Shown: positions 1 to 64,000 of the stretch, one piece after another | Layout of the letters: the number at the start of each line of letters is the position of its first letter | Numbering within the stretch: position 1 is the stretch's first letter | The notes under the pieces: generated by a model | Told to the model about the DNA's origin: nothing | Databases searched by the model: none | What the model saw: only the letters and a program-made list of their open reading frames with translations | Made by a program: the position numbers and the translations under genes | Origin: Rubripirellula lacrimiformis | Lineage (GTDB): Bacteria; Planctomycetota; Planctomycetia; Pirellulales; Pirellulaceae | Reading direction: 5' to 3' | Assembly: GCF_007741535.1 (NCBI RefSeq) | Contig: NZ_CP036525.1 | Coordinates: 2,480,001-2,544,000, forward strand | Length of the DNA: 64,000 nt

Positions 1-14
1 AATCTTTACGATGA

Positions 15-935
15 TCATGGGGTCGGCCTGGTGTTTTTTAGCATTCCCGCAATCACGTACAGCGGATATCCAACAAAAAACTTTAGTCGCATCCGTCGCA
101 GGTTCATCCAAAGCGATCGACGAAAAATGTCCATCGAGCTTCGTGTGAATCCTGATTTTGCCAGTTTTAGGGACATTGCCCTTACCCGCATCCCAATGTG
201 CTGGTCCCGGTGGCGTTTGTAGTCCTTCCCGCCCGGGTATCGGCCGGACTTCTCTGCGTCGATCAGCATCCGTGCTCCTCCGTGAACTTTGTGCATCGAT
301 TTGAGGATGTTTTGATCGTGATTGCGATAGCCCAACATGAGTGGGGAGTGGATCTTCACAAATCCGTCGCAGGTTCCTAACCGGAACAGCATGTCGCTAT
401 CGGTTGCAGCAATGTCTTTTTCTAGAAAGCCGCCACTGTCACGAAATGCAGAAGATTTGATCATGCAGACCCCCGTCCCAAAATAGAACCCGCATTGCAG
501 TGATCCTTCAAAGTAGTTTTTGTAATTGGACATGTGAAGCGGTTGGATGTGTACCTCATTTAGTTCCGATTCGTCACTGAAATAACGGAGATCCCCCGCA
601 ATGATTGTTGGTTCGTAGCGTTGCGCCGCTTGCATGAAGGTGTCGAGCGACCATGGGAATAGAATGTCGTCACTGTCTAAGAAAAACAGGTACTGTCCCG
701 TCGCAATTTGTGTTCCTGCATTTCGTGCTGCCGCGCACCCTAAGTGATTCCTTTCAAGAACTGTCACCGCATCCCCATATGAACGAGCGCAATCAATCGT
801 TCCATCGGATGATCCGTCATCGACAATGATGACTTCAAAATCGCGAAATTCTTGATTGAACACGCTGTCTAACGTACGCGCAAGAAGCTTTTCTCGGTTG
901 TATGTTGGAGTGACGATAGAGATTGCTGGATTCAC
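15..935 (-). CDS. Family 2 glycosyltransferase
   Basis: A 306-residue GT-A fold glycosyltransferase, expected to add a sugar from a nucleotide donor to a lipid-linked repeat unit on the cytoplasmic face. The sequence shows SIVTPTYNRE at residues 6-15, the VDDGSSDG nucleotide-binding stretch at 38-45 and a DSDD metal-binding motif at 87-90. The C-terminal third is basic and partly hydrophobic, as in membrane-associated members. The start is GTG at 935, 10 bp after the flippase gene, so the two are very probably co-transcribed. It is the last gene of the leftward locus inside this window. Donor and acceptor cannot be read from the sequence. Confidence 0.9.
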   Translation of the reverse strand: MNPAISIVTPTYNREKLLARTLDSVFNQEFRDFEVIIVDDGSSDGTIDCARSYGDAVTVLERNHLGCAAARNAGTQIATGQYLFFLDSDDILFPWSLDTFMQAAQRYEPTIIAGDLRYFSDESELNEVHIQPLHMSNYKNYFEGSLQCGFYFGTGVCMIKSSAFRDSGGFLEKDIAATDSDMLFRLGTCDGFVKIHSPLMLGYRNHDQNILKSMHKVHGGARMLIDAEKSGRYPGGKDYKRHRDQHIGMRVRAMSLKLAKSGFTRSSMDIFRRSLWMNLRRMRLKFFVGYPLYVIAGMLKNTRPTP

Positions 936-945
936 GGTGCGGTTC

Positions 946-2403
946 CTAGGCTGACTTAAGTTTTGTCGTGATGCGGTGTTTTAAGTCGATCCATGGTTCG
1001 GTCCATTGAGATAGAAATCCATAAATCCCGAAGAACAGTGCAGCTTGGATCATTAGCGATGTCAGCGGAGACCATGTCGTGCCGCGATAGGCCAACCATC
1101 CGAGTGGCAGAGATGCGAAAGCGGACAGCAATATGGGCATTTTCATACCGTCGATGATGTCCCGGATTTGTACTGGGGTTGGTTTGATCGCGAATAAAAT
1201 CGTGGGAATTCGAAGCAGGCATGCGAGAACTGAAAATGTCCAGGCCATTGCCACGACGCCGCTGCTGACGGATAGGGCGAACCCCGTCACCATGACAACC
1301 GAGTTGGCAAAAACGATCTTAAAGTATCGTCCGGTTTGCCCCATCGGCAATACCGTCCAGGAAGTCGCAGGAGCAGTGGCGGAAGCCAACAGGCACGGCG
1401 CAAGTGCGTTGAAGATGGGGATGCTTTCTGTCCATTGGCTTCCCAGCATACAAAGCACGATCTCTTCACCTGTGAATACGATGAACACGCACAGTGGGAT
1501 TTGCAGGAGCATGGCAATTGCATAGCCCTTGCGGAAGAAGCTGCGGAATTGAGCAGGAGAATCCTGGAGCTTGCTAAGGACAGGGATGACGACTTGGGTG
1601 AGCGGTCCGTTGATCTTGGTCAACGGCAGCAACAGTAGCGAATAGCTCTTGGCGTAGTAGCCGAGCACTTCTTCGCCCCACACTCGAGCGATTAAAATAT
1701 TGTCGGCGTTGCGCGCCGCGTAGTTGACCGTGTTGGATGCCGTGAAACTTCCACTCATCTTCAAGTTTGGAACCGATTCGCGAATTTCGAGTGTAAGTGT
1801 CGGTACAAATTTGCTGTAAACGCTCAAAATGAAAGCCTTTGCGATGACGGTAACCGTAAGCTGCAAAAGCAATGCCTCGAATTGGAAACCGGCTGAGGCA
1901 AACGCGATTGCCGCCAATCCGCCGATCACCAGTGCACCAACATTTGCAATGCCGATCTGGCCGAAAGCAAGCCTTCGTGTGAGGATTGCGTTGTGCTGCA
2001 CACAGTACGCTGCAATCAGAATGTTGAATCCCATGACAATGCTGGCGATCCCCGCTCGCGGGTCGTCGTAAAACAGCGAGATAAGAGGGGACAGACAGGC
2101 AGTCAGCAGCCCTAACGCCAGCCCAATTCCAACGTTGAGCCAAAAGAAAGTCGAAAGCTCTTTCGATGAAATTTCCTTGCTTTGGATGGTCGCTAGCGAT
2201 AGTCCAAAGTCGCCGAACAGGCCGACCACTCCAGTGATGGCAGCCGTTTTCGCAATCAATCCAAAGTCTTCAGGGCGTACCATTCGCGCCAATGCAGCGG
2301 TGATCGCAAGACCCAGGATTGCCGAGGTCATTTGCGTACCCGCCACGACCACACTGCCCTTCAGTGTTTGGTTGGATAACTGTTTTTTCGGAGGGGGGGT
2401 CAC
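946..2403 (-). CDS. Wzx-type polysaccharide flippase (WzxC/TuaB-like)
   Basis: A 485-residue polytopic membrane protein of the MOP flippase superfamily, predicted to move undecaprenyl-linked repeat units across the inner membrane. It opens with a polar N-terminus followed by the TLKGSVVVAGTQM segment, then RMVRPEDFGLIA near residue 42, which resembles the conserved LxPxDyG motif of WzxC/TuaB proteins. About a dozen hydrophobic segments follow. The start is GTG at 2403, only 2 bp after the preceding acyltransferase stop. Because it lies at the end of the legionaminic-acid operon it is the likely flippase for the legionaminic-containing unit (inference). A second flippase lies at 41219-42700. 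Confidence 0.88.
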   Translation of the reverse strand: MTPPPKKQLSNQTLKGSVVVAGTQMTSAILGLAITAALARMVRPEDFGLIAKTAAITGVVGLFGDFGLSLATIQSKEISSKELSTFFWLNVGIGLALGLLTACLSPLISLFYDDPRAGIASIVMGFNILIAAYCVQHNAILTRRLAFGQIGIANVGALVIGGLAAIAFASAGFQFEALLLQLTVTVIAKAFILSVYSKFVPTLTLEIRESVPNLKMSGSFTASNTVNYAARNADNILIARVWGEEVLGYYAKSYSLLLLPLTKINGPLTQVVIPVLSKLQDSPAQFRSFFRKGYAIAMLLQIPLCVFIVFTGEEIVLCMLGSQWTESIPIFNALAPCLLASATAPATSWTVLPMGQTGRYFKIVFANSVVMVTGFALSVSSGVVAMAWTFSVLACLLRIPTILFAIKPTPVQIRDIIDGMKMPILLSAFASLPLGWLAYRGTTWSPLTSLMIQAALFFGIYGFLSQWTEPWIDLKHRITTKLKSA

Positions 2404-2405
2404 GG

Positions 2406-2924
2406 TTAGAGGAACTTACCCTCGCGTTTTAGTTTTTCGTAATGTTCCGTGTCTCTTGACTTAAATACTTCAGCAGGATGCCCGCCAGCGATCGCGCATT
2501 TCGGAACATCTTTGACCACGACACTGCCGGCTTGAATGATTGCGCCTTCTCCGATCGTAACACCACCCAAAATGATTACTCGGTCACCAACCCACACGTT
2601 GTCTTCGATGCGGATGGGTTTGTAGATGTATGACGTTCCATAAGGAATGGCGTTTCCGTGGTCGTAGTCATGGATTTGGGTGATCATTCGGCACTCGCAC
2701 CCTGAATGGAAGTTGTCGCCGATTTCGACCGCGCCCGCACCGACGATGTGCATTCCATTAAAATTTGTATTCGCCCCCAGCACCGTATGGCTGGTCACGT
2801 GGCTGCGGAAATTCACTCGAGGATAGGTTTTGTAGGATCGGCATAGCCTTGAAACTCGCCACGACCAAAAACGTCGCCTGACGTGTTTAAGCGTTCCGTG
2901 AATGAGGTAGTGCGAAATGTTCAT
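2406..2924 (-). CDS. Hexapeptide-repeat O-acyltransferase (WbbJ/CatB-like)
   Basis: A 172-residue left-handed beta-helix acyltransferase. Hexapeptide repeats run from about residue 58 to 140 and include the tail-end pattern [19 protein letters not shown] and [20 protein letters not shown]. The HDYDHG segment near residue 85 supplies the histidine expected to activate the acceptor hydroxyl. It probably O-acetylates a sugar of the repeat unit, using acetyl-CoA in the cytoplasm. Its ATG overlaps the preceding gene's TGA (ATGA, 2921-2924), so the two are translationally coupled. The substrate is unknown. Confidence 0.85.
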
Positions 2925-4354
2925 GCTGTGGTCTCCGCTTCTAGCTCTGGTTCGTTAGATGAATATCGCCACCAGCCGTGTTTCTTAGACTGTTTCCAAT
3001 TCGTTGGGATCTGCTGACGGTTCGAAATGTTTTCAATCAGTGTCGCTGCTAGAGAGCTTGCCTGCGGTCTAGATGGGGAATTGAAGCCTTCGCAAAAGTA
3101 AGAAATCGCTTTGCGGAACGCACCTCGATCCCGTGTTTCAATATCCGCAATCAAATTGCTTAGGTCATGGGCTGACGTAGCGGTCTGGCATAACCCATGT
3201 TTCTGGAATCCGTAAACGTCGGTGTTCGAGTCAGTTTCCACCGTGATGACTGGAGTCTCCGCCATAGCGGCCTCGAGCATCATTGATGAGGGGCCGCAGA
3301 TGATCACATCCACGCTTTTGCAGAACGCGAAGGAGTTTACCGTCTTTGCATCATTTCGGACGACGCTCCCGGCTGGACATTTGCGAATGAGCTTGTCCAC
3401 TTCGGATGCCGGAGTGCTCGGGTGAAGGCGGAGATGGATTTCAAAATCAGGGAGTGATTTTTGTATTGTCGTAATGATTTCGATGGTGCTCGCCGTCTGG
3501 TCGAGAGCATTGCAGCACAGGCCGATTCGCTTCGGCGATCCCGTCCATCGCGATTCGTTCTCGCTCTTGCTGTATTTGGAAATTCCCACAAGGAATACTT
3601 TGGATCGACTTGCTTTGTTGGCGTATTTCTCGGCCGCGTCTTGGCCATCCAGGAGTGCATAATCGAAGTTGAGTGGGGGGAAGTGCTCGGCTACACATGC
3701 ATGTTGAACGTAGATGGTTGGGATGTTCGAATGGCGAGCCGCTTGTTCGAGTGTTCGAAAGAACGCGCTGTGGTCATTGGAAATTACAATGCAGGATGGC
3801 CTCGATGACGCGAACGCCAAGCGAAACGCAAGGTAAGTTCCATGAATCTCGCAATAAGTTGCCACACTGTGCCTGAAAGATTTGCGTCTGTATCCTTTAG
3901 ATAACAGTGCCTTTAGCATCACCAGTGGAATGAAAGGGATTCGTAAGCGATTCGCATGAGTGGACACGCATTCTTTGCACTGTTCGTCAAACCAGAATGA
4001 GTCGGTAGTCATTTCGTCGAAGATTGGGCGAATGGCCAGCTTCTGGTTTGTTGTCGATGCAACGAATAGCGGTTGGTTTGCATTGAAAGGGATTGGACGT
4101 GCATTCTCGAAGACTGACTTGGCAGAACGAGCGATGGCAGCCGCAAACCCCAAAGTCCGTGGCAGGAATGCGTGCGGACGTCTGTAGGGTTTCAGAGTGG
4201 CAAGTAGACCCTTTTCGAACTCCGGGTAGCTTGCCGTTGGGTTCAGTTCGAAAATGTCGAGATTGAAAGTTTGGTAAATCAGGCGGAAGTAGTTCACGGT
4301 CGATCTTGCGATTCGAAAGCGGATGGATGTCGATCTTTTTGAGTTGCGTGGCAT
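2921..4354 (-). CDS. GT-B-like capsule biosynthesis protein (unassigned)
   Basis: A 477-residue soluble protein. The C-terminal half looks like the GT-B fold of capsule / CDP-glycerol-transferase-like proteins: an HLRLHPSTP loop near residue 306, then [18 protein letters not shown] near residue 355, where nucleotide-phosphate binding normally sits. The middle contains the IYVQHACV strand, often seen in polysaccharide transferases of this class. The start is ATG at 4354; the frame has a TAA two codons upstream, so it cannot extend further. It overlaps the next gene by 4 bp. A sugar or polyol-phosphate transferase role is inference; the family is not certain. Confidence 0.7.
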
Positions 4355-4521
4355 CGCTTAAGGTCTTCATCGGTACCAAGCATGTCGATGACGTCTAACA
4401 GGCTTCTGTAGCGTTGGCGGCGATGTGCGCCCACGCTCGGAAAGCGCGGACCAGTGCAAACAATATTGATCGCAAAGGGATCTAGTCTGGCTGTGGCAAG
4501 CAAGTTGCGAAGCATGGTCAT
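4294..4521 (-). CDS. Small ORF of unknown function, or frameshifted 5' end of the next gene
   Basis: A 75-codon reading frame whose ATG overlaps the ptmE stop codon (ATGA at 4518-4521), the same coupling used elsewhere in this operon. It ends 61 bp inside the following gene. Residues 12-52 (RLDPFAIN, RFPSVGAHRRQR, SLLDVIDMLG) look coding in composition, while the tail after DEDLK does not. Without it there would be a 163-bp gap in an otherwise overlapping operon. It is either a real small protein, or the original N-terminus of the 477-residue gene, separated from it by a frameshift. It is not recognised. Confidence 0.3.
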   Translation of the reverse strand: MTMLRNLLATARLDPFAINIVCTGPRFPSVGAHRRQRYRSLLDVIDMLGTDEDLKRCHATQKDRHPSAFESQDRP

Positions 4522-5615
4522 TGGATTCCGCGAGCCTGAGCCAATTGGCTGGGGAGTCCAACATCGATCCAGCTATCGATCGGATAGATCCCAACGGAAT
4601 CGTTTCGATCCATCTCGGCTTGGATCACATCCGTGATGGGAGTGAATTCCAGTGGAACGGTTTGAATCACCTTCGGTTCTAGCACATAGATTCCCGCGTT
4701 GATGATTTCGCGGTGGGCCGGCTTTTCCACCAAACGAGCAATGCGATTGCCTTTCAGTTGCAAACACCCAAACGGGACCTCGTGCGTGTAGGTCCGCGTT
4801 CCCACCGTAATTTGGTTGTTATCTTCGCTGTGAGTTTCCAGCATCCGTTGGACATCAAACTCGGCGATCAGGTCACCGTTCATCGCGATCAGCGGGGCCT
4901 GTAAATTTTGGTCCTTCAACAACGCCAGCGAGCCGCCGGTTCCCAAGGGTTCTTGTTCGCGCAAGTAGGTGATTTCGCAGCCGAATCGTGAACCATCTTG
5001 GAAGTGGTCTTCGATCACTTCGGCTAGATGATTGACCGACAGGTAAATTTTTCGAACACCGGCGCCAACAAAGTGCAGCACGATTCGTTCTAAGATCGGT
5101 CGTCCAGCCACTTGCACCATCGGCTTGGGTAGGTTTTGGGTGATTTTCCCTAGCCGTGTCCCCTTCCCTCCTGCCAAAATCATGGCCGCGTTGGGAAGTG
5201 ACCGAGGTTGAACGATTTCGTGCAGCAGGTGCAGACCCTTGGGAAAGCCTTCGTCATCGACAATGGGCAGTTGCCCGATCGAAAAAGCCTTCATCAGATC
5301 CAACGACTCGGTTCGACTGGTCGCCTCGCTAACCTGATGAAATTTGGGTTTTAGTAGGGGCGTGATGGGCGCGTTGATATCGTGCCCTGAAATCAGCGCA
5401 CGTCGCAGATCGCCGTCGGTTAGCAGGCCAATCAGCTTGCCACCTTCGTTCACCACCAATGCAATGCCCGAGACGCCAGCGTCAATGGCTTGCATTGCGT
5501 CCAGGATCGTTGCGGTCTGGTGGACCGACAGTCGGTTTAGCCGCTGGCTGTCGTCTAGCGTTTGGGGAGCCATGTCGATTTCAGTGTTGTGGTCGAAGTG
5601 GATGGGGGCGATCAT
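4518..5615 (-). CDS. ptmE: Glucosamine-1-phosphate guanylyltransferase (CBS + nucleotidyltransferase)
   Basis: A 365-residue enzyme with a CBS-domain pair at about residues 28-135 and a sugar-nucleotidyltransferase domain from about 143, with the signature LAGGKGTRLG at 147-156. This domain order is that of Campylobacter PtmE, which makes the GDP-linked amino sugar feeding legionaminic acid synthesis. The adjacent legB/C/H/I/G/F genes fit that role exactly. The start at 5615 overlaps legF by 35 bp; an alternative ATG at 5573 would leave a 7-bp gap. CBS domains suggest adenosyl-nucleotide control (family knowledge). A mannose-1-phosphate guanylyltransferase-like role is the alternative. Confidence 0.85.
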   Translation of the reverse strand: MIAPIHFDHNTEIDMAPQTLDDSQRLNRLSVHQTATILDAMQAIDAGVSGIALVVNEGGKLIGLLTDGDLRRALISGHDINAPITPLLKPKFHQVSEATSRTESLDLMKAFSIGQLPIVDDEGFPKGLHLLHEIVQPRSLPNAAMILAGGKGTRLGKITQNLPKPMVQVAGRPILERIVLHFVGAGVRKIYLSVNHLAEVIEDHFQDGSRFGCEITYLREQEPLGTGGSLALLKDQNLQAPLIAMNGDLIAEFDVQRMLETHSEDNNQITVGTRTYTHEVPFGCLQLKGNRIARLVEKPAHREIINAGIYVLEPKVIQTVPLEFTPITDVIQAEMDRNDSVGIYPIDSWIDVGLPSQLAQARGIQ

Positions 5616-6294
5616 CCGTGGATTGCTGATGTCGAAGCAGCATTTCGCAGATTTTTAGATCGATTTCGGTGTCGATGTCATGGGATTTGTCCGGTGGCAT
5701 CACAAACGCGACGGCGTCGTCGGTCACGATCGATCCGGACGATCGCATGGCGTCAATTTTTGAAATGTAGATCGCACCGTTCAACGCGTAGACCGGTTTT
5801 AAATCTTGCCGCCGCGTTGCTGTGATCTGTTCTTGATAAGCATGAAGTTTGCCGTTCGCATCGATCGTTTTCATCCAATTGGGATGCTTGGATGCTGGGC
5901 ACACCGAAACCAGGCTGCTGGCCCCACTGGATTCGAAATGCTGAATCGCATGGCTTAGGTCGGTCGCGCTGCGAAGCGGCGAAGTCGGTTGCAATAGCAC
6001 CATCGCGTCATAGCCGAATACGTTGTCCACCGCATGGCACACCGCATCAAAACTGGTCGCAGTGTCCGTGGATAGTTCCGGCGGACGCATGAAGGGGACA
6101 TCGGCACCAAACGAACGGGCTGTGTCCGCGATCTGTTGACAATCCGTTGACACGATCACATGGTCCAATTCGCGGCACGCATTGGCCGCATCGATCGTCC
6201 ATGCAATCAGCGGACGACCGCCTAGCGGTTGAAGGTTCTTTTGGATGATCCCCTTACTGCCACCGCGCGCTGGGATAATGCCCAGGTACTTCAT
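5581..6294 (-). CDS. legF: CMP-legionaminic acid / acylneuraminate cytidylyltransferase
   Basis: A 237-residue cytidylyltransferase that activates the nonulosonic acid with CTP, the last step before transfer. The P-loop-like signature IIPARGGSKGI starts at residue 5, and STDCQQIAD and LLQPTSPLR are typical of the NeuA/LegF family. The open frame runs upstream to 6417, but the ATG at 6294 overlaps the legG stop (ATGA, 6291-6294) and places the signature at the N-terminus as in homologues, so this start was chosen. Length matches the family. LegF rather than NeuA is inferred from the GDP-route neighbours. Confidence 0.9.
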   Translation of the reverse strand: MKYLGIIPARGGSKGIIQKNLQPLGGRPLIAWTIDAANACRELDHVIVSTDCQQIADTARSFGADVPFMRPPELSTDTATSFDAVCHAVDNVFGYDAMVLLQPTSPLRSATDLSHAIQHFESSGASSLVSVCPASKHPNWMKTIDANGKLHAYQEQITATRRQDLKPVYALNGAIYISKIDAMRSSGSIVTDDAVAFVMPPDKSHDIDTEIDLKICEMLLRHQQSTDDRPHPLRPQH

Positions 6295-7511
6295 TGGTTC
6301 GTCACGTTGTAAAACTGTTTCTTTAGTAAACGTTCGTCGATGGTGGCTTGATGCAATACCGACATGATCTTTTCGACGGCGTCGCCATTGCCATAGGGAT
6401 TGCTGGTCAAGCGACACTGGGATTGGAAAGCCGGATCCAATGCACGTTTCAGTGCACTCGATATACTATTGCTTTCGGGACTGCACTGGATCACGCTGTC
6501 GGCTTGCAGTCGCCCCAGTTGGCGATCACCGATGTTGACGGTCGGGATTCCAAAGGAGGGAGCTTCCAGTAGTCCGCTCGATGAATTGCCGACCACCGCA
6601 TCGACGTATTGAAGCGCGGACCAGTATCTGAGTTGCCCGAGCGATGTGAATGCGGATGCAGTGCTGGGATGTGCGGCAGCGTATTGGTCAATCAAATCGC
6701 AGATCACGCGCCCATCGGCGTCCGCGTTTGGCTTCGTAAAGATCAAACGGATGTCCTGGCCTAGCATGGATAGTGAGTCCAGCAATGCCTTGAATTGTTC
6801 GCTAGCCGTATTGTGTTCCAGAGTCACCGGGTGATAGGTGATGATCAAGTTGTGGGCTGCCAGTTCGATCCCCAATTGCTGCTGCAAATCGTCGCGGCTA
6901 AGTAGCTTGGATCTACGAATCCCATCGACGCCTAGGCCGCCGACCAAGTGGACGCGGTCGGGCGATTCGCCCAATTGGATCACTCGTTGTCGGTACGGTT
7001 CGGCCGCAACGAAATGCAGGTGCGACATCTTGGTAATCGAATGGCGAATGCATTCATCGATGGCACCTTCGGACGACTCGCCCCCGTGCAGGTGAGCGAT
7101 CGGAACCTTGGCATTCATGCCCGCGATCGCCGCGCTTAGCAGTTCGAACCGATCACCCAGTAGCACCAATAGGTCGGGTTTCAGTTGGTCCAAGGCATCC
7201 GCGATCCCGATGATGCCAAGCGCCGTCGACTTGGAAATGCCCGTTGGCGTATCCGACGACACCAGCATTTCGACCTTGCGATCGATTCGAAAACCATCCG
7301 CTTCGATTTCCCGATACGTCGATCCAAATTCCGGCGACAGGTGGGCGCCGGTGGCGATGACCTGCAATCGAAACCGGTCAGACTGGTCGATTTGATGCAT
7401 CAATTCACGCAGCAATCCGTACTCGGCGCGCGTACCGGTTAGCACACAGATCTTCTGCGTTGAGATTGTGTCGATCGGTGCTGGATCGATCATGATAGGC
7501 TGGTTTACCAT
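6291..7511 (-). CDS. legG: Hydrolysing UDP/GDP-sugar 2-epimerase of nonulosonic acid synthesis
   Basis: A 406-residue NeuC/LegG-family enzyme that epimerises C2 and hydrolyses the nucleotide from a diacetamido sugar, releasing the free hexose for the synthase. The family start CVLTGTRAEYGLL lies at residues 22-34. HLHGGESSEGAIDE near residue 145 and GNSSSGLLEAPSFGIP near residue 300 are the conserved binding loops. It overlaps legI by 7 bp. An ATG six codons in (7493) is possible. In the pathway it acts on GDP-2,4-diacetamido-2,4,6-trideoxyglucose if the product is legionaminic acid, which the dehydratase and aminotransferase next door support. Confidence 0.9.
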   Translation of the reverse strand: MVNQPIMIDPAPIDTISTQKICVLTGTRAEYGLLRELMHQIDQSDRFRLQVIATGAHLSPEFGSTYREIEADGFRIDRKVEMLVSSDTPTGISKSTALGIIGIADALDQLKPDLLVLLGDRFELLSAAIAGMNAKVPIAHLHGGESSEGAIDECIRHSITKMSHLHFVAAEPYRQRVIQLGESPDRVHLVGGLGVDGIRRSKLLSRDDLQQQLGIELAAHNLIITYHPVTLEHNTASEQFKALLDSLSMLGQDIRLIFTKPNADADGRVICDLIDQYAAAHPSTASAFTSLGQLRYWSALQYVDAVVGNSSSGLLEAPSFGIPTVNIGDRQLGRLQADSVIQCSPESNSISSALKRALDPAFQSQCRLTSNPYGNGDAVEKIMSVLHQATIDERLLKKQFYNVTNQ

Positions 7512-8542
7512 TGCACTTGTTCGTCAGGCTGGTAGTCGCGTTGGGCAACGCGTCCGACGACTTGGTCCCACTGGGTGGGGCTGATTCCCGTGCCGGGTCG
7601 TTTGACGGTCAAGTTGTGTTCGCCGAATGTTTCGCCAGCACGGATACCTGTCGCCGCGACGATTGATTTGCGGGCCACCGGGCGGTTGGGGACTTCGCTG
7701 ACGCTGGGGCGTTTGATGCCATCGCCCAAGGCCGATTCGACATGCCGGATCGACGCTACCATCTGTTTCAGTTCGTCTGGCTCTAGGCTGGCGGCATGGT
7801 CAGGACCGGGCAGTTTGCGGTCCAGCGTGAAGTGCTTTTCAATCACGATGGCGCCTAACGCAACCGCCGCGATCGGAATTTCTATTCCAAGAGTATGATC
7901 CGAGTATCCCCATCGCGTGCCCAATGCGCATCCCATCGTTTGCATGGCACGCAGATTGACCTCTTCATACGGCGTTGGATACTGAGTCGTGCAGTGCAGC
8001 GTGATGATTCGCGATCGATCCGCGCCGCTCGATTCTAGAACTTCGATTGCGTAATCCACTTCCGCTAGCGTTGCCATTCCGGTGGACAGCAGGATCGGAC
8101 GATTCGCCGACCCCATGCGTCGAAGGTACGGCACGTTGGTGATTTCGCCCGATGGGATCTTCGTCCAATCCAGCGACATGCCGTCCAGGAACTTTTCGCT
8201 AGCCAAGTCAAAGCCCGTCGACAGGAATTTGATTTGGCGGGCGACGCAGTGTTGGATCAGCCGGTGGTGGTCTTCGGCCGATAGTTCCAACTTCTTTAGC
8301 ATCTGCAGTTGGCTGTCGCTGGTATCGTCATTGTCGCTTTGATATTGGGCTTTGGGAGCCGATTGGGTGACCAGTTCGGCCGCGATGAAGGTTTGAAACT
8401 TGACGTAATCCGCGCCCGCGCCTGCGGCCGCATCGATCAACTGCATCGCTAGGTTCAGATCGCCGTTGTGATTGACCCCAGCCTCGGCAATCACGATCGA
8501 TCGCGGCAGCAGGTCGTGCGAGTTTGATACCGTCGGTGGCAT
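7505..8542 (-). CDS. legI: N,N'-diacetyllegionaminate synthase (NeuB family)
   Basis: A 345-residue synthase that condenses the trideoxy hexose with phosphoenolpyruvate. A TIM-barrel NeuB domain begins at IVIAEAGVNHNG and includes VKFQTF and STGMATLAE; the C-terminal SAF/antifreeze-like domain is visible from RKSIVAATGI onward. The frame is open to 8569 only through a TTG; the ATG at 8542 gives the family-typical N-terminus. It sits 32 bp after legH and overlaps legG. Sialic acid synthase is the alternative, but the complete leg gene set argues for legionaminate. Confidence 0.9.
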   Translation of the reverse strand: MPPTVSNSHDLLPRSIVIAEAGVNHNGDLNLAMQLIDAAAGAGADYVKFQTFIAAELVTQSAPKAQYQSDNDDTSDSQLQMLKKLELSAEDHHRLIQHCVARQIKFLSTGFDLASEKFLDGMSLDWTKIPSGEITNVPYLRRMGSANRPILLSTGMATLAEVDYAIEVLESSGADRSRIITLHCTTQYPTPYEEVNLRAMQTMGCALGTRWGYSDHTLGIEIPIAAVALGAIVIEKHFTLDRKLPGPDHAASLEPDELKQMVASIRHVESALGDGIKRPSVSEVPNRPVARKSIVAATGIRAGETFGEHNLTVKRPGTGISPTQWDQVVGRVAQRDYQPDEQVQW

Positions 8543-8574
8543 GGCAGAACGTTGAATGGAGGGAGACAATGGTT

Positions 8575-9195
8575 CTATCGGTTGGGTCGGACGGTGCAGT
8601 CGTCGTCGACGTCACGGCGGACAATGGCACCCGCGCCGATCACACAGCGGTTGCCGATTCGGACATCTTGATGGATGATCGCCCCGCTGCCGACAAATGT
8701 GCCGTCGCCAATTCGAACGCCGCCGTTGATCAGGCTGCCCGTCGAAAGATGGCAATGGTCACCGACCGTGCATTCATGTTCGACCAACGACTTCGAATTC
8801 AATATGCAGTTCTGGCCAATTCGTGCGCCGGCATTGACCAGGCCGTGATGCATTACGATCGTGCCAGCCCCGATTGTCGTATCACCGGCAACATATGCCC
8901 ATGGTGATACAATCGTCGCGCATCTGCCGCCCGCCGAAGCGACCAGTTGGAACAACCGTTTCCGGGTCGCGGCCGTACGGATCTGTCCGACAGCAACCAG
9001 AAACGTCAGCCCATCGTCGACCAAATTTGGGATCTGGTCATCGGTATGAGTGATGGGATGCCCCGCCACGGTTCCACCAACATCGTTTGCAGCAGCAGTG
9101 ATGGCCGCGATTCGGTATTCGGCGGTTTGACCGATCACGTCGATACAGGCGGTGCAGTGGCCACCGCTTCCGATCAGTGCGATGTCCTTGATCAT
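8575..9195 (-). CDS. legH: Sugar N-acetyltransferase (LegH/PglD/NeuD family)
   Basis: A 206-residue hexapeptide acetyltransferase that acetylates the 4-amino group of the GDP-sugar. The N-terminal Rossmann-like sugar-nucleotide domain begins DIALIGSGGHC. The beta-helix follows from about residue 95, with the catalytic-histidine motif VEHECTVGDHCHLS and a final coil RIGNRCVIGAGAIVRRDV. Its ATG at 9195 shares a base with the legC stop (TGATG); a GTG at 9198 is also possible. The position between aminotransferase and synthase genes fits LegH in the legionaminic pathway. Confidence 0.87.
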   Translation of the reverse strand: MIKDIALIGSGGHCTACIDVIGQTAEYRIAAITAAANDVGGTVAGHPITHTDDQIPNLVDDGLTFLVAVGQIRTAATRKRLFQLVASAGGRCATIVSPWAYVAGDTTIGAGTIVMHHGLVNAGARIGQNCILNSKSLVEHECTVGDHCHLSTGSLINGGVRIGDGTFVGSGAIIHQDVRIGNRCVIGAGAIVRRDVDDDCTVRPNR

Positions 9196-10403
9196 CACCG
9201 ATTCTGGCTCTGACTCTGACTCGGTGACGATGATGGTGGCGAATCAATCGCGACTTGGACGCCGCTGGGCAGATTGATCAGTGATGCCTGTACCTGTTTG
9301 GCGACCGCTAAGTCCATCGCCGGGTTGTCGCAGTACATCGGCAAGTCGTTCATCAATTGCCAGGCCGGACGCAATCCGATTCCACGGCTGTTGGCCAGTG
9401 TCAGAATCGAATCTCGTTCCTTCAGCTGGTCCTGGTCCAGAACGATCGCAGCCAGCCAGAAGTTGCTTTCGGTGCCCGTCGGTTGGTCGACGAAGCGAAC
9501 TCCGTCGATGGTCGAGAAGGCATCGCGGTATCGTGCGGCTAAGTTTCGCTTGCTAGCCAGGAAATGATCCAGCTGTTCAAGCTGTCCACACCCCAGGGCT
9601 GCGTTCAAGTTGGGCATGCGGAAGTTGTAGCCCACTTGATCATGGAAAAATTCCCACGCGTGCGGCACTTTCGCTGTGGTTGTTAAGTGCTTGGCCAATG
9701 GTCCCAGTTCGTCATCGTCGGTCAGAATGACGCCACCGCCGCCTGTCGTCGCGATCTTGTTGCCATTGAAACTGATCATCCCCAGGCGGCCGAAGGTGCC
9801 GGTATGCTGGCCAGCGACCTTGCTGCCGAGTGATTCGGCAGCATCTTCCACCACGGCAATTCCAAACCGATCGACGACGGCAATGATCGCTTGAATTTTG
9901 CAGGGGTGGCCAAACGCGTGCATCGGTACGATTGCCGTGATCGGCCGCCCGGTGGTGCGGTTGATCGTGACACCGTTTCGAACCTCGGTGATTTCAGCGA
10001 GGTAGTCGCCAAGTTTTTCCGGATCGAGGCCCAGCTGTTCGCTTTCGATTTCGACTAGGTGGGGAATCGCGTGCAGGTGGCTGACGGCATTGGCGGTGGC
10101 TACGAAAGTCATCGCCGGTACCAGCACTTCGTCCCCAGGTCGGACCCCGGCTAATTGCAACGCGACCAGCAACCCGGACGTTCCATTGGATACCGCCACC
10201 GCATACTTCGCACCGGTGATGTCGCACAGCATGCGTTCGAACTGATCCACGAAGCTGCCGACCGAAGAAACCCAGCCGGTTTCAACGCACTGTGCCACGT
10301 ATTTGGCTTCTTGGCCGCCGAAGTAGGGTGCATGCAGCGGTACGGATTGATCACCGATCACCGATGCGATGGTATCAACGATTTGGTTAGGCAGAGTGTT
10401 CAA
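9195..10403 (-). CDS. legC: PLP-dependent sugar aminotransferase LegC
   Basis: A 402-residue DegT/DnrJ/EryC1-type aminotransferase that converts the 4-keto sugar made by LegB to the 4-amino sugar. The PLP-binding lysine is K216 in SFNGNKIATTGGG, with D187 in VVEDAAES. The N-terminus PLHAPYFGGQE and WVSSVGSFVDQFE are characteristic of the LegC subgroup. The start is a TTG whose bases overlap the legB stop (TTGA, 10400-10403); no ATG precedes residue 58, and this start gives the usual distance to the PLH motif. Glutamate is the likely amino donor. Confidence 0.9.
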   Translation of the reverse strand: MNTLPNQIVDTIASVIGDQSVPLHAPYFGGQEAKYVAQCVETGWVSSVGSFVDQFERMLCDITGAKYAVAVSNGTSGLLVALQLAGVRPGDEVLVPAMTFVATANAVSHLHAIPHLVEIESEQLGLDPEKLGDYLAEITEVRNGVTINRTTGRPITAIVPMHAFGHPCKIQAIIAVVDRFGIAVVEDAAESLGSKVAGQHTGTFGRLGMISFNGNKIATTGGGGVILTDDDELGPLAKHLTTTAKVPHAWEFFHDQVGYNFRMPNLNAALGCGQLEQLDHFLASKRNLAARYRDAFSTIDGVRFVDQPTGTESNFWLAAIVLDQDQLKERDSILTLANSRGIGLRPAWQLMNDLPMYCDNPAMDLAVAKQVQASLINLPSGVQVAIDSPPSSSPSQSQSQNR

Positions 10404-11395
10404 ACGTTGTACGTCCCTGCTTTATAAAGTTTTAGGTTCGACGCATCGCGGAACCAGTCGATCGTTTGTTTCAGTCCACGACGGAGTCCGTCGTTGTCGC
10501 CATATTGCGGAACCCAGTCCGTCAATTTGGCGGCTTTGGAAGCGTCGGCACACAACCGGAATACTTCGCTCTTTTCGGGACGGATGCGTTGTTGTTCTTG
10601 TTCAATTTCAACTTCGACGGACATCAATTCGCAAATCATTGCCAGCGTGTCGGCGACTGAAATCTCGTAGCCCGTGCCTAGATTGATGACTTCACCGTTG
10701 GTGTTTTCGGAGCGCAAGATCGCTTCGAATCCGGCGGCCGTATCGGCGACGTAGTTGAAATCGCGAGTCGGGGTAAGGTCGCCCATTTTCAGTTTGGTCG
10801 CACCGGCCGCGACCTGTGCAATCACGGTCGGAATGACTGCTCGTGCCGACTGACGCGGGCCGTACGTGTTGAACGGACGTACGACTGTCACGGGCGTGTC
10901 AAAGGAACGGAAGTAAGAAAGGGCTAGTTGGTCAGCGCCAATCTTAGATGCCGAATACGGCGACTGTCCCTTCAGCGGGTGTTCTTCGTCGATGGGAACA
11001 TAGTCGGCCGTTCCATAGACTTCGCTGGTCGAAGTGTGCAAAACTTTAGCGACGTCAAAGTCGCGAGCCGCTTCCAGGACATTCAGCGTACCGTGGATGT
11101 TGGTGTCCACGTAGCTGCCGGGCGCTTGATAGCTGTAGGGGATCGCGATCAAGGCTGCCAAGTGAAGCACGGCTTCGGTACCGCGTACGGCGTGGCGAAC
11201 AAAAGTCGCATCCCGAATGTCGCCCGAGACAACTTCGATGCTGGATTTTGTTTGCTCGGGGATGGAGTCAAGCCAGCCCCACGAATTGAACGAATTGTAG
11301 GCCGCCAAGGCGCGTACGTCATAACCGCGCTGGACCAGAAGTTCAGTCAAGTGAGAACCAATGAAGCCATCGGCACCGGTGACAAGGATTTTCAT
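10400..11395 (-). CDS. legB: NAD-dependent GDP-GlcNAc 4,6-dehydratase LegB
   Basis: A 331-residue short-chain dehydrogenase/reductase of the extended type, the first committed enzyme of the legionaminic pathway. NAD-binding GADGFIGS is at residues 7-14, TSTSEVYG at 121-128, and the catalytic Tyr147-x3-Lys151 pair (YSASK). It starts with ATG at 11395 and overlaps legC by 4 bp. It is the first gene of the overlapping leg operon; upstream are hairpin repeats and a pseudogene remnant, so the operon promoter, if separate, lies in 11396-11480 or the repeats. No clear promoter was recognised. Confidence 0.92.
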   Translation of the reverse strand: MKILVTGADGFIGSHLTELLVQRGYDVRALAAYNSFNSWGWLDSIPEQTKSSIEVVSGDIRDATFVRHAVRGTEAVLHLAALIAIPYSYQAPGSYVDTNIHGTLNVLEAARDFDVAKVLHTSTSEVYGTADYVPIDEEHPLKGQSPYSASKIGADQLALSYFRSFDTPVTVVRPFNTYGPRQSARAVIPTVIAQVAAGATKLKMGDLTPTRDFNYVADTAAGFEAILRSENTNGEVINLGTGYEISVADTLAMICELMSVEVEIEQEQQRIRPEKSEVFRLCADASKAAKLTDWVPQYGDNDGLRRGLKQTIDWFRDASNLKLYKAGTYNV

Positions 11396-11477
11396 ATCAG
11401 GATGATGGTGAGAGTCTTAGGTGTCGTAGAAAAAGAATGTTCGAAAAGGTAGCCATGGGCAGCAAAGACCATTTGCG

Positions 11478-11640
11478 CCCCCCCTCACCCCAGCCCTCTC
11501 CCCCAGATTCCAACCAAGCTGCACTTGGATGGAATCAGGGGGAGAGGGGGCAAAAGGAAAGCGGTTGTTTTCTTTTGGCTCCCTCTCCCCCAGTGTCGGG
11601 CACGAGTTCTGCTCGTGCCCGAGACTGGGGGAGAGGAGGG
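11478..11640. repeat. Two hairpin repeat elements upstream of legB
   Basis: Two palindromic elements of the family found throughout the window. The first (11478-11551) has outer arms CCCTCTCCCCC/GGGGGAGAGGG around an inner stem CCAACCAAG/CTTGGATGG. The second (11579-11640) has the inner stem GGGCACGAG/CTCGTGCCC. Compared with the 17-19 kb array, the inner stems differ by paired changes (GGACACGAG/CTCGTGTCC there), which keeps base pairing. Neither is followed by a T-run, so simple intrinsic termination is not obvious. Confidence 0.85.
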
Positions 11641-11680
11641 CCAGTAGAACCAAGTCCTCGCCATCCTCACTCGTCTACTC

Positions 11681-11953
11681 AGTAAACTTGGCAGCCGCTC
11701 TCTCGCAGGCGGATTCGGCACTGACTTCGTGTTCCATGTCTGCCATCTGCTTCATCATGGCGTCAATCCGTAGGTTGCTGGGGGCGACCGTCCTGCAGGC
11801 TTGGGTCTGAAGCCGTGCGTCCGTACGGCGATCGACTATCCGCAACAGGCTGATGGATTGCAGTCGAATCGTGGAATTTGCAGGTGCTTTCACCTGTTGG
11901 CATAAATTGGATTTGAATCACTAACGGACAACTTGAAATGCTGCCGTGGAATC
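11681..11953 (-). pseudogene. Decayed C-terminal TPR tail of an O-antigen polymerase paralogue
   Basis: Read on the minus strand, this stretch aligns without gaps over about 70 codons to the C-terminal end of the TPR-tailed polymerase that ends at 12260. Matches include KAPANSTIRL against AIAPAHAALRL, and MMKQMADME against VIKQMAAID, with an R-x(7)-P spacing kept. Two adjacent stop codons (TAG TGA) interrupt the upstream part, and similarity fades further upstream. There is no start codon suited to a gene. It is best read as the remnant of a tandem duplication of that gene or of its 3' end. Similarity was judged by eye. Confidence 0.6.
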
Positions 11954-12259
11954 CATGCTGTCCTAAATCTAATCGGTTCCAATGCAATTTTGTGATTGCA
12001 TTGCGGTCAGTGCGGACTTCGTCCACGTGGGTGACCGATGATGTATGGAAACCCAGAAGCGATCGTGTGGTTGTTGCTGGACCGGCGAGCCCGACGGGGG
12101 CGCTGGTCTGGCGCATGGGCTTGAGGATGATTGCGGGCGAATGCCGATTCAACCATCGCCCAACGGATCGGGGCGTTTTCAACATGGTTGGCTAGAGCGG
12201 ATCCGGATAGCCGTTCTGGTCGTTACAACCCTTGGCGACCGGTTGGTTCGCTAGTGCAA
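11954..12259. other. Intergenic stretch, no gene seen
   Basis: About 300 bp between the polymerase and its decayed tail. It has no convincing reading frame. At 12012-12035 it carries a 24-bp sequence (GACTTCGTCCACGTGGGTGAC core) that recurs with two mismatches at 49852-49875 upstream of rmlB. Confidence 0.5.
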
Positions 12260-14884
12260 CTATTCCGCTTCCCCGGACAAGTCGATGGCCGCCATTTGTT
12301 TGATGACGTTTTCGAACCGCTTGTCGTCCGGGGTGATCTGGCGTCCCATGCGGGCTTGTTGGAGCGCTGTTTTGCGGTCTCCTGTGGATCGTAGCGTGGC
12401 GATCAGTTCTAGTCGCAGTGCAGCGTGGGCAGGGGCAATCGCGACCGCATTGGTGAAGCTCTTGATGGCTTCCTCTGGCCTCTGCAGGGCTAGCCACGCT
12501 TTCCCTTCCAACAGCAAGCAATTCGTTTTCTCTTCGATCGTTTCGCAGTCCTCGCATCCCAAGTTCTCGATCAGAGTCGGCAGCAGAGGGAAAAGTTCCG
12601 TCATTCGCCGAGTAGTGATTTCTCGGCTAGCGGTACGCATCACCGAGGGGGTGGTTGGCAGTGCTTTCAGCAGGTCCACATCTTTGTAATTCTGGGCCGC
12701 CCGTAACACGAACGTCGTTCGCGTCGGCGCCTGTACCAGTGAGTGGTTCCAAAACTGCTGTGCCAGATCATTCATTTGACCTTGCGCGGCCAATGTAGCC
12801 AGGCCTGATATTTGTAAATTTTGTCCGCGGTGAAGTTCCCCCAGTTGGGTTAGCAAGGTTTCGGTCACCAGCGGAGGATCGTCACGGCGTTGGTCCGATA
12901 GGAAATCCAGCGAGATTAAATTGCTGCGAATGTCGGTGGCCAGCGGTAGCCGGGCGAGGGCTTGTCGATACTGATCGGCGGCCAGTTGATATTCCTGTGG
13001 TTCCGAGGCCCACCTGATCTTGCCGCTTTCAATCAGGCCGATCTGAGGCGGTAATCCTTCGATGTAGCTGGCTGCATTTCGGCCGATCAATCTTCGATAA
13101 AGCGGGGACGTGATTCGGTAGAGTTCGGTCGCTTCATCGGATGTGCTCGGCCGGGCACCAGCGACCTCTTTGGCACGGGCCAATCGGTGGTCTATTTGTG
13201 CCAGCATGATCTGCCGATCGACCCGGTCCGGTCGGCCAGCCGCAGTCTGGACCTGTTGTTGCATTTTCAACAGTGTATCAGGTGCTGTTTGCCCGGCAGC
13301 GATCCGCATTTGGGCGGCGCGGATGGCCGTGGTCAAGGCGGCGTCGTTGTTCAGGGACTGAGTGCCCGCGAAGACGGCCCAAGTGGATGCCAGCAAGACC
13401 AACAGTGCGATCGGCGCGGAAAGTTTGGCCAGTCTTTCGTTGGCGGTAATCCTAGACAGCAGGCTAGGAACTTCGTCGTCTTCGTCCGAAATCAATACCT
13501 CGGCTTCACTGGATCGGGATACTACCCCTGCCATCAGCAGTACGAACATGATCAGGTTGGCCGGCAGTATCAAACCGAAGTCGAACGACTGGGAAAACAA
13601 CACGGCAACTATGCAGTACCAGCCGGTAATACGAATGCCATGGTCGAGTGCATCGTGCGAAACTGAAATGGTCGTCAAGCACCAGATCAGGGCGGCTAGC
13701 AGCACCAGTGCCAATGAAATTCCTACCAGCCCCTGTTCGACAAATAATTCTAGCCACAGGTTATCGGCATGCAGGAACCATGACTTGGGAAGATCGTTCT
13801 GGTAAGGCAAGTAAGCGTAGGCATAGGACGAAAGCCCTGATCCTCCGGGCAGATATGACAGCCCCGCTTGCCATCCTTCGGGCCAATGCTGTAATCGACC
13901 ATCGTTGGCTAGCGTCTGGGCATCCGAGGTGAAAACTTCTAGGCGTTTGATTGATTCAAGATCCAACTGCAACGGCACGATCAGAAATGCCACTGCAGCC
14001 CCAACCACTGCGATTGCGACCGGTACGGTTGCCCAGCCTCGGCGATTCCGCAGCCATCCGAATGCAACGGTGCTAGCCAGTACCGCCGCGCCCAGTCCGC
14101 CACGCGAACCGCATACCAATAACCCCACCACGCACAGAACGGCGCAGGTCAGGCCGATCGCTGAGTCGCGGTCGCTGGCCAGGGCAAACAGTTCTCCAAT
14201 TTCGAAATCTTCGCCGTCGATTTCTTGACCGGTCAGCGCCGACAGACGCCACCCCAGAAGACCGAGGCTGGCGGCCAGGCCTAAGTTCAACGTCAACGCA
14301 GCATTGTTCCGGTTGATGAAGGTGGAAAAGTCCTTGCCATTTGAGTCTCGGACAAGGTCAAAAAACGGCAGTTCAGGGAGCGTCAGGGAAATCACGCCAA
14401 GCACCGAGATGATCGCGCCGGTGATTGCCACGCTGCTGAGCAAGCCGATCACTCTAGCCCTGGTGTTGAACACTCGAACCGCAGTCCACGCCAGCGCCAG
14501 CATCATGCCCAACCAGGCTGCGGCGTGGGCGGAATAGTCCGGAGCGACCGAAATGGAGAACGAACTTGGCAGCATCTGGGCTGGCAAAATCGGTTCCAGC
14601 CACTGCGTGTAGGCTTCGTAGGATCCGGGGCTTAGGAATTCCACGATCCCAGGTGATAGAGCGGCGGTCTGAAATTGCGAATACATGAACCAGGCCAGCA
14701 GCGGCACCAGCACCAGCATTTGCCGAGGCCGATGATAGGTCGACCAAGTGAACAGGGTTGGCAGAGCCAGCACGAATGCGGTGCCAATTGCCATCGCCGC
14801 CAACGCTTGCGTCCACCACAGCACGCCACCCAGGTCGATCGCGACCAGCAAAGGCAGAATCAGCAGAATGGCGGCAGAGGCCAT
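12260..14884 (-). CDS. O-antigen polymerase/ligase with C-terminal TPR region
   Basis: An inner-membrane protein of about 874 residues: roughly a dozen hydrophobic segments in the first 475 residues, then a soluble tail with tetratricopeptide-like repeats (WLALQRPEEAIKSFTNA near the end). The loop with INRNNAALTLNLG, CGSRGGLG and DGRLQHWPEGW is typical of the O-antigen ligase (Wzy_C/WaaL) family. It is clearly a paralogue of the protein at 50610-53357. The frame is open to a TTG at 14959; the ATG at 14884 directly before the first membrane segment was preferred, with GTG 14920 possible. It likely polymerises or ligates lipid-linked polysaccharide in the periplasm. Confidence 0.82.
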   Translation of the reverse strand: MASAAILLILPLLVAIDLGGVLWWTQALAAMAIGTAFVLALPTLFTWSTYHRPRQMLVLVPLLAWFMYSQFQTAALSPGIVEFLSPGSYEAYTQWLEPILPAQMLPSSFSISVAPDYSAHAAAWLGMMLALAWTAVRVFNTRARVIGLLSSVAITGAIISVLGVISLTLPELPFFDLVRDSNGKDFSTFINRNNAALTLNLGLAASLGLLGWRLSALTGQEIDGEDFEIGELFALASDRDSAIGLTCAVLCVVGLLVCGSRGGLGAAVLASTVAFGWLRNRRGWATVPVAIAVVGAAVAFLIVPLQLDLESIKRLEVFTSDAQTLANDGRLQHWPEGWQAGLSYLPGGSGLSSYAYAYLPYQNDLPKSWFLHADNLWLELFVEQGLVGISLALVLLAALIWCLTTISVSHDALDHGIRITGWYCIVAVLFSQSFDFGLILPANLIMFVLLMAGVVSRSSEAEVLISDEDDEVPSLLSRITANERLAKLSAPIALLVLLASTWAVFAGTQSLNNDAALTTAIRAAQMRIAAGQTAPDTLLKMQQQVQTAAGRPDRVDRQIMLAQIDHRLARAKEVAGARPSTSDEATELYRITSPLYRRLIGRNAASYIEGLPPQIGLIESGKIRWASEPQEYQLAADQYRQALARLPLATDIRSNLISLDFLSDQRRDDPPLVTETLLTQLGELHRGQNLQISGLATLAAQGQMNDLAQQFWNHSLVQAPTRTTFVLRAAQNYKDVDLLKALPTTPSVMRTASREITTRRMTELFPLLPTLIENLGCEDCETIEEKTNCLLLEGKAWLALQRPEEAIKSFTNAVAIAPAHAALRLELIATLRSTGDRKTALQQARMGRQITPDDKRFENVIKQMAAIDLSGEAE

Positions 14885-14979
14885 CGTCGTGAAAATAGGT
14901 ATTTGACGCGAGGGTTTCACGGAACGCGGGGTGTTAGAGAAGTTGGAGGCAGGCAACAAATCAGTTCATGATCGAGCTG

Positions 14980-15960
14980 TCAGGGCTGCAATTCACGTAG
15001 GTCGTGCTGGACCATGATCCGTACAATTTCGGGCAACTGAGTGGTGGCGGTCCAGCCAAGTTGCTGCTTGGCTTTGGATGGATTTCCCAACAGTCGATTG
15101 ACCTCCGCAGGTCGCAGGTAGCGAGGATCCTGCTGGATATAGTCTCGCCAATCAAGGTCGACGACGCGAAAAGCAATTGCCAGAAAGTCTTCGACGCTGT
15201 GGTCGATCCCCGTCCCAAGGATATAGTCGTCGGGGGCGGGTTGTTGCAAAATTCGCCACATCGCATCGACATAGTCAGGGGCAAATCCCCAGTCGCGTCG
15301 TCCATCGAGCGACCCTAGCGTGATCGTGTCTTGTAGGCCCAAGGAGATTGCAGCAGCAGCTTTAGTGATTTTACGGGTGACGAAAGATTCACCCCGCCGA
15401 GGAGACTCGTGGTTGTAGCAAATCGCATTGCAAGCGAACAGTTCGAAGGAGTCGCGGTACAGCGTCGTCATTTGAGTCGCAAACGCTTTGGCGATCCCGT
15501 AGGGAGTGACCGGACGCATCGGCGTTGTTTCGTTCTGCGGGGATTCGTCGGGGCGGCCGAATATCTCGCTGCTACTGATGTGCAGGAATTTGGGAGGCGT
15601 GGGAAGATCACGCAGAATTTCCAGCAGCTTCAGGGTCCCCATCGCCGTGAATTGACAAGTCGATTCAGGAATCTCGAAGCTGGCTCCCACGTGGCTCTGA
15701 CCGGCCAAGTGATACAGTTCGTCCGGCATTGTCTTGTGCAGAATGCGGCGAATGGTTGTGACGTCGTCGAGGTCGGCGTAGTGAAGAAACAGTCGTTCGT
15801 TGTAGACGTCTTTGTCGTAGAAAAGGGGATCTAGACGGGTGCGGACGGTTGAACTGTTTCGCCGGACCAACCCGTGCACGGTATACCCCTTGGCCAACAA
15901 TCGTTCCGCCAAATAGGAACCGTCTTGTCCGGTGATGCCTGTGATCAGCGCGGTGGGCAT
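14980..15960 (-). CDS. gmd: GDP-mannose 4,6-dehydratase
   Basis: A 326-residue extended SDR enzyme converting GDP-mannose to GDP-4-keto-6-deoxymannose, the precursor of fucose, rhamnose or perosamine. The family-specific start ALITGITGQDGSYLAE, NSSTVRTRLDPL, the ISSSEIFG triad region and the YGIAK catalytic pair are all visible, as is NHESPRRGESFVTRKI. The frame extends upstream to 16017, but the ATG at 15960 starts the family motif. No GDP-fucose synthetase or reductase for the keto sugar lies in the window, so the final sugar is unknown. It sits 34 bp after the glycosyltransferase gene. Confidence 0.93.
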   Translation of the reverse strand: MPTALITGITGQDGSYLAERLLAKGYTVHGLVRRNSSTVRTRLDPLFYDKDVYNERLFLHYADLDDVTTIRRILHKTMPDELYHLAGQSHVGASFEIPESTCQFTAMGTLKLLEILRDLPTPPKFLHISSSEIFGRPDESPQNETTPMRPVTPYGIAKAFATQMTTLYRDSFELFACNAICYNHESPRRGESFVTRKITKAAAAISLGLQDTITLGSLDGRRDWGFAPDYVDAMWRILQQPAPDDYILGTGIDHSVEDFLAIAFRVVDLDWRDYIQQDPRYLRPAEVNRLLGNPSKAKQQLGWTATTQLPEIVRIMVQHDLRELQP

Positions 15961-15994
15961 GGGTGTGAATGAAAACGAGGGGAGAAGATTGCCG

Positions 15995-17242
15995 TTAGGA
16001 TCCAGCAGATGTGCCATCGGTTGGCAGCAGTTCTTTCAGCATGGCACTAAACTGCTTGGTGACTACCGGTCGATCATAGCGCTGCAATGCGATTTCGCGG
16101 GCCCTTCGCCCAGCCTTTGCCAATTCTTCTCGGTTGCCAGCGGCTTTGGCGACTGCCGCGGCCATGGCACCCGCCTGCCCCGGCGGGCAAGTCCACCCCA
16201 AACGATGTCCGCTGACGGTTTGTGCCAGGTCAGTGCGATCATCAGCGATCGCCAACACAGCGCGGCCAGCCGCCAAAATCCCGTACAGCTTGCTAGGACA
16301 AAGGCAGCCAGTGATATTCGGATGCATCGATACAACGTGCAGGTCGGCCGCTGACAAACTTTCACCCAGCGATTCACGCGGCTGATAAGGCAGGAAGCGG
16401 ACCCGATCCGAATCGCCCGCCTGATCCACCAATGCCTCCTTGACGGCGCCGTCGCCGACCAGCAGCAGGACGGCGTTGTCGGGCCACTGGGCGGTCCGGG
16501 TCGCGTCAATCAACACATCCAACCGCTGGGTCAGGCCCATGTTGCCACTGTGCATCACCACGATCTTGTCGCCCAAACCATGCCGGCTTCGGAATGGGTT
16601 TTTCGAACCGTCGATAGGCTGGATCGATTGGCAGTCCGACCAGTTTGGCAGCACTCGCATCTTGGCCGGATCGATCGACCACGGTGAGGCGATCAGGCGA
16701 CGTTCCATGCAATCCCCCAGCACAACGACTCGGTCGGCCTGGTCGTAAGCCGATTTTAAGCGACGACGAAGCCGCCGCGTCAGCCAGCTCGTTTTGACCT
16801 TTCCGATCGCCTCGGCGACATCCGGATAAATATCCTGGAGATAGCAGACCAATTTCGCGTCGGTGCGTTTGGCGTACTTTGCCGCTACCAAGGGGAGCAA
16901 AAATGGGTCGGTTTCGCTGACCACCAGGTCAAAGCGATGCTCGGTCGATCGCAGGTACCGTCTGGCCGCCCATGAAAATGACGTCAGGTTCAGGAGCCGG
17001 CCGAATTTTGATTTCTTTTCAAAACTGGAATGCCGCAGACGGTGGATAATGACGCCATCGCGAGTTTCCGTCCCATGGTGAACATATTCGTCGGTGGTTG
17101 GGCTATTGGGCATCCCGCATATCACATGAACCTGGAAATCCTGTGATAGGTCGATGCATAGGTCCGCCAACAATTGTCCCGTTGCTTCTGAATCGGGCCA
17201 ATAGCATCGGTTCAGAAATGCGACTGTTGGAAGTCGTGGCAC
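15995..17242 (-). CDS. Family 4 glycosyltransferase (WcaI/WbuB-like)
   Basis: A GT-B glycosyltransferase of about 415 residues, resembling colanic-acid WcaI/WbuB: VAFLNRCYWPDSEATGQL at the start, VCYLQDIYPDVAEAIG in the middle and HSGNMGLTQRLDVLIDA opening the donor domain. It acts in the cytoplasm on a lipid-linked acceptor. No ATG lies near the true N-terminus; GTG codons at 17242 and 17278 are the best starts. The frame stays open for another 230 codons into the upstream hairpin array, which is an artefact of stop-poor repeats. Substrate unknown. Confidence 0.85.
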   Translation of the reverse strand: MPRLPTVAFLNRCYWPDSEATGQLLADLCIDLSQDFQVHVICGMPNSPTTDEYVHHGTETRDGVIIHRLRHSSFEKKSKFGRLLNLTSFSWAARRYLRSTEHRFDLVVSETDPFLLPLVAAKYAKRTDAKLVCYLQDIYPDVAEAIGKVKTSWLTRRLRRRLKSAYDQADRVVVLGDCMERRLIASPWSIDPAKMRVLPNWSDCQSIQPIDGSKNPFRSRHGLGDKIVVMHSGNMGLTQRLDVLIDATRTAQWPDNAVLLLVGDGAVKEALVDQAGDSDRVRFLPYQPRESLGESLSAADLHVVSMHPNITGCLCPSKLYGILAAGRAVLAIADDRTDLAQTVSGHRLGWTCPPGQAGAMAAAVAKAAGNREELAKAGRRAREIALQRYDRPVVTKQFSAMLKELLPTDGTSAGS

Positions 17243-17441
17243 GTCGACGTCGTTTGCAATGGGAAAGGTTGGAGGCACGTTTGACGAGCATGATTGGTTC
17301 GCTTCGGGGGTGCAACTGAATTGGGTTCCCCAGCGGGAATGTACCAAGATGACGGCACCCAGAATTCCTACAACCGCTGTATTTATACCTCTCCCCCATG
17401 TGAGCGGCCAAGGGGCTTCTCTGGCTGAATTCGTTTCGTCC

Positions 17442-19310
17442 GCCCCCCTCACCTCGATCCTCTCCCCCGCGGCCGCTGCGCTGCGGGTGGGAAGGAGGCA
17501 GAATGGGGGCGGAGCTGACGCCGCTTTTTGCCCCCTCTCCCCCGCATCGGACACGAGTTTTGCTCGTGTCCGAAGTGGGGGAGAGGGTTGGGGTGAGGGG
17601 GGCGCAGGGAAGAACGATTGCAAATTGCAAATTGAACAAAGCAAATTGAATATTGGGGGAATGGTTGGCGGCACTTCAGTTACCGCCGATTGCATTTCGG
17701 GCCCCCTCACCCCAGCCCTCTCCCCCAGATCCCCATCGAAGCTCCACTTCGATGGGATCCGGGGGAGAGGGGGCAAAAAGATGGCGAAGCCGGCGTTTCT
17801 TGGCCCCCTCACCTCGGTCCTCTCCCCCCGCGTTCGCTGCGCTGCGGGTGGAGAGGAGGCAAAATGGGGATGGAGTTGACGCCGATTGCCCCCCCTCACC
17901 ACCTTCCTCTTCCCCCCCCCGCGTTCGCTGCGCTGTGGGTGGAGAGGAGGCAAAAAAGGGGCGGAGCTGACGCCGCTTTTTGCCCCCTCTCCCCCGCATC
18001 GGACACGAGTTTTGCTCGTGTCCGAAGTGGGGGAGAGGGTTGGGGTGAGGGGGCGCAGGGAAGAACGATTGCAAATTGCAAATTGAACAATGCAAATTAA
18101 ATATTGGGGGAATGGTTGGCGGCACTTCAGTTACCGCCGATTGCATTTCGGGCCCCCTCACCCCAACCCTCTCCCCCAGATCCCCATCGAAGCTCCACTT
18201 CGATGGGGATCCGGGGGAGAGGGGGCAAAAAGATGGCGAAGCCGGCGTTTCTTGGCCCCCTCACCTCAATCCTCTCCCCCGCGGCCGCTGCGCTGCGGGG
18301 GGAGAGGAGGCGAAAAAGGAGAGAGGGAGCTGACGCCGTTTCTTGCCCCCCTCTCCTCAATCCTCTCCCCCCCCGCGTTCGCTGCGTTGCGGGTGGAGAG
18401 GAGGCGAAAAAGGGGCGGAGCTGACGCCGTTTTTTGCCCCCTCTCCCCCGCATCGGACACGAGTTTTGCTCGTGTCCGAAGTGGGGGAGAGGGCTGGGGT
18501 GAGGGGGCGCTGAGAAGAACGATTGCAAATTGCAAATTGAACAATGCAAATTGAATGTTGGGGGAATGGTTGGCGGCACTTCAGTTACCGCCGATTGCAA
18601 TCTTGGCCCCCTCACCCCAACCCTCTCCCCCAGATCCCCATCGAAGCTCCACTTCGATGGGATCCGGGGGAGAGGGGGCAAAAAGGTGGCGAAGCCGACG
18701 TTTCTTGGCCCCCTCACCTCGATCCTCTCCCCCCGCGGCCGCTGCGCTGCGGGTGGAGAGGAGGCAGAATGGGGATAGAGCTGACGCCGATTGTCCCCCC
18801 CTCACCACCTTCCTCTTCCCCCCCCCGCGTTCGCTGCGCTGTGGGTGGAGAGGAGGCGAAAAAGGGGCGGAGCTGACGCCGCTTTTTGCCCCCTCTCCCC
18901 CGCATCGGACACGAGTTTTGCTCGTGTCCGAAGTGGGGGAGAGGGTTGGGGTGAGGGGGGCGCTGAGAAGAACGATTGCAAATTGCAAATTGAACAATGC
19001 AAATTGAATATTGGGGGAATGGTTGGCGGCACTTCAGTTACCGCCGATTGCATTTCGGGCCCCCTCACCCCAACCCTCTCCCCCAGATCCCCATCGAAGC
19101 TCCACTTCGATGGGGATCCGGGGGAGAGGGGGCAAAAAGATGGCGAAGCCGGCGTTTCTTGGCCCCCTCACCTCGGTCCTCTCCCCCCGCGTTCGCTGCG
19201 CTGCGGGGGGAGAGGAGGCAAAATGGGGGCGAGGGTGCAGTTGCGTTTCTTGCCCCCTCTCCCCCGCCGCCGCTGCGCTGCGGGTGGAGTGGAGGCGAAA
19301 AAGGGGGGGG
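17442..19310. repeat. Tandem array of composite hairpin repeats (about 452-bp period)
   Basis: Four direct copies of a composite unit; the marker GGAGCTGACG begins at 17511, 17963, 18417 and 18869 (spacings 452, 454, 452). Each unit holds a hairpin with inner stem GGACACGAG/CTCGTGTCC (for example 17530-17602), an A+T-rich piece with GATTGCAAATTGCAAATTG, a hairpin with inner stem ATCGAAG/CTTCGAT (for example 17700-17775), and one or two C-type elements (CGGCCGCTGCGCTGCGGG). Outer arms are CCCTCTCCCCC and GGGGGAGAGGG. The units are nearly identical, so they have been amplified or homogenised recently. Few stop codons occur on either strand, which creates many spurious reading frames. No gene was recognised inside. 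Confidence 0.92.
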
Positions 19311-19373
19311 CACCAGAAGGCGCAAAGACTCCCCTCCCTCGCTAGTCGCTCAGCTTCCTCAAAGAGTTTCGCT

Positions 19374-19413
19374 GACTGGCTTGCCAGTCAAGTCGCTGGC
19401 CGTTTGGCCAGCG
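19374..19413. repeat. Pair of short perfect hairpins downstream of the wzc-like gene
   Basis: GACTGGC/GCCAGTC (19374-19380, 19383-19389) is followed by CGCTGGCC/GGCCAGCG with a 4-base GTTT loop (19394-19413). They lie 22-62 bp downstream of the tyrosine-kinase stop. No T-run follows on the minus strand, so they may be RNA-end stabilisers rather than terminators. Confidence 0.55.
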
Positions 19414-19435
19414 GGCCACTCACGTCACGCTGCGG

Positions 19436-21883
19436 CTACTCGGTCGTTTTGACCGGCTCGCTTAGGGTAGCTGCGCGGGCGGGGTCGGCGTTCCGGCTGC
19501 GTTGGCTGCGGACGGTGATGGTTTGCCCTTTCGAGGCATCTAGATAGCGGTCGCTGCCATAACGGTAGTACGAATGTCCGTACTCGCCGCCGGGTTGTCC
19601 ACCGTAACTATCGGACCAAGCTTGGCTGTAGGTTGCACTGTATCCACTGTCGCCGACGGCGTTGATGACCAGTCCGATGATATTGACATGCAACATTCGC
19701 AGCATGGTGATCGCACGCTTGGACATCGGTTTGATATTACGCCCGATTCGCATCACCACCATGACACCGTCGGCATAGGTGGCAACGTTGCTTGCATCGG
19801 TAACTGCCAACAACGGTGGCGTGTCAATGATGATCAGGTCGAACTGCAGTCGGGCTTCGTCCAAGATCTGTCCGAACTCAGGCATCATCAATGCTTCAGC
19901 CGGGTTGTTCGGACGGGGCCCGGAAGCTAACACAAACAGGTCTTCGGTATCGGTCGGGACTACGATGTCGGCCAACTGTCCCTCGCCGTTGATTAGCGAT
20001 GTCAGCCCTAGTTCCGATTGGACCCCAAAAATCTTCGCTTGGGTCGGTCGGCGTAGGTCAGCATCGATCAGCAAGACTCGTTTGCCGGCACGAGCAACGC
20101 TGGCGGCCAGGTTGGCCGCAACGGTGCTCTTGCCATCGCCCGGCAGAGCGCTTGTGATCTGCAGAACCTGATATTCTGGTGGTGCCCCTGCCACCGGGAA
20201 CAGGCTGGTTCGAACCGAACGCACAGCTTCCGAACACGGTGCGTGTGGGTGATGCAGCACGGTTACGATTTGATCCGTGTGAGGGAACAGGTCGTTCCCA
20301 GACGACTTCTTCAGCTGTCGCTTGCTGGGCGTCAGGATCACGGGTAGGTGAGCGAGGATCGGCAAGCCCAACAGGGTCGAAATTTCGTCCGGGCTGCGGA
20401 AGGTCCGTTCGGACCAGTCCCACAAGAACGCCAGCGCCCCGCCGGCCACTAGCCCCAGGAATCCGCCCATTACCAGTGCCCGCGATAACAGCGGCCCAAC
20501 CAGCATGCCCAGCCCTGCAGGTCGCAGCACCTTGACGTGCAGTCCCGAATTCATGCCCGGTAAGTTCGCCTTTTCCAGTTGAGTGTCGTACAAATCCAAG
20601 GTTTCTTGATAGCGGGCGATGCGACGCAGGAATGAAGCGTTTTCGCCTTCAAATTCCATCAACTTCAAAGCCTTGGCGCGAACATCTTCCAAGCGTTTGG
20701 TTGTGTCCGCCACATCCTCGTTGATCAAGTCCTGCTTTTTCCGCAGACTGGAAACATACGTGGTAAGCAGTGCCTGCGCGGCTTCGTCTTGCCGCTTGAC
20801 CACGTCGATCTTTTCAGGGCTAACGTTGTTGCGAGTTTGTTGCAATTCACGCAGTGCTTTTTCGGTGGCCTTTAGCTTTTGTTCGACTGTTAAGCGTTGC
20901 GGATGGTTGGCGGCGAATTGAATGGCCAGCATCTCGGCCTGGACACGCAAGTCCATCAACTGAGTTTGCAGTTCCAGATTGTCGTTGGGAGCTTCGACGA
21001 TCGCCTGATGCATCTGTTCGATGTCGCGAACATCATCCAACAGGTATTGGACTTCTTGGAAGACGGCATAGGGATGTCGGCCGCCTTTGACCGCTTCGCG
21101 AATCAGTCGCAATTTGCTGTCCAGCTGACGAGCCTGTGACTGCAGGTTGTACAGATTGTCTTCCAAACGGATGGCGTCGTCGCGGTACGGATTGATCGCT
21201 TCGCCCTTCCCATTCCATTCCAGCGGAGCATTGGCTCGAAACTCCGTGAACTCATTTTCCAGTTCGTCCAGCTTGGGAATGATCGAATCGCGGCTATCAC
21301 GAAAGAAGCCGACAACATTTTCGATGTTCCCTTGATGGCGACCATTGATGCTTTTGTCGTACGCGTCGACCACGGCATTGACGATCGCGGTGGCGACAGT
21401 CGGGTCGCCCGATTCGAAGGACACTTCGACGATTGTGCGATCGGGAGATTCAGCGCCTTCGAACGGTGGCGACAGCACCAAATTGGCACGGATCATATTG
21501 ATCAATGAAGACACGTCGGCCGGTGTTTCATCAAACGCTGTCAGTTGGCCAATCGCGATCGCGTCGCTCAGCACATCCTGGGATGTCATTTCGGCCTGGA
21601 TGAACGCCAAATTCGGGGCCGTTTCGACCACAATTTCGGACGCACTTCCTGTGTTGGTCGGGACATTTTGGCTGTAGACCTCGATGGTCGCCGCCGCCCG
21701 GAAGGTTTCGTCTTGAGTCGTGAAGAACCAATAACCCGCGCCCAAACCGCAAAGGATCAGCAACAGGATCACACCCTTGCGTCGCCACAACACACCGCCG
21801 ACCGAAACATCGGATGGGCCGGACATCGGGGGGGCCATTCCAATGTCCGAACGTGAAGTCTGAGTATGAGATGCTGGCTGCAT
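19436..21883 (-). CDS. Polysaccharide co-polymerase / tyrosine autokinase (Wzc-like)
   Basis: An 815-residue protein joining a Wzz chain-length domain to a cytoplasmic BY-kinase. One membrane segment is near residues 33-52 and a second near 461-485. A long periplasmic coiled-coil region lies between, then Walker A (LPGDGKSTVAANLA) near 581, the A' motif LLIDADLRRP near 607 and Walker B LIIIDTPPL near 684. The C-terminus carries a tyrosine cluster (SYYRYGSDRY) for autophosphorylation. The ATG at 21883 was chosen over an upstream TTG at 21922. It controls chain length and export of the polysaccharide. No separate phosphatase or Wza gene lies in the window. Confidence 0.92.
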   Translation of the reverse strand: MQPASHTQTSRSDIGMAPPMSGPSDVSVGGVLWRRKGVILLLILCGLGAGYWFFTTQDETFRAAATIEVYSQNVPTNTGSASEIVVETAPNLAFIQAEMTSQDVLSDAIAIGQLTAFDETPADVSSLINMIRANLVLSPPFEGAESPDRTIVEVSFESGDPTVATAIVNAVVDAYDKSINGRHQGNIENVVGFFRDSRDSIIPKLDELENEFTEFRANAPLEWNGKGEAINPYRDDAIRLEDNLYNLQSQARQLDSKLRLIREAVKGGRHPYAVFQEVQYLLDDVRDIEQMHQAIVEAPNDNLELQTQLMDLRVQAEMLAIQFAANHPQRLTVEQKLKATEKALRELQQTRNNVSPEKIDVVKRQDEAAQALLTTYVSSLRKKQDLINEDVADTTKRLEDVRAKALKLMEFEGENASFLRRIARYQETLDLYDTQLEKANLPGMNSGLHVKVLRPAGLGMLVGPLLSRALVMGGFLGLVAGGALAFLWDWSERTFRSPDEISTLLGLPILAHLPVILTPSKRQLKKSSGNDLFPHTDQIVTVLHHPHAPCSEAVRSVRTSLFPVAGAPPEYQVLQITSALPGDGKSTVAANLAASVARAGKRVLLIDADLRRPTQAKIFGVQSELGLTSLINGEGQLADIVVPTDTEDLFVLASGPRPNNPAEALMMPEFGQILDEARLQFDLIIIDTPPLLAVTDASNVATYADGVMVVMRIGRNIKPMSKRAITMLRMLHVNIIGLVINAVGDSGYSATYSQAWSDSYGGQPGGEYGHSYYRYGSDRYLDASKGQTITVRSQRSRNADPARAATLSEPVKTTE

Positions 21884-22384
21884 CGTGTTCCCAATCAATG
21901 GAGAAAAACTTTGGATGAGCAATTAGCCGGTCGCGGCGATCATTCGACGAGACGGAAATTTCACGAGGTGACAATTCTTTCGGACGATCTTTTCCCGTGA
22001 TTCGGGGGACGATCGATTGAAGTGCACCTAGTGCTGAGGGGTGGCAGACGGTTCGAATGCGAGTGCACGACTGCTGAACAAAAATTCGCCTGTCATCGAA
22101 AGCCCAGGATACGCTGCCGTTAGGAAACAGTCAAAGTCTTGCCCCCTAGAATGGCCGCTTTCTTCCGGCTTGCGCCCCACCCAATCCGGGTAAATCCATC
22201 GATCGTTTTAAGCCGCAGAATCCGACGTTGCAGATGATCGGCGCCCTGGCACTCGGATGGCCTTTGCCAAATCTATTTGCAAGCCAATGCGTGGCGATGT
22301 CGGTGCCCCTGTCTATCAAGCTGCAAGCGATCAGTCGAAACAATTTTAAGGCGCGAGCGGGACATCGCCACATTGTTTCGTCCA
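21884..22384. other. Intergenic stretch, no gene seen
   Basis: About 500 bp upstream of the kinase gene. Short frames exist but none has convincing composition. It probably holds the kinase promoter and leader, though no clear -35/-10 pair was recognised. Confidence 0.4.
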
Positions 22385-22626
22385 CTCTCCCCCCCCGTAA
22401 TCTGCTGCGCGGCGGGTGGAGAGGGGGCAGAAAGCAGACGTGTCCACGCCGGTTTTTGCTTTGCCCCCCTCACCTCCATCCTCTGCCCCCCCGTAATCCG
22501 CTGCGCGGCGGGTGGAGAGGAGGCAGAAAGGGATGGAGCAGCCGGCGTTTCTTGCTCCCTCTCCCCCGCATCGGACACGAGTTTTGCTCGTGTCCGAAGT
22601 GGGGGAGAGGGTTGGGGTGAGGGGGC
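22385..22626. repeat. Cluster of three hairpin repeats
   Basis: Two C-type elements (CGTAATCYGCTGCGCGGCGGG core, at about 22385-22429 and 22466-22529) and one hairpin with inner stem GGACACGAG/CTCGTGTCC (22555-22626). The last is the same version as in the 17-19 kb array, so these two clusters share a recent source. It lies downstream of the TPR gene. Confidence 0.85.
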
Positions 22627-22707
22627 TGGCATGAGAGGGCATGTGGCGGAGCACACGCAGATTTGGGCCCCCCCTTCTGCCCGCGATGTCGCGGGGACAT
22701 GAAATCG

Positions 22708-24321
22708 CTATTCGCCGGACGGGTTCTTGTCGGCCTGCTCTGGATCTGCGATGGAACCGTTCTCGCGAGCTTTGCGGCGGAACTGTTCCGCCGTTTCCTT
22801 GTCGCCCAACTGGTCATAGATTTTGGCCAATTGCAGCTGAATCGGGCCCGGTTGTTGGCTTCGTTCCAATGCCTTTTGGTAATCGATCGCGGCCGAAGGA
22901 TAGTCTTGTTTCTTCAGATAGATCATCGCTCGCGTGTCCAGGTAGTCCGGATTCTCCGGTTCCGCCTGCACCGCTTGGTCGGCCAAGTGCAACGCTGCTT
23001 CTAGATCCGCTGACTCGGACTGCGCCATCAAGTATGCCAAGTTATTGGCGACGACAACCAGATTGGGGTCCAGAGCAACCGCTTGTTTCATGTTCAATTG
23101 AGCCAGTCCAGGCTTGCCCGCCAGCCATTCCAGACTGCCCAGCGTGAAGTGGGCCATCGCCGAACCATTTCCATCGGCGATCATTTGACGCATCGTCTTG
23201 CGACTTTCCTCTAGCTTTTCTGCCGACGATCGTGACACCTCGACCAGTCGTGTCAGTGCCGGTTGGCAATCGCGGTCATAGTCCAGAGCTACCACCAAGT
23301 ACTTGAAACTATCCTGGATGCCCTTCGCTGCGTATTCGGTGTCAAACATCCGAATGAATACGGCGGCAAGCAGTTTGCGGAACGATTCATTGTCCTCCTG
23401 CGCTAGCCCTTCCTTCAACAGACGCTCGGCATCCGGCAGTTGCCCCATGTAAAACAGCGAAGTTGCGTACAGCAATCGATTCCGTGTGTCGCCCGGATTG
23501 CGAACGAATTGGCGTTCGAGTTGTCGTCGAGCGGTTGCCAGCGTGGCGCGAACGGCGTCCATGTTGTTCATGCGGGCTTCTAGTTCGGCCACCTGCAACC
23601 ACAATTCAGGATGTTCCTCGGCAGCCGACCGAAAGTGTTCGGCCGATTTTTCTAGATCGCCGCCCACCAAGTAGTAAAACCCCCACGACTTTTCCAGGTC
23701 CGACGAATCGGTCTGGTCCGCATGGGAAAGGTGCCAGAACCACTCTTTCAAATTGGGCGCCTGCTTGGTCACGGCGACCTGTTCAGCAGTGCGAATTGCT
23801 AGGAATCGGTGAGCCGCTGGATAACCAGTCGAATCCAGTGGTGCCAGCGACTGCATCAATTCGCCGGCGCGTGCCATTTCGTTACTTTGTTCGTAAGACC
23901 GTGCCAGCGAGAAAACCACCTCGTTGCGATTGATGTTTTCGCCCAGCAAGGCCTTCGTCAGTAGTAGCCGAGCGGCTTCCGGGCGATCTTCTTGCAATTG
24001 CCGCAGACCACTGGCCCAGTACTTTTGCGCATTGGTCGATTGCCGGGCGTTGCCCATCGCGGTTGCCCCAACAAATCCAACCAAGGCAATCACGGCCGGA
24101 ATGCCCAACAGTAGATCCCGGGTCAGTCGACGACCCGATGAGAAAGTATCCAGCAGCGTTCGCAGCGTCATCCCGGCACGGCCCAGCATGCGTCCCGGGA
24201 AACCGATGATCGATCCGAAGGTTCCCGCCACTCCGCCACGACCACCCTGAATCGGGCGGTTCATGCGGGACTGGCGGCGCATGATTCGCCGTGTTCGATA
24301 CCGTTGGATCCATGAAAACAT
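22708..24321 (-). CDS. TPR protein of the exosortase/polysaccharide system
   Basis: A 537-residue protein with a basic N-terminus, one membrane segment at about residues 60-80 (LLLGIPAVIALVGFVGATAMG) and then tetratricopeptide-like repeats to the end (for example EAALHLADQAVQAEPENPDYL near 475). This is the general shape of PrsT-like proteins associated with exosortase and exopolysaccharide loci. The frame is open to a TTG at 24378; ATG 24321 was preferred. It lies between the exosortase and the tyrosine kinase, so it may be a periplasmic scaffold for assembly. Exact role unknown. Confidence 0.8.
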   Translation of the reverse strand: MFSWIQRYRTRRIMRRQSRMNRPIQGGRGGVAGTFGSIIGFPGRMLGRAGMTLRTLLDTFSSGRRLTRDLLLGIPAVIALVGFVGATAMGNARQSTNAQKYWASGLRQLQEDRPEAARLLLTKALLGENINRNEVVFSLARSYEQSNEMARAGELMQSLAPLDSTGYPAAHRFLAIRTAEQVAVTKQAPNLKEWFWHLSHADQTDSSDLEKSWGFYYLVGGDLEKSAEHFRSAAEEHPELWLQVAELEARMNNMDAVRATLATARRQLERQFVRNPGDTRNRLLYATSLFYMGQLPDAERLLKEGLAQEDNESFRKLLAAVFIRMFDTEYAAKGIQDSFKYLVVALDYDRDCQPALTRLVEVSRSSAEKLEESRKTMRQMIADGNGSAMAHFTLGSLEWLAGKPGLAQLNMKQAVALDPNLVVVANNLAYLMAQSESADLEAALHLADQAVQAEPENPDYLDTRAMIYLKKQDYPSAAIDYQKALERSQQPGPIQLQLAKIYDQLGDKETAEQFRRKARENGSIADPEQADKNPSGE

Positions 24322-24470
24322 AGTAGGAAGACGCTGTGCTAGTCGTAGGTGAACGGAATGAAAACGGAAAAAAGACAAAACCAGGGCGTCGAGGGTAACG
24401 GTGAAAACACCGGCTAGAAGCCGTATGCGACGCCCTCATTTCAGCCCAATGCTTTTCGGTTTCAGCGGTA

Positions 24471-24491
24471 GTGGGATTCGCCAGAACTCCC
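24471..24491. repeat. Dispersed short intergenic element
   Basis: GTGGGATTCGCCAGAACTCC here closely matches GTGGGATTCGACAGAATTCC at 32742-32761, and the first ten bases recur at 39949-39958. All three copies are intergenic. Function unknown. Confidence 0.5.
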
Positions 24492-24558
24492 TTTTCCTAA
24501 ATAGCTCTCGATCTGCGATTCAATCATGGTTGGAATCCCTCGTTGGGCGCTGTGCCGA

Positions 24559-26217
24559 TCAATCGTCACGCTTGGATCCTTCTAGAAACGCATGTTGCAT
24601 CGCGGCCTGAAACAGTTGGTGGTTTTCTTCTTGCTGGGTGCGGGAAAGTTTGATCGGTGTTTCGTCCAGCAATTGGACCTGAATCACCCCGCCACCATAA
24701 TCCTGTTTCTCACCCACGCCCCATCTCACTCGGTTGATCAGGTGCACCCAAGCATCGCCAAAGTGGGGTGGTGGCGGAACGCATTGACCGTCAGGGCCAA
24801 TGCAACCAAACAGCACCTCGGCCCGTTCTAGCGGCGGACGCGATAACGTTAGGTCGGCGGCCACGAATCCGGGGGCCGATTCCAGTTCGTACGTCGAGCG
24901 ATTCGCCACGTCCCAGCCGACGCCCGAATAGCACATTGCCAGATCGTGCCAGTCGCCATAGGGGCCGTCCAGGCTAATCAGAACGTTGCGGGGGCCGTTG
25001 CTGTATCGCCAGATGAAACTTTTCATCCCACCGAAAATCGATTCCTGTGTCTTTTCGTTGACGACAAAACCCGTTTGAGTCCAATCGCCCAGTGTCGCGG
25101 GCAGGAACGATTCGCCAACCGCATCAAAGTCGATCGCCGAACTGGCTGCCAGTTCGGTGATGCTGGCTTGCCGCATCGAGATACGCGAAAATTTTGAAAA
25201 CGCAAACGCGCCGCCGATCCCCAAAACGGCCAAGACACTGCACAGCACCATCACCGTCACGGTCGATACCTTCGAATCTAGCCAGGTCGAGATCATTCCG
25301 CGTTTCTGGTCGGAATGCGAAGCGGTGGGGGCTTCGTCCGAAGTCGCAGTCGTCGGCATCAGGTAGCGCCAAAAATGGTCACTACTGGTCGCCATCAAAA
25401 CGCCACCGGCGAACGTCGCCATTCCTAATAGGTCATGCCGCAGTCCCGACGATAAATCGATTTGATGTTTCGATTGCATGTAGACCACAAAGAACACTCG
25501 CACCGCGTTGGCCACCACCACCCAGAAAACGACCTGAATCGCTAGGCCCAGGATGCGGCGAACGCGATAATCACGAAGCACGCCATATCCCACACCGACG
25601 GCGATTGCGGCAAACATCGAATGGATCCCGCTACACGCATCGGCGATCGCAAATTGATGATCGGGCGTTTGGATCTCCACTCCGGTCGACAGATGCAACA
25701 CGCCCATCAGGTCCAACCACAGGCTGGCCAACCAGGTGGCCAATTGTTGCATTTCGACAACGAACCAGCTGTCCCAAAGTACCGGCAGCGGAACGCAGGC
25801 GACCAGCATCACCAGGGGCCCACGCATTCGGCGCACGCCATCGCTACCCCAGGCCAACGTGATGCCCGCCATGATCATGGTGATGATGGCCGGCGCCGCC
25901 ATCCAGCGGCTGGGCAGCACGTAGGTGCCGACGGTGAATCCTGCTGCCAGTATCGTCCAAAACAGGACGCGTGGTGACGCTGTGAAGGACGCGATCAATG
26001 GCTCGCTTCGATATCGCATCCACCCAAGGCCGATGGCGAATGCAGCCATGAAGGGGACATGGTGATAATAATCCCGACCCATCATCCAGCTGCCCAATTT
26101 GGCGACGGGAAGCACCAGGGCAAGACCGATCAACCCGATCGCTGCCAGCAGGTAAATGGCCGATTGGGGAATGCCAGAGGCGCGATGGGATTGAACGGGA
26201 AGAGTTTCAGTTGCCAT
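24559..26217 (-). CDS. Exosortase with fused C-terminal EpsI domain (planctomycete XrtU-like)
   Basis: A 552-residue polytopic membrane protein. The exosortase core has the transpeptidase-like triad: Cys195 in ADACSGIHS, Arg240 in NAVRVFFV and His261 in LRHDLLGM. From about residue 340 to the end lies an EpsI-type domain (LPATLGDWTQTGF, GPYGDWHDLAMCYSGVGW), which in other systems is a separate protein. Exosortases process PEP-CTERM proteins at the membrane, and one such protein is encoded 657 bp upstream. The start is ATG at 26217. The XrtU assignment is inferred from the organism type and domain fusion. Confidence 0.88.
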   Translation of the reverse strand: MATETLPVQSHRASGIPQSAIYLLAAIGLIGLALVLPVAKLGSWMMGRDYYHHVPFMAAFAIGLGWMRYRSEPLIASFTASPRVLFWTILAAGFTVGTYVLPSRWMAAPAIITMIMAGITLAWGSDGVRRMRGPLVMLVACVPLPVLWDSWFVVEMQQLATWLASLWLDLMGVLHLSTGVEIQTPDHQFAIADACSGIHSMFAAIAVGVGYGVLRDYRVRRILGLAIQVVFWVVVANAVRVFFVVYMQSKHQIDLSSGLRHDLLGMATFAGGVLMATSSDHFWRYLMPTTATSDEAPTASHSDQKRGMISTWLDSKVSTVTVMVLCSVLAVLGIGGAFAFSKFSRISMRQASITELAASSAIDFDAVGESFLPATLGDWTQTGFVVNEKTQESIFGGMKSFIWRYSNGPRNVLISLDGPYGDWHDLAMCYSGVGWDVANRSTYELESAPGFVAADLTLSRPPLERAEVLFGCIGPDGQCVPPPPHFGDAWVHLINRVRWGVGEKQDYGGGVIQVQLLDETPIKLSRTQQEENHQLFQAAMQHAFLEGSKRDD

Positions 26218-26474
26218 AGGGTGCTAGGTCGAATCGGATGCCATGTTGCCGGCGGCAAATCGCCGTGGGCCATGATCTTCGGGGGGGGGAGTCAAGTTGG
26301 TTCAAGCGTACAGTAACCCGCCCGAATGTCCATTCCTATCTTATGCCAACCGAATCGAATCGCAGGATTCAAAGCTGCGGATTAGCGGGTGTATCAGCTT
26401 GCCCAGTCAGCACATCGTATGTTCGTTTCGGTGCAAGGAAAGCTGCATTCATCGACGTCGCCGTCCGCTAGAGA
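26218..26474. other. Intergenic stretch upstream of the exosortase
   Basis: About 250 bp with no convincing reading frame. It presumably carries the exosortase leader. A run of nine G lies at about 26281-26289. No promoter was recognised. Confidence 0.35.
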
Positions 26475-26680
26475 ACGTCCAGCTTACGACAGCCTCGGAG
26501 AGGCGAAAGCATCATGCCGGTGGTCTGGGGCACCGGCATTTGGCATCTCCCAATGATCTTCTCGGCCGGGCCGCCCGGAGGCGGCCCGGCCGAGAAGATC
26601 AAGATTGCGTCAGTATCGCTAACCGTGGGGCGCGCCCTACGGCAAAAAGCTGCCGCCGCTCTGCGGCTAAGCTAGACGCC
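26475..26680 (+). repeat. Multi-hairpin repeat, copy 1 of an inverted pair
   Basis: About 200 bp made of successive stem-loops: GGTGGTCTGGGGCACC, a roughly 21-bp stem GATCTTCTCGGCC.../...GGCCGAGAAGATC, CCGTGGGGC/GCCCTACGG, and an AGCTGCCGCC.../...GGCTAAGCT stem. The reverse complement lies at 29535-29738, about 85-90% alike by eye. Differences often fall in loops or on both sides of a stem. The pair brackets the PEP-CTERM and GT4 genes. Confidence 0.8.
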
Positions 26681-26801
26681 ATGCGCTAGCATCCGGTCAA
26701 CACATGATCGCCTCGGTCCCGTCCATCCGCAGCGAATCATCGTTCCCCGACACCGCCAACCGTAGGACTCATCTTCACGTGATCTGCAAACGTAGGTCCA
26801 T

Positions 26802-26834
26802 AAAAAAAGGCTCCGGGAAAATTCCCGAAGCCTT
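26802..26834 (-). terminator. Rho-independent terminator of the PEP-CTERM gene
   Basis: On the minus strand AAGGCTTCGGGAA and TTCCCGGAGCCTT form a 13-bp stem (one G-U pair) closed by a short TT loop, followed directly by TTTTTTA. It lies about 40 bp after the PEP-CTERM stop codon, making this gene a monocistronic unit. Confidence 0.88.
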
Positions 26835-26873
26835 CGTTCAATCAATTGGTCGAATCGCCGCAGCAAGTCGCAG

Positions 26874-27467
26874 TTATGCAAGTTGACGCTTGCGACGCAG
26901 GCGAACTGCACCACCACCGACGACAGCCAAGCCGATCAAAGCCATGGTCGTTGGCTCGGGAACCGCGTAGATTCCGTTGATGGTGTAGCTACCACCCTGA
27001 GGGACACCGAAAGCTGAACCAAATACAAGATCAAGCGTGCCAGCGAAAGCACCGGGATCAACACCTGCAAAGGTGAATTCAAGGAAGCCCGGTGCGCCGA
27101 GGAGTGGCTTCCCAATAAAGGAATCAAACCCATCGATGGACGCAGTTGCGGTCAACGTGCCTGATCCGCTGATGCCATTTAGGCGAACGATAAGGTCGTC
27201 GGTGCCATTCAAGCCCGTGGGGCTGATCAAGGCTGCCAAGTTGGTATAGGAAAGGGTTGACCCATTTTCGACAGTAACTGCACCACCAGAGACAGTCGTT
27301 GCACCGCCGAAGACCGAGCGATTTGCTACTGTTCCTGTTACGCCTGCTCCCGAACCTGTACCTGGGCCGTAAAAATTGTCGATCAAAACGAACGCGGCGT
27401 CCGCTTGGTTGGCGGTTGCCAGGCTGGCCACGACTAGGGCAGCCATCATCAGAGCTTTTTTCATCAT
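26874..27467 (-). CDS. Secreted PEP-CTERM sorting-domain protein
   Basis: A 197-residue exported protein. It has an N-terminal signal peptide (MMKKALMMAALVVASLATA, cleavage likely after NQADA). The body is rich in Gly, Thr, Ser and Ala and is predicted beta. The C-terminal sorting signal is VPEPTTMALIGLAVVGGGA followed by RLRRKRQ. That tripartite tail is the substrate of exosortase, encoded next door. The frame begins at 27515, but ATG 27467 has a GGAA upstream and starts a proper signal peptide. It has its own promoter (27561-27589) and terminator (26802-26834), so it is expressed independently. Its binding partner is unknown. Confidence 0.9.
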   Translation of the reverse strand: MMKKALMMAALVVASLATANQADAAFVLIDNFYGPGTGSGAGVTGTVANRSVFGGATTVSGGAVTVENGSTLSYTNLAALISPTGLNGTDDLIVRLNGISGSGTLTATASIDGFDSFIGKPLLGAPGFLEFTFAGVDPGAFAGTLDLVFGSAFGVPQGGSYTINGIYAVPEPTTMALIGLAVVGGGAVRLRRKRQLA

Positions 27468-27560
27468 GTTGTTTCCGTGCGAGTTGATTTGCTGCGTAGA
27501 GCGAAATGAGTTCATGGTTAAGGTCCGGTTTTTCTGAGAATTCTCTCACGGACGGAATTT

Positions 27561-27589
27561 ACGATAACTCAGGGCCCCCCCACGGTCAA
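27561..27589 (-). promoter_or_regulatory. Sigma-70-like promoter of the PEP-CTERM gene
   Basis: On the minus strand TTGACC (27584-27589) and TATCGT (27561-27566) are separated by 17 bp, a near-consensus arrangement. The start of transcription would be near 27553, giving a leader of about 85 nt. Upstream lie two palindromes that could be operators: AAATCGCGATTT (27642-27653) and GATTTGC-TT-GCAAATC (27661-27676). Confidence 0.6.
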
Positions 27590-27676
27590 GCGAATTGGTA
27601 AAAGTTTTTTATTCGGGCTAATCCTCCCAGATTGACAAGCGAAATCGCGATTTGATCGATGATTTGCTTGCAAATC

Positions 27677-27862
27677 GATAATCACGATCAGTTTTCTAGT
27701 CGGGGGGCGGGCGAGCGGACGAAAAATTTTTGCCGGATGGGGAAATTTTCTTCCGGGAACAATGGCGCAGACCGCGCGGGGCTGGCGGTTGATGGGGGGC
27801 GTCCATCAGGCGGCGCTGATGGAGGATGTGCTGCAATGGGTGGGAGATACCGCTATTTGCGG
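27677..27862. other. Intergenic stretch upstream of the PEP-CTERM promoter
   Basis: About 190 bp between the putative operators and the end of the GT4 gene. No gene or clear signal was seen. Confidence 0.35.
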
Positions 27863-29104
27863 CTAGCGAGCAGCAGAAGATGCGTGCGAGTGAGCCGTAT
27901 CGCTGGCCAAGTCGCCCAAGACCGGCGTTCGGGCCGCTTGTGCCCTGCCCATCATTTGCGCGTAAATGTCCGTCATGGTGGCAAAACGCTGGCGAATGTC
28001 GAATTGGGCAATCACCTTTTCGCGAGCTGTCGCTCCCATACGGCGTCGCAGTTCATCGTCTTGGATCAATTCGCCTATCCGCTGTGCTAGCTCGACGATA
28101 TCTCGCGGGGGAACTAAGTACCCGTCCACGCCATCGTTGACGCATTCTCGGTTGCCCGGAATGTTGCTGGCCACCACCGGAACAGCGCTGGACTGGGATT
28201 CCAGTAACACGAGCGGCATTCCTTCCCACAGCGATGGTAACACCATCACATCTGCCAGCGGCAACAACGCAGCCACATCATCTCGCCAACCCAGCAGATG
28301 GATCCGATCGCCACATCCGGCCGCAGCAATCTCTTGCTCCAGTCGCGGCCGCAAGTCACCTTCGCCAACTAAGTAAAATTCAGCCCGGACACCGCGGCCC
28401 AGAATTTCGATCGCGGCCTGCACGAATGCCAGCGGGTTCTTTTGATTCCACAATCGGCCCACCATCATCACGACAGGCAGCCCCGCATCCCCCGGCAACG
28501 TTTCACGGCGCAGGCGATGTCGCAGATCCGCGTCACTGTGCGGTTTGAATTGTGTGGTGTCGACCCCATTGGGGATCAGGTGGACTCGGCGGGGATCGAT
28601 GCCCAGGTCGTCGATCGCGATCTGCCGATCATTGGGATTCAGGCATACCAACGCGTCTGTCACTTTCCCACAGCGTCGTTCGCACCATTGGTAAAAACGT
28701 CGCACGGCCGCCCGCCGCGCGGCCGGAAACGCAAACCCGTGCACCGTGTGAACCACATGCGGTACGCCCGCCGCCGCTGCTGCCAATCGTCCCAAAACAC
28801 CGGTTTTCGACGAATGAGTGTGCACAATGTCAAAGCGGTGCTTGCGCATCAGATCGCGCAGTCCGCAATAGGCCTTGTAATCGTTCAGAGGCGACAGCGA
28901 TCGGATCAACCGCGATTCGGAATGACAGGTGACGCCCATCTGCTGGGCAGCGTCCGTCAACGGCCCTGGTTCGCACGTCAACAGATGTCGGTCATAGATA
29001 TTCGGATCCAGCCGACGAAGTTCTTCCAGTGTGACCCGTTGCACGCCACTAAGCATGGGGAACAGCTGAACGTGCAGGATTTTGATCTTGGCGCGATCGT
29101 TCAC
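27863..29104 (-). CDS. Family 4 glycosyltransferase
   Basis: A 413-residue GT-B glycosyltransferase. The acceptor domain begins IKILHVQLFPMLSGVQRVT; HTHSSKTGVLGRLAA and VHTVHGFAF follow. The donor domain shows MMVGRLWNQKNP and the GT4 pattern LPSLWEGMPLVLLES with the two conserved glutamates eight residues apart. It starts with GTG at 29104. It is separated from neighbours by about 400 and 800 bp and is bracketed by inverted multi-hairpin repeats, so it may be transcribed separately. Sugar specificity unknown. Confidence 0.9.
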   Translation of the reverse strand: MNDRAKIKILHVQLFPMLSGVQRVTLEELRRLDPNIYDRHLLTCEPGPLTDAAQQMGVTCHSESRLIRSLSPLNDYKAYCGLRDLMRKHRFDIVHTHSSKTGVLGRLAAAAAGVPHVVHTVHGFAFPAARRAAVRRFYQWCERRCGKVTDALVCLNPNDRQIAIDDLGIDPRRVHLIPNGVDTTQFKPHSDADLRHRLRRETLPGDAGLPVVMMVGRLWNQKNPLAFVQAAIEILGRGVRAEFYLVGEGDLRPRLEQEIAAAGCGDRIHLLGWRDDVAALLPLADVMVLPSLWEGMPLVLLESQSSAVPVVASNIPGNRECVNDGVDGYLVPPRDIVELAQRIGELIQDDELRRRMGATAREKVIAQFDIRQRFATMTDIYAQMMGRAQAARTPVLGDLASDTAHSHASSAAR

Positions 29105-29534
29105 GTTGAGGCCGTTGAGTAGGAAGATGAGAGAATCGCGGACATCCAGGGTGATTATTGAAGTGGACGAACGGACTGGCTAGGTCAGTAGTTAAATTAA
29201 CTAGTGGGCGGAGAATAGACAAACACCCTTTGGAGGGGCGTGGGGGAGAGTTGTTGAGAGGGGGCCGGTTGTAGCCAAAAAAGCGGCTAGGGGACTGTTT
29301 CGCTTTCCGTATAGCCAACAGGGCGACACTCAAGCCTGCGGCGCGTGCCCAGAGAAGCGACCAATGCCCGCCCCACCAACGGTCCCAACGTGGCGACAGC
29401 TCCCTGCCGTGGGGCTCGCCCCACGGATGCAGCATGTTTTACCTGCTGCTAGAGGAACGCTTTGTCAGCGCCCGAGGCGCGAGCCCTCCGGTCTCGGAAC
29501 ACAGCAAAACGCGGGAAGAACCGGACGCTAACGA
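29105..29534. other. Intergenic stretch with an isolated hairpin
   Basis: No convincing gene in about 430 bp. At 29407-29426 lies CCGTGGGGC-TC-GCCCCACGG, a lone copy of the third stem of the multi-hairpin repeat, here perfectly paired. Confidence 0.5.
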
Positions 29535-29738
29535 GAAAGTCCGGCTTAGCCGCGGAGCGGCGGCAGCTCTTTGCCGTGGGGCGGGCCCCACGGTTAGCGA
29601 TGACGGACGAAATCTTGATCTTCTCGGCCGGGCCGCCTGCGGCCAGCCCGGCCAAGAAGATCATGGGGGGATGCCAAATCCGGTGGCCGAGGCCACCGGC
29701 ATGATGCTTTCGCCTCTTCGAGGCTGCTTTTCCGGACG
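29535..29738 (-). repeat. Multi-hairpin repeat, copy 2 of an inverted pair
   Basis: Reverse complement of the element at 26475-26680. It holds the same order of stems, with CCGTGGGGC-CC-GCCCCACGG and a long GATCTTCTTGGCCGGGC stem. It lies downstream of the GT4 gene that ends at 29918. Confidence 0.8.
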
Positions 29739-29917
29739 TTCACTAGCGCGCATGCGGCTGATCGGGGGCGAATATCTCGCACGGTGACAAAGTAGGTGGC
29801 ATTGGCGCGAGTCCACCGGTCTTCGGGTGCACTTGACCGGACAGCTCGCGCCGTTTCGCTACAAAGGATAAGTGCACTGCGGCATCGCTCCACGGTGCCT
29901 GTCGCCCCGAAGCAAGC

Positions 29918-31105
29918 TCAGCCGCGGTCCGAATCCCGATCCAGTGCCACCTCGCGGACCATGTCCCAGATCTGCCGCATCTTTTCGTCGCGGTTGTAAT
30001 GCTGTTTGGCTCTTTCGCGACCTGCGTCACCCATCCGCCGGCGAAGATCGGGATCGGCTACCAGTCGCGACATCGTGTCACGGAGTTCCTCCGCATGCTC
30101 GTTTTCGAATAGCAGTCCGGTTTCGCCATCCACGACCGCTTCTGCGATTCCACCCACGCGTGAACCAATCACTGGCTTGCCGCATGCCATCGCTTCCAAT
30201 GTAACTTGCCCCAGCCCTTCGAATCGTGACGGGATCACCAGCACATCGATCGCATGCATGATGGCCGGGATGTCATTTTGCTGTCCTACAAAATGAACGT
30301 TCGCGGGCGCAGGTGAGGTGAGCGAGCGATGGAATTCTTGATCCTGGGGTGAATCGTCCCAGCTGCCGATTGCCAGCACGTGGACGTTGGGAGCGCTTCC
30401 AGTCAATTTCGAAAATGCGTTCAACAAAACGTCATGCGCCTTGCGGTGGGTGACCGTGCCGACGATTCCAAGCACCACGTCATCCGGGCCAAAGCCCAGG
30501 GACTGGCGTTTGGCTGCGCTCTGTTCTTGCAGATCGGCAGATTGGAAACGCTGGAAATCTACACCGTTGGGCAATAGCCGGATTCGATCGCGGTACCAGC
30601 GCCGTTGCCAAGCTGGGTACTTGCTGGCCACCGGGCCTGAGATGATCGGATTGCGTTTCACTAGCGGCAATTGGAACCAGTCCAGGAAACCATGCGGCTT
30701 GTCCAGTTTGTCCCACATGACATTGGGGATGCCCAGGGATTTTGCCGCGACGCCGACCGTTAAGAGTCCACGCATGTCGTTGCAGAACACGGCCGCCGGA
30801 CGGATGCGTTTTAGTTCTCTACGCAGCGTCCAAGTGTAACCCGCCAAGTCCTTGGCAAGTCCCACTCGCCGGCCGATTCCGTCACGGTAGATCGCACCAC
30901 CGTAGCGTCCCAGCGATTCCGGATAGGGAGTGATGTGAGTATCCCAGCCGTCGGCCGCCAGTCGTTCGGCAAACATCCCGCCGCCGGGCATCATCACTGT
31001 GGGGGCAATCCCCGCATCGCCCGCGTGTTCCAGCAGCGACATCATCGTCCGCTGCTGGCCAGCGATGACTTGGGGGTAACTTTCAACAAGGACTACGGGA
31101 AGCAT
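29918..31105 (-). CDS. Family 4 glycosyltransferase
   Basis: A 395-residue GT-B glycosyltransferase. Visible are MMPGGGMFAERLAADGW in the acceptor domain, LLPNGVDFQRF at the domain junction, GIVGTVTHRKAHDVLL, and IPSRFEGLGQVTLEAMACG carrying the GT4 paired glutamates. The ATG at 31105 lies 4 bp from four copies of a 7-bp repeat in the leader. It follows the polymerase gene by 61 bp and ends before a long repeat-containing gap. Donor and acceptor are unknown. Confidence 0.9.
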   Translation of the reverse strand: MLPVVLVESYPQVIAGQQRTMMSLLEHAGDAGIAPTVMMPGGGMFAERLAADGWDTHITPYPESLGRYGGAIYRDGIGRRVGLAKDLAGYTWTLRRELKRIRPAAVFCNDMRGLLTVGVAAKSLGIPNVMWDKLDKPHGFLDWFQLPLVKRNPIISGPVASKYPAWQRRWYRDRIRLLPNGVDFQRFQSADLQEQSAAKRQSLGFGPDDVVLGIVGTVTHRKAHDVLLNAFSKLTGSAPNVHVLAIGSWDDSPQDQEFHRSLTSPAPANVHFVGQQNDIPAIMHAIDVLVIPSRFEGLGQVTLEAMACGKPVIGSRVGGIAEAVVDGETGLLFENEHAEELRDTMSRLVADPDLRRRMGDAGRERAKQHYNRDEKMRQIWDMVREVALDRDSDRG

Positions 31106-31109
31106 GAGT

Positions 31110-31137
31110 GAAGAGTGAAGAGTGAAGAGTGAAGAGT
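31110..31137. repeat. Heptanucleotide tandem repeat beside a start codon
   Basis: Four perfect copies of GAAGAGT (ACTCTTC on the coding strand) lie 5-32 bp upstream of the GT4 ATG at 31105. Slippage would change the leader length in 7-bp steps without touching the coding frame. Confidence 0.85.
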
Positions 31138-31166
31138 CTGGGGGACGTGTTCCATGGACGAATCGG

Positions 31167-32636
31167 CTAGCCTTCGGTGACTCGTTTTGCCGCCGGTTGC
31201 CAGGTGGTTGGGTTGAACGTTTCGGCTGGGTCGGTGTCGATGAACAGGCTGCGCAGCCAGCGGGGAATCTTGCGATGCAAGTTCAGGTCAGGCGCCAAGC
31301 CAGACGCCTCTAGTCGTGCGAATGCCAAAATCATCCCCATCAGGAACCAAATATTGCGCTGCCGCAGACCCAACATCGTGGCGTTGTACAGGCAGATCAG
31401 CACCATCCCCACCAACAGGCAACGGGCCAGCATGCCATACCACGGATAGACACAGCGGCGCGCTGCGTTGAATCCGGCCACAAAGGTCGATCCGATCAAT
31501 AGCATGAACGCCCCCAGGCCTAAAAAGCCGGTTTCCAACATCAGGCTGAAATAGGTGTTGTGGACCTCGCCACCGGTGGCCGCAAAGGAAGATCCAAATT
31601 TGGGGCCGGTGCCCAAAACCGGTGATCGCCAAAATTGATCAATAGCCTCACTAATTTGTTTAGGGCGGGTATTGTCGAGTTTGCGTTCGCCGCCGGACCA
31701 TTCAATCAGCAGCACCGCCGGGCGCTGCCACGAAGGCGTGGTCATCAGTGAATATTTGCCATCGTACATAGACCAGGCAACCGCAAAGTAGGCAACTGTC
31801 GCGGCAGCAAATGCGATCGATAAATTCAATAGTTGAAATCGGTAGACCACGATTCCCGATCGGATCGTGCTGATCACGATCCAGGCAACTCCAACCCCCG
31901 AAAATCCGATCATCAGTGCGGCGGTGCGACTGCCGGTGCCAATCGCGGTCACGAGGGCGGCAGCAAAAATCGCAAAGGCCAGCGCCCGGACGGGAATCGG
32001 CAACCCGCGCCGAACCGCAATCATCAACACCACCAACAACAGTGGTAGGATCATCGACGGCACTTGGTTTTCGTTCCGTAGCGTCGAGCAAATCCGCCCG
32101 GTTTCTTCGCGAGCCCAGCCGGGGGCCAGTCCGGCCATCGCTGCGGCGCCGACGAAGGAGGCAGTGGCCATGCCACCCACCCAAGCGACGATCGCACCAA
32201 TCCACCGCTGCCAGGTGTCCAGCACCTGCAGGCAGGTCCAAAGAATGACCACCCCATAGCAGTAATTCACGGCCTCCAGCACCGAATACGCAGCCATTTT
32301 GGGAGACGCGTACCGCGGTGGCGCAGTCACGATCGCAATCAGCGATGACGACAAACAGATCATGCAAAAGAAGGTGCCCCACAGATAGATGTGCGACGTT
32401 GTCCGGTTGGAAAGGCGTCCCTTGATCAAGAAGGGCCAGCAGGCCCACAGGCACAATAGACACAGTTCGACGATCGTGAACTTTTCCCGCACGATCGGCA
32501 GTTCAGGTGTCTTCAGGATCGCGGTGCCGAATAGGGCCGCATAGAAAAACACCATCGGCTGCCGAGCACCAGCCAGCAGCAATCCGCCCCCCAATAGGCT
32601 GGCGACGATCAGGATTTCAAACAGGTAGTCTTGCAA
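31167..32636 (-). CDS. O-antigen polymerase/ligase family membrane protein
   Basis: A 489-residue polytopic inner-membrane protein of the Wzy/WaaL superfamily, without a TPR tail. It has about twelve hydrophobic segments. The large periplasmic loop contains WRSPVLGTGPKFGSSF and GGEVHNTYFSLMLETGFLG, which match the Wzy_C H-N-x-F-L-x-x-x-x-E pattern. The start is TTG at 32636, the first possible codon in frame and directly before the first membrane segment. Together with the GT genes on either side it probably polymerises the repeat unit built by this block. Confidence 0.82.
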   Translation of the reverse strand: MQDYLFEILIVASLLGGGLLLAGARQPMVFFYAALFGTAILKTPELPIVREKFTIVELCLLCLWACWPFLIKGRLSNRTTSHIYLWGTFFCMICLSSSLIAIVTAPPRYASPKMAAYSVLEAVNYCYGVVILWTCLQVLDTWQRWIGAIVAWVGGMATASFVGAAAMAGLAPGWAREETGRICSTLRNENQVPSMILPLLLVVLMIAVRRGLPIPVRALAFAIFAAALVTAIGTGSRTAALMIGFSGVGVAWIVISTIRSGIVVYRFQLLNLSIAFAAATVAYFAVAWSMYDGKYSLMTTPSWQRPAVLLIEWSGGERKLDNTRPKQISEAIDQFWRSPVLGTGPKFGSSFAATGGEVHNTYFSLMLETGFLGLGAFMLLIGSTFVAGFNAARRCVYPWYGMLARCLLVGMVLICLYNATMLGLRQRNIWFLMGMILAFARLEASGLAPDLNLHRKIPRWLRSLFIDTDPAETFNPTTWQPAAKRVTEG

Positions 32637-33103
32637 TGGGGTGGGTGTAGGTAGAGAGGGGGCGAATGAAGCAGACTGATAGGGGCCCGGCAGTCGTCGC
32701 CATTTGCCCGGGACGACCGGTCAATGGCCGAAACGCTTGTGGTGGGATTCGACAGAATTCCCTGATGGCAAGGGACTACTGGCGAAGATCACGACCTAAA
32801 AAGTCCAATACCCAACCCCCACGAAAGCTCGCGTCCCTACTGCAACTATCGGCAGAAGAGCATCATCGCGTTAGGCGGCGAGCATCAAGCGGTTGATCCG
32901 CCACGAAGTACCATGACAAGGATAGTCGCCAAGCGTACAGCGTGTCAGGCAAATTTGGACCGGATGGGCAGAGGTTCCCGTAATCCAGCAGGATGGCAGG
33001 CTCAGGTGCAGGACAGCAAATGCTGATCGATAGCCGGGTGAGGAAGAGCATAAGGCGGCCATCGAAACCAGCGTCTCAGCCTCGCTCTATCTCCTTTTTT
33101 AGT
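32637..33103. other. Intergenic stretch, no gene seen
   Basis: About 470 bp upstream of the polymerase gene. It has no convincing frame. It contains one dispersed element, GTGGGATTCGACAGAATTCC (32742-32761). Confidence 0.4.
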
Positions 33104-33357
33104 CTCCTCTTCCCCTTGCTCGCGCAGCGAACCCGCGGGGGGAGAGGATCGAGGTGAGGGGGGGCAAAAACAATTGCAAATTGCAAAATGAACAATGCAA
33201 ATTGCCCATTGAAAATCCCGCCACCGGCCTATGCTTCTCGCTGCAAATTTTCATTTTGAAATGTTCAATTTGCAATTTGCAATCTCTCCCCCCTTACGAC
33301 AGCCCTCTCCCCGATCGCGGAGCTCCAGTGGGGGGAGAGGAGCGAGGTGAGCGGGCA
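33104..33357. repeat. Hairpin cluster with A+T-rich inverted repeat
   Basis: A C-type hairpin (33104-33164) is followed by the A+T-rich element: GATTGCAAATTGC-like arm (33171-33205) and its inverted partner ending TTCAATTTGCAATTTGC (33246-33288), about 115 bp in all. A further hairpin with short inner stem lies at 33290-33357. The arrangement is that of one unit of the larger arrays. Confidence 0.82.
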
Positions 33358-33390
33358 AAAACAGCGTGCTCCTTCCTTCCTTCTCCTCCC

Positions 33391-34233
33391 CTATCCTCCC
33401 GCCGTTTCCCGCAGTCCCATCAGTCGCCGAATCGGCGCCTTCACAACGTTCGGGATCATCGGGTAGATCGTACGAACCGCGGGATAGGCTTCCATCCACA
33501 GTGGCAGTCCGAACTGACGCCGGGCGATCCGGCACAGCCGCGACAGTTCGCGATTCTGGTCACTGACCTTGAACGAGCGTTGGAAAAAACTCTTGCCGTG
33601 AGCCCGCCGCATCACGACCGCGTGAGGCAGGTTGGCGACTTTGTGTTTTGCCGCCACCCGCAAGAAGAATTCAAAGTCGATCAGGTAAGGCTGTTTCGGG
33701 TCATAGTTGATTCCCTCATCCAGCAGGCTGCGGCGAAACATGATCGCGCTGTGGCAATAGGGGATGCACTTGGCCGACATCCGTCGGATGTCCGCATCGG
33801 TTTCCGGGTACAGGCGAACATAGTGTTCATCTCGCTGGCTATCCTGCCGATCCTCACCGCCACCGACCCAGGCGTGATCCGGATGCGACTGCAGGAACGC
33901 GACCTGATCAGCGATCCGATCCGGATAGGCCACATCGTCCGCGTCAAGATTGGCGACAAAATCGCCACGAGCCTCACGGACCGCCATGCCAAGCGCCGCG
34001 GCCCGTCCCATCCGATCCGCGTGAATGACACGAACTCTCGGATCCGTGTACGAATCCAAGATTTCCCCTGTCCCATCATCCGAACCATCATCAATGATCA
34101 GGATTTCCAGGTCGCGGTCTGATTGATTCAGAAGACTATCCACCGCAGCCCGAATCCACTGGGTTTCGTTATAAACCGTGATGATCGCGGTTGTGGAAAG
34201 GGGCATGAAGGAAACAGTGGGAGGGGATGACAT
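33391..34233 (-). CDS. Family 2 glycosyltransferase
   Basis: A 280-residue GT-A glycosyltransferase. TAIITVYNETQW near residue 14, LIIDDGSDDGTGEIL near 45 and NLDADDVAYP near 95 (DXD-type metal site) mark the family, and GVG/GGEDRQ and SAIMFRRSLLDEG follow in the acceptor half. Two ATG codons are possible, 34233 and 34206. It is isolated by repeats on its 3' side and 155 bp on its 5' side. The sugar added is unknown. Confidence 0.9.
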   Translation of the reverse strand: MSSPPTVSFMPLSTTAIITVYNETQWIRAAVDSLLNQSDRDLEILIIDDGSDDGTGEILDSYTDPRVRVIHADRMGRAAALGMAVREARGDFVANLDADDVAYPDRIADQVAFLQSHPDHAWVGGGEDRQDSQRDEHYVRLYPETDADIRRMSAKCIPYCHSAIMFRRSLLDEGINYDPKQPYLIDFEFFLRVAAKHKVANLPHAVVMRRAHGKSFFQRSFKVSDQNRELSRLCRIARRQFGLPLWMEAYPAVRTIYPMIPNVVKAPIRRLMGLRETAGG

Positions 34234-34388
34234 GGTTTGGAAAGCGTTGCTTGGAATTCAAAAGAATTTAGGAAGAGGACCCCGATTAGCGTTCGCGTGC
34301 TTTTGCGAACGCGAAACATCGTGTGAATGGAAATGGTGCTGTGTGCATCGCCTTCTCGATGAATCGCGATCGCCTGTCAAGCTGATGC

Positions 34389-35537
34389 CTATTTCGTCGC
34401 TTCAGTGCTGGTCGACATTGTTTCGGTTTCGGTTTCGGGTATGGACTTGTTCCTTGCAAATCGCCGTAGTTTGAAGAACGGTTTTTCGATCAGGTGATAG
34501 GAAATGATTGCAGCCGCGAATAGAACTCCAAAATTTTGAGGTGACTGTGTGATCCAGTCTCCGCGACTCTCGTCAAGGAAAAGCATGTTGTAAAGATACA
34601 GGCTGTACGATAGGACGCCGATGCTAGTGATGGCTGGGTGATTCAAGAACGTGAAATACCATGTGTGCTGGGGCTGCGTTAATAGCGTAATTAGCAGCGT
34701 GATCGCTGCGATTTCAAGCGAAAGTCCGAAGGGGAGTCGATAAAGTCCTCCGAATTGCGAGTTCAGCAATGGAGACGCAATCAAAATGAACGAAAATGAA
34801 GCGATGACCGCAGAGTGCCGTCGCCATTGATGTGAGTGGTTGGCGAATAGAGTTCGGAATCGCGGCCAGCGTTCATGGCATAGGCCTAGCAAGACACCGC
34901 CCGCAATTGCATCGTAGGACAGCAAGAATCCGATCGATGGACGAAGGGTGGGCAGCAGGGCGTAAGTTAGTACGCGAGAGATAGGGCCAGCAAGCATGAC
35001 CGCCCAGAGTACGGGCCAAAGCAGGTCCCGCGCTCGCAACCAAATCACCAATGGCCATGATGCATAAAATTGTTCTTCTACGGCCAGTGTCCAATAGTGA
35101 ACCACAACCCAAATCCCCAAAGTCCCCATGCCAAGCCATTGAACAAACAGTGACTCCAGATTCATCGTAAATGTGCCGGCACAAAGAAGGCTCTGCCAAG
35201 TGACGCTCAGATAGCCGATTGTTGATAGGGCCGCGACAAGTGCCAGGTAGGTGTAAAATGCTGGGAAGATGCGAATGACGCGTCGGATGTAAAAGTTTCT
35301 GACGTTGAAATCCCCGTGCTTTGCGATTTCTCTCGATGACAGCGTGTAGATTAAAAAACCGCTTAACACGAAGAAAATCCGAACGCCCAATCCTCCGTTT
35401 TCAAGGAATATGTTTTGCATGAACGACGGTAGAGAGTAGCTTCCGTGGCTGATCAGCACGAGCGCGATGGCGATCGCGCGAAGGCCGTCTAAACTAGCGA
35501 TTCGCCCCTGCGCTGCGTTGGGGGGGAGCGAGGTCAA
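34389..35537 (-). CDS. Membrane O-acyltransferase of the OafA/YrhL type
   Basis: About 382 residues, family 3 membrane acyltransferase, which typically O-acetylates surface sugars. The family start SLDGLRAIAIALVLISHG has the catalytic histidine, and FFVLSGFLIYTLSSREI and the RRVIRIFPAFY segment follow. About ten hydrophobic segments are seen. The frame is open to 35690, but that part is a shadow of the methyltransferase frame. A TTG overlapping the methyltransferase stop (TTGA, 35534-35537) is the best start. It may acetylate the polymer made by this block. Confidence 0.85.
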   Translation of the reverse strand: MTSLPPNAAQGRIASLDGLRAIAIALVLISHGSYSLPSFMQNIFLENGGLGVRIFFVLSGFLIYTLSSREIAKHGDFNVRNFYIRRVIRIFPAFYTYLALVAALSTIGYLSVTWQSLLCAGTFTMNLESLFVQWLGMGTLGIWVVVHYWTLAVEEQFYASWPLVIWLRARDLLWPVLWAVMLAGPISRVLTYALLPTLRPSIGFLLSYDAIAGGVLLGLCHERWPRFRTLFANHSHQWRRHSAVIASFSFILIASPLLNSQFGGLYRLPFGLSLEIAAITLLITLLTQPQHTWYFTFLNHPAITSIGVLSYSLYLYNMLFLDESRGDWITQSPQNFGVLFAAAIISYHLIEKPFFKLRRFARNKSIPETETETMSTSTEATK

Positions 35538-35911
35538 ATTTGTTCTCCACCGTTGCAGGCGACGTTTAGCGACGATGACAGCCCATGGGTTGAAACGACG
35601 ACGTCGCAGGGCCGATCGCTGATGGTTGCGTCGAGAGTATCGAATGTTCCTAGGTGGGTATCCCCGAACTGACTTGCCCGTCTGACGCACTCAGTTTCCA
35701 TGTCGATGTCAACACATGGGTGTCCCTGTTCGGGGAGCATCTGCATCATTTCGCCGCGGTCGCAGCCAATGTCTAATCCTCTTAATGATTGCGATGGCGT
35801 GTCGCCGGTGATCGCTGCTAGCAACGTTGCGTAGAGGTCGTTGTGTAACGCGGCTACCTTTTCACACGGTTGAGTCGAGATATCACGCGGATTATTCGTT
35901 CTCGTGTTCAT
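35534..35911 (-). pseudogene. Truncated class I SAM-dependent methyltransferase
   Basis: A 125-codon frame starting at a good ATG. It shows the SAM-binding motif LRGLDIGCDRGEMMQML near residue 43, the acidic second strand CVDIDMETECVRRA, and the start of motif II, CDVVVSTHGLSS, near residue 103. It then stops after about 20 more codons. Class I methyltransferases of this type are usually 200 or more residues, so the substrate-binding half is missing. It is likely a 3'-truncated gene joined to the acyltransferase. It may still be translated to couple acyltransferase synthesis. Confidence 0.6.
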
Positions 35912-35941
35912 GAAATGCTCGTCAATGTGATCCGTTGCTGC

Positions 35942-37147
35942 TTACTTCTTCGGGCACAATTGTTCGTAAATTTTTAGATAGCGCTCTGCCATTAGCTCGC
36001 TTGAGAAATTCTCACGCACGCGTTGTGCCGTCGCGCAGGCCTGTTGTGATTGTTCATCGGGATCACTCAACGCCCCACTGATTTGCGTCGCTAGCTGCTC
36101 GCTATCGTTTTCGGCAAAGTACCGCACGCCGGAGTCGGAGGCGACTTCGCGGAAAACAGGGATATCGCTGGCGACAATCGGCCGTCCGGTCAGCATCGCT
36201 TCAGCTAGTGCTAAGCCGAAACCTTCATGAATCGAGGGTAGGACAACGCAGTGCGATTGTGTCATCGTCGCGATCACTTCACCCTGTGGCACCCAACCAC
36301 GAAACTCGACTTGCTCGGTGACGCCCAACTGCTTGGCCAGCATCGCAAGCTGATTTCGCTGGGGGCCTTCACCGACCAGCACTAGCTTCACCTCAGGAAA
36401 CTGCTCGGCTAATTTCGGCAAAGCTTTTACGATCAATGCATGCCCCTTTTCTGGTACCAACCGCCCCACGGCAATCAACTGCTGCGGAATGACCGGTTTC
36501 GCATTGGCGCCAAACGACTGAATCTGCTGAACGTCGATCCCGTTGTAAATCAGTTGGTGCTTACTGTCGGAAGTATCCTGCACTGTATTTTGGGAATCGC
36601 GATCCAGTTCCGGTTTCGATGCAGACGCTAGTTTCGGGTGGCTAAGGTCGATGTTGGTATCGCACAGGAAATCGCTTGCCCCGTAGGACCGTGCCACGGT
36701 TTTGGAAATATAGACCAGTCGATTGCAATTTCGCTCGGTTCGTCGCGTCGAGCACTTTAGGTATGCGTTGAGTGATCCAAACAGTTCGTGGTAGGTGGTG
36801 ACCACACCTGGAACCTTGGTCTGCATGGCAATTCGCCTCGCGACGTTTCCCGGCAAACAAAAGTTGGTATGAACGATGTCGGGTTTCTTAGCGCCGATCC
36901 AATTCCTGAATTCCTCCCCGAACTTTCGCTCTTGCTTCCAGACATGCCAGGGAAACCGTTTGGCAGGCACAACGATGTCATAAGCCACGACACCGTCGGG
37001 GACAGCTAGCTCCTCCGTCAGGTAGCCGTCGTCAAAACGCACGTAGCTGACGCTATGTCCTTCTGCGACTAAACGGCGACTGATGTGATCCATCAAGCTC
37101 CATATCGCGCTCTCGCGTTTTCGGTCGACAAAGCAAACGTGAATCAC
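35942..37147 (-). CDS. Family 4 glycosyltransferase
   Basis: A 401-residue GT-B glycosyltransferase. DIVHTNFCLPGNVARR and VVTTYHELFGSLNAY lie in the acceptor domain. LIYNGIDVQQIQ, IAVGRLVPEKGHALIV and LPSIHEGFGLALAEAMLTG lie in the donor domain with the two GT4 glutamates. The start is GTG at 37147, overlapping the stop of a 101-codon frame upstream (GTGA). It ends 30 bp before the methyltransferase remnant. Specificity unknown. Confidence 0.9.
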   Translation of the reverse strand: MIHVCFVDRKRESAIWSLMDHISRRLVAEGHSVSYVRFDDGYLTEELAVPDGVVAYDIVVPAKRFPWHVWKQERKFGEEFRNWIGAKKPDIVHTNFCLPGNVARRIAMQTKVPGVVTTYHELFGSLNAYLKCSTRRTERNCNRLVYISKTVARSYGASDFLCDTNIDLSHPKLASASKPELDRDSQNTVQDTSDSKHQLIYNGIDVQQIQSFGANAKPVIPQQLIAVGRLVPEKGHALIVKALPKLAEQFPEVKLVLVGEGPQRNQLAMLAKQLGVTEQVEFRGWVPQGEVIATMTQSHCVVLPSIHEGFGLALAEAMLTGRPIVASDIPVFREVASDSGVRYFAENDSEQLATQISGALSDPDEQSQQACATAQRVRENFSSELMAERYLKIYEQLCPKK

Positions 37148-37449
37148 CAGGTCACCAATTCATATTGTGTGTTGCCAGCGGACGAAAGCGAAATCGCTTT
37201 CGCCGAATTTCCTAAACTGTTTCGGCGAACCAAACGCATCATGGTCCGTCGACCATCGTCATCGTGCGCAGGCTGGAGTGGCCGTAGTTTGATATGCGAG
37301 TGAACCCGTTGTTGGGCAACTTCGAATCCATCGTGGAAACTACACGAAGACAAAAGCTCTCTGGTGGGATTGAATTCAATGTCAATGTTAAACGATTTTG
37401 AGGAGCTGTTCTTGAACCACTTCAGCCTGTGGAGGGCAGGGGAATGCAA
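37144..37449 (-). other. Short open frame of doubtful status
   Basis: A 101-codon frame whose TGA overlaps the GTG start of the next glycosyltransferase gene (GTGA). The protein has no recognisable motif. It may be the 3' remnant of a lost gene, since a stop-overlapping start usually implies an upstream partner. Composition is not strongly coding. The rest of the 495-bp gap (37450-37642) shows nothing. Confidence 0.25.
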
Positions 37450-37642
37450 CCTGTGAATTTAATAACGGAGATATTGGGGATCTCGTTTGTCAAATCGCAA
37501 TCTTGGACGGGGGATTCCATTGACTGACTGTTGAATGGAGTTTGCCGAAGGACAGGACCCTCTAGTACAAAACGCTTAGTCGCTTTGCGGTGTGTACCGC
37601 CAACGTTCGGGTCAATGGTTTTGGTTCAATTGACGACGCAAG

Positions 37643-38602
37643 CTATTTGCGGGGTGGTGCTTGTGTTCGCCCTGTGAGCATTCCCCACACCCGCCCTGGA
37701 GCTTGCTTGATGAACCCCGGATTGCTTGCAAGAGCCCCTAACGCATGGAGGATTCGCCCGCTCTTCAATGGGTCCATCACTGCGCCATACTGAATTGTCT
37801 TTCGACACATGGCGATCGCCTCGTCAATTTCTTTTGAAAGCAATTGGTGAGGCGTGCCTGCAACCAGCTGGCGAATGCTTTGAAGAACCTCAACCATGCC
37901 GGCGAACATTTGGACGCGATTTGAGGTCAATCCGGACTGGTTGATTTCCGCGAAATACATCGGCTCGTCAATGACTCCAAGACTTGCTCCAGCAATCATT
38001 AGGTCGAACAAGAAGTGGTAGTCTTCGCCATATCGGAACTCCGTTCGATAGCGAATCGGTTCTTGCTCCAGAAAACTTCGCCTTATTAACGGCTGTATGA
38101 TTCCCAGGCCAGTGTGCTTAATGAGTTGCTGCATTCCAATTGTGATTAGGTCATCGGCGTTTGGTGATGTCTCGATTTGATCGAGCCAGCCCATTCTCTT
38201 GCGCTTGGAGTTATGTGCGGGATTGCAAACCCATTGGTTATCGCCGATGACGTCTAGGCCATTTGCTTCTGCAACGTCGATCATCCGGCCTAGTCGGTCC
38301 GGCGATATCCAGTCATCCGAATCGACCATCGCTATCCAGTCTCCCTTGGCCGCGTCGATGCCTCGATTGCGACAGGCACTTGGCCCACAGTTTTCCGGCT
38401 GCGCGATGATCACCATTTTGTCGTCGGTAAATTGTCGCAAGCGTTCAATGGTCGTGTCGGTGGAAAAGTCGTCGATCGCAATGATTTCAATAGCGATAGA
38501 GCTGCTTGCCCTAACGCTCGTGATCATTCGGTCAATCGTGTTTGCGGCGTTGAAGCATGGGGTGATAACGCTTACGGTCGGTAGGCTTTCGCTCCCTCTC
38601 AT
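37643..38602 (-). CDS. Family 2 glycosyltransferase
   Basis: A 319-residue GT-A glycosyltransferase. PTVSVITPCFNAANTID at residue 8, AIDDFSTDTTIERL near 41 and MVDSDDWISPDRL near 92 are diagnostic. FRYGEDYHFLFDLMI near 190 is the acceptor-side ED motif of the family. The start is ATG at 38602, 13 bp after the preceding GT4 gene, so the two form one transcript. Donor unknown. Confidence 0.9.
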   Translation of the reverse strand: MRGSESLPTVSVITPCFNAANTIDRMITSVRASSSIAIEIIAIDDFSTDTTIERLRQFTDDKMVIIAQPENCGPSACRNRGIDAAKGDWIAMVDSDDWISPDRLGRMIDVAEANGLDVIGDNQWVCNPAHNSKRKRMGWLDQIETSPNADDLITIGMQQLIKHTGLGIIQPLIRRSFLEQEPIRYRTEFRYGEDYHFLFDLMIAGASLGVIDEPMYFAEINQSGLTSNRVQMFAGMVEVLQSIRQLVAGTPHQLLSKEIDEAIAMCRKTIQYGAVMDPLKSGRILHALGALASNPGFIKQAPGRVWGMLTGRTQAPPRK

Positions 38603-38615
38603 TTTTGCTGCACCG

Positions 38616-39755
38616 TCAATGGGTCAGGCCTTCCAGTAAGTGGCAAAGTTGCTTGATTCCGGAAGTCTTGTCGAAATTTTCAGCGACATGCTTTCGTGCA
38701 TTTCCTCCTAAGCGTGTCCGCTCCTGTTTAGACATCAGCTCTAAAACTCGCGCCGCAACATCGTCGGCGGATTGAGGTTCAACTAAAAATCCGGTTTCGC
38801 CGTTCACGATCAATTCGGGGGTTGCACCTGCACGCGTCGCAATCACCGGCTTTCCACTGATTCCCGCCTCTACGGGTATGCGTCCATAGGCTTCTCCGTC
38901 ACGCGACAATGCCAATACAGCATCGGCAGCAGCGTAAACCGATGGCATTGAATTTTGATGGCCAACGAAAATGACAGCATCCCCAAGTTTCGACGCCATG
39001 TTTTGGCAGTGCTGCACGTAGTCGGGAGCCTCGGTTGGACAGGCGCCCCCGACAATGACTAGTACGGCATTGGGCTGGCGTCTCGCGATTTGCTGCCAAG
39101 CCTCGATTGCAATGTCTTGGCCTTTCCGTGACTCCAGGACGGCCGGAAAGACAAAAGCCACCTGCGATTGTTTGATCCCCAGTTTCAACCGAGTCGCATC
39201 GCGATCCGATGAGCGTACTTCGCTGGTGTCCACGCCATCATAGATCCTGTGAATCGGCGTTTTTGTACCGCTGCTACGAGCTTGTGTTGCAACAATGTCG
39301 GACATGGCGATTATAAGATCGCACTTGTCCAGGTCTGCTTTGGAGAATGGAGCCTGGTGGAAAAGGCTTCGGATATGGGCAACCACTTTGCAGCCTTGTT
39401 TTTTAGCAGCAGCGATGTCCCAGCAGTCTCGTCGTCGGTACAAGTTGAAATATGCAATGTCTGGCTTGAACTGCTCGATCTGCTTTGAAAGTGCCGCTGC
39501 GCGGAGGTGTTGTGCGATCCGGTCATGTCCTCGAATGCTGGTTTTGGCTGATTCCGGCATCCACCATTTCGGCTTTGGAAACCGATGCACCACACAGCCG
39601 GGGATCGTTTTGTCGTAATTGTCAAAATGTGGAAGCGGGTAACGCACGCAAATTCTTTGTGAAATTCCGTGTGCAGCCTGGTGCAGAAGGTAGGAGTTCA
39701 GGCACGCTTCAGCGCCTCCCCACCACTGGCTGTTGTCGACATACATGACTTTCAT
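38616..39755 (-). CDS. Family 4 glycosyltransferase
   Basis: A 379-residue GT-B glycosyltransferase. It begins MYVDNSQWWGGAEACLNSYL, where the glycine-rich loop of the acceptor domain is clear. HRIYDGVDTSEV and FPAVLESRKGQDIAIEAW open the donor domain, and LSRDGEAYGRIPVEAGISG carries the paired glutamates. Two ATG codons are possible, 39755 and 39746. It is followed closely by a GT2 gene. Sugar specificity unknown. Confidence 0.9.
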   Translation of the reverse strand: MKVMYVDNSQWWGGAEACLNSYLLHQAAHGISQRICVRYPLPHFDNYDKTIPGCVVHRFPKPKWWMPESAKTSIRGHDRIAQHLRAAALSKQIEQFKPDIAYFNLYRRRDCWDIAAAKKQGCKVVAHIRSLFHQAPFSKADLDKCDLIIAMSDIVATQARSSGTKTPIHRIYDGVDTSEVRSSDRDATRLKLGIKQSQVAFVFPAVLESRKGQDIAIEAWQQIARRQPNAVLVIVGGACPTEAPDYVQHCQNMASKLGDAVIFVGHQNSMPSVYAAADAVLALSRDGEAYGRIPVEAGISGKPVIATRAGATPELIVNGETGFLVEPQSADDVAARVLELMSKQERTRLGGNARKHVAENFDKTSGIKQLCHLLEGLTH

Positions 39756-40067
39756 TCGTGGATTTTACTCGTGGCTGTTTGTCGGGCGTAGGGGGTTTGC
39801 GGGCCTGTCATCGTTTGTGATGTTACGGGGGGCTAGGTGATCAGCCAGTATCAGCTGGGTGTGTTGGGCGTACTGATTGATGACTCGACGGCGGGTCTTC
39901 TGACGAATGGTGGGGGAGGGGGAAGCAAGCTTTGCGGGTTGCTGCTGGTGGGATTCGGTTCTAAATGACGAAGCGTCGTTTCGCGATCGATCAAAAAAAG
40001 CCGTCGGTGAATTCCGCTCGCATCGAACTCGTGTGATCTTATTCGGGATAATGGGGAGCTGGACGTC
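39756..40067. other. Intergenic stretch, no gene seen
   Basis: About 310 bp with no convincing frame. It holds the short dispersed sequence GTGGGATTCG (39949-39958). Confidence 0.4.
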
Positions 40068-41189
40068 TCAAAGTGTCGGCTTGCGATAGATCGATCGTCT
40101 GAGTGACGCGCCGAGGCGGGACAGGGCCAGCAAGGTCCGGGACTGAGAAACTGCGTGCAAGACTGCAAACTCTCGAGTGCCGAAGCAATCACGGTTCTTC
40201 GAAAGCAGTTGGACTCTGGCTCGCTTTGACCCGCCGGGTTCTTTGATCATTCGACATACAAGACGACGCCGAGTTTCGCGTAGCGTATCGGATTGTCTCG
40301 ATAGCAATGTTGCCGCCAATTCACGGTACCCGTTGCAATGTGCAATAGCATTCTCCATACGCACTTCGTGGTCACTGTATCGATCTGACCAAGAGTTTGG
40401 CGTGAAAACGCGGTAGGTCGCCATAGGTTCAGGAAGGTAGACCGCTCCGCCGTGTTCTGCTGCAATGGCATGGATGAATATGTCTGAAACGGTGAGTCCG
40501 CTAGTGCCGTGGAAGAACTGCTGTATTTCCAGTGATGCGCGTCGAGTAATGAGCGTTGCGGCCGTCGGTATTGGCCCTCGCGGTCGAAGTGTGATCTCCT
40601 CGGCCGGCACTGTCGTAGTCATTGTTGAATACTGTCCGCCGATTTCTTTTTCTCCCGTCTGTGAGTTTACCTTGTGGACTGGGTGGAAGCATAAGTCACA
40701 CGCGTTGGAGGCCGAAATGGCTTCAGTCTGCATCGACAGTTTTTGGGGATTGCACCAATAGTCGTCGCCTTCGCAAAGTGCAAGGAAATCGCCCTTCGCC
40801 TCTGCGAGCAGTATCTCAGGCATAATGCGGCAGCCTTTTGAGTACTGGTTTTCCGTTTGGATAATTGTTTTGATTATCGATGGATAGCGTGCTGCGTACC
40901 GTCTAATGATATCTGTTGTGTTGTCAGTTGAAGCGTCATCATGAAGGATGATTTCAATCGGGAATGTCGTCACTTGTTCGATGAATCCTCTGATCGTCTC
41001 TTCGATGTAGGATTCGTGGTTGAAGGCGGCGCAGCAGATGCTCACAACGGGCTGTGTCTGTGTCCAGGAATTGACTATTTCTTCCTCCGTCCTTGCGCTA
41101 GGCCAGTGGCGTTCTTGGGAGCTGGTGTTTTGAGTTGTTCCTTTGATTCCTTCCTCATGGTCTTTAGCTCGGTTTGGGTTGTCTGGCAA
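40068..41189 (-). CDS. Family 2 glycosyltransferase
   Basis: A GT-A glycosyltransferase, up to 373 residues. PVVSICCAAFNHESYIEE near residue 47, ILHDDASTDNTTDII near 80 and LCEGDDYWCNPQKL near 137 are typical of a GT2 subgroup with a GDDYW metal motif. The first 45 residues are polar and lack family similarity. The only upstream start is TTG at 41189; a GTG just before SICC is an alternative. It ends before a 312-bp gap and begins 30 bp after the flippase gene. Confidence 0.87.
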   Translation of the reverse strand: MPDNPNRAKDHEEGIKGTTQNTSSQERHWPSARTEEEIVNSWTQTQPVVSICCAAFNHESYIEETIRGFIEQVTTFPIEIILHDDASTDNTTDIIRRYAARYPSIIKTIIQTENQYSKGCRIMPEILLAEAKGDFLALCEGDDYWCNPQKLSMQTEAISASNACDLCFHPVHKVNSQTGEKEIGGQYSTMTTTVPAEEITLRPRGPIPTAATLITRRASLEIQQFFHGTSGLTVSDIFIHAIAAEHGGAVYLPEPMATYRVFTPNSWSDRYSDHEVRMENAIAHCNGYRELAATLLSRQSDTLRETRRRLVCRMIKEPGGSKRARVQLLSKNRDCFGTREFAVLHAVSQSRTLLALSRLGASLRRSIYRKPTL

Positions 41190-41218
41190 GGTTCGGTCTT
41201 TGGTCTTGGGTGTGCGCG

Positions 41219-42700
41219 TTAGGATGCGATTCTCTTGCTCTTCAGCGAGGCTATGATTGCAACGGCTTGGAAACTAAGGAAATACGCGGTTGCGGCGTAG
41301 GTGATTAGCGCCCCGCCGCCTAAGGCAACGAGCTTGTAGAAAGGTGCCCAGTCTAATTGGGCTGACGCAAAATAGCAGGCAATGGAAACCAGCATTGCTA
41401 AAGCAAGGTTCGGAAGGACGTCGGATGCCTGCTCCTTTAGGGTGTATCCGAGTAGTGAGCTCGAGAAGTATGAGTTGGGGGCAAACGCCAGGAGAGAGCA
41501 AAGGATCTGCCCGTACAGGATGCCTTGGATCCCAAGCCGAAAGCTGAAAAAAAGAACTGCGGTTATCATGAGCTTCTTGAAGATTTCGAGCCCCAGGAAA
41601 AGGTCTGATCGTCCTTTGACTTTCAGCATTGCAAGGTTCACCGCGTGAACCGGATATAGCGTTTTCGCCAGGCATAGCAGCGGGAGCATTGTGGCTGCTG
41701 GTAGCCACTTGCTGTCGAGGAAAAAGACGATGAATGGGTGCGCGAGGGCTGCCAGCAGTAGCATGCACGGGAAGAGGGCGAAAGTGGTTAGCACAATCGT
41801 CTTGCGGAAACCGGATTTGAGTCGCTTGTCATCATTTTGGACGGTGGCGAGAGCTGGGTAGGTAACCGCTTGGATGCTGGTGTAGAGGTTTTGGATTACT
41901 AGGTCCGCGAGCCGAGTTGCGAAATAGTAGATCCCCGCGACAGGGCCGCTGAACACCTTCGCGATAACGACGACGTAAAGGTTGTTGAAAACTGTGTCGA
42001 GGAAACCCGAGAGGAAGAGCTTGTATCCGAAGGCGAACATCGCCTCGAACGCTGATCCGCTGACCACTGCGGTGGGGCGCCACTTCTGGAAGTGCCACAG
42101 TAGAAGTGTGCTGAGTAAAGCCGTGAGTATGGATTGAGCGACTAGCGACCAGACTCCAAATCCCTTGAGTGCAAGCCCTATCGCAAGAAGCCCCGCGATG
42201 ATCCCTGACGGCAAGTTTATTAAAACTTTTAAACGGAAGTTGAGTTCTCGGGTTAGTTGAGCCTCTTGGACCGTTCGGAGAGAGCTGATTAAGATTGAAA
42301 TTGAAGCGACGCGAATCAGTGCCGTCAGTCTCGGTTCGGCATAGAAGTTTGCAACAAGGGGGGCGGTCAAGAAAAGCAGTGCGTAGGATAAGACGCCAAA
42401 GCAGATGTTGGAGTAAAACGCAGTATTGAAGTCAACTTGCTTGGCGTCGGGGAGTCTAATGAGTGCTTGCGAGAGCCCTGAGTCCATGAGCGAGCCGCCG
42501 AGTGCAATGAACACACTCATCATCGCCACCAGTCCGTAATCTTCGGGGGCGAGTAGCCGAGCAAGGAAAATCTGGATGACGACGCCACTGCCCCTGCGGA
42601 GCAGTTGTTCGCCGAAGCTCCAGAGCACTCCACTAATCGTTCTGGATTGCAAGCTGCGCGCTGCGGCTCTGCGTTGCTGTGGTGTGTTCTCAGTGTTCAC
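41219..42700 (-). CDS. Wzx-type oligosaccharide flippase
   Basis: A 493-residue MOP-superfamily membrane protein. The N-terminus SRTISGVLWSFGEQLLRRG and ARLLAPEDYGLVAMMSVF near residue 45 are the conserved opening of WzxC/TuaB-like flippases. About a dozen hydrophobic segments follow. The start is GTG at 42700. It is the second flippase in the window. Its position next to the dTDP-sugar cassette and the large glycosyltransferase block suggests it exports the repeat unit containing the N-acylated aminosugar (inference). Confidence 0.88.
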   Translation of the reverse strand: MNTENTPQQRRAAARSLQSRTISGVLWSFGEQLLRRGSGVVIQIFLARLLAPEDYGLVAMMSVFIALGGSLMDSGLSQALIRLPDAKQVDFNTAFYSNICFGVLSYALLFLTAPLVANFYAEPRLTALIRVASISILISSLRTVQEAQLTRELNFRLKVLINLPSGIIAGLLAIGLALKGFGVWSLVAQSILTALLSTLLLWHFQKWRPTAVVSGSAFEAMFAFGYKLFLSGFLDTVFNNLYVVVIAKVFSGPVAGIYYFATRLADLVIQNLYTSIQAVTYPALATVQNDDKRLKSGFRKTIVLTTFALFPCMLLLAALAHPFIVFFLDSKWLPAATMLPLLCLAKTLYPVHAVNLAMLKVKGRSDLFLGLEIFKKLMITAVLFFSFRLGIQGILYGQILCSLLAFAPNSYFSSSLLGYTLKEQASDVLPNLALAMLVSIACYFASAQLDWAPFYKLVALGGGALITYAATAYFLSFQAVAIIASLKSKRIAS

Positions 42701-43555
42701 TATGGAAGTCGATCATCGATCTCGGAAGCCAGTCAAGTCAGGAAATGGGTTGGCTCTAGCAGAGCGGTGTTTTGCAATGGTTTCGATCAGTCCCCCGTCT
42801 TCGGCGGTAAATTATGCAGGGAGGGAGCGATCGCGATTTCTCGGCCATTGCAAAGTGTCGGCTGGGGTGAGATTTCAGTCGTTGCAAGTTCCGGGAGACG
42901 AGCTGTTCCTCCGGGTAGCGAGTGGGCGGTTGTTCGTCGTTTGGGGAAGCGGGTTTTCGCCAGTTGTGCGCCGTGCAAACGTAGAAAGGCCGCTCCCTCG
43001 TTCGTATGTGGCGGTGCAGTTTGTGGGTTCGTTCTCACGCAGACGCTGCAGAGTTGGTCGCGTAAATCGCTCTGGCACGAGGCGGGGTATTCGACTCGAT
43101 GGGCTATCAGCGAGCTACTTGGCGTGGAAAGGGTTTCAGGAAGATCGCCGGTCGTCAGGCTTTCTTGTGTCTGAACACCTCTCTGGGCTACGCCTGTCCG
43201 GTCGATACCGCTGCGGATTGATCGGAGGTGCTGCACTCCCTCGAAGAAGAGATTGGTCTGGGGTGTTATTGAGAGGTTGCAGCAGCCGACCGTGTCTCTC
43301 ATTCTGTGTCTATCAGGTATGCCTTTGTGTTTCAAAGGGGGCCGTGGTCTACTGGCGAAGTGAAGTGGCAAGCCGTGGGGGGGCGTGCCGTCGCACGGTT
43401 GGCTTAATGGAGTGCACGACGAATTTCTTGTTGCGGGAGAAGTTGAGCACCACGCTTCCTCGTCAGGCTCGGTATGTTTGTGTACCGAGTTATCACAGTG
43501 CTGGGGACTTTGGCTGCGTTCTGAGTAATCTTGAGGATTGCTGTCACGCTTCTGC
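42701..43555. other. Long gap of unresolved content between ACP and flippase genes
   Basis: An 855-bp stretch inside an otherwise compact operon. Long frames are open on both strands (for example 42787-43575 minus and 42576-43559 plus), but none looks like a protein: the minus product is polar and rich in Ser, Thr, Pro and Arg, and the plus product is rich in Arg, Ser, Cys and Val. No hairpin array is present. It may be a degraded gene or a long untranslated spacer. Confidence 0.4.
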
Positions 43556-43792
43556 CTAGTTTCGTTCGTTGACAAGGTCTGCGTAGTCGTTTACACACCT
43601 AATTGATTTGATGTCAACTCCTTCGAGTTCAATTTGGAACTTTTCCTCGATTTCAAGCATTATCGACATCTGGTCGAGCGAGTCAATGTCGTGGCTATTG
43701 AATGGGTCATGTGCTGCAATGTCTTTGAGGTCGTCCCGTTTGGTTGCATTGACGATGCACTCAACAATTGTTTTGTTGATATCTGTCTCCAT
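43556..43792 (-). CDS. Acyl carrier protein
   Basis: A 78-residue acidic carrier protein. The phosphopantetheine attachment serine is Ser38 in HDIDSLDQMSIMLEIEE, followed by the usual acidic helix. It is 2 bp after the KAS III gene, so they are one unit. In this cassette it probably carries the acyl chain that the LpxD-like enzyme transfers to the dTDP-aminosugar. It is too far from any fatty-acid operon signal to be the housekeeping AcpP, which lacks a sugar context (inference). Confidence 0.9.
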   Translation of the reverse strand: METDINKTIVECIVNATKRDDLKDIAAHDPFNSHDIDSLDQMSIMLEIEEKFQIELEGVDIKSIRCVNDYADLVNERN

Positions 43793-43794
43793 GT

Positions 43795-44745
43795 TTACTT
43801 GCTCCGTTTGAGTGTAGTTACAAAACTTGAGAGGCCAACTCCAAATCCGGCTAAGAGCAGGTTCGTGGGGGGGGCTGTTTCCTCCTGTAGTACCTTCGCC
43901 AGCATTAGTGGGATCGATGAACTCACGGTGTTACCGGTTGTCTCGGCAGTAAATGCTATCTTAGAGGGTTCGGCGTGAATTGCTGCCGCTAGTGTCTCAA
44001 CAATGAATTTGCTCCCCTGGTGAATTAGGAAGCGGTCGATCTGGTCAATCGTTAATCCATTCTCGTAGAGACAGTCGTTGATCTCTCTGGGGACATGTTT
44101 CGCAACAAAACGAAATACGTCGCTGCCGTTCATCGAAAGTGTTCGTCTCGGATTGTCAATCGTTCTGATTGCATTGCTGTGTTTGCTGTCAGTTAGATAC
44201 CTGGATCTGCCCAGGGTGTATTTTGGATTTGACGAGATTAAAGTGCATGTCGCGCCATCTCCGAAAAGCAGTGCCGTGTCTCGGTCTGATGGGCTAACGA
44301 CTGCTGAGTAGGGGTCGGCGGTAAATAATAAGCCGTTTTTTATGCCGTTCTCTCGCATGAAGCCGATCATGATGGAGGCCCCGTGCACGAATCCCGTGCA
44401 GCCTAGGGAGATGTCAAAGCAGGCGATTCTTTTAGACAGCCCAAGTTTCTGATGGACGATTGAGCTTGTGTGAGGTATCCCGCCAGCGTCTGGGTTTTGC
44501 GTAACTACTGCTAAGCATCCGATCTCTGGATGGATGTGGCATTGTTCGGCGAAGTCTTCATGTGCTGACACGCACATGTCGGAGGTCATTTCGCAGTCGG
44601 GCTTTCTCGCCAGTTTCGTGAACCCGAGCTTTTTGCTCACGAAACCGTCAGTTGCTCCAAGTTTGTGTCCAAGCTCAAGCGTGTCAAGACGCGCACTTGG
44701 GAGATAGCATCCGACTTTCTCGATTCCTAGTTTATTGTTGACCAA
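43795..44745 (-). CDS. 3-oxoacyl-ACP synthase III-like enzyme (KAS III family)
   Basis: A 316-residue thiolase-fold enzyme. The catalytic triad is Cys116 (SLGCTGFVHG), His242 (FLIHQGSKF) and Asn272 (TTGNTVSSS), so it should be active. It would condense a CoA-activated starter with malonyl-ACP to make a short 3-oxoacyl chain on the adjacent carrier protein. The start is TTG at 44745, overlapping the preceding gene by 14 bp. KAS III-like genes also occur in viosamine-modification clusters of Pseudomonas syringae flagellin glycans (established precedent for this gene context). Confidence 0.88.
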   Translation of the reverse strand: MVNNKLGIEKVGCYLPSARLDTLELGHKLGATDGFVSKKLGFTKLARKPDCEMTSDMCVSAHEDFAEQCHIHPEIGCLAVVTQNPDAGGIPHTSSIVHQKLGLSKRIACFDISLGCTGFVHGASIMIGFMRENGIKNGLLFTADPYSAVVSPSDRDTALLFGDGATCTLISSNPKYTLGRSRYLTDSKHSNAIRTIDNPRRTLSMNGSDVFRFVAKHVPREINDCLYENGLTIDQIDRFLIHQGSKFIVETLAAAIHAEPSKIAFTAETTGNTVSSSIPLMLAKVLQEETAPPTNLLLAGFGVGLSSFVTTLKRSK

Positions 44746-45295
44746 AGTACAGCGATCCTATTTTTTCGTCGTTGCAAAGTAGTTTAGCTTCAAAGAACTG
44801 TTTGCCGATCTTGCGGCGGTGCTCAATCACGCATGATCCACCTATCGGTACGGAGTCGGCCCTCACGCGTCCGAAGATCAGCTTTCCCATTTTTCCGTCA
44901 TCGGTGCCTTCGAGCATCGCTTTGTATGTCGCCACGACGTATTCTATATAGGTTGCAGAATCGACCAAAGGGAAGCAGAACAGCCCTGAAGTGGAGTTGA
45001 AGTTCACAGTACTCAGGATTTGCTGTTCGTTGCAGTTGTACCGCTCCAAAATCGGTTCGTCTGTCTCTACAAGGTAAACCGTTTTGTGAGAACTTCGGTA
45101 CGTCGCAACAAGTCTGTCAGTTTGAGATGGCTTGCTCGAAACGTTCGCGTGATTTCCAGTAAATGTGTGGAACTGGAAGTCAATGTTCGTAGGGTTTACG
45201 AGACTTTCGGTAATCCAGTCGAAAACTGTTGTAGCCGATAAGTACTTTCTATTTCCCCTTAGTCTGAACCTTGGATTTGAGCTGGGAGTGTCCAT
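44732..45295 (-). CDS. Unknown protein of the acyl-sugar cassette
   Basis: A 187-residue soluble protein, not recognised. No signal peptide, membrane segment or catalytic motif stands out. The N-terminal NRKYLSATTVFDWI segment and the alternating hydrophobic pattern suggest a mixed alpha/beta, possibly hotdog-like, domain, which would fit a dehydratase or thioesterase acting on ACP-bound chains (speculative). The gene overlaps the acyltransferase gene by 47 bp and the KAS III gene by 14 bp, so it is firmly part of this unit. Confidence 0.75.
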   Translation of the reverse strand: MDTPSSNPRFRLRGNRKYLSATTVFDWITESLVNPTNIDFQFHTFTGNHANVSSKPSQTDRLVATYRSSHKTVYLVETDEPILERYNCNEQQILSTVNFNSTSGLFCFPLVDSATYIEYVVATYKAMLEGTDDGKMGKLIFGRVRADSVPIGGSCVIEHRRKIGKQFFEAKLLCNDEKIGSLYFGQQ

Positions 45296-46289
45296 TGTTT
45301 TTTACATATGCTTTGAGGTTTGCGGTGTGTGGTATCGCGAAATTGCCGGAGACGTCTCCGTATGACGGTACGTCACCTATGACTACAGAGCCGATTCGGA
45401 TTCTTGCGTTGTTGCTTATTTCACAGCCTTCGGAGACAATCGAGCCGGCGCCGATCCAGGAGTTTTCGCCGATGACTACACGCCCGCAAATGCAAGCCGT
45501 CGACGCGATAGTGCAATTGTTGCCAATTTGGCAATCGTGGCCGACGTTTGAGGATATGCCAATTGACACATCGCTTCCGATTGTCGTGCAGTTTTGGAAA
45601 TGAGGAGCAGCGGCTACATTGGCACGGGCATGGATATGGCTGTTGGGGCCAACCGTAAGTCCTCCATAGTACTCAAAGGCTTCAAGTTGTCCCTCGATTT
45701 GTTTTGCGAACAATCCTCGTGTGCCTAGCGTGGCTAGTTCTTCAATTCTTGTGTTTGGTCCAATGTAGGTAGGGCCTGAAATGATCGAGTATGGGCCGAC
45801 CTCTACATTGTGGTCAAGGAAGACAGGTCCTCGGATGATTGCGGTTGAATCAACCTTCGCGGACGGTGAGACAAAGGGGCTTGGATCCCTTGAATCGTAG
45901 CAGTGCTTGTGAATCGCTAGGTTGTGAAGGCGGTGAAACCACTCGCCTGCTTTCGTTGAAACTATCGTGGGCTTGTCTGGAGTTATCCCAAGTGCATCGA
46001 CTGATTGTTGGTCGGTGAAAACAAGGTGGACATTGCTGTTTGACAATGCCATTTGGAGCCATTTCGAATTTCCCGCGAATACGGCTGATCCTGGGACCTC
46101 GGTGAAACAATAGGATGTTTGGCTTGCGTGCGTTGGTGAATCTAGTCGGTGACCTGTTTCTGTGGTGACGCCGAGTAAATTTAGAATTTCTGTCGGGCTG
46201 TATGTTTGCGCCCGAGCGGGTTTGATAAACGCACGCCATCTGCGATACGCTTCGGTGTCGTTTTTAGGAAGTGAATTTGGGCTCGGCAT
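45249..46289 (-). CDS. LpxD-like hexapeptide N-acyltransferase
   Basis: A 346-residue left-handed beta-helix enzyme. An N-terminal region of about 120 residues is followed by hexapeptide coils from about residue 128 (PSAKVDSTAIIRGPVFLD) to 320. SSNVGHDCQIGNNCTI holds the histidine placed like the catalytic His of LpxD. LpxD enzymes transfer acyl chains from ACP to an amino sugar nucleotide, and here an ACP and a KAS III are encoded just downstream. ATG 46289 has GGAA six bases upstream and was preferred over TTG 46301. It most likely acylates the 4-amino group made by the VioA-like enzyme. Confidence 0.82.
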   Translation of the reverse strand: MPSPNSLPKNDTEAYRRWRAFIKPARAQTYSPTEILNLLGVTTETGHRLDSPTHASQTSYCFTEVPGSAVFAGNSKWLQMALSNSNVHLVFTDQQSVDALGITPDKPTIVSTKAGEWFHRLHNLAIHKHCYDSRDPSPFVSPSAKVDSTAIIRGPVFLDHNVEVGPYSIISGPTYIGPNTRIEELATLGTRGLFAKQIEGQLEAFEYYGGLTVGPNSHIHARANVAAAPHFQNCTTIGSDVSIGISSNVGHDCQIGNNCTIASTACICGRVVIGENSWIGAGSIVSEGCEISNNARIRIGSVVIGDVPSYGDVSGNFAIPHTANLKAYVKNNGHSQLKSKVQTKGK

Positions 46290-46301
46290 CACGTTTTCCA
46301 A

Positions 46302-47438
46302 TCAAAAGGTTTTGGTGGTCCCAGTTGAGTCTTCCGCCGAGGAAATTAAGTCGGCCACTTCATCAACTTGTTTGTTCAATAATGACGGGTAAATCGGCAG
46401 GCAAATTATGTTTTCGGCAGCAGTTCGAGCTGATTTTAGTTGCGTTCGATTTTCGTCGACTAGCTTTGAGTACATTGGCAGGTCGCAAATCAAGGGATGG
46501 AAATAGCGGCGGCCATTTATGCCTGCATCTTTCAGTTTCTGGTATAGCTCATCGCGGGACAAAGGGTACTCCATGTTGACCATGATCGGCATGTAAGATG
46601 CGTTGCCGATCGTGTCAGCGGGGTCTGGCAGCAATGTGATGCCCGGGATGTTCACCAGTGCGTTGCGATATCTTGCTTCGGTTTGCCGACGCCGTTTGAT
46701 TGCATTGTCGATTGTCTTTAATTGCAGTAATCCCAGGGCGGCGTTGAATTCGCTCATTTTGCCATTGATTCCCGTCTCCATCACGGTGGTCTCGTCAGCG
46801 AAACCAAAGTTTTTGAGATGGTCGATTCGCTGCTTGATTTCAGCGTTCGGGCAAATTATCGCGCCGCCTTCAAATGTGTTAAACACTTTAGTTGCGTGGA
46901 AACTCAGGACGGACAAGTCTCCGTGCCGTAGCACGCTTTCGCCTTTATGCTTTACGCCGAACGCGTGTGCAGCGTCGTAAATGACCTTTAGGCCATGTGT
47001 GTTAGCTATCTGCTGGATGCGTTCGGTATTGCAAGGGTTTCCGTAGCAGTGAACCGGTAGGATAGCCGTAGTGCGTGGCGTAATTGCTTCTTCGATTCGT
47101 TCAGGATCAAGATTGCAGGTTGCGGGGTCAATGTCGACGAAAACCGGTTCGATGTTGTTCCACACTAATGAGTGCGCCGTTGCAACGAATGAGTAGGGCG
47201 TGGTAATCACTTCGCCTTTGATTTTCAGGGCTTGCAGTGCAGTGATTAATGCGATTGTTCCGTTGTTGAACAAGGCCACATGTTCGACGTCGAGATACTC
47301 GCAGAGCGCTTCTTCGAGTTGTTTGTGGAAGGGGCCATTGTTCGTAAGGATTTTGCTTTTCCAGATCTTTTCAAGATAAGGAATGAACTCTTCTAAAGGT
47401 GGCAGCGATGGCTGGGTTACATAGATCGGTTTCTTCAT
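46302..47438 (-). CDS. vioA: dTDP-4-amino-4,6-dideoxyglucose aminotransferase (VioA-like)
   Basis: A 378-residue PLP enzyme of the DegT/DnrJ/EryC1 family. VTQPSLPPLEEFIPYL and LTNNGPFHKQLEEAL are features I associate with the VioA subgroup. Catalytic Lys184 lies in SFHATKVFNTFEGG, with Asp155 in IYDAAHAFG. It would convert the 4-keto sugar from RmlB to dTDP-4-amino-4,6-dideoxyglucose (viosamine nucleotide). The frame is open to a GTG at 47540, but the ATG at 47438 matches the family N-terminus. RmlA lies 113 bp upstream. A 3-aminotransferase role (FdtB-like) cannot be fully excluded. Confidence 0.85.
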   Translation of the reverse strand: MKKPIYVTQPSLPPLEEFIPYLEKIWKSKILTNNGPFHKQLEEALCEYLDVEHVALFNNGTIALITALQALKIKGEVITTPYSFVATAHSLVWNNIEPVFVDIDPATCNLDPERIEEAITPRTTAILPVHCYGNPCNTERIQQIANTHGLKVIYDAAHAFGVKHKGESVLRHGDLSVLSFHATKVFNTFEGGAIICPNAEIKQRIDHLKNFGFADETTVMETGINGKMSEFNAALGLLQLKTIDNAIKRRRQTEARYRNALVNIPGITLLPDPADTIGNASYMPIMVNMEYPLSRDELYQKLKDAGINGRRYFHPLICDLPMYSKLVDENRTQLKSARTAAENIICLPIYPSLLNKQVDEVADLISSAEDSTGTTKTF

Positions 47439-47551
47439 GGCGAGATTGTGGCTGTGTTTTTGTTGTTGGGTTTGCGGTTTGGTATAGACCTTGGTGGTGC
47501 GATCGCCGCAATGCCATGTTCCGTATGCGTCCACCTTCACGCTTAGTTTCT

Positions 47552-48463
47552 TTACTTGCCAAGCAATGACTGTAGATAAGTTCCGTACGCAGTGTTCTTG
47601 AATTTTGAGGCTTGGTCTGCTAACTCGCTTTCGGTAATCCAGCCATTGTGGAAGCCGATTTCTTCTAGGCAGGCAACCTTGAAGCCTTGATGGTGTTCAA
47701 TCGTCTTCACAAACATGGATGCCTCTAGCAAGCTGTCATGCGTGCCCGTGTCAAGCCACGTGTGGCCTCTTCCCAGGACTTCAACACTCAGAGACGCTTC
47801 TTCCAAGTAACATCGATTGATGCAAGTGATCTCTAGTTCTCCTCGTGCTGAGGGCTTAATTGACTTGGCAAATTCAATGACGCGGTTGTCGTAGAAATAC
47901 AGGCCGGTCACCGCGAAATCTGATTTGGGTGTGGCCGGCTTCTCTTCGATCGAAATCGCTTTGCCGGCGCTGTTGAATTCGATGATGCCGAATCGCTCGG
48001 GGTCGTGAACCTGGTACCCGAACACGGTCGCGCCGGATGTTTGCTCGGCTGCCGTTTTTAGTTTTGGCGAGAATCCCTGCCCGTAGAAAATGTTATCGCC
48101 CAGTACCAAGGTGACGGGATCGTCGCCGATAAATTCCTCGCCAATCAGAAAGGCCTGCGCCAAGCCTTCTGGTCTGGGTTGTTCGGCATACGTTAGCGAG
48201 ATGCCGAAGTCGCTGCCATCGCCGAGCAGTTTGCGGTACTGGGGCAGGTCTTCCGGCGTGGAAATGATCAGCGTTTCCCGAATTCCCGCCAGCATCAATA
48301 CGGACAATGGATAGTAGACCATCGGCTTGTCGTAGATCGGCAGTAGTTGCTTGCTGATGCCGCGTGTGACCGGGTGCAGACGCGTTCCCGAACCGCCCGC
48401 CAGGACGATGCCCTTGCGGATTGTCGCGGTTGAGTTCGGTGTGGGGCGTTGTGAGATTGGCAT
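47552..48463 (-). CDS. rmlA: Glucose-1-phosphate thymidylyltransferase
   Basis: A 303-residue nucleotidyltransferase making dTDP-glucose. The signature [15 protein letters not shown] is at residues 19-33, with [26 protein letters not shown] and the EEKP motif following. Length and motifs match RmlA/RfbA. It starts with ATG at 48463. With rmlB 265 bp upstream and the aminotransferase 113 bp downstream it supplies the dTDP sugar of this cassette. No rmlC or rmlD lies in the window, so rhamnose synthesis is not implied. Confidence 0.95.
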
Positions 48464-48728
48464 GGCGAATGGGGCGTGGGGGCTTTGGGCGTGGCGCTTG
48501 GATTGCGATTTCCATTCGCAGGTGGTTCGCTGCGGCAGTGATGCGTCGTAGCGATTGGGTTGCCCACAGCGGGTGGGCGCCCGGTCTGGCCCGGAGGCAG
48601 GAGTGTGATGTGGTTGGTTCGGGCGTTGATTGGTGATTGGGACCGGGCGTTGACGCGGTGGGTGATTGGGGACCGGACGCTAGCGCGTGGCGGCTGATGG
48701 CTGTTGTGGTGATAGGGTTGGTGGTTGG
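48464..48728. other. Spacer between rmlB and rmlA with a short direct repeat
   Basis: 265 bp without a gene. At about 48632-48688 two copies of a roughly 28-bp unit (GGTGATTGGGACCGGGCGTT / GGTGATTGGGGACCGGACGC) lie in tandem. Confidence 0.5.
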
Positions 48729-49781
48729 CTAGTTTCCTAGACGCTGCAGTTGGTACTGGCCGGAGAGGATTTCTTGCCACCAGGATTCGTTTTCGAGGTA
48801 CCACTGGACGGTTTTTCGAAACCCCGACTGGTTGTCCTGCTGAGGACGCCAACCCAGTTCGTTTTTGATTTTGCTGGCGTCAATCGCGTAGCGGGCGTCG
48901 TGGCCGGGGCGGTCGGTGACGAACGTGATCAGCTGGGAATGTTCGCTGATCGTGGGCGACGCGCTGGGGCGGAGTTCGTCCATCAATTGGCACAACAGGT
49001 GCACCAGATCGATGTTCCGCATCTCGTTGTCGCCGCCAATGTTGTAGGTCTGGCCCGGACGCCCTCTTTCGACCACCGCCAATAGGGCTCGGCAATGATC
49101 GTCGACGTACAACCAGTCCCGTATGTTTTCGCCCTTGCCGTACACGGGAATCGATTCGCCGCGTAGGCATTTCAGGATCACGACCGGGATCAGCTTTTCG
49201 GGGAACTGGAATGGCCCGTAGTTGTTGCTGCAATTGGTCACCAGCACGGGCAGCCCGTAGGTATCGGACCAGGCGCGAGCCAGGTGATCCGACGATGCTT
49301 TGCTGGCCGAATACGGCGAATGAGGATCATAAGGAGTCGTTTCGCTGAACTGCCCTTCACTGCCCAGGGATCCGTACACTTCGTCGGTCGAAACGTGCAA
49401 GAAACGAAACGCGTCCGCTGCGTCGGAATCCAGCGATCGCCAATGCGACAGGCTAGCCTGCAATAGGTTGTAGGTGCCGATGACGTTGGTTTCGATGAAC
49501 TGGCCGGGACCATCAATCGACCGATCCACATGACTCTCGGCCGCCAAGTGCATCACGGCATCGGGAGCGAACTCGGCCAAGCACTGTTGGACTGCGTCGG
49601 CGTCGGTGATGTCAACTTGGGCGAATCGGTAACCGGATTGGTCGGCGATGTCGGCCAACGAGGATAGGTTGCCGGCATAGGTCAGCGAGTCCACGTTCAG
49701 GACGTCGTGACCCTGTTGGACTGCCATCCGAACCAGGTTGGATCCGATGAATCCGGCGCCGCCGGTGATCAGGATTTTCAT
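48729..49781 (-). CDS. rmlB: dTDP-glucose 4,6-dehydratase
   Basis: A 350-residue extended SDR enzyme. [13 protein letters not shown] begins at residue 3, [15 protein letters not shown] near 81, [10 protein letters not shown] near 130 and the catalytic PYSASK near 158. It makes dTDP-4-keto-6-deoxyglucose for the VioA-like enzyme. The frame extends to 49877, but ATG 49781 starts the family motif. An intergenic gap of 828 bp upstream suggests a new transcription start here. Confidence 0.95.
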
Positions 49782-50609
49782 ATCGGCAATAGCGATGAGT
49801 GGGCGGTGGCAGCGGGGGGATCTGGACATGATGATCCCGCCGTAAATCGGCGCAGACTTCGTCCACTTGGGTGACACAGTGTCGCCCTTTCGGAGGCTGG
49901 TCGATTAGCCGTTTTAGGGGGGGGGGTGGTCAGTCAGGAACTGCCCTCTCGAGCAATATCGTTGGAGGCCCTAGGGGCGTCAAGCTATTGGTCTGATTCC
50001 CACCGCATTGATGGGCGCAGCTGTGTCCGTTGGAACGGTTTTAGGGCGTGGAGGGGCGATAGAGTGAAGCGGATGTGTTGAGCGGTCGGGTAGGCAGTGG
50101 CTGGGCGCCATTTCAAACCCTTGCATGGCAACGGGACTTTTACGCGGCGGGCGCTTGTCGAGGTTGCCGTGGGCACTGAATTATCCAGGCGGAAAGAAGC
50201 CCTGCTGGACTTGGTCGACAGGGACGCGTTGGAGAACTGATTCAAGAATGACGCGAATGACACAAATGAGGAGATCTGGCTTGTGACGGGTGTTGTTCGT
50301 GTGATTCGTGGTTGAATGTTCTTTCTGGCGCTATCTGCTATTGGGTATCGCTTGGAACGGGACTGGATGCGGTCCATCAGACGGTTCGCCTGCGTCGTGG
50401 TCAGGCGGCAGCGTTAGCATTGCGTTGGCCGTATTCAGATAAAATCTATCCTCGGAAACGGAATCGTTCCCCCCGTCTCAAATTCACAATCTTCGATTTC
50501 ACTTTTTCAATGAACTTCATTGACCAGTGGGACCCCTTTCAACCTGTGTCGACATCCACGTTCGTCGGGGAACGGAGTGTCAAAGTTGAAGTCGAGCTCG
50601 ATTTTGAAC
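49782..50609. other. Long intergenic stretch upstream of rmlB
   Basis: 828 bp without a convincing gene. At 49852-49875 it carries the 24-bp element shared with 12012-12035. Around 50240-50320 short degenerate repeats of the AATGACGCGAATGACAC / TTCGTGTGATTCGTG type are seen, a low-information non-coding pattern. It may hold the promoter for the rml cassette. Confidence 0.45.
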
Positions 50610-53357
50610 TTAATCAGGAGCGGGGAGCGAGTTCGTCAGGGGGGAGGTGAGCGTTTGTTTGAGCGCTCGCTCGTCAGCCGTGATCGGCAGTGACAGTATC
50701 TCCATCGCTCGCGTGAGGACTTTGGGGTCCTGTTCGGTCGGTGGCATCGAGTTTTGCAGGCGGGCAGCGTCCAGTATCAGTTGACGCTGGCGGGCCATCA
50801 GCACGCTGCTGCGTTGTGCGTCATCGATCGAATTGCCGCTGTCTTGCGGCGGCAACAACTGGTTCAGTCGGATCGGCCATTGGCGTTTTCGAAGTTGTTG
50901 GATCACGGCCGGTAGACCACTCGGGTCCAGAGCCAGCATTCGTTGCCAGGCGTGGATCGCGATCGGCGTGTCCTGGATGTCCAACGCTGCCCGCGCGATA
51001 CTATCGAGCGCCGACGGGGATTGGCCACGCAGCACGGACAGCTGGTCCAGCAGCACGCGGCAGGTTTCCGCGGGCGTGCCGGTCAGGTCCAATTGGACCA
51101 GATTCCAGCGAGCGATTTCCGATAGCGGGTTGGCCTCCAAGGCTTGGCGACTGAGTGCGGCGATCGATTCCAGCCGTGGGTCACGGTCGAGCGGTGGATC
51201 GCCAAATTTTGATCCCGACAATAGCGACGACGGACCGCCGCGAAGCGTGACCCAGCGGATTCGATGTGGGCGGGTCAACAGGGACGCTTGTTCGGCAGAA
51301 ACGCCTTGTGTTGTGAGGGCCTGAATACGTTCGGACCGAAACAACAACCGCAGCACGCGAATGCGTTCCAGCATCAGCGGTTCACAATCCGGATACCGCT
51401 GGATCGCCAGATCCAGTTCGCGATCGATCGATTGCAAATTCGCGTATTGCACGGAGGTCAGGGTGCCGGGGGTGGACGTGCCGGATCCGCTGCCGCTTGC
51501 GTCTGTAAGCCATTGGCTGTGCCGCTGTAGTGAGTCGGCGGACGCGATCGCGGCGGCGCGGTTGGTCGACAAAATCAGTCCGGCGATGATCAGGACCGGT
51601 ACCACCATCAGCATCAGGCTGCGGGTTTGCGACGGGGCAATGAACAAGCTTTGGAATTCTTCGAACCACTCCTCCGAGTCCGAATTGGTGACAGGGGACC
51701 TTCGTTCGCCAGCCGGGCGCCCGTGTGGCGATCCAGAGGTGGAGCTGGGATGAATTCCCTGCGAGTTTGTTTGGCGGTGCGGCGCGTTTTCGGTAGCTCG
51801 TTGACGGATTCGGGCAAACCGTTGATCGTGGGAAGGGTCGCGTCGCTGCCGTGGGGCGGCGGGAGTTTGGCGAGCGTGAACGGCTGCGGCCAACAGGGTT
51901 GCCGTCATCGCGATCGGCGGAAGCGTCAGGGCAAAGTCGAATGTTTGCGACGTCGCGATCGCGGTGGTGGCAAAAATACCGGCGAGCGCCAGTCCATAGT
52001 CGATCGGGTCGCTGGTTCGCAGCAATCGTCGAAATGCGACGATGGTGCCGATGCCGGCGGCCAGCAAGATCAGCGCCATCGCCAGGCCGCCTTCGACGAG
52101 CCATTCCAGCCATTGGTTGTCTGCGTTTCGGTACCAATTGCCGCCACCGGTTGCTTGGAACGGCAGATAGGCATAGCGATAGGCGCCCATCCCACCACCA
52201 ATCGGAAACGACGCCAATGCCGAACGCCATGCATCGGGCCAGTGCCCAGCACGACCATCGCCAACCGGGTCGCCGGTGTGGTTTTCCAGCAGGCGGTCCA
52301 CTGCGGTGGTTTCGATGCCTGCCGCCCCCAACGTCACCATTGCAATCGCGAACATCACTACAACCGCAAAAACCACGATGGGCAGCCGGCGTGATGAAGC
52401 AACCGTGATCACACAAATTGTTGCACCACAGGCGGAACCCAATAAGGCACCGCGCGAACCGCAGGCGACGATCGCGGCACTGATGAACACGGTGGCCAGG
52501 ACGATCATCCACCAAGAAACACTCTGTGCCATCCGGTGAAAGTGACTGAATCCTCCAAATTTGTGACTGACCATCCCGTCGCTAGAACGGCGGTTACGCG
52601 ATCGATACACCAGCAACCCGACGGCGGCGGCCAAACCTAAGTTCAGCATCGCGCCGGCGTTGTTACGGTTGATAAACGTGCCAAAGGGGTGCCCGATTCG
52701 TCGGTCTCCGAACAGAAATACACCCGGGGAAACCACGGATTGATAGAACCCCAATGCCGAATGGACCACGCCGACGATTGCCATGCCGATCATCATCAAC
52801 AGCACCAGATGACGGTGACGAAAGATCGTGCCAGCCACGTAAGCCATGGCAGCCATGACCATCGCGAAGGCCGCAAAATTCTTGGTCAACCAAGCTGATA
52901 CCGAAACGGGAAAGCTTTGTGGTGCCGGCTGGCCGGTGGCTTGGGGCAGCCATTGGGTGAACGCGTCGGCGGACGCCGGTGATAGGGACCACACGGTGCC
53001 GGAGTCTAGCGGAATCGATTGGGCCAGGGCCAGCAAACCGATAGCTGCCCACAGCACCATCGGCGATCGTTGCAGTCCGCGTTCTAGCGTTTCGGTGACG
53101 TAGTGTTGGACAATCGCAGCGGGCGACGCATTGATGAACGGTGCGGACGGGGTGCGGCGAGGGGGACAGGCGGATTGGACGAACCAAGTTGCAATCACCA
53201 GCGCCATGACCGCCACGCTAGATATCCACAGGTCCCAAGGCAATAATCCACCGCAATCCAACGCAACCAACCCCGGCACCGCTACGGTAGCGCATGCGGT
53301 CAGCGTCATCAGGTTGTGTCGCAGCATTGCGAGCGAATCGATTGGCAAAAGCGTCAT
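50610..53357 (-). CDS. O-antigen polymerase/ligase with C-terminal TPR region
   Basis: A 915-residue inner-membrane protein, paralogous to the one at 12260-14884: shared landmarks are GTFINRNNAGAMLNLGLAA, CGSRGALLG, DGRAGHWPDAWRSALASF and RNADNQWLEWLVEGG. About twelve hydrophobic segments precede a soluble region of about 400 residues with weak TPR-like helices. A low-complexity linker rich in Arg, Pro and Ser lies near residues 495-560. It begins with ATG at 53357, 22 bp after the NusG-like gene, and so is the first structural gene of the locus. It probably polymerises or ligates the polysaccharide. Confidence 0.85.
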   Translation of the reverse strand: MTLLPIDSLAMLRHNLMTLTACATVAVPGLVALDCGGLLPWDLWISSVAVMALVIATWFVQSACPPRRTPSAPFINASPAAIVQHYVTETLERGLQRSPMVLWAAIGLLALAQSIPLDSGTVWSLSPASADAFTQWLPQATGQPAPQSFPVSVSAWLTKNFAAFAMVMAAMAYVAGTIFRHRHLVLLMMIGMAIVGVVHSALGFYQSVVSPGVFLFGDRRIGHPFGTFINRNNAGAMLNLGLAAAVGLLVYRSRNRRSSDGMVSHKFGGFSHFHRMAQSVSWWMIVLATVFISAAIVACGSRGALLGSACGATICVITVASSRRLPIVVFAVVVMFAIAMVTLGAAGIETTAVDRLLENHTGDPVGDGRAGHWPDAWRSALASFPIGGGMGAYRYAYLPFQATGGGNWYRNADNQWLEWLVEGGLAMALILLAAGIGTIVAFRRLLRTSDPIDYGLALAGIFATTAIATSQTFDFALTLPPIAMTATLLAAAVHARQTPAAPRQRRDPSHDQRFARIRQRATENAPHRQTNSQGIHPSSTSGSPHGRPAGERRSPVTNSDSEEWFEEFQSLFIAPSQTRSLMLMVVPVLIIAGLILSTNRAAAIASADSLQRHSQWLTDASGSGSGTSTPGTLTSVQYANLQSIDRELDLAIQRYPDCEPLMLERIRVLRLLFRSERIQALTTQGVSAEQASLLTRPHRIRWVTLRGGPSSLLSGSKFGDPPLDRDPRLESIAALSRQALEANPLSEIARWNLVQLDLTGTPAETCRVLLDQLSVLRGQSPSALDSIARAALDIQDTPIAIHAWQRMLALDPSGLPAVIQQLRKRQWPIRLNQLLPPQDSGNSIDDAQRSSVLMARQRQLILDAARLQNSMPPTEQDPKVLTRAMEILSLPITADERALKQTLTSPLTNSLPAPD

Positions 53358-53379
53358 CGGTGGGGCACCCAGGTTTCAG

Positions 53380-53937
53380 TCAGCCGATTACCTCGAGTTG
53401 GCAGTCGTCTAGCTTGACACTGACCCCCTGTTCCATGAAGCGGACGGACACCAGCAAGTGGGTTTCTTGAGTTCGACGCAGTACCGTGCCCTCGTATCCA
53501 GCAAACGCACCGCTTTTGACTCGGATCGTTTGACCAGGTTCGATGCGGGATTCGACAGCAAGCGGCACGTCCATCTGGATCAGGTTGAAGATCTGGCGAA
53601 GGTCAGTGACGAACGGTTCGACGTCATCGATCTTACTGGCTTGCAGAATACAGCCCGTACAGACCGCTTGGTAACGGGCCTCGTCGTCGTCGCCACAAAC
53701 GAAAACATAGTTGCGGAACAACGGTTGATAGGTGACGCGGATCCGGCCGGCTGGCGATCGTCGGCGGTTGGCGATTTGGGGCGCGTAGTGAGAAACGCCA
53801 ATCGTGCGCAAGTGGCGCATCAGTTGCTTTTCCTGGCGACTCTTGGTGTACATCAACCACCAAGTTCGCTGGACAACATCGTCATCCAACAGGAATGCGT
53901 CTGGATAACAGTCAGGTTCGGCGGGCAGAATAGGCAA
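53380..53937 (-). CDS. NusG-like specialised transcription antiterminator (RfaH/UpxY type)
   Basis: A 185-residue NusG paralogue. The NGN domain spans about residues 24-120 (TWWLMYTKSRQEKQLMRHL, YQPLFRNYVFV). A KOW domain follows at about 130-165 (IEPGQTIRVKSGAFAGYEG). Such proteins load on RNA polymerase near the start of long polysaccharide operons and prevent early termination. Here it is the first gene of a nearly 53-kb co-directional locus, which fits. The start is TTG at 53937; no ATG precedes the NGN domain, and the MPILPAEPD leader looks genuine. The housekeeping NusG is less likely given the context. Confidence 0.88.
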   Translation of the reverse strand: MPILPAEPDCYPDAFLLDDDVVQRTWWLMYTKSRQEKQLMRHLRTIGVSHYAPQIANRRRSPAGRIRVTYQPLFRNYVFVCGDDDEARYQAVCTGCILQASKIDDVEPFVTDLRQIFNLIQMDVPLAVESRIEPGQTIRVKSGAFAGYEGTVLRRTQETHLLVSVRFMEQGVSVKLDDCQLEVIG

Positions 53938-54202
53938 AGGATTAGGTTGCTTGCGAATCGATCTCGGGTGTTCGTCAATAGCCGCAGCCTAGCGAATTTG
54001 ACTCGGACACGCATTAGCAGACGAGCGGTATTCGTCATCCGTGTGGCCAACGAATGACAGCGTTCCCGTTTTCCTGGGGGTAAGGGAGGGAAAGATTGCA
54101 AATTGCAGAATGAACATTTCAAGGTGCAAATTTGGGTGGTGGAGGGAGGGGCTGACGGCAGGTTCTCCAACTGCCAATCGTTTTTCTCCGTACCCCCTCA
54201 CC
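53938..54202. other. Upstream region of the antiterminator gene
   Basis: 265 bp. It should contain the promoter of the locus, but no clear -35/-10 pair was seen. At 54094-54136 lies one half of the A+T-rich element (GATTGCAAATTGC...). It ends with the truncated outer arm CCCCTCACC (54194-54202) of a hairpin repeat, cut by the IS insertion. Confidence 0.5.
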
Positions 54203-54274
54203 CAACGCCGTTAAGGAAATTTTTCGAGTGAATTAGGTAACCAGGATAGCTTTTGGAGGGCCATAAATGAAATA

Positions 54275-54330
54275 AGCCAGGCTCCCCCCAAAATCCTCGA
54301 CTACATCGTCGAAAGAAAAGGAGCCTGGCT
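54275..54330 (+). promoter_or_regulatory. Hairpin covering the transposase ribosome-binding site
   Basis: AGCCAGGCTCC (54275-54285) and GGAGCCTGGCT (54320-54330) are perfect 11-bp arms ending directly before the ATG at 54331. The Shine-Dalgarno AAAGGAG (54317-54323) lies partly in the second arm. Transcripts entering from outside would fold and hide it. The same structure exists in copy 2 (62222-62277). Confidence 0.7.
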
Positions 54331-55767
54331 ATGAGTAACAGTGGCAAGGATGCTGCTTCGAAACAGAAGCAATCAATGACTCAAGGTGAACAGCTGGCCA
54401 AAGCGATTCGCTGGATCGCCAACGACCAATTATTCGCAAAGGTTCGTGTTCACGGCAATGCCAATTGGGTGCCGACTCACTTGATGCAGGTCGCAATTCT
54501 ATGGGTTTGGAGTAGTCAATCATTGCTCGTCGAATCCACCAAAGACGCGATCAAAAGTGTCGAGAGCTTATTCGGTACGACCGGGATTCATTCGTATCAG
54601 ACGCTGATCACTGCACTGCAGAAGTACACCGAGCAAATCCTTCCGCCACTGGTCCAACGAATGCATCATTTGATGGAGAAGACAGATCAAGCAAGTTTTC
54701 GCATCGGGATTTGGTTGGTGTTGGCCGTCGACGGTTCCCGCTTGGATGCTTGCCGAACCCTGGCCAACGAGAAGCGGTTCTGCAAGCCAAAGAACAAAAG
54801 GGGATCGAAGAAGAACAAGAAGAACAAGCGTGGTCGACACGCCAACAAACGAAAACCGGTGAGCAAAAAGAAGAACTACAATCCGCAGCCCGTCGGTCCT
54901 CAAGTCTGGCTTACGCTACTGTGGCATGTCGGACAGCGATTGCCATGGGCATGGAAAATCGGACCGAGTTATTCCAGCGAACGAGCCCATCTGTTGGAAA
55001 TGCTGAATGCTTTAGACCTACCGAAAAACACGCTCATCTGCGGTGATGCTGGTTTCGTCGGCTACGACTTTTGGAACGCGATCGACAGCCACGGCCATCA
55101 CTTCCTGACGCGTGTCGGAAGCAATTGTCGCTTCCTGAAGCAACTTGGACGGGTTCGCGAACGTGATGGCATCGTGTACTGCTGGCCGAAAGAAAAACAG
55201 CAACGCAAGCAGCCGCCGTTGGTCCTTCGGCTACTTCGCTTTCACGACGGACGTGGCGAAGTCTATCTCGTCACCAACGAATTGAACTTACGCAAGTTAA
55301 GTGATTCGCGTGCTGGGGAAATTTATCGAAAACGCTGGGGAATCGAAGTGCAATTCCGATCCTTAAAGCAAACTTACGGTCGTTCGAAACTGCTCGGGCG
55401 AACGCCGGATGTCGTCGAGCACGAGTTAACCTGGTCGCTTGTCGGTCTTTGGATGGCGCAGTTACTGGCGCTTCGCGAACAAATCGATCGGATCGAACCG
55501 GCGGCTCAAACGAGCGTCGCGATGGTGTTACGAATATTGCAAAACATCCTGCACTGCCCCAACGAGATACCCGCGCGGGGCGAATCGCTTCGGAGTCTCT
55601 TGGCCGGTGCGTTGACGGATACATACGACCGCGCAAGTAAAAAGAAAAGTCGCAACTACCCACGCCGAAAAGAGGAACCCCGGACCGGCCCACCCACAAT
55701 TGAACTCGCCACCCCAGAGCAACAGAAGCTTGCCAAAGCTACACTGGACCTCTCAAATGCAGCATGA
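54331..55767 (+). CDS. IS4-family DDE transposase (copy 1)
   Basis: 478 residues. The DDE residues are Asp134 (LAVDGSRLDA), Asp239 (LICGDAGFVGYD) and Glu339. The last lies in the IS4 signature Y-(2)-R-(3)-E-(6)-K: Tyr332, Arg335, Glu339, Lys346. A lysine-asparagine tract near residues 157-170 (KKNKKNKRG) is six residues shorter than in copy 2. Both copies appear intact. The protein cuts and joins its own element at the terminal repeats. The product is well separated in base use from the surrounding GC-rich repeats. Confidence 0.95.
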   Translation: MSNSGKDAASKQKQSMTQGEQLAKAIRWIANDQLFAKVRVHGNANWVPTHLMQVAILWVWSSQSLLVESTKDAIKSVESLFGTTGIHSYQTLITALQKYTEQILPPLVQRMHHLMEKTDQASFRIGIWLVLAVDGSRLDACRTLANEKRFCKPKNKRGSKKNKKNKRGRHANKRKPVSKKKNYNPQPVGPQVWLTLLWHVGQRLPWAWKIGPSYSSERAHLLEMLNALDLPKNTLICGDAGFVGYDFWNAIDSHGHHFLTRVGSNCRFLKQLGRVRERDGIVYCWPKEKQQRKQPPLVLRLLRFHDGRGEVYLVTNELNLRKLSDSRAGEIYRKRWGIEVQFRSLKQTYGRSKLLGRTPDVVEHELTWSLVGLWMAQLLALREQIDRIEPAAQTSVAMVLRILQNILHCPNEIPARGESLRSLLAGALTDTYDRASKKKSRNYPRRKEEPRTGPPTIELATPEQQKLAKATLDLSNAA

Positions 55768-55786
55768 AAAATGCTTAACGGCGTTG

Positions 55787-57053
55787 CCCCTCACCCCAAC
55801 CCTCTCCCCCACGTTGAACGAGAGCGGAACTCGCGTTCAACGCGGGGGAGAGGGGGCTAAAGTTTTGCCCGGTGAGCGGCTTGTTCGTTGGTTTTTCCTT
55901 GCCCCTTCTCCCCCACGTTGAACGCGAGCAGGACTCGCATTCACCGCGGGGGAGAGGGGGCTAAAGTTTTGCCCGGTGAGCGGCTTGTTCGTTGGTTTTC
56001 CTTGCCCCCTCTCCCCCGGATTCCATCGAAGTGGAGCTTCGATGGGATTTGGGGGAGAGGGGTTGGGGTGAGGGGGCGACGAGGAGAGACGATTGCAAAT
56101 TGCAAATTGAACAATGCAAATTTGTAATTGGGGGAATGGTTGGCGGCACTTCATCCACAGCCAATTTGCATTTTGAAATGTTCAATTTGCAATTTGCAAT
56201 CTCCGTTCCCCCCCCTCACCCCGGCCCTCTCCCCCACGTTGAACGCGAGCAGGACTCGCATTCAGCGCGGGGGAGAGGGGGCTAAAGTTTTGCCCGGTGA
56301 GCGGCTTGTTCGTTGGTTTTTCCTTGCCCCCTCTCCCCCGGATTCCATCGAAGTGGAGCTTCGATGGGATTTGGGGGAGAGGGGTTGGGGTGAGGGGGCG
56401 ACGAGGAGAAACGATTGCAAATTGCAAATTGAACAATGCAAATTTGCAATTGGGGGAATGGTTGGTGGCACTTCATCCACAGCCAATTTGCATTTTGAAA
56501 TGTTCAATTTGCAATTTGCAATCTTCACTCCCCCCCCTCACCCCGGCCCTCTCCCCCACATTGAACGCGAGCAGAACTCGCATTCACCGCGGGGGAGAGG
56601 GGGCTAAAGTTTTGCCCGGTGAGCGGCTTGTTCGTTGGTTTTTCCTTGCCCCCTCTCCCCCGGATTCCATCGAAGTGGAGCTTCGATGGGATTTGGGGGA
56701 GAGGGTTGGGGTGAGGGGGCGACGAGGAGAAACGATTGCAAATTGCAAATTGAACAATGCAAATTTGCAATTGGGGGAATGGTTGGTGGCACTTCAGCTA
56801 CCGCCGATTTGCATTTTGAAATGTTCAATTTGCAATTTGCAATCTTCACTCCCCCCCCTCACCCCGGCCCTCTCCCCCACATTGAACGCGAGCAGAACTC
56901 GCATTCACCGCGGGGGAGAGGGGGCTAAAGGGTTTGGGCGTTGGGGGGGATCGGTGGATTCTCCGAGTGACTTCTTCTTGCCCCCTCTCCCCCGGATTCC
57001 ATCGAAGTGGAGCTTCGATGGGATTTGGGGGAGAGGGGTTGGGGTGAGGGGGG
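55787..57053. repeat. Tandem array of composite hairpin repeats (about 321-bp period)
   Basis: Begins with the repeat half cut by the IS. The marker GATTGCAAATTGC starts at 56091, 56413 and 56734 (spacings 322 and 321). Each unit has a hairpin with stem ATCGAAG/CTTCGAT inside, the A+T-rich element with 23-bp inverted arms (GATTGCAAATTGC..., paired at its far end by TTCAATTTGCAATTTGC), and a hairpin with the inner stem TTGAACGCGAG/CTCGCGTTCAA or its variant CTCGCATTC. The variant differs from that of the 17-19 kb array. Shadow frames here do not represent genes. Confidence 0.9.
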
Positions 57054-57088
57054 CCTGGATGCTGCGAGGGCACGGAGTTTGGGCGTTG

Positions 57089-57802
57089 TCAGTGGGGATG
57101 GTTTTGGTATCGGCGGGCTAGTTTGGCTGGTGAGGTGCCGGTGGCGTGGGCGATTTGTAGTCGCCAATTTTGGAGGGTTTGGCGGATGGGGCCGCGGGAT
57201 CGCCAGCGGCGGGGGCTGATGGTCAGGGGGCCGGGGATGAGCACCGGACGGGACTGACGACGAAGCTTTCGCGATAGTTCGATGTCTTCCATCAACGGGA
57301 TGTCGGGGAACCCTCCTTCGCGGCGAAATACGTCCGAACGGACGAAGATCCCTTGGTCGCCAAATGCGATCCCTCGCACACGCACTCTCGCCGCGTTGCC
57401 GCCTTCGATCGCTCGGAAAATCCATTCTGGCGACTCGATCCGTTGCCGCATCGCGCCCCACAGGATCGGATGATCGCCGGCTGCGGATCCCCCGATCGCG
57501 TCACAGGCCTGTTTCAGGCCGTCCGGATGCAATCGGTTGTCGGCGTGCAGGAACAGCATCCAGTCGCGAGTCGCGACGGCGGCGCCCGCGTTCTGCTGAG
57601 TGCCACGGCCGGGCAGCGATCGAACCACCTTGCTGGCACCTGCCCTGGTCGCCACCGCGATCGTTTCGTCCCGGCTGCCGCCATCGGTCACGATGATCTC
57701 GTGAGCCCCCGCGTCGATCGCCGAACGGATCGCCGCCGCGATCGTGGCGGCTTCATCCAGCGTCGGAATGATGATCGAAAACGATGCGGGTGTGAGAGGC
57801 AC
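57089..57802 (-). CDS. Family 2 glycosyltransferase (TIGR04283-like)
   Basis: About 237 residues. SFSIIIPTLDEAATIAAAI at the start, VTDGGSRDETI, and LFLHADNRLHPDG (the DXD-type site) mark a GT2 of the rSAM/selenodomain-associated subgroup; GDQGIFVRSDVFR and PLMEDIELSRKLR follow. The GTG at 57802 was preferred. An ATG at 57853 lies inside the A+T-rich repeat and would add a repeat-derived MFNLQFAI leader. It stands alone between two repeat arrays, so its pathway cannot be judged from context. Confidence 0.82.
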   Translation of the reverse strand: MPLTPASFSIIIPTLDEAATIAAAIRSAIDAGAHEIIVTDGGSRDETIAVATRAGASKVVRSLPGRGTQQNAGAAVATRDWMLFLHADNRLHPDGLKQACDAIGGSAAGDHPILWGAMRQRIESPEWIFRAIEGGNAARVRVRGIAFGDQGIFVRSDVFRREGGFPDIPLMEDIELSRKLRRQSRPVLIPGPLTISPRRWRSRGPIRQTLQNWRLQIAHATGTSPAKLARRYQNHPH

Positions 57803-57829
57803 GGGAACGGAGTGGGGTGAGGAGGGGGA

Positions 57830-58763
57830 GATTGCAAATTGCAAATTGAACATTTCAAAATGCGAATTTGGGTGGGGAGGTGGTGGCCGATTGATGGATT
57901 GCTGGTTTGCATTGTTGAATTTGCGATCGTTTCTGTCAGGGCCCCCTCACCCCGGCCCTCTCCCCCACGTCGAACGCGAGCAGAACTCGCGTTCAGCGCG
58001 GGGGAGAGGGGGCAATGTGGAGTGGTCTGTGTTCCCGGCCCCCTCACCCCAGCCCTCTCCCCCACGATGAACGCGAGCAGGACTCGCATTCAGCGCGGGG
58101 GAGAGGGGGCTAGAAGGTTTGGGCTATGCGATGGCGGTTGGCTGGTTCTTTGGTTTTCCTTGCCCCCTCTCCCCCGGATTCCATCGAAGTGGAGCTTCGA
58201 TGGGATTTGGGGGAGAGGGCTGGGGTGAGGGGGCGACGAGGAGAAACGATTGCAAATTGCAAATTGAACAATGCAAATTTGTAATTGGGGGAATGGTTGG
58301 CGGCACTTCAGCTACCGCCGATTTGCATTTTGAAATGTTCAATTTGCAATTTGCAATCTTCACTCCCCCCCTCACCCCGGCCCTCTCCCCCACGTCGAAC
58401 GCGAGCAGAACTCGCGTTCAACGCGGGGGAGAGGGGGCAATGTGGAGTGGTCTGTGTTCCCGGCCCCCTCGCCCCGGCCCTCTCCCCCACATTGAACGCG
58501 AGCAGGACTCGCATTCAACGCGGGGGAGAGGGGGCTAGAAGGTCTGGCCGGTGAGCGGCTTGTTCTTTGGTTTTCCTTGCCCCCTCTCCCCCACATTGAA
58601 CGCGAGCAGAACTCGCGTTCAACGCGGGGGAGAGGGGGCTAAAGGTTGGGGCTACGCGATGGCGGTTGGCTGGTTCGTTGGTTTTTCCTTGCCCCCTCTC
58701 CCCCGGATTCCATCGAAGTGGAGCTTCGATGGGATTTGGGGGAGAGGGCTGGGGTGAGGGGGG
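57830..58763. repeat. Hairpin repeat array between GT2 and permease genes
   Basis: An A+T-rich half element (57830-57872) is followed by at least seven hairpins with inner stems of the TTGAACGCGAG/CTCGCGTTCAA type, CGAACGCGAG variants and ATCGAAG/CTTCGAT. One full A+T-rich inverted element lies at about 58248-58360. The stems belong to the same version as the 55.8-57.0 kb array, so both were amplified together. No gene seen. Confidence 0.88.
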
Positions 58764-58804
58764 CGACGCTTGACTGCATTTTGCAATCCTTGCCTCCTTC
58801 TTTC

Positions 58805-59944
58805 CTAAACCAGCTGGACGTCGCGGTAACGCAGGTAGGCTAGCGGGCCTAGGATGATCAGCGGTAGCCAGGCGGCCATTGCGGGGCTTAGCCAGTATCC
58901 GTTCCCGCCCAATGCGCCGCAGAGGGTTTTGATCACGAAGAATGCCAGGACGGTTCCCATCGCGGCGGCGATCATCACGAACAGGTTGCGGCCTCGGCGG
59001 TTGACCACCAATGGCAGTCCCAGCAGGATCAGCGAGAAGTCGAGTGCCGGACGGATGATCCGTTCGTGCAACAGCACCTGCAGCGACAAACTGCTGTGTA
59101 CCGCCGGATTCTTGACTCGTCCAATCAACTCCATCACCGACGCCATCCGCGTGGCCGATTGATTGGTCTGTAGCAGGTCGACGTGGACCGTGGTGGCGAA
59201 GAAGCACTGACGCGGCTTCAGCCACGCTTGGTCGCTGCTGGAGTACAGGATCGGTCGACTGGCAATGCCAACCGACGGGAGTGCGTCGATGTCTTCGGGG
59301 CGTTGGACGCCGTCCAGCAAATAGCCGCCGGGGTGGTCGGCGCTCGCCTCCATCCAGACTCCGGAGCGTGCCAGCAGCAGGTCGCCGTATCCGGGGTATT
59401 CGCCGTCGAGCCGGAAACTCGGCTCGATCACTCGGCCGGATTGGGCGATCAACGATTTGCCGTCGATCAGGACGCGATTGACCTTGTCGTACTGGGCCAA
59501 AATCGGCTGTTCGGATTCGCCCGTGATGTCTTTGGCCTTCATCGACAACGCGTCGCGGTAACTGGGCAATAGCAGTTCGCGACTACTCAGTTGGGCCAGC
59601 ACGATCAATAGCGACGCGATGATCATCGGACGCAGCAATCGTCCGTGCGAGATCCCAGCGGCCAACGTGGATGTCAGTTCGCCCGTCCGCCGCAGCCAGC
59701 CGACGGTGAACAGGAATGCCATCAATGTGATGATCGCGCCGGTCCAGTCGAACAATAGCAGCAGATATGGCCCGTAGAACCGACACATGACCAGCACCAA
59801 ACCATCCTGCTCCTGCCCCTGTTTGACCAGTTCATCCATGCTGGTGAAGGCATGAAAGACGACAAAAATGCCAGAGATCGAGCAGAAACAGATGAATACC
59901 GTCCGCAGAAAGAGCAACAAGATGTATCGATCGATCTTGGTCAC
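58805..59944 (-). CDS. LptF/LptG (YjgP/YjgQ) family permease
   Basis: About 379 residues. The first membrane segment follows IDRYILLLFLRTVF at the N-terminus; two to three segments are N-terminal and three C-terminal (LILLGLPLVV, IAAAMGTVLAFFVIKTL, MAAWLPLIILGPLAYL) with a large periplasmic domain between, as in LptF/LptG. These carry lipopolysaccharide from the inner membrane across the periplasm with LptB. The frame is open another 124 codons into repeats, so the GTG at 59944 before the family motif was chosen. The partner permease is not in the window. Confidence 0.87.
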   Translation of the reverse strand: MTKIDRYILLLFLRTVFICFCSISGIFVVFHAFTSMDELVKQGQEQDGLVLVMCRFYGPYLLLLFDWTGAIITLMAFLFTVGWLRRTGELTSTLAAGISHGRLLRPMIIASLLIVLAQLSSRELLLPSYRDALSMKAKDITGESEQPILAQYDKVNRVLIDGKSLIAQSGRVIEPSFRLDGEYPGYGDLLLARSGVWMEASADHPGGYLLDGVQRPEDIDALPSVGIASRPILYSSSDQAWLKPRQCFFATTVHVDLLQTNQSATRMASVMELIGRVKNPAVHSSLSLQVLLHERIIRPALDFSLILLGLPLVVNRRGRNLFVMIAAAMGTVLAFFVIKTLCGALGGNGYWLSPAMAAWLPLIILGPLAYLRYRDVQLV

Positions 59945-60081
59945 GAGCGGCGAGATGTTGGTTGGAGGAGACGAAGTCAGGGTAAGTGGAATATCGGGGA
60001 AAGCTGGTGGAGGAAGCAAGAGGAGTTGAGAGTTTGGAAGGTGTGGAGGGGGGGTGAGGATTTGCAATCGTTTCGATTCGG

Positions 60082-60745
60082 GCCCCCTCACCCCAGCCCT
60101 CTCCCCCAGATCCCTATCGAAGCTCCACTTCGATGGGATCCGGGGGAGAGGGGGCAAGCAGATGGTGGGCGAGAGAGTAACTGAACGACCGCAGTCGACT
60201 CTTTTTGGCCCCCTCTCCCCCGCGTTGAATGCGAGTTCTGCTCGCTTTCGGCGTGGGGGAGAGGGTTGGGGTGAGGGGGCGCAGGGAAGAACGATTGCAA
60301 ATTGCAAATTGAACAATGCAAATTGGTCATTGAAGACGATCCAGCAAACCTACACCCACCCAAATATGCATTTTGAAATGTTCATTTTGCAATTTGCGAT
60401 GTTTTCGGGCCCCCTCACCCCCGCCCTCTCCCCCAGATCCCTATCGAAGCTCCACTTCGGTGGGATCCGGGGGAGAGGGGCAAGAAGATGGTGCGCGAGA
60501 GTGCAACTGAACGACCACAGTCGACTCTTTTGGGCCCCCTCTCCCCCGCGTTGAATGCGAGTTCTGCTCGCTTTCGGCGTGGGGGAGAGGGTTGGGGTGA
60601 GGGGGCGCAGGGAAGAACGATTGCAAATTGCAAATTGAACAATGCAAATTGGATATTGAAGACGATCCAGCAAACCTACACCCACCCAAATATGCATTTT
60701 GAAATGTTCATTTTGCAATTTGCGATGTTTTCGGGCCCCCTCACC
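60082..60745. repeat. Tandem array of composite hairpin repeats (about 326-bp period)
   Basis: Two units; the marker GATTGCAAATTGC lies at 60293 and 60619. Here the hairpins have inner stems ATCGAAG/CTTCGAT and GCGTTGAATGCGAG/CTCGCTTTCGGCGTG, a version of its own. The array is cut at 60745 by IS copy 2 and resumes at 62350. Confidence 0.9.
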
Positions 60746-62349
60746 CAACGCCGTTAAGGAAATTTTTCATGCTGCATTTGAGAGGTCCAGTGTAGCTTTG
60801 GCAAGCTTCTGTTGCTCTGCGGTGGCGAGTTCAATTGTGGGTGGGCCGGTCCGGGGTTCCTCTTTTCGGCGTGGGTAGTTGCGACTTTTCTTTTTACTTG
60901 CGCGGTCGTATGTATCCGTCAACGCACCGGCCAAGAGACTCCGAAGCGATTCGCCCCGCGCGGGTATCTCGTTGGGGCAGTGCAGGATGTTTTGCAATAT
61001 TCGTAACACCATCGCGACGCTCGTTTGAGCCGCCGGTTCGATCCGATCGATTTGTTCGCGAAGCGCCAGTAACTGCGCCATCCAAAGACCGACAAGCGAC
61101 CAGGTTAACTCGTGCTCGACGACATCCGGCGTTCGCCCGAGCAGTTTCGAACGACCGTAAGTTTGCTTTAAGGATCGGAATTGCACTTCGATTCCCCAGC
61201 GTTTTCGATAAATTTCCCCAGCACGCGAATCACTTAACTTGCGTGAGTTCAATTCGTTGGTGACGAGATAGACTTCGCCACGTCCGTCGTGAAAGCGAAG
61301 TAGCCGAAGGACCAACGGCGGCTGCTTGCGTTGCTGTTTTTCTTTCGGCCAGCAGTACACGATGCCATCACGTTCGCGAACCCGTCCAAGTTGCTTCAGG
61401 AAGCGACAATTGCTTCCGACACGCGTCAGGAAGTGATGGCCGTGGCTGTCGATCGCGTTCCAAAAGTCGTAGCCGACGAAACCAGCATCACCGCAGATGA
61501 GCGTGTTTTTCGGTAGGTCTAAAGCATTCAGCATTTCCAACAGATGGGCTCGTTCGCTGGAATAACTCGGTCCGATTTTCCATGCCCATGGCAATCGCTG
61601 TCCGACATGCCACAGTAGCGTAAGCCAGACTTGAGGACCGACGGGCTGCGGATTGTAGTTCTTCTTTTTGCTCACCGGTTTTCGTTTGTTGGCGTGTCGA
61701 CCACGCTTGTTCTTCTTGTTCTTCTTGTTCTTCTTGTTCTTCTTCGATCCCCTTTTGTTCTTTGGCTTGCAGAACCGCTTCTCGTTGGCCAGGGTTCGGC
61801 AAGCATCCAAGCGGGAACCGTCGACGGCCAACACCAACCAAATCCCAATGCGAAAACTTGCTTGATCTGTCTTCTCCATCAAATGATGCATTCGTTGGAC
61901 CAGTGGCGGAAGGATTTGCTCGGTGTACTTCTGCAGTGCAGTGATCAGCGTCTGATACGAATGAATCCCGGTCGTACCGAATAAGCTCTCGACACTTTTG
62001 ATCGCGTCTTTGGTGGATTCGACGAGCAATGATTGACTACTCCAAACCCATAGAATTGCGACCTGCATCAAGTGAGTCGGCACCCAATTGGCATTGCCGT
62101 GAACACGAACCTTTGCGAATAATTGGTCGTTGGCGATCCAGCGAATCGCTTTGGCCAGCTGTTCACCTTGAGTCATTGATTGCTTCTGTTTCGAAGCAGC
62201 ATCCTTGCCACTGTTACTCATAGCCAGGCTCCTTTTCTTTCGACGATGTAGTCGAGGATTTTGGGGGGAGCCTGGCTTATTTCATTTATGGCCCTCCAAA
62301 AGCTATCCTGGTTACCTAATTCACTCGAAAAATTTCCTTAACGGCGTTG
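60746..62349 (-). mobile_element. IS4-family insertion sequence, copy 2
   Basis: 1604 bp, inverted relative to copy 1. Perfect 23-bp terminal inverted repeats (60746-60768 and 62327-62349). The same 9-bp duplication CCCCTCACC flanks it (60737-60745 and 62350-62358), and again the target is the outer arm of a hairpin repeat. It is 20 bp longer than copy 1: 18 bp from two extra copies of a 9-bp coding repeat and 2 bp from the intact end. Both ends look functional. Confidence 0.93.
60767..62221 (-). CDS. IS4-family DDE transposase (copy 2)
   Basis: 484 residues, nearly identical to copy 1. The catalytic Asp, Asp and Glu and the Y-(2)-R-(3)-E-(6)-K signature are all kept. It differs by six extra residues in the Lys/Asn tract near residue 160, one Leu-to-Ser change (ELNSRKL) and one Pro-to-Ala change near the end. 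The stop codon overlaps the inner edge of the terminal repeat. It is probably the more active copy because its ends are intact. Confidence 0.95.
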   Translation of the reverse strand: MSNSGKDAASKQKQSMTQGEQLAKAIRWIANDQLFAKVRVHGNANWVPTHLMQVAILWVWSSQSLLVESTKDAIKSVESLFGTTGIHSYQTLITALQKYTEQILPPLVQRMHHLMEKTDQASFRIGIWLVLAVDGSRLDACRTLANEKRFCKPKNKRGSKKNKKNKKNKKNKRGRHANKRKPVSKKKNYNPQPVGPQVWLTLLWHVGQRLPWAWKIGPSYSSERAHLLEMLNALDLPKNTLICGDAGFVGYDFWNAIDSHGHHFLTRVGSNCRFLKQLGRVRERDGIVYCWPKEKQQRKQPPLVLRLLRFHDGRGEVYLVTNELNSRKLSDSRAGEIYRKRWGIEVQFRSLKQTYGRSKLLGRTPDVVEHELTWSLVGLWMAQLLALREQIDRIEPAAQTSVAMVLRILQNILHCPNEIPARGESLRSLLAGALTDTYDRASKKKSRNYPRRKEEPRTGPPTIELATAEQQKLAKATLDLSNAA

Positions 62350-62673
62350 CCCCTCACCCCGGCCCTCTCCCCCAGATCCCCATCGAAGCTCCACTTCGAT
62401 GGGATCCGGGGGAGAGGGGGCAAGCAGATGGTGGGCGAGAGAGTAACTGAACGACCGCAGTCGACTCTTTTTGGCCCCCTCACCCCTGCCCTCTCCCCCA
62501 GATCCCTATCGAAGCTCCACTTCGATGAGATCCGGGGGAGAGGGGGCAAGCAGATGGTGGGCGAGAGAGTAACTGAACGACCGCAGTCGACTCTTTTTGG
62601 CCCCCTCTCCCCCGCGTTGAATGCGAGTTCTGCTCGCTTTCGGCGTGGGGGAGAGGGTTGGGGTGAGGGGGGG
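62350..62673. repeat. Hairpin repeats continuing the 60-kb array
   Basis: Three hairpins: two with stem ATCGAAG/CTTCGAT (62355-62420 and about 62475-62545) and one with GAATGCGAG/CTCGCTTTC (about 62595-62673). The spacer GGTGGGCGAGAGAGTAACTG is repeated between them, as in the array before the IS. They restore the array after removing the IS and one 9-bp copy. Confidence 0.88.
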
Positions 62674-62989
62674 GCGCTGTACCAACGAAAACAGGCGAGT
62701 AGCCTGAGTGGTTACTCGCCTGCGGAAAATTCCGACGTGCAAATGAACTTCGTCGGGAACCCAACGGTAGGTTGAATAATGGGCCGCTCGGTTCGAAGTG
62801 ATGTTGCTTTCAATCAGCAACGAACGTGCCAAGCGTACAGTGCTTTGCGGTTTTTACGCATCTACCGTTTTTAACGATTGCGCTCACTAATCTCGGCTCA
62901 CTGCATCGCTCATGGAGGCGTCGCAAACTGAGAGACGCCCTGCGCATTTTGAGACTACGTTGCGACGGAACGTACTCGGGGGCATGTGA
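62674..62989. other. Intergenic stretch with one stem-loop
   Basis: About 315 bp without a gene. CAGGCGAGTA (62692-62701) and TACTCGCCTG (62713-62722) form a perfect 10-bp stem with an 11-base loop; there is no T-run, so it is not an obvious intrinsic terminator. Confidence 0.5.
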
Positions 62990-63226
62990 TCAGTGGGACC
63001 AATCCAGTCCGGTTAGCTTCATCAGGCGTTCTTCGAAGTTGCCGATCAAGCCGCCGACTAGCATCCAGTGTCCACGGCAGCGGAGTTCGATCTCGCCGTA
63101 CTTGTTGATTCGCAAGATCGAATCGCCACAGACTCCGGCGTCGTGAAGCTCTTTGAAGTCTATTTCACCTTCATTTACCACGTCCAGCAGCGTTTTGCCG
63201 GTCAGTTCAATGAACGTTTGTTTCAT
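62990..63226 (-). CDS. Unknown small protein
   Basis: 78 residues, not recognised. It begins MKQTFIELTGKTLLDVV and has the hydrophilic middle INKYGEIELRCRGHW. There is no signal peptide or membrane segment, and one Cys is present in VCGDS. The frame is open further upstream to 63400, but ATG 63226 begins the part with protein-like composition. The next gene upstream, a TlpA-like protein, ends 239 bp away. Function unknown. Confidence 0.6.
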   Translation of the reverse strand: MKQTFIELTGKTLLDVVNEGEIDFKELHDAGVCGDSILRINKYGEIELRCRGHWMLVGGLIGNFEERLMKLTGLDWSH

Positions 63227-63464
63227 CGGAGGCGCTCGCGAAATACGATCGATTGGTGGCTCGATCCCTGAGCAAACGGAACATCCCGATTGTAATTGGC
63301 GGATTCCGAAAGCGAGCCTCGAAAATCGATCATCCATGGGACGGGTTCCCGTGAGTCCAAGCCGCTCGGGGCCCACGTCCGCCCCCAGATATCCCGCCAA
63401 TCACGCCGCTGGACTGGCTGCATCCGGCTGTTGAACGTCTGGCGACGTTTCCCCCTTGGGGGTG
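63227..63464. other. Intergenic stretch, no gene seen
   Basis: 238 bp with no convincing gene or hairpin repeat. It may hold the promoter of the 78-residue gene. Confidence 0.35.
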
Positions 63465-64000
63465 CTATTTCAACAGTCCCTGGACCGTTGGTCCCGTCAC
63501 TCGGCCGGTAAAGTCCAATGCCGCCACTCGTCCGTCCTGGTCCAGGATCACCACGAACGGCATCGACACCAAACCGAACTGTGCCGCCACTGGATTGGCC
63601 ACTCGCTGAGTCGCCGACGATTCGGCTCGGTAACTTGGGAAATCGATCGACGATTCGGCGATGAACTCTTTCAACGGTGCTCCCGCCGCGTCCAGGTTCA
63701 TGCCCACGATCGCAACGTCGCTGGGGTACTGGGCCGCAATTTCGGACAGCATCGGAACGATCTGCAGCGACTCGGGAAAGCTGGTGGCCCAGAACGGCAT
63801 CAGCACGATCTTGCCGCGGTAATCGGAAATCGCCAGTGGCGAATCGCCGACCGTGGGCAGCGCCGGATCAAAGATTCGTCCGACGACGTTTTTGCGAGCC
63901 TGCTTGGCACTGACCGCCAACTCGACCTCGCGGCCTGTCGCGGATTCAGGATCGGCGAACCGCCGACGCAGCACTTCATAGGTCGTGTCGACCAGTGCGG
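63465..64000 (-). CDS. TlpA/thioredoxin-like protein, N-terminus beyond the window
   Basis: A partial gene; the frame is open to the window edge at 64000 without a start, so at least 177 residues are seen. LAISDYRGKIVLMPFWATSFPESLQIVPML is the thioredoxin-like strand and helix, and VAIVGMNLDAAG, FGLVSMPFVVILDQDGRV (with the cis-Pro) follow. In active members the motif after FWAT is W-C-x-x-C; here it is SFPES, without either cysteine. It is therefore unlikely to be a disulfide reductase and may be a redox-inactive relative or a binding domain. Confidence 0.8.
   Translation of the reverse strand, partial: ALVDTTYEVLRRRFADPESATGREVELAVSAKQARKNVVGRIFDPALPTVGDSPLAISDYRGKIVLMPFWATSFPESLQIVPMLSEIAAQYPSDVAIVGMNLDAAGAPLKEFIAESSIDFPSYRAESSATQRVANPVAAQFGLVSMPFVVILDQDGRVAALDFTGRVTGPTVQGLLK

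Follow-up and report, generated by a model that had tools for sequence, protein, structure and literature searches.

The nearest known system that we found is the modified-viosamine island of Pseudomonas syringae pv. tabaci (vioA, vioS, vioR, vioB, acp, vioM and vioT), which, in the accessible part of its description, includes KAS III, reductase and ACP genes and has matching genes in P. aeruginosa PAK (PMC3927599). The acyl group on viosamine is given there as 3-hydroxy-1-oxobutyl (C4), and a vioR mutant lost the modified viosamine, indicating that housekeeping reduction is insufficient in P. syringae (PMC3927599). According to the parts of the reports available, 3-hydroxybutanoyl aminosugars occur in several bacteria, and FdhC and QdhC, as well as the lgaHI and psaGH modules, likewise concern short unusual N-acyl groups on dideoxyaminosugars or nonulosonates (PMC4869667; PMC9676051). 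Transferase genes or sugar modules are named for these systems, while the words “ketoacyl” and “FabH” are absent from the available text of PMC4869667 and “carrier protein” from that of PMC9676051. At the level of titles and abstract openings, with subscription journals thinly covered, the gene set reported here was not described.

The window analyzed here comprises 64,000 nt of Rubripirellula lacrimiformis (GCF_007741535.1, NZ_CP036525.1, positions 2,480,001-2,544,000), and the cassette occupies its positions 43556-49781 (Table 1). All seven neighboring genes that a preliminary description had placed there were found, each on the minus strand, and the coordinates bear out its remark that the final five overlap or abut: the aminotransferase gene abuts that of LBH with a gap of 0 nt, ORF187 shares 47 nt with LBH and 14 nt with KAS III, and 2 nt separate KAS III from ACP. 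The rmlB ORF as listed extends to 49877, with Met at 49781 as the likely start. By association only, the downstream Wzx-type flippase is likely the glycan exporter. The KAS III and ACP genes share one operon with a predicted dTDP-sugar 4-aminotransferase, and the locus has in common with the P. syringae island a KAS III, a small ACP, an acyltransferase and, going by the aminotransferase family, probably dTDP-4-amino-4,6-dideoxyglucose. It differs in that ORF187 (187 residues) is present and the acyltransferase is a 350-aa protein of LpxD class with an N-terminal domain, whereas the island encodes the ketoreductase VioR (253 aa) and VioB (213 aa), and its gene table contains no ORF187-type protein (PMC3927599), in line with the earlier view that both proteins set this locus apart. 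Conversely, Pfam and NCBIfam searches revealed no FabG-like ketoreductase of VioR type among the seven window genes.

Table 1. Features of the cassette and its flanks (positions in the window).
Feature	Position	Strand	Evidence
Wzx-type flippase, downstream	41219..42700	-	PF13440 280 bits
ACP, dedicated acyl carrier protein, Ser38 in IDSLD	43556..43792	-	PF00550 39 bits, cut-off 20.8
KAS III (beta-ketoacyl-ACP synthase III), TTG start	43795..44745	-	PF08541 and PF08545 above cut-off
ORF187, KAS III-linked member of an unnamed double-hotdog-like family	44732..45295	-	Family HMM, AF2, Foldseek
LBH, LpxD-class left-handed beta-helix putative N-acyltransferase	45249..46301	-	Hexapep; family profile
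DegT/DnrJ aminotransferase, DesI/VioA type	46302..47540	-	PF01041 352 bits
rmlA, glucose-1-phosphate thymidylyltransferase	47552..48463	-	TIGR01207 490 bits, cut-off 361
rmlB, dTDP-glucose 4,6-dehydratase	48729..49781	-	TIGR01181 484 bits, cut-off 365
Wzy/O-antigen-ligase-like protein, upstream, association only	50610..53357	-	PF04932 60.5 bits

Judged from sequence, and with a probability of roughly 0.7, the cassette makes an N-acylated dTDP-aminosugar for a surface glycan, with KAS III, ORF187 and ACP supplying the acyl group and LBH acting as the transferase. By their families, RmlA and RmlB would produce dTDP-4-keto-6-deoxyglucose, which the aminotransferase would convert to dTDP-4-amino-4,6-dideoxyglucose. 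KAS III and its usual partner ORF187 may build and tailor a short β-oxygenated acyl chain on the dedicated ACP, most likely a C4 chain (acetoacetyl or a derivative, e.g. 3-hydroxybutyryl), and LBH, by its class and gene order, would pass this chain from the ACP to the C4 amine, so that the N-acylated sugar could enter the surface glycan. For the aminotransferase, dTDP-4-amino-4,6-dideoxyglucose is the expected product: the best NCBIfam model is DesI (298 bits, under the cut-off of 650), and the closest PDB chain is 2po3 (5.4e-65, titled “4-dehydrase”), which we take to be DesI. The earlier name “VioA-like” is therefore better widened to DesI/VioA-type.

The KAS III scores 160.9 bits against the NCBIfam FabH model, under its cut-off of 292.1, and Cys116, His242 and Asn272, which had been noted as kept, are aligned and invariant in 84/84 KAS sequences including that of the window. 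In agreement with a C4 product, a P. veronii KAS III with 41% identity adjoins genes annotated as acetoacetyl-CoA reductase and PHB polymerase. An ACP is present in 36 of the 41 surveyed loci with ORF187 (see below) when counted with the serine motif; when small ORFs after KAS III are chosen without that motif, the serine column is filled in 36/36, window included, and 6/41 loci have no such ORF. Together with the PF00550 match, this supports the assignment of the small protein as an ACP carrying Ser38.

The window LBH alone has NeuD/PglB/VioB as its first NCBIfam match (95 bits, cut-off 161) and LpxA as its first PDB matches. A profile of 25 LBH relatives, however, matches LpxD structures best (8.4e-50), aligning to both the N-terminal and the beta-helix parts of 4e75 and 4ihg, and matches a PDB entry named VioB less well (8.1e-24), so that NeuD/VioB-type is not the closest class by family profile. 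LBH shares with LpxD this two-part architecture and a conserved histidine (His255, 25/25 relatives), but lies below the LpxD cut-off (TIGR01853, 69.6 bits against 242.5) and is encoded beside dTDP-sugar genes. Since the genome encodes a canonical LpxD elsewhere, LBH is an extra enzyme.

For comparison, 83 KAS loci were assembled from the best 80 of 118 confirmed in a scan and the plasmid loci L007, L010 and L011 (L008, L009 and L012 had no KAS match and were dropped); the scan was keyed to KAS motifs common to the window and one plasmid, so that the counts are no prevalence estimate. ORF187 relatives occur in 41/83 loci from ten named phyla (39 of the 41 are distinct, L007/L043 coming from one species and L017/L018 giving identical matches throughout), and lie at most 150 nt upstream of KAS in 37/41; in L053 and L066, counted as lacking ORF187, the contigs start too near KAS to judge. 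LBH is found within 3.5 kb in 35/41 loci with ORF187 versus 3/42 without (Fisher p 9e-14). Because ORF187 loci had supplied the sequences for the LBH model, the count was repeated with a bare hexapeptide pattern, too strict at three repeats for the LBH of the window itself: at least three repeats occur in 30/41 versus 1/42 loci (p 2e-12), four in 17 versus 1 and five in 9 versus 0. A coarser count, based on the initial clustering and on a cluster that also contained some glycosyltransferases, was less sharp (35/42 versus 10/41).

Aminosugar genes accompany 33/41 loci with ORF187 versus 11/42 without, the reference genes being drawn partly from ORF187 loci; eight of the 41 have none in reach, and none lies on the short contigs of L013 and L014, the two planctomycete MAG loci that are nearest in KAS. 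The partner sugar genes vary between dTDP-4-amino, dTDP-3-amino and pseudaminic types: among ten aminotransferases tested, WecE (L036, L044) and PseC (L062, L063, L090) exceed their NCBIfam cut-offs, a Pontibrevibacter plasmid carries the same gene set with FdtA and a DegT aminotransferase, and Thiomicrorhabdus L058 has the order rmlB-rmlA-DegT-ORF187-KAS-ACP-LBH-Wzx. The gene set thus recurs across phyla beside different aminosugar pathways. It is very improbable that KAS III and ACP serve lipid or polyketide metabolism as mere neighbors of the sugar genes, the acyltransferase adding plain acetyl. Such an arrangement would suit the Pirellulaceae loci L004 and L006, in which KAS III and ACP lie beside a gene that we name alcohol-dehydrogenase-like, with no sugar gene in 3.9 kb, but is at odds with the overlapping genes, the excess of aminosugar genes in ORF187 loci and an acyltransferase of LpxD rather than NeuD/VioB class.

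Across the 23 loci with all four parts aligned, the proteins of the putative acyl supply co-diverge (KAS-ORF187 rho 0.72, ORF187-ACP 0.65, KAS-ACP 0.53; 0/300 shuffles each). By contrast, LBH follows them weakly (KAS-LBH 0.18, 12/300 shuffles; ORF187-LBH 0.17, 6/300; ACP-LBH 0.09, 39/300), with values that noisy LBH alignments may depress, and instead tracks the aminotransferase class, as classes assigned by us: identity is 0.318 within and 0.260 between classes (22 loci, 0/1000 shuffles). This suggests a transferable core for acyl supply, made up of KAS III, ORF187 and ACP, with LBH as a swappable, sugar-fitting part, although joint transfer, rather than contact, could produce such co-divergence. 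If so, sugar decoration in many phyla would work as a plug-in of one acyl-making trio and exchangeable transferases, the presence in polysaccharide loci of KAS III and ACP genes, otherwise readable as stray lipid genes, would be accounted for, the ORF187 family would gain a first functional handle, and N-acyl groups would become predictable from gene content, with parts for glycan engineering. Recurrence, co-divergence and the LBH profile thus lend independent comparative support to the earlier proposal that KAS III and the 187-residue protein may build an acyl group on the ACP for transfer by the LpxD-like enzyme. The tightest pairing, that of KAS III with ORF187, also agrees with an unlikely variant of the same cassette in which ORF187 is non-catalytic, serving KAS III as a structural or carrier-docking partner, and acetoacetyl is moved unchanged or reduced by housekeeping FabG, so that the sugar carries an ordinary N-acetoacetyl or N-(3-hydroxybutyryl) group; 3-hydroxybutanoyl sugars of this kind are on record, as described above (PMC9676051; PMC4869667), but the vioR mutant argues against a sufficient housekeeping reduction, at least in P. 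syringae (PMC3927599).

ORF187 itself matches no Pfam or NCBIfam family in profile searches, nor is any of 11 family members tested covered by such a model. Single-sequence searches retrieved only itself among 197 relatives, nothing from genome contigs, viral contigs and plasmids (tblastn), and two chance matches with E near 1 among PDB sequences; the idea of a true orphan was dropped once the KAS III scan surfaced relatives. An HMM of 43 relatives, with the window left out, retrieves the window ORF187 at 9.3e-34 as the sole match (limit E 10) among the six-frame stretches of at least 50 residues, which, with the recurrence of the set in other phyla, places the gene set beyond chance. The plasmid relative P0003 is tied to ORF187 via the family HMM only, without a BLASTP match. 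The family profile gave a single chance-level PDB match (E 1.2), four proteins had no match in PHROGs, and no decayed ORF187 was matched in the 616-nt gap upstream of KAS III in L050. No relation to FabZ or MaoC sets was found by hhalign, a weak result as the FabZ-MaoC control itself reached only 1.1%; the sets were made from relatives, with FabZ row L101 (wrong frame) kept in and the over-long MaoC rows L111 and L112 left out.

With a 44-sequence alignment, AF2 predicts ORF187 at pLDDT 94 and pTM 0.89 (a model without alignment, pLDDT 43, was set aside). Foldseek places five PDB chains at E ≤0.001 (best 4.1e-4), and the 50 PDB matches listed (TMq ≤0.50) are, in part judged by title, presumably hotdog-type enzymes; among viral models none reached E ≤0.001. 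The model is thus confidently assigned to a double-hotdog-type fold, as a fold class only, which settles the earlier question of hotdog or SDR in favor of the former, the predicted fold and its matches ruling out an SDR. The fold class is common to PKS dehydratase domains, TesB and MaoC-type hydratases, but ORF187 is a short form and lacks the conserved His/Asp dyad, since the best His columns reach 52% and 50% (n=44; the window carries Ser at position 20), so that a canonical hotdog dehydratase is unsupported. This absence would also suit a non-catalytic ORF187; against it, Glu90 and Lys125, invariant like Phe184, and the nearly invariant Arg16 and Tyr18 resemble a functional site more than a docking face. 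Glu118 is present in 37/44 sequences, with Asp in three more.

It is improbable that ORF187 is a priming enzyme, i.e. a hotdog decarboxylase of malonyl-ACP (or similar) or an acyl loader that feeds KAS III instead of tailoring its product. The predicted fold and the co-divergence with KAS III and ACP agree with such a role, for which the available text on the hotdog enzymes MadA/MadB, which decarboxylate malonyl-ACP, and the double-hotdog LmnK, named a methylmalonyl-ACP decarboxylase, provides precedents (PMC8666670). However, no equivalent of the catalytic Asn loop of MadB is visible: Asn reaches at most 64%, in column 124, where the window has Tyr. KAS III is, moreover, normally primed from acyl-CoA.

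On a bolder and less likely reading, ORF187 would found an enzyme family of its own, built on a compact double-hotdog in which the invariant Glu/Lys pair replaces the His/Asp dyad, and which might, in place of a ketoreductase, convert the β-ketoacyl-ACP made by KAS III into an acyl group unrecorded on sugars. With KAS III and ACP it could form a general acyl-supply core in at least ten phyla, combined with sugar-specific LpxD-class transferases for dTDP-4-amino, dTDP-3-amino and nonulosonic-acid sugars. A FabG-like SDR occurs in 0/41 loci with ORF187 versus 4/42 without (L010, L041, L072 and L083, two of which supplied the SDR queries; Fisher p 0.12), which is only suggestive of mutual exclusion. 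Less favorable to the proposed cassette, some members of the KAS III clade stand in other contexts, and on a quick tree the label for ORF187 changes 14 times, compared with a shuffled mean of 27.6.

The cassette runs as a single row (see table), in which the genes for the aminotransferase, the LpxD-class hexapeptide acyltransferase (LBH), the 187-residue protein ORF187, KAS III and the ACP overlap or abut. RmlA and RmlB both score above their NCBIfam thresholds (TIGR01207 and TIGR01181, respectively); for the aminotransferase the nearest NCBIfam model is DesI (298 bits, below the cut-off of 650) and the nearest PDB chain is 2po3 (5.4e-65). DesI and VioA both produce dTDP-4-amino-4,6-dideoxyglucose, so that this sugar is a fair expectation for the product of the window aminotransferase. 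A Wzx-type flippase and, farther downstream, glycosyltransferases follow the cassette, and a Wzy-like and a NusG-like protein precede it, indicating that it is part of a surface-glycan locus. The GC content has its regional minimum at 44-48 kb (0.49-0.50), compared with 0.58-0.59 at 48-54 kb and ~0.53 at 36-44 kb. Upstream, the glycan locus is preceded by two transposases. A second sugar row contains nonulosonic-acid genes, read as legionaminic-type; this row encodes a hexapeptide protein of its own, and no KAS III or ACP was found among its seven proteins.

Features of the cassette and its surroundings
Feature	Coordinates	Strand
rmlB, rmlA, DegT-family aminotransferase, LBH, ORF187, KAS III, ACP	49781 down to 43556	-
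LBH	45249-46301	-
ORF187	44732-45295	-
Stretch of ~850 nt between flippase and ACP; no evident gene, some ORFs listed	42701-43555	
DDE_Tnp_1 transposase	54331-55767	+
DDE_Tnp_1 transposase	60767-62221	-
CBS-linked nucleotidyltransferase, cytidylyltransferase, UDP-GlcNAc 2-epimerase, NeuB, hexapeptide protein, DegT, dehydratase/epimerase	4518-11395	-

Single-sequence searches with ORF187 (197 relatives, genome_contigs, viral contigs, plasmids and PDB sequences) returned the protein itself and no other credible match. The route to its relatives was a tblastn search of plasmids with the acyltransferase, which led to a Pontibrevibacter plasmid with a row of ACP, LBH, a 203-residue unknown protein, KAS III, FdtA and DegT; its KAS III is the top plasmid match of the window KAS III (46%). 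Genome_contigs (84,980 species, one genome each) was then scanned with both KAS III proteins, yielding the best 80 of 118 loci. An all-against-all comparison of the loci revealed a cluster of proteins, mostly of ~185-230 residues, immediately upstream of KAS III, and an HMM of this family (43 members, window left out) matched ORF187 as the sole protein in the window (9.3e-34). ORF187 is a member of a real protein family. Ten members had no credible match in Pfam or NCBIfam (best E 0.005, below the cut-off of the family concerned). Within Planctomycetota ORF187 is rare, being present in 1 of 392 sampled genomes (that of the window) and in two planctomycete MAGs from another collection (L013 and L014). 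Four Helicobacteraceae loci (L065, L070, L078, L080) carry a tandem ORF187 pair, the upstream copy having Arg for Glu118; in L065 the downstream copy is split into two pieces.

Among 83 loci picked by KAS motifs, 41 contain ORF187 at >100 bits (39 once two near-duplicates are removed), and these span ten named phyla. ORF187 lies ≤150 nt upstream of KAS III in 37 of the 41, and an ACP-like ORF is nearby in 36. LBH is found within 3.5 kb in 35/41 loci with ORF187 vs 3/42 without (Fisher p 9e-14). Since this LBH model was derived from ORF187 loci, LBH was recounted with a bare hexapeptide pattern, which gave 30/41 vs 1/42 for three repeats, 17 vs 1 for four and 9 vs 0 for five. Aminosugar genes accompany 33/41 loci with and 11/42 without ORF187; none were within reach in the remaining eight ORF187 loci, including L013 and L014, which are closest to the window in a quick-type KAS tree. 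The sugar-gene partners vary between loci: DesI-like DegT with RmlA and RmlB (L057, L058), WecE above the NCBIfam cut-off (L036, L044), FdtA alongside a distinct type of DegT (L007, L082), or PseC above cut-off with NeuB-type genes (L062, L063, L090), joined in L062 and L063 by a cytidylyltransferase.

A profile of 25 cassette LBH proteins matched LpxD structures best in the PDB (8.4e-50), with an alignment spanning the N-terminal domain and the β-helix, and ranked QdtC (2.7e-30) and VioB (8.1e-24) lower; His255 is conserved in 25/25. Because a canonical LpxD is encoded elsewhere in the genome (318.6 bits, above cut-off), LBH represents an extra, divergent member of the LpxD class. Pairwise identities were compared across 23 loci with all four genes (300 shuffles). 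KAS III and ORF187 (rho 0.72), ORF187 and ACP (0.65), and KAS III and ACP (0.53) co-diverge, with 0/300 shuffles reaching each value, while LBH gave 0.18 with KAS III (reached by 12/300 shuffles), 0.17 with ORF187 (6) and 0.09 with ACP (39). Within vs between aminotransferase classes (22 loci, 1000 shuffles), identity was 0.318 vs 0.260 for LBH (0 shuffles), somewhat higher for ORF187 (0.269 vs 0.242; 15) and barely higher for KAS III (0.495 vs 0.481; 68). Shared descent and alignment noise could be the source of part of this pattern. Our reading is that KAS III, ORF187 and ACP would form an acyl-supply core, with LBH as the exchanged, sugar-facing part.

The AlphaFold2 model of ORF187 (44 family members; pLDDT 94, pTM 0.89) has two helix-and-sheet units, and the Foldseek matches listed from the PDB are double-hotdog enzymes (PKS dehydratase domains, TesB, FatA, MaoC-like hydratases). 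Five chains have E ≤0.001 (best 4.1e-4), but with TMq ≤0.50 and large rmsd, so that the predicted structure settles only the fold class of ORF187, double hotdog. Glu90, Lys125 and Phe184 are invariant in the alignment and Arg16, Tyr18 and Gly180 nearly so; no His column exceeds 52%, and ORF187 therefore lacks the usual dehydratase dyad. It may be a tailoring enzyme of a new kind, a partner of KAS with no catalytic role, or a priming enzyme along the lines of the hotdog malonyl-ACP decarboxylases (PMC8666670).

Among the described systems found, the P. syringae island for modified viosamine comes nearest; the study of this island lists VioA, VioS (KAS III), VioR (ketoreductase), ACP and VioB, reports that flagellin lacks modified viosamine upon loss of VioR, and names an N-acetoacetyl intermediate (PMC3927599). 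Compared with the island as outlined there, the window cassette has ORF187 and no reductase. A FabG-like SDR was found in none of the 41 ORF187 loci and in 4/42 others (Fisher p 0.12), an absence that is suggestive only; one of the four, L041, combines KAS III, an ACP-like ORF, the SDR, a hexapeptide protein, an FdtA-like gene and DegT. By analogy, a C4 acyl chain is favoured, since a P. veronii relative of the KAS III (41% identity) sits beside genes annotated as acetoacetyl-CoA reductase and PHB polymerase, and since 3-hydroxybutanoyl groups occur on dideoxyaminosugars and nonulosonates (PMC4869667, PMC9676051).

Related KAS III proteins also occur in other surroundings, the gene assignments being our own reading. 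In two Pirellulaceae loci (L004, L006) a KAS III-ACP pair has as neighbours a gene resembling alcohol dehydrogenases and one for a small lipocalin-like protein; neither ORF187 nor any sugar gene was seen within 3.9 kb. Six Bacteroidota loci (L085-L089, L092) carry two KAS III, two small ACP-like proteins, DegT and a NeuD-like protein, which we read as another KAS/ACP aminosugar-like cluster without ORF187. In Desulfuromonadales-type loci (L019, L028, L035, L052, L060) an acetate-kinase-like gene (cluster 20) is followed by KAS III, which we take as a further setting in which this KAS III clade occurs.
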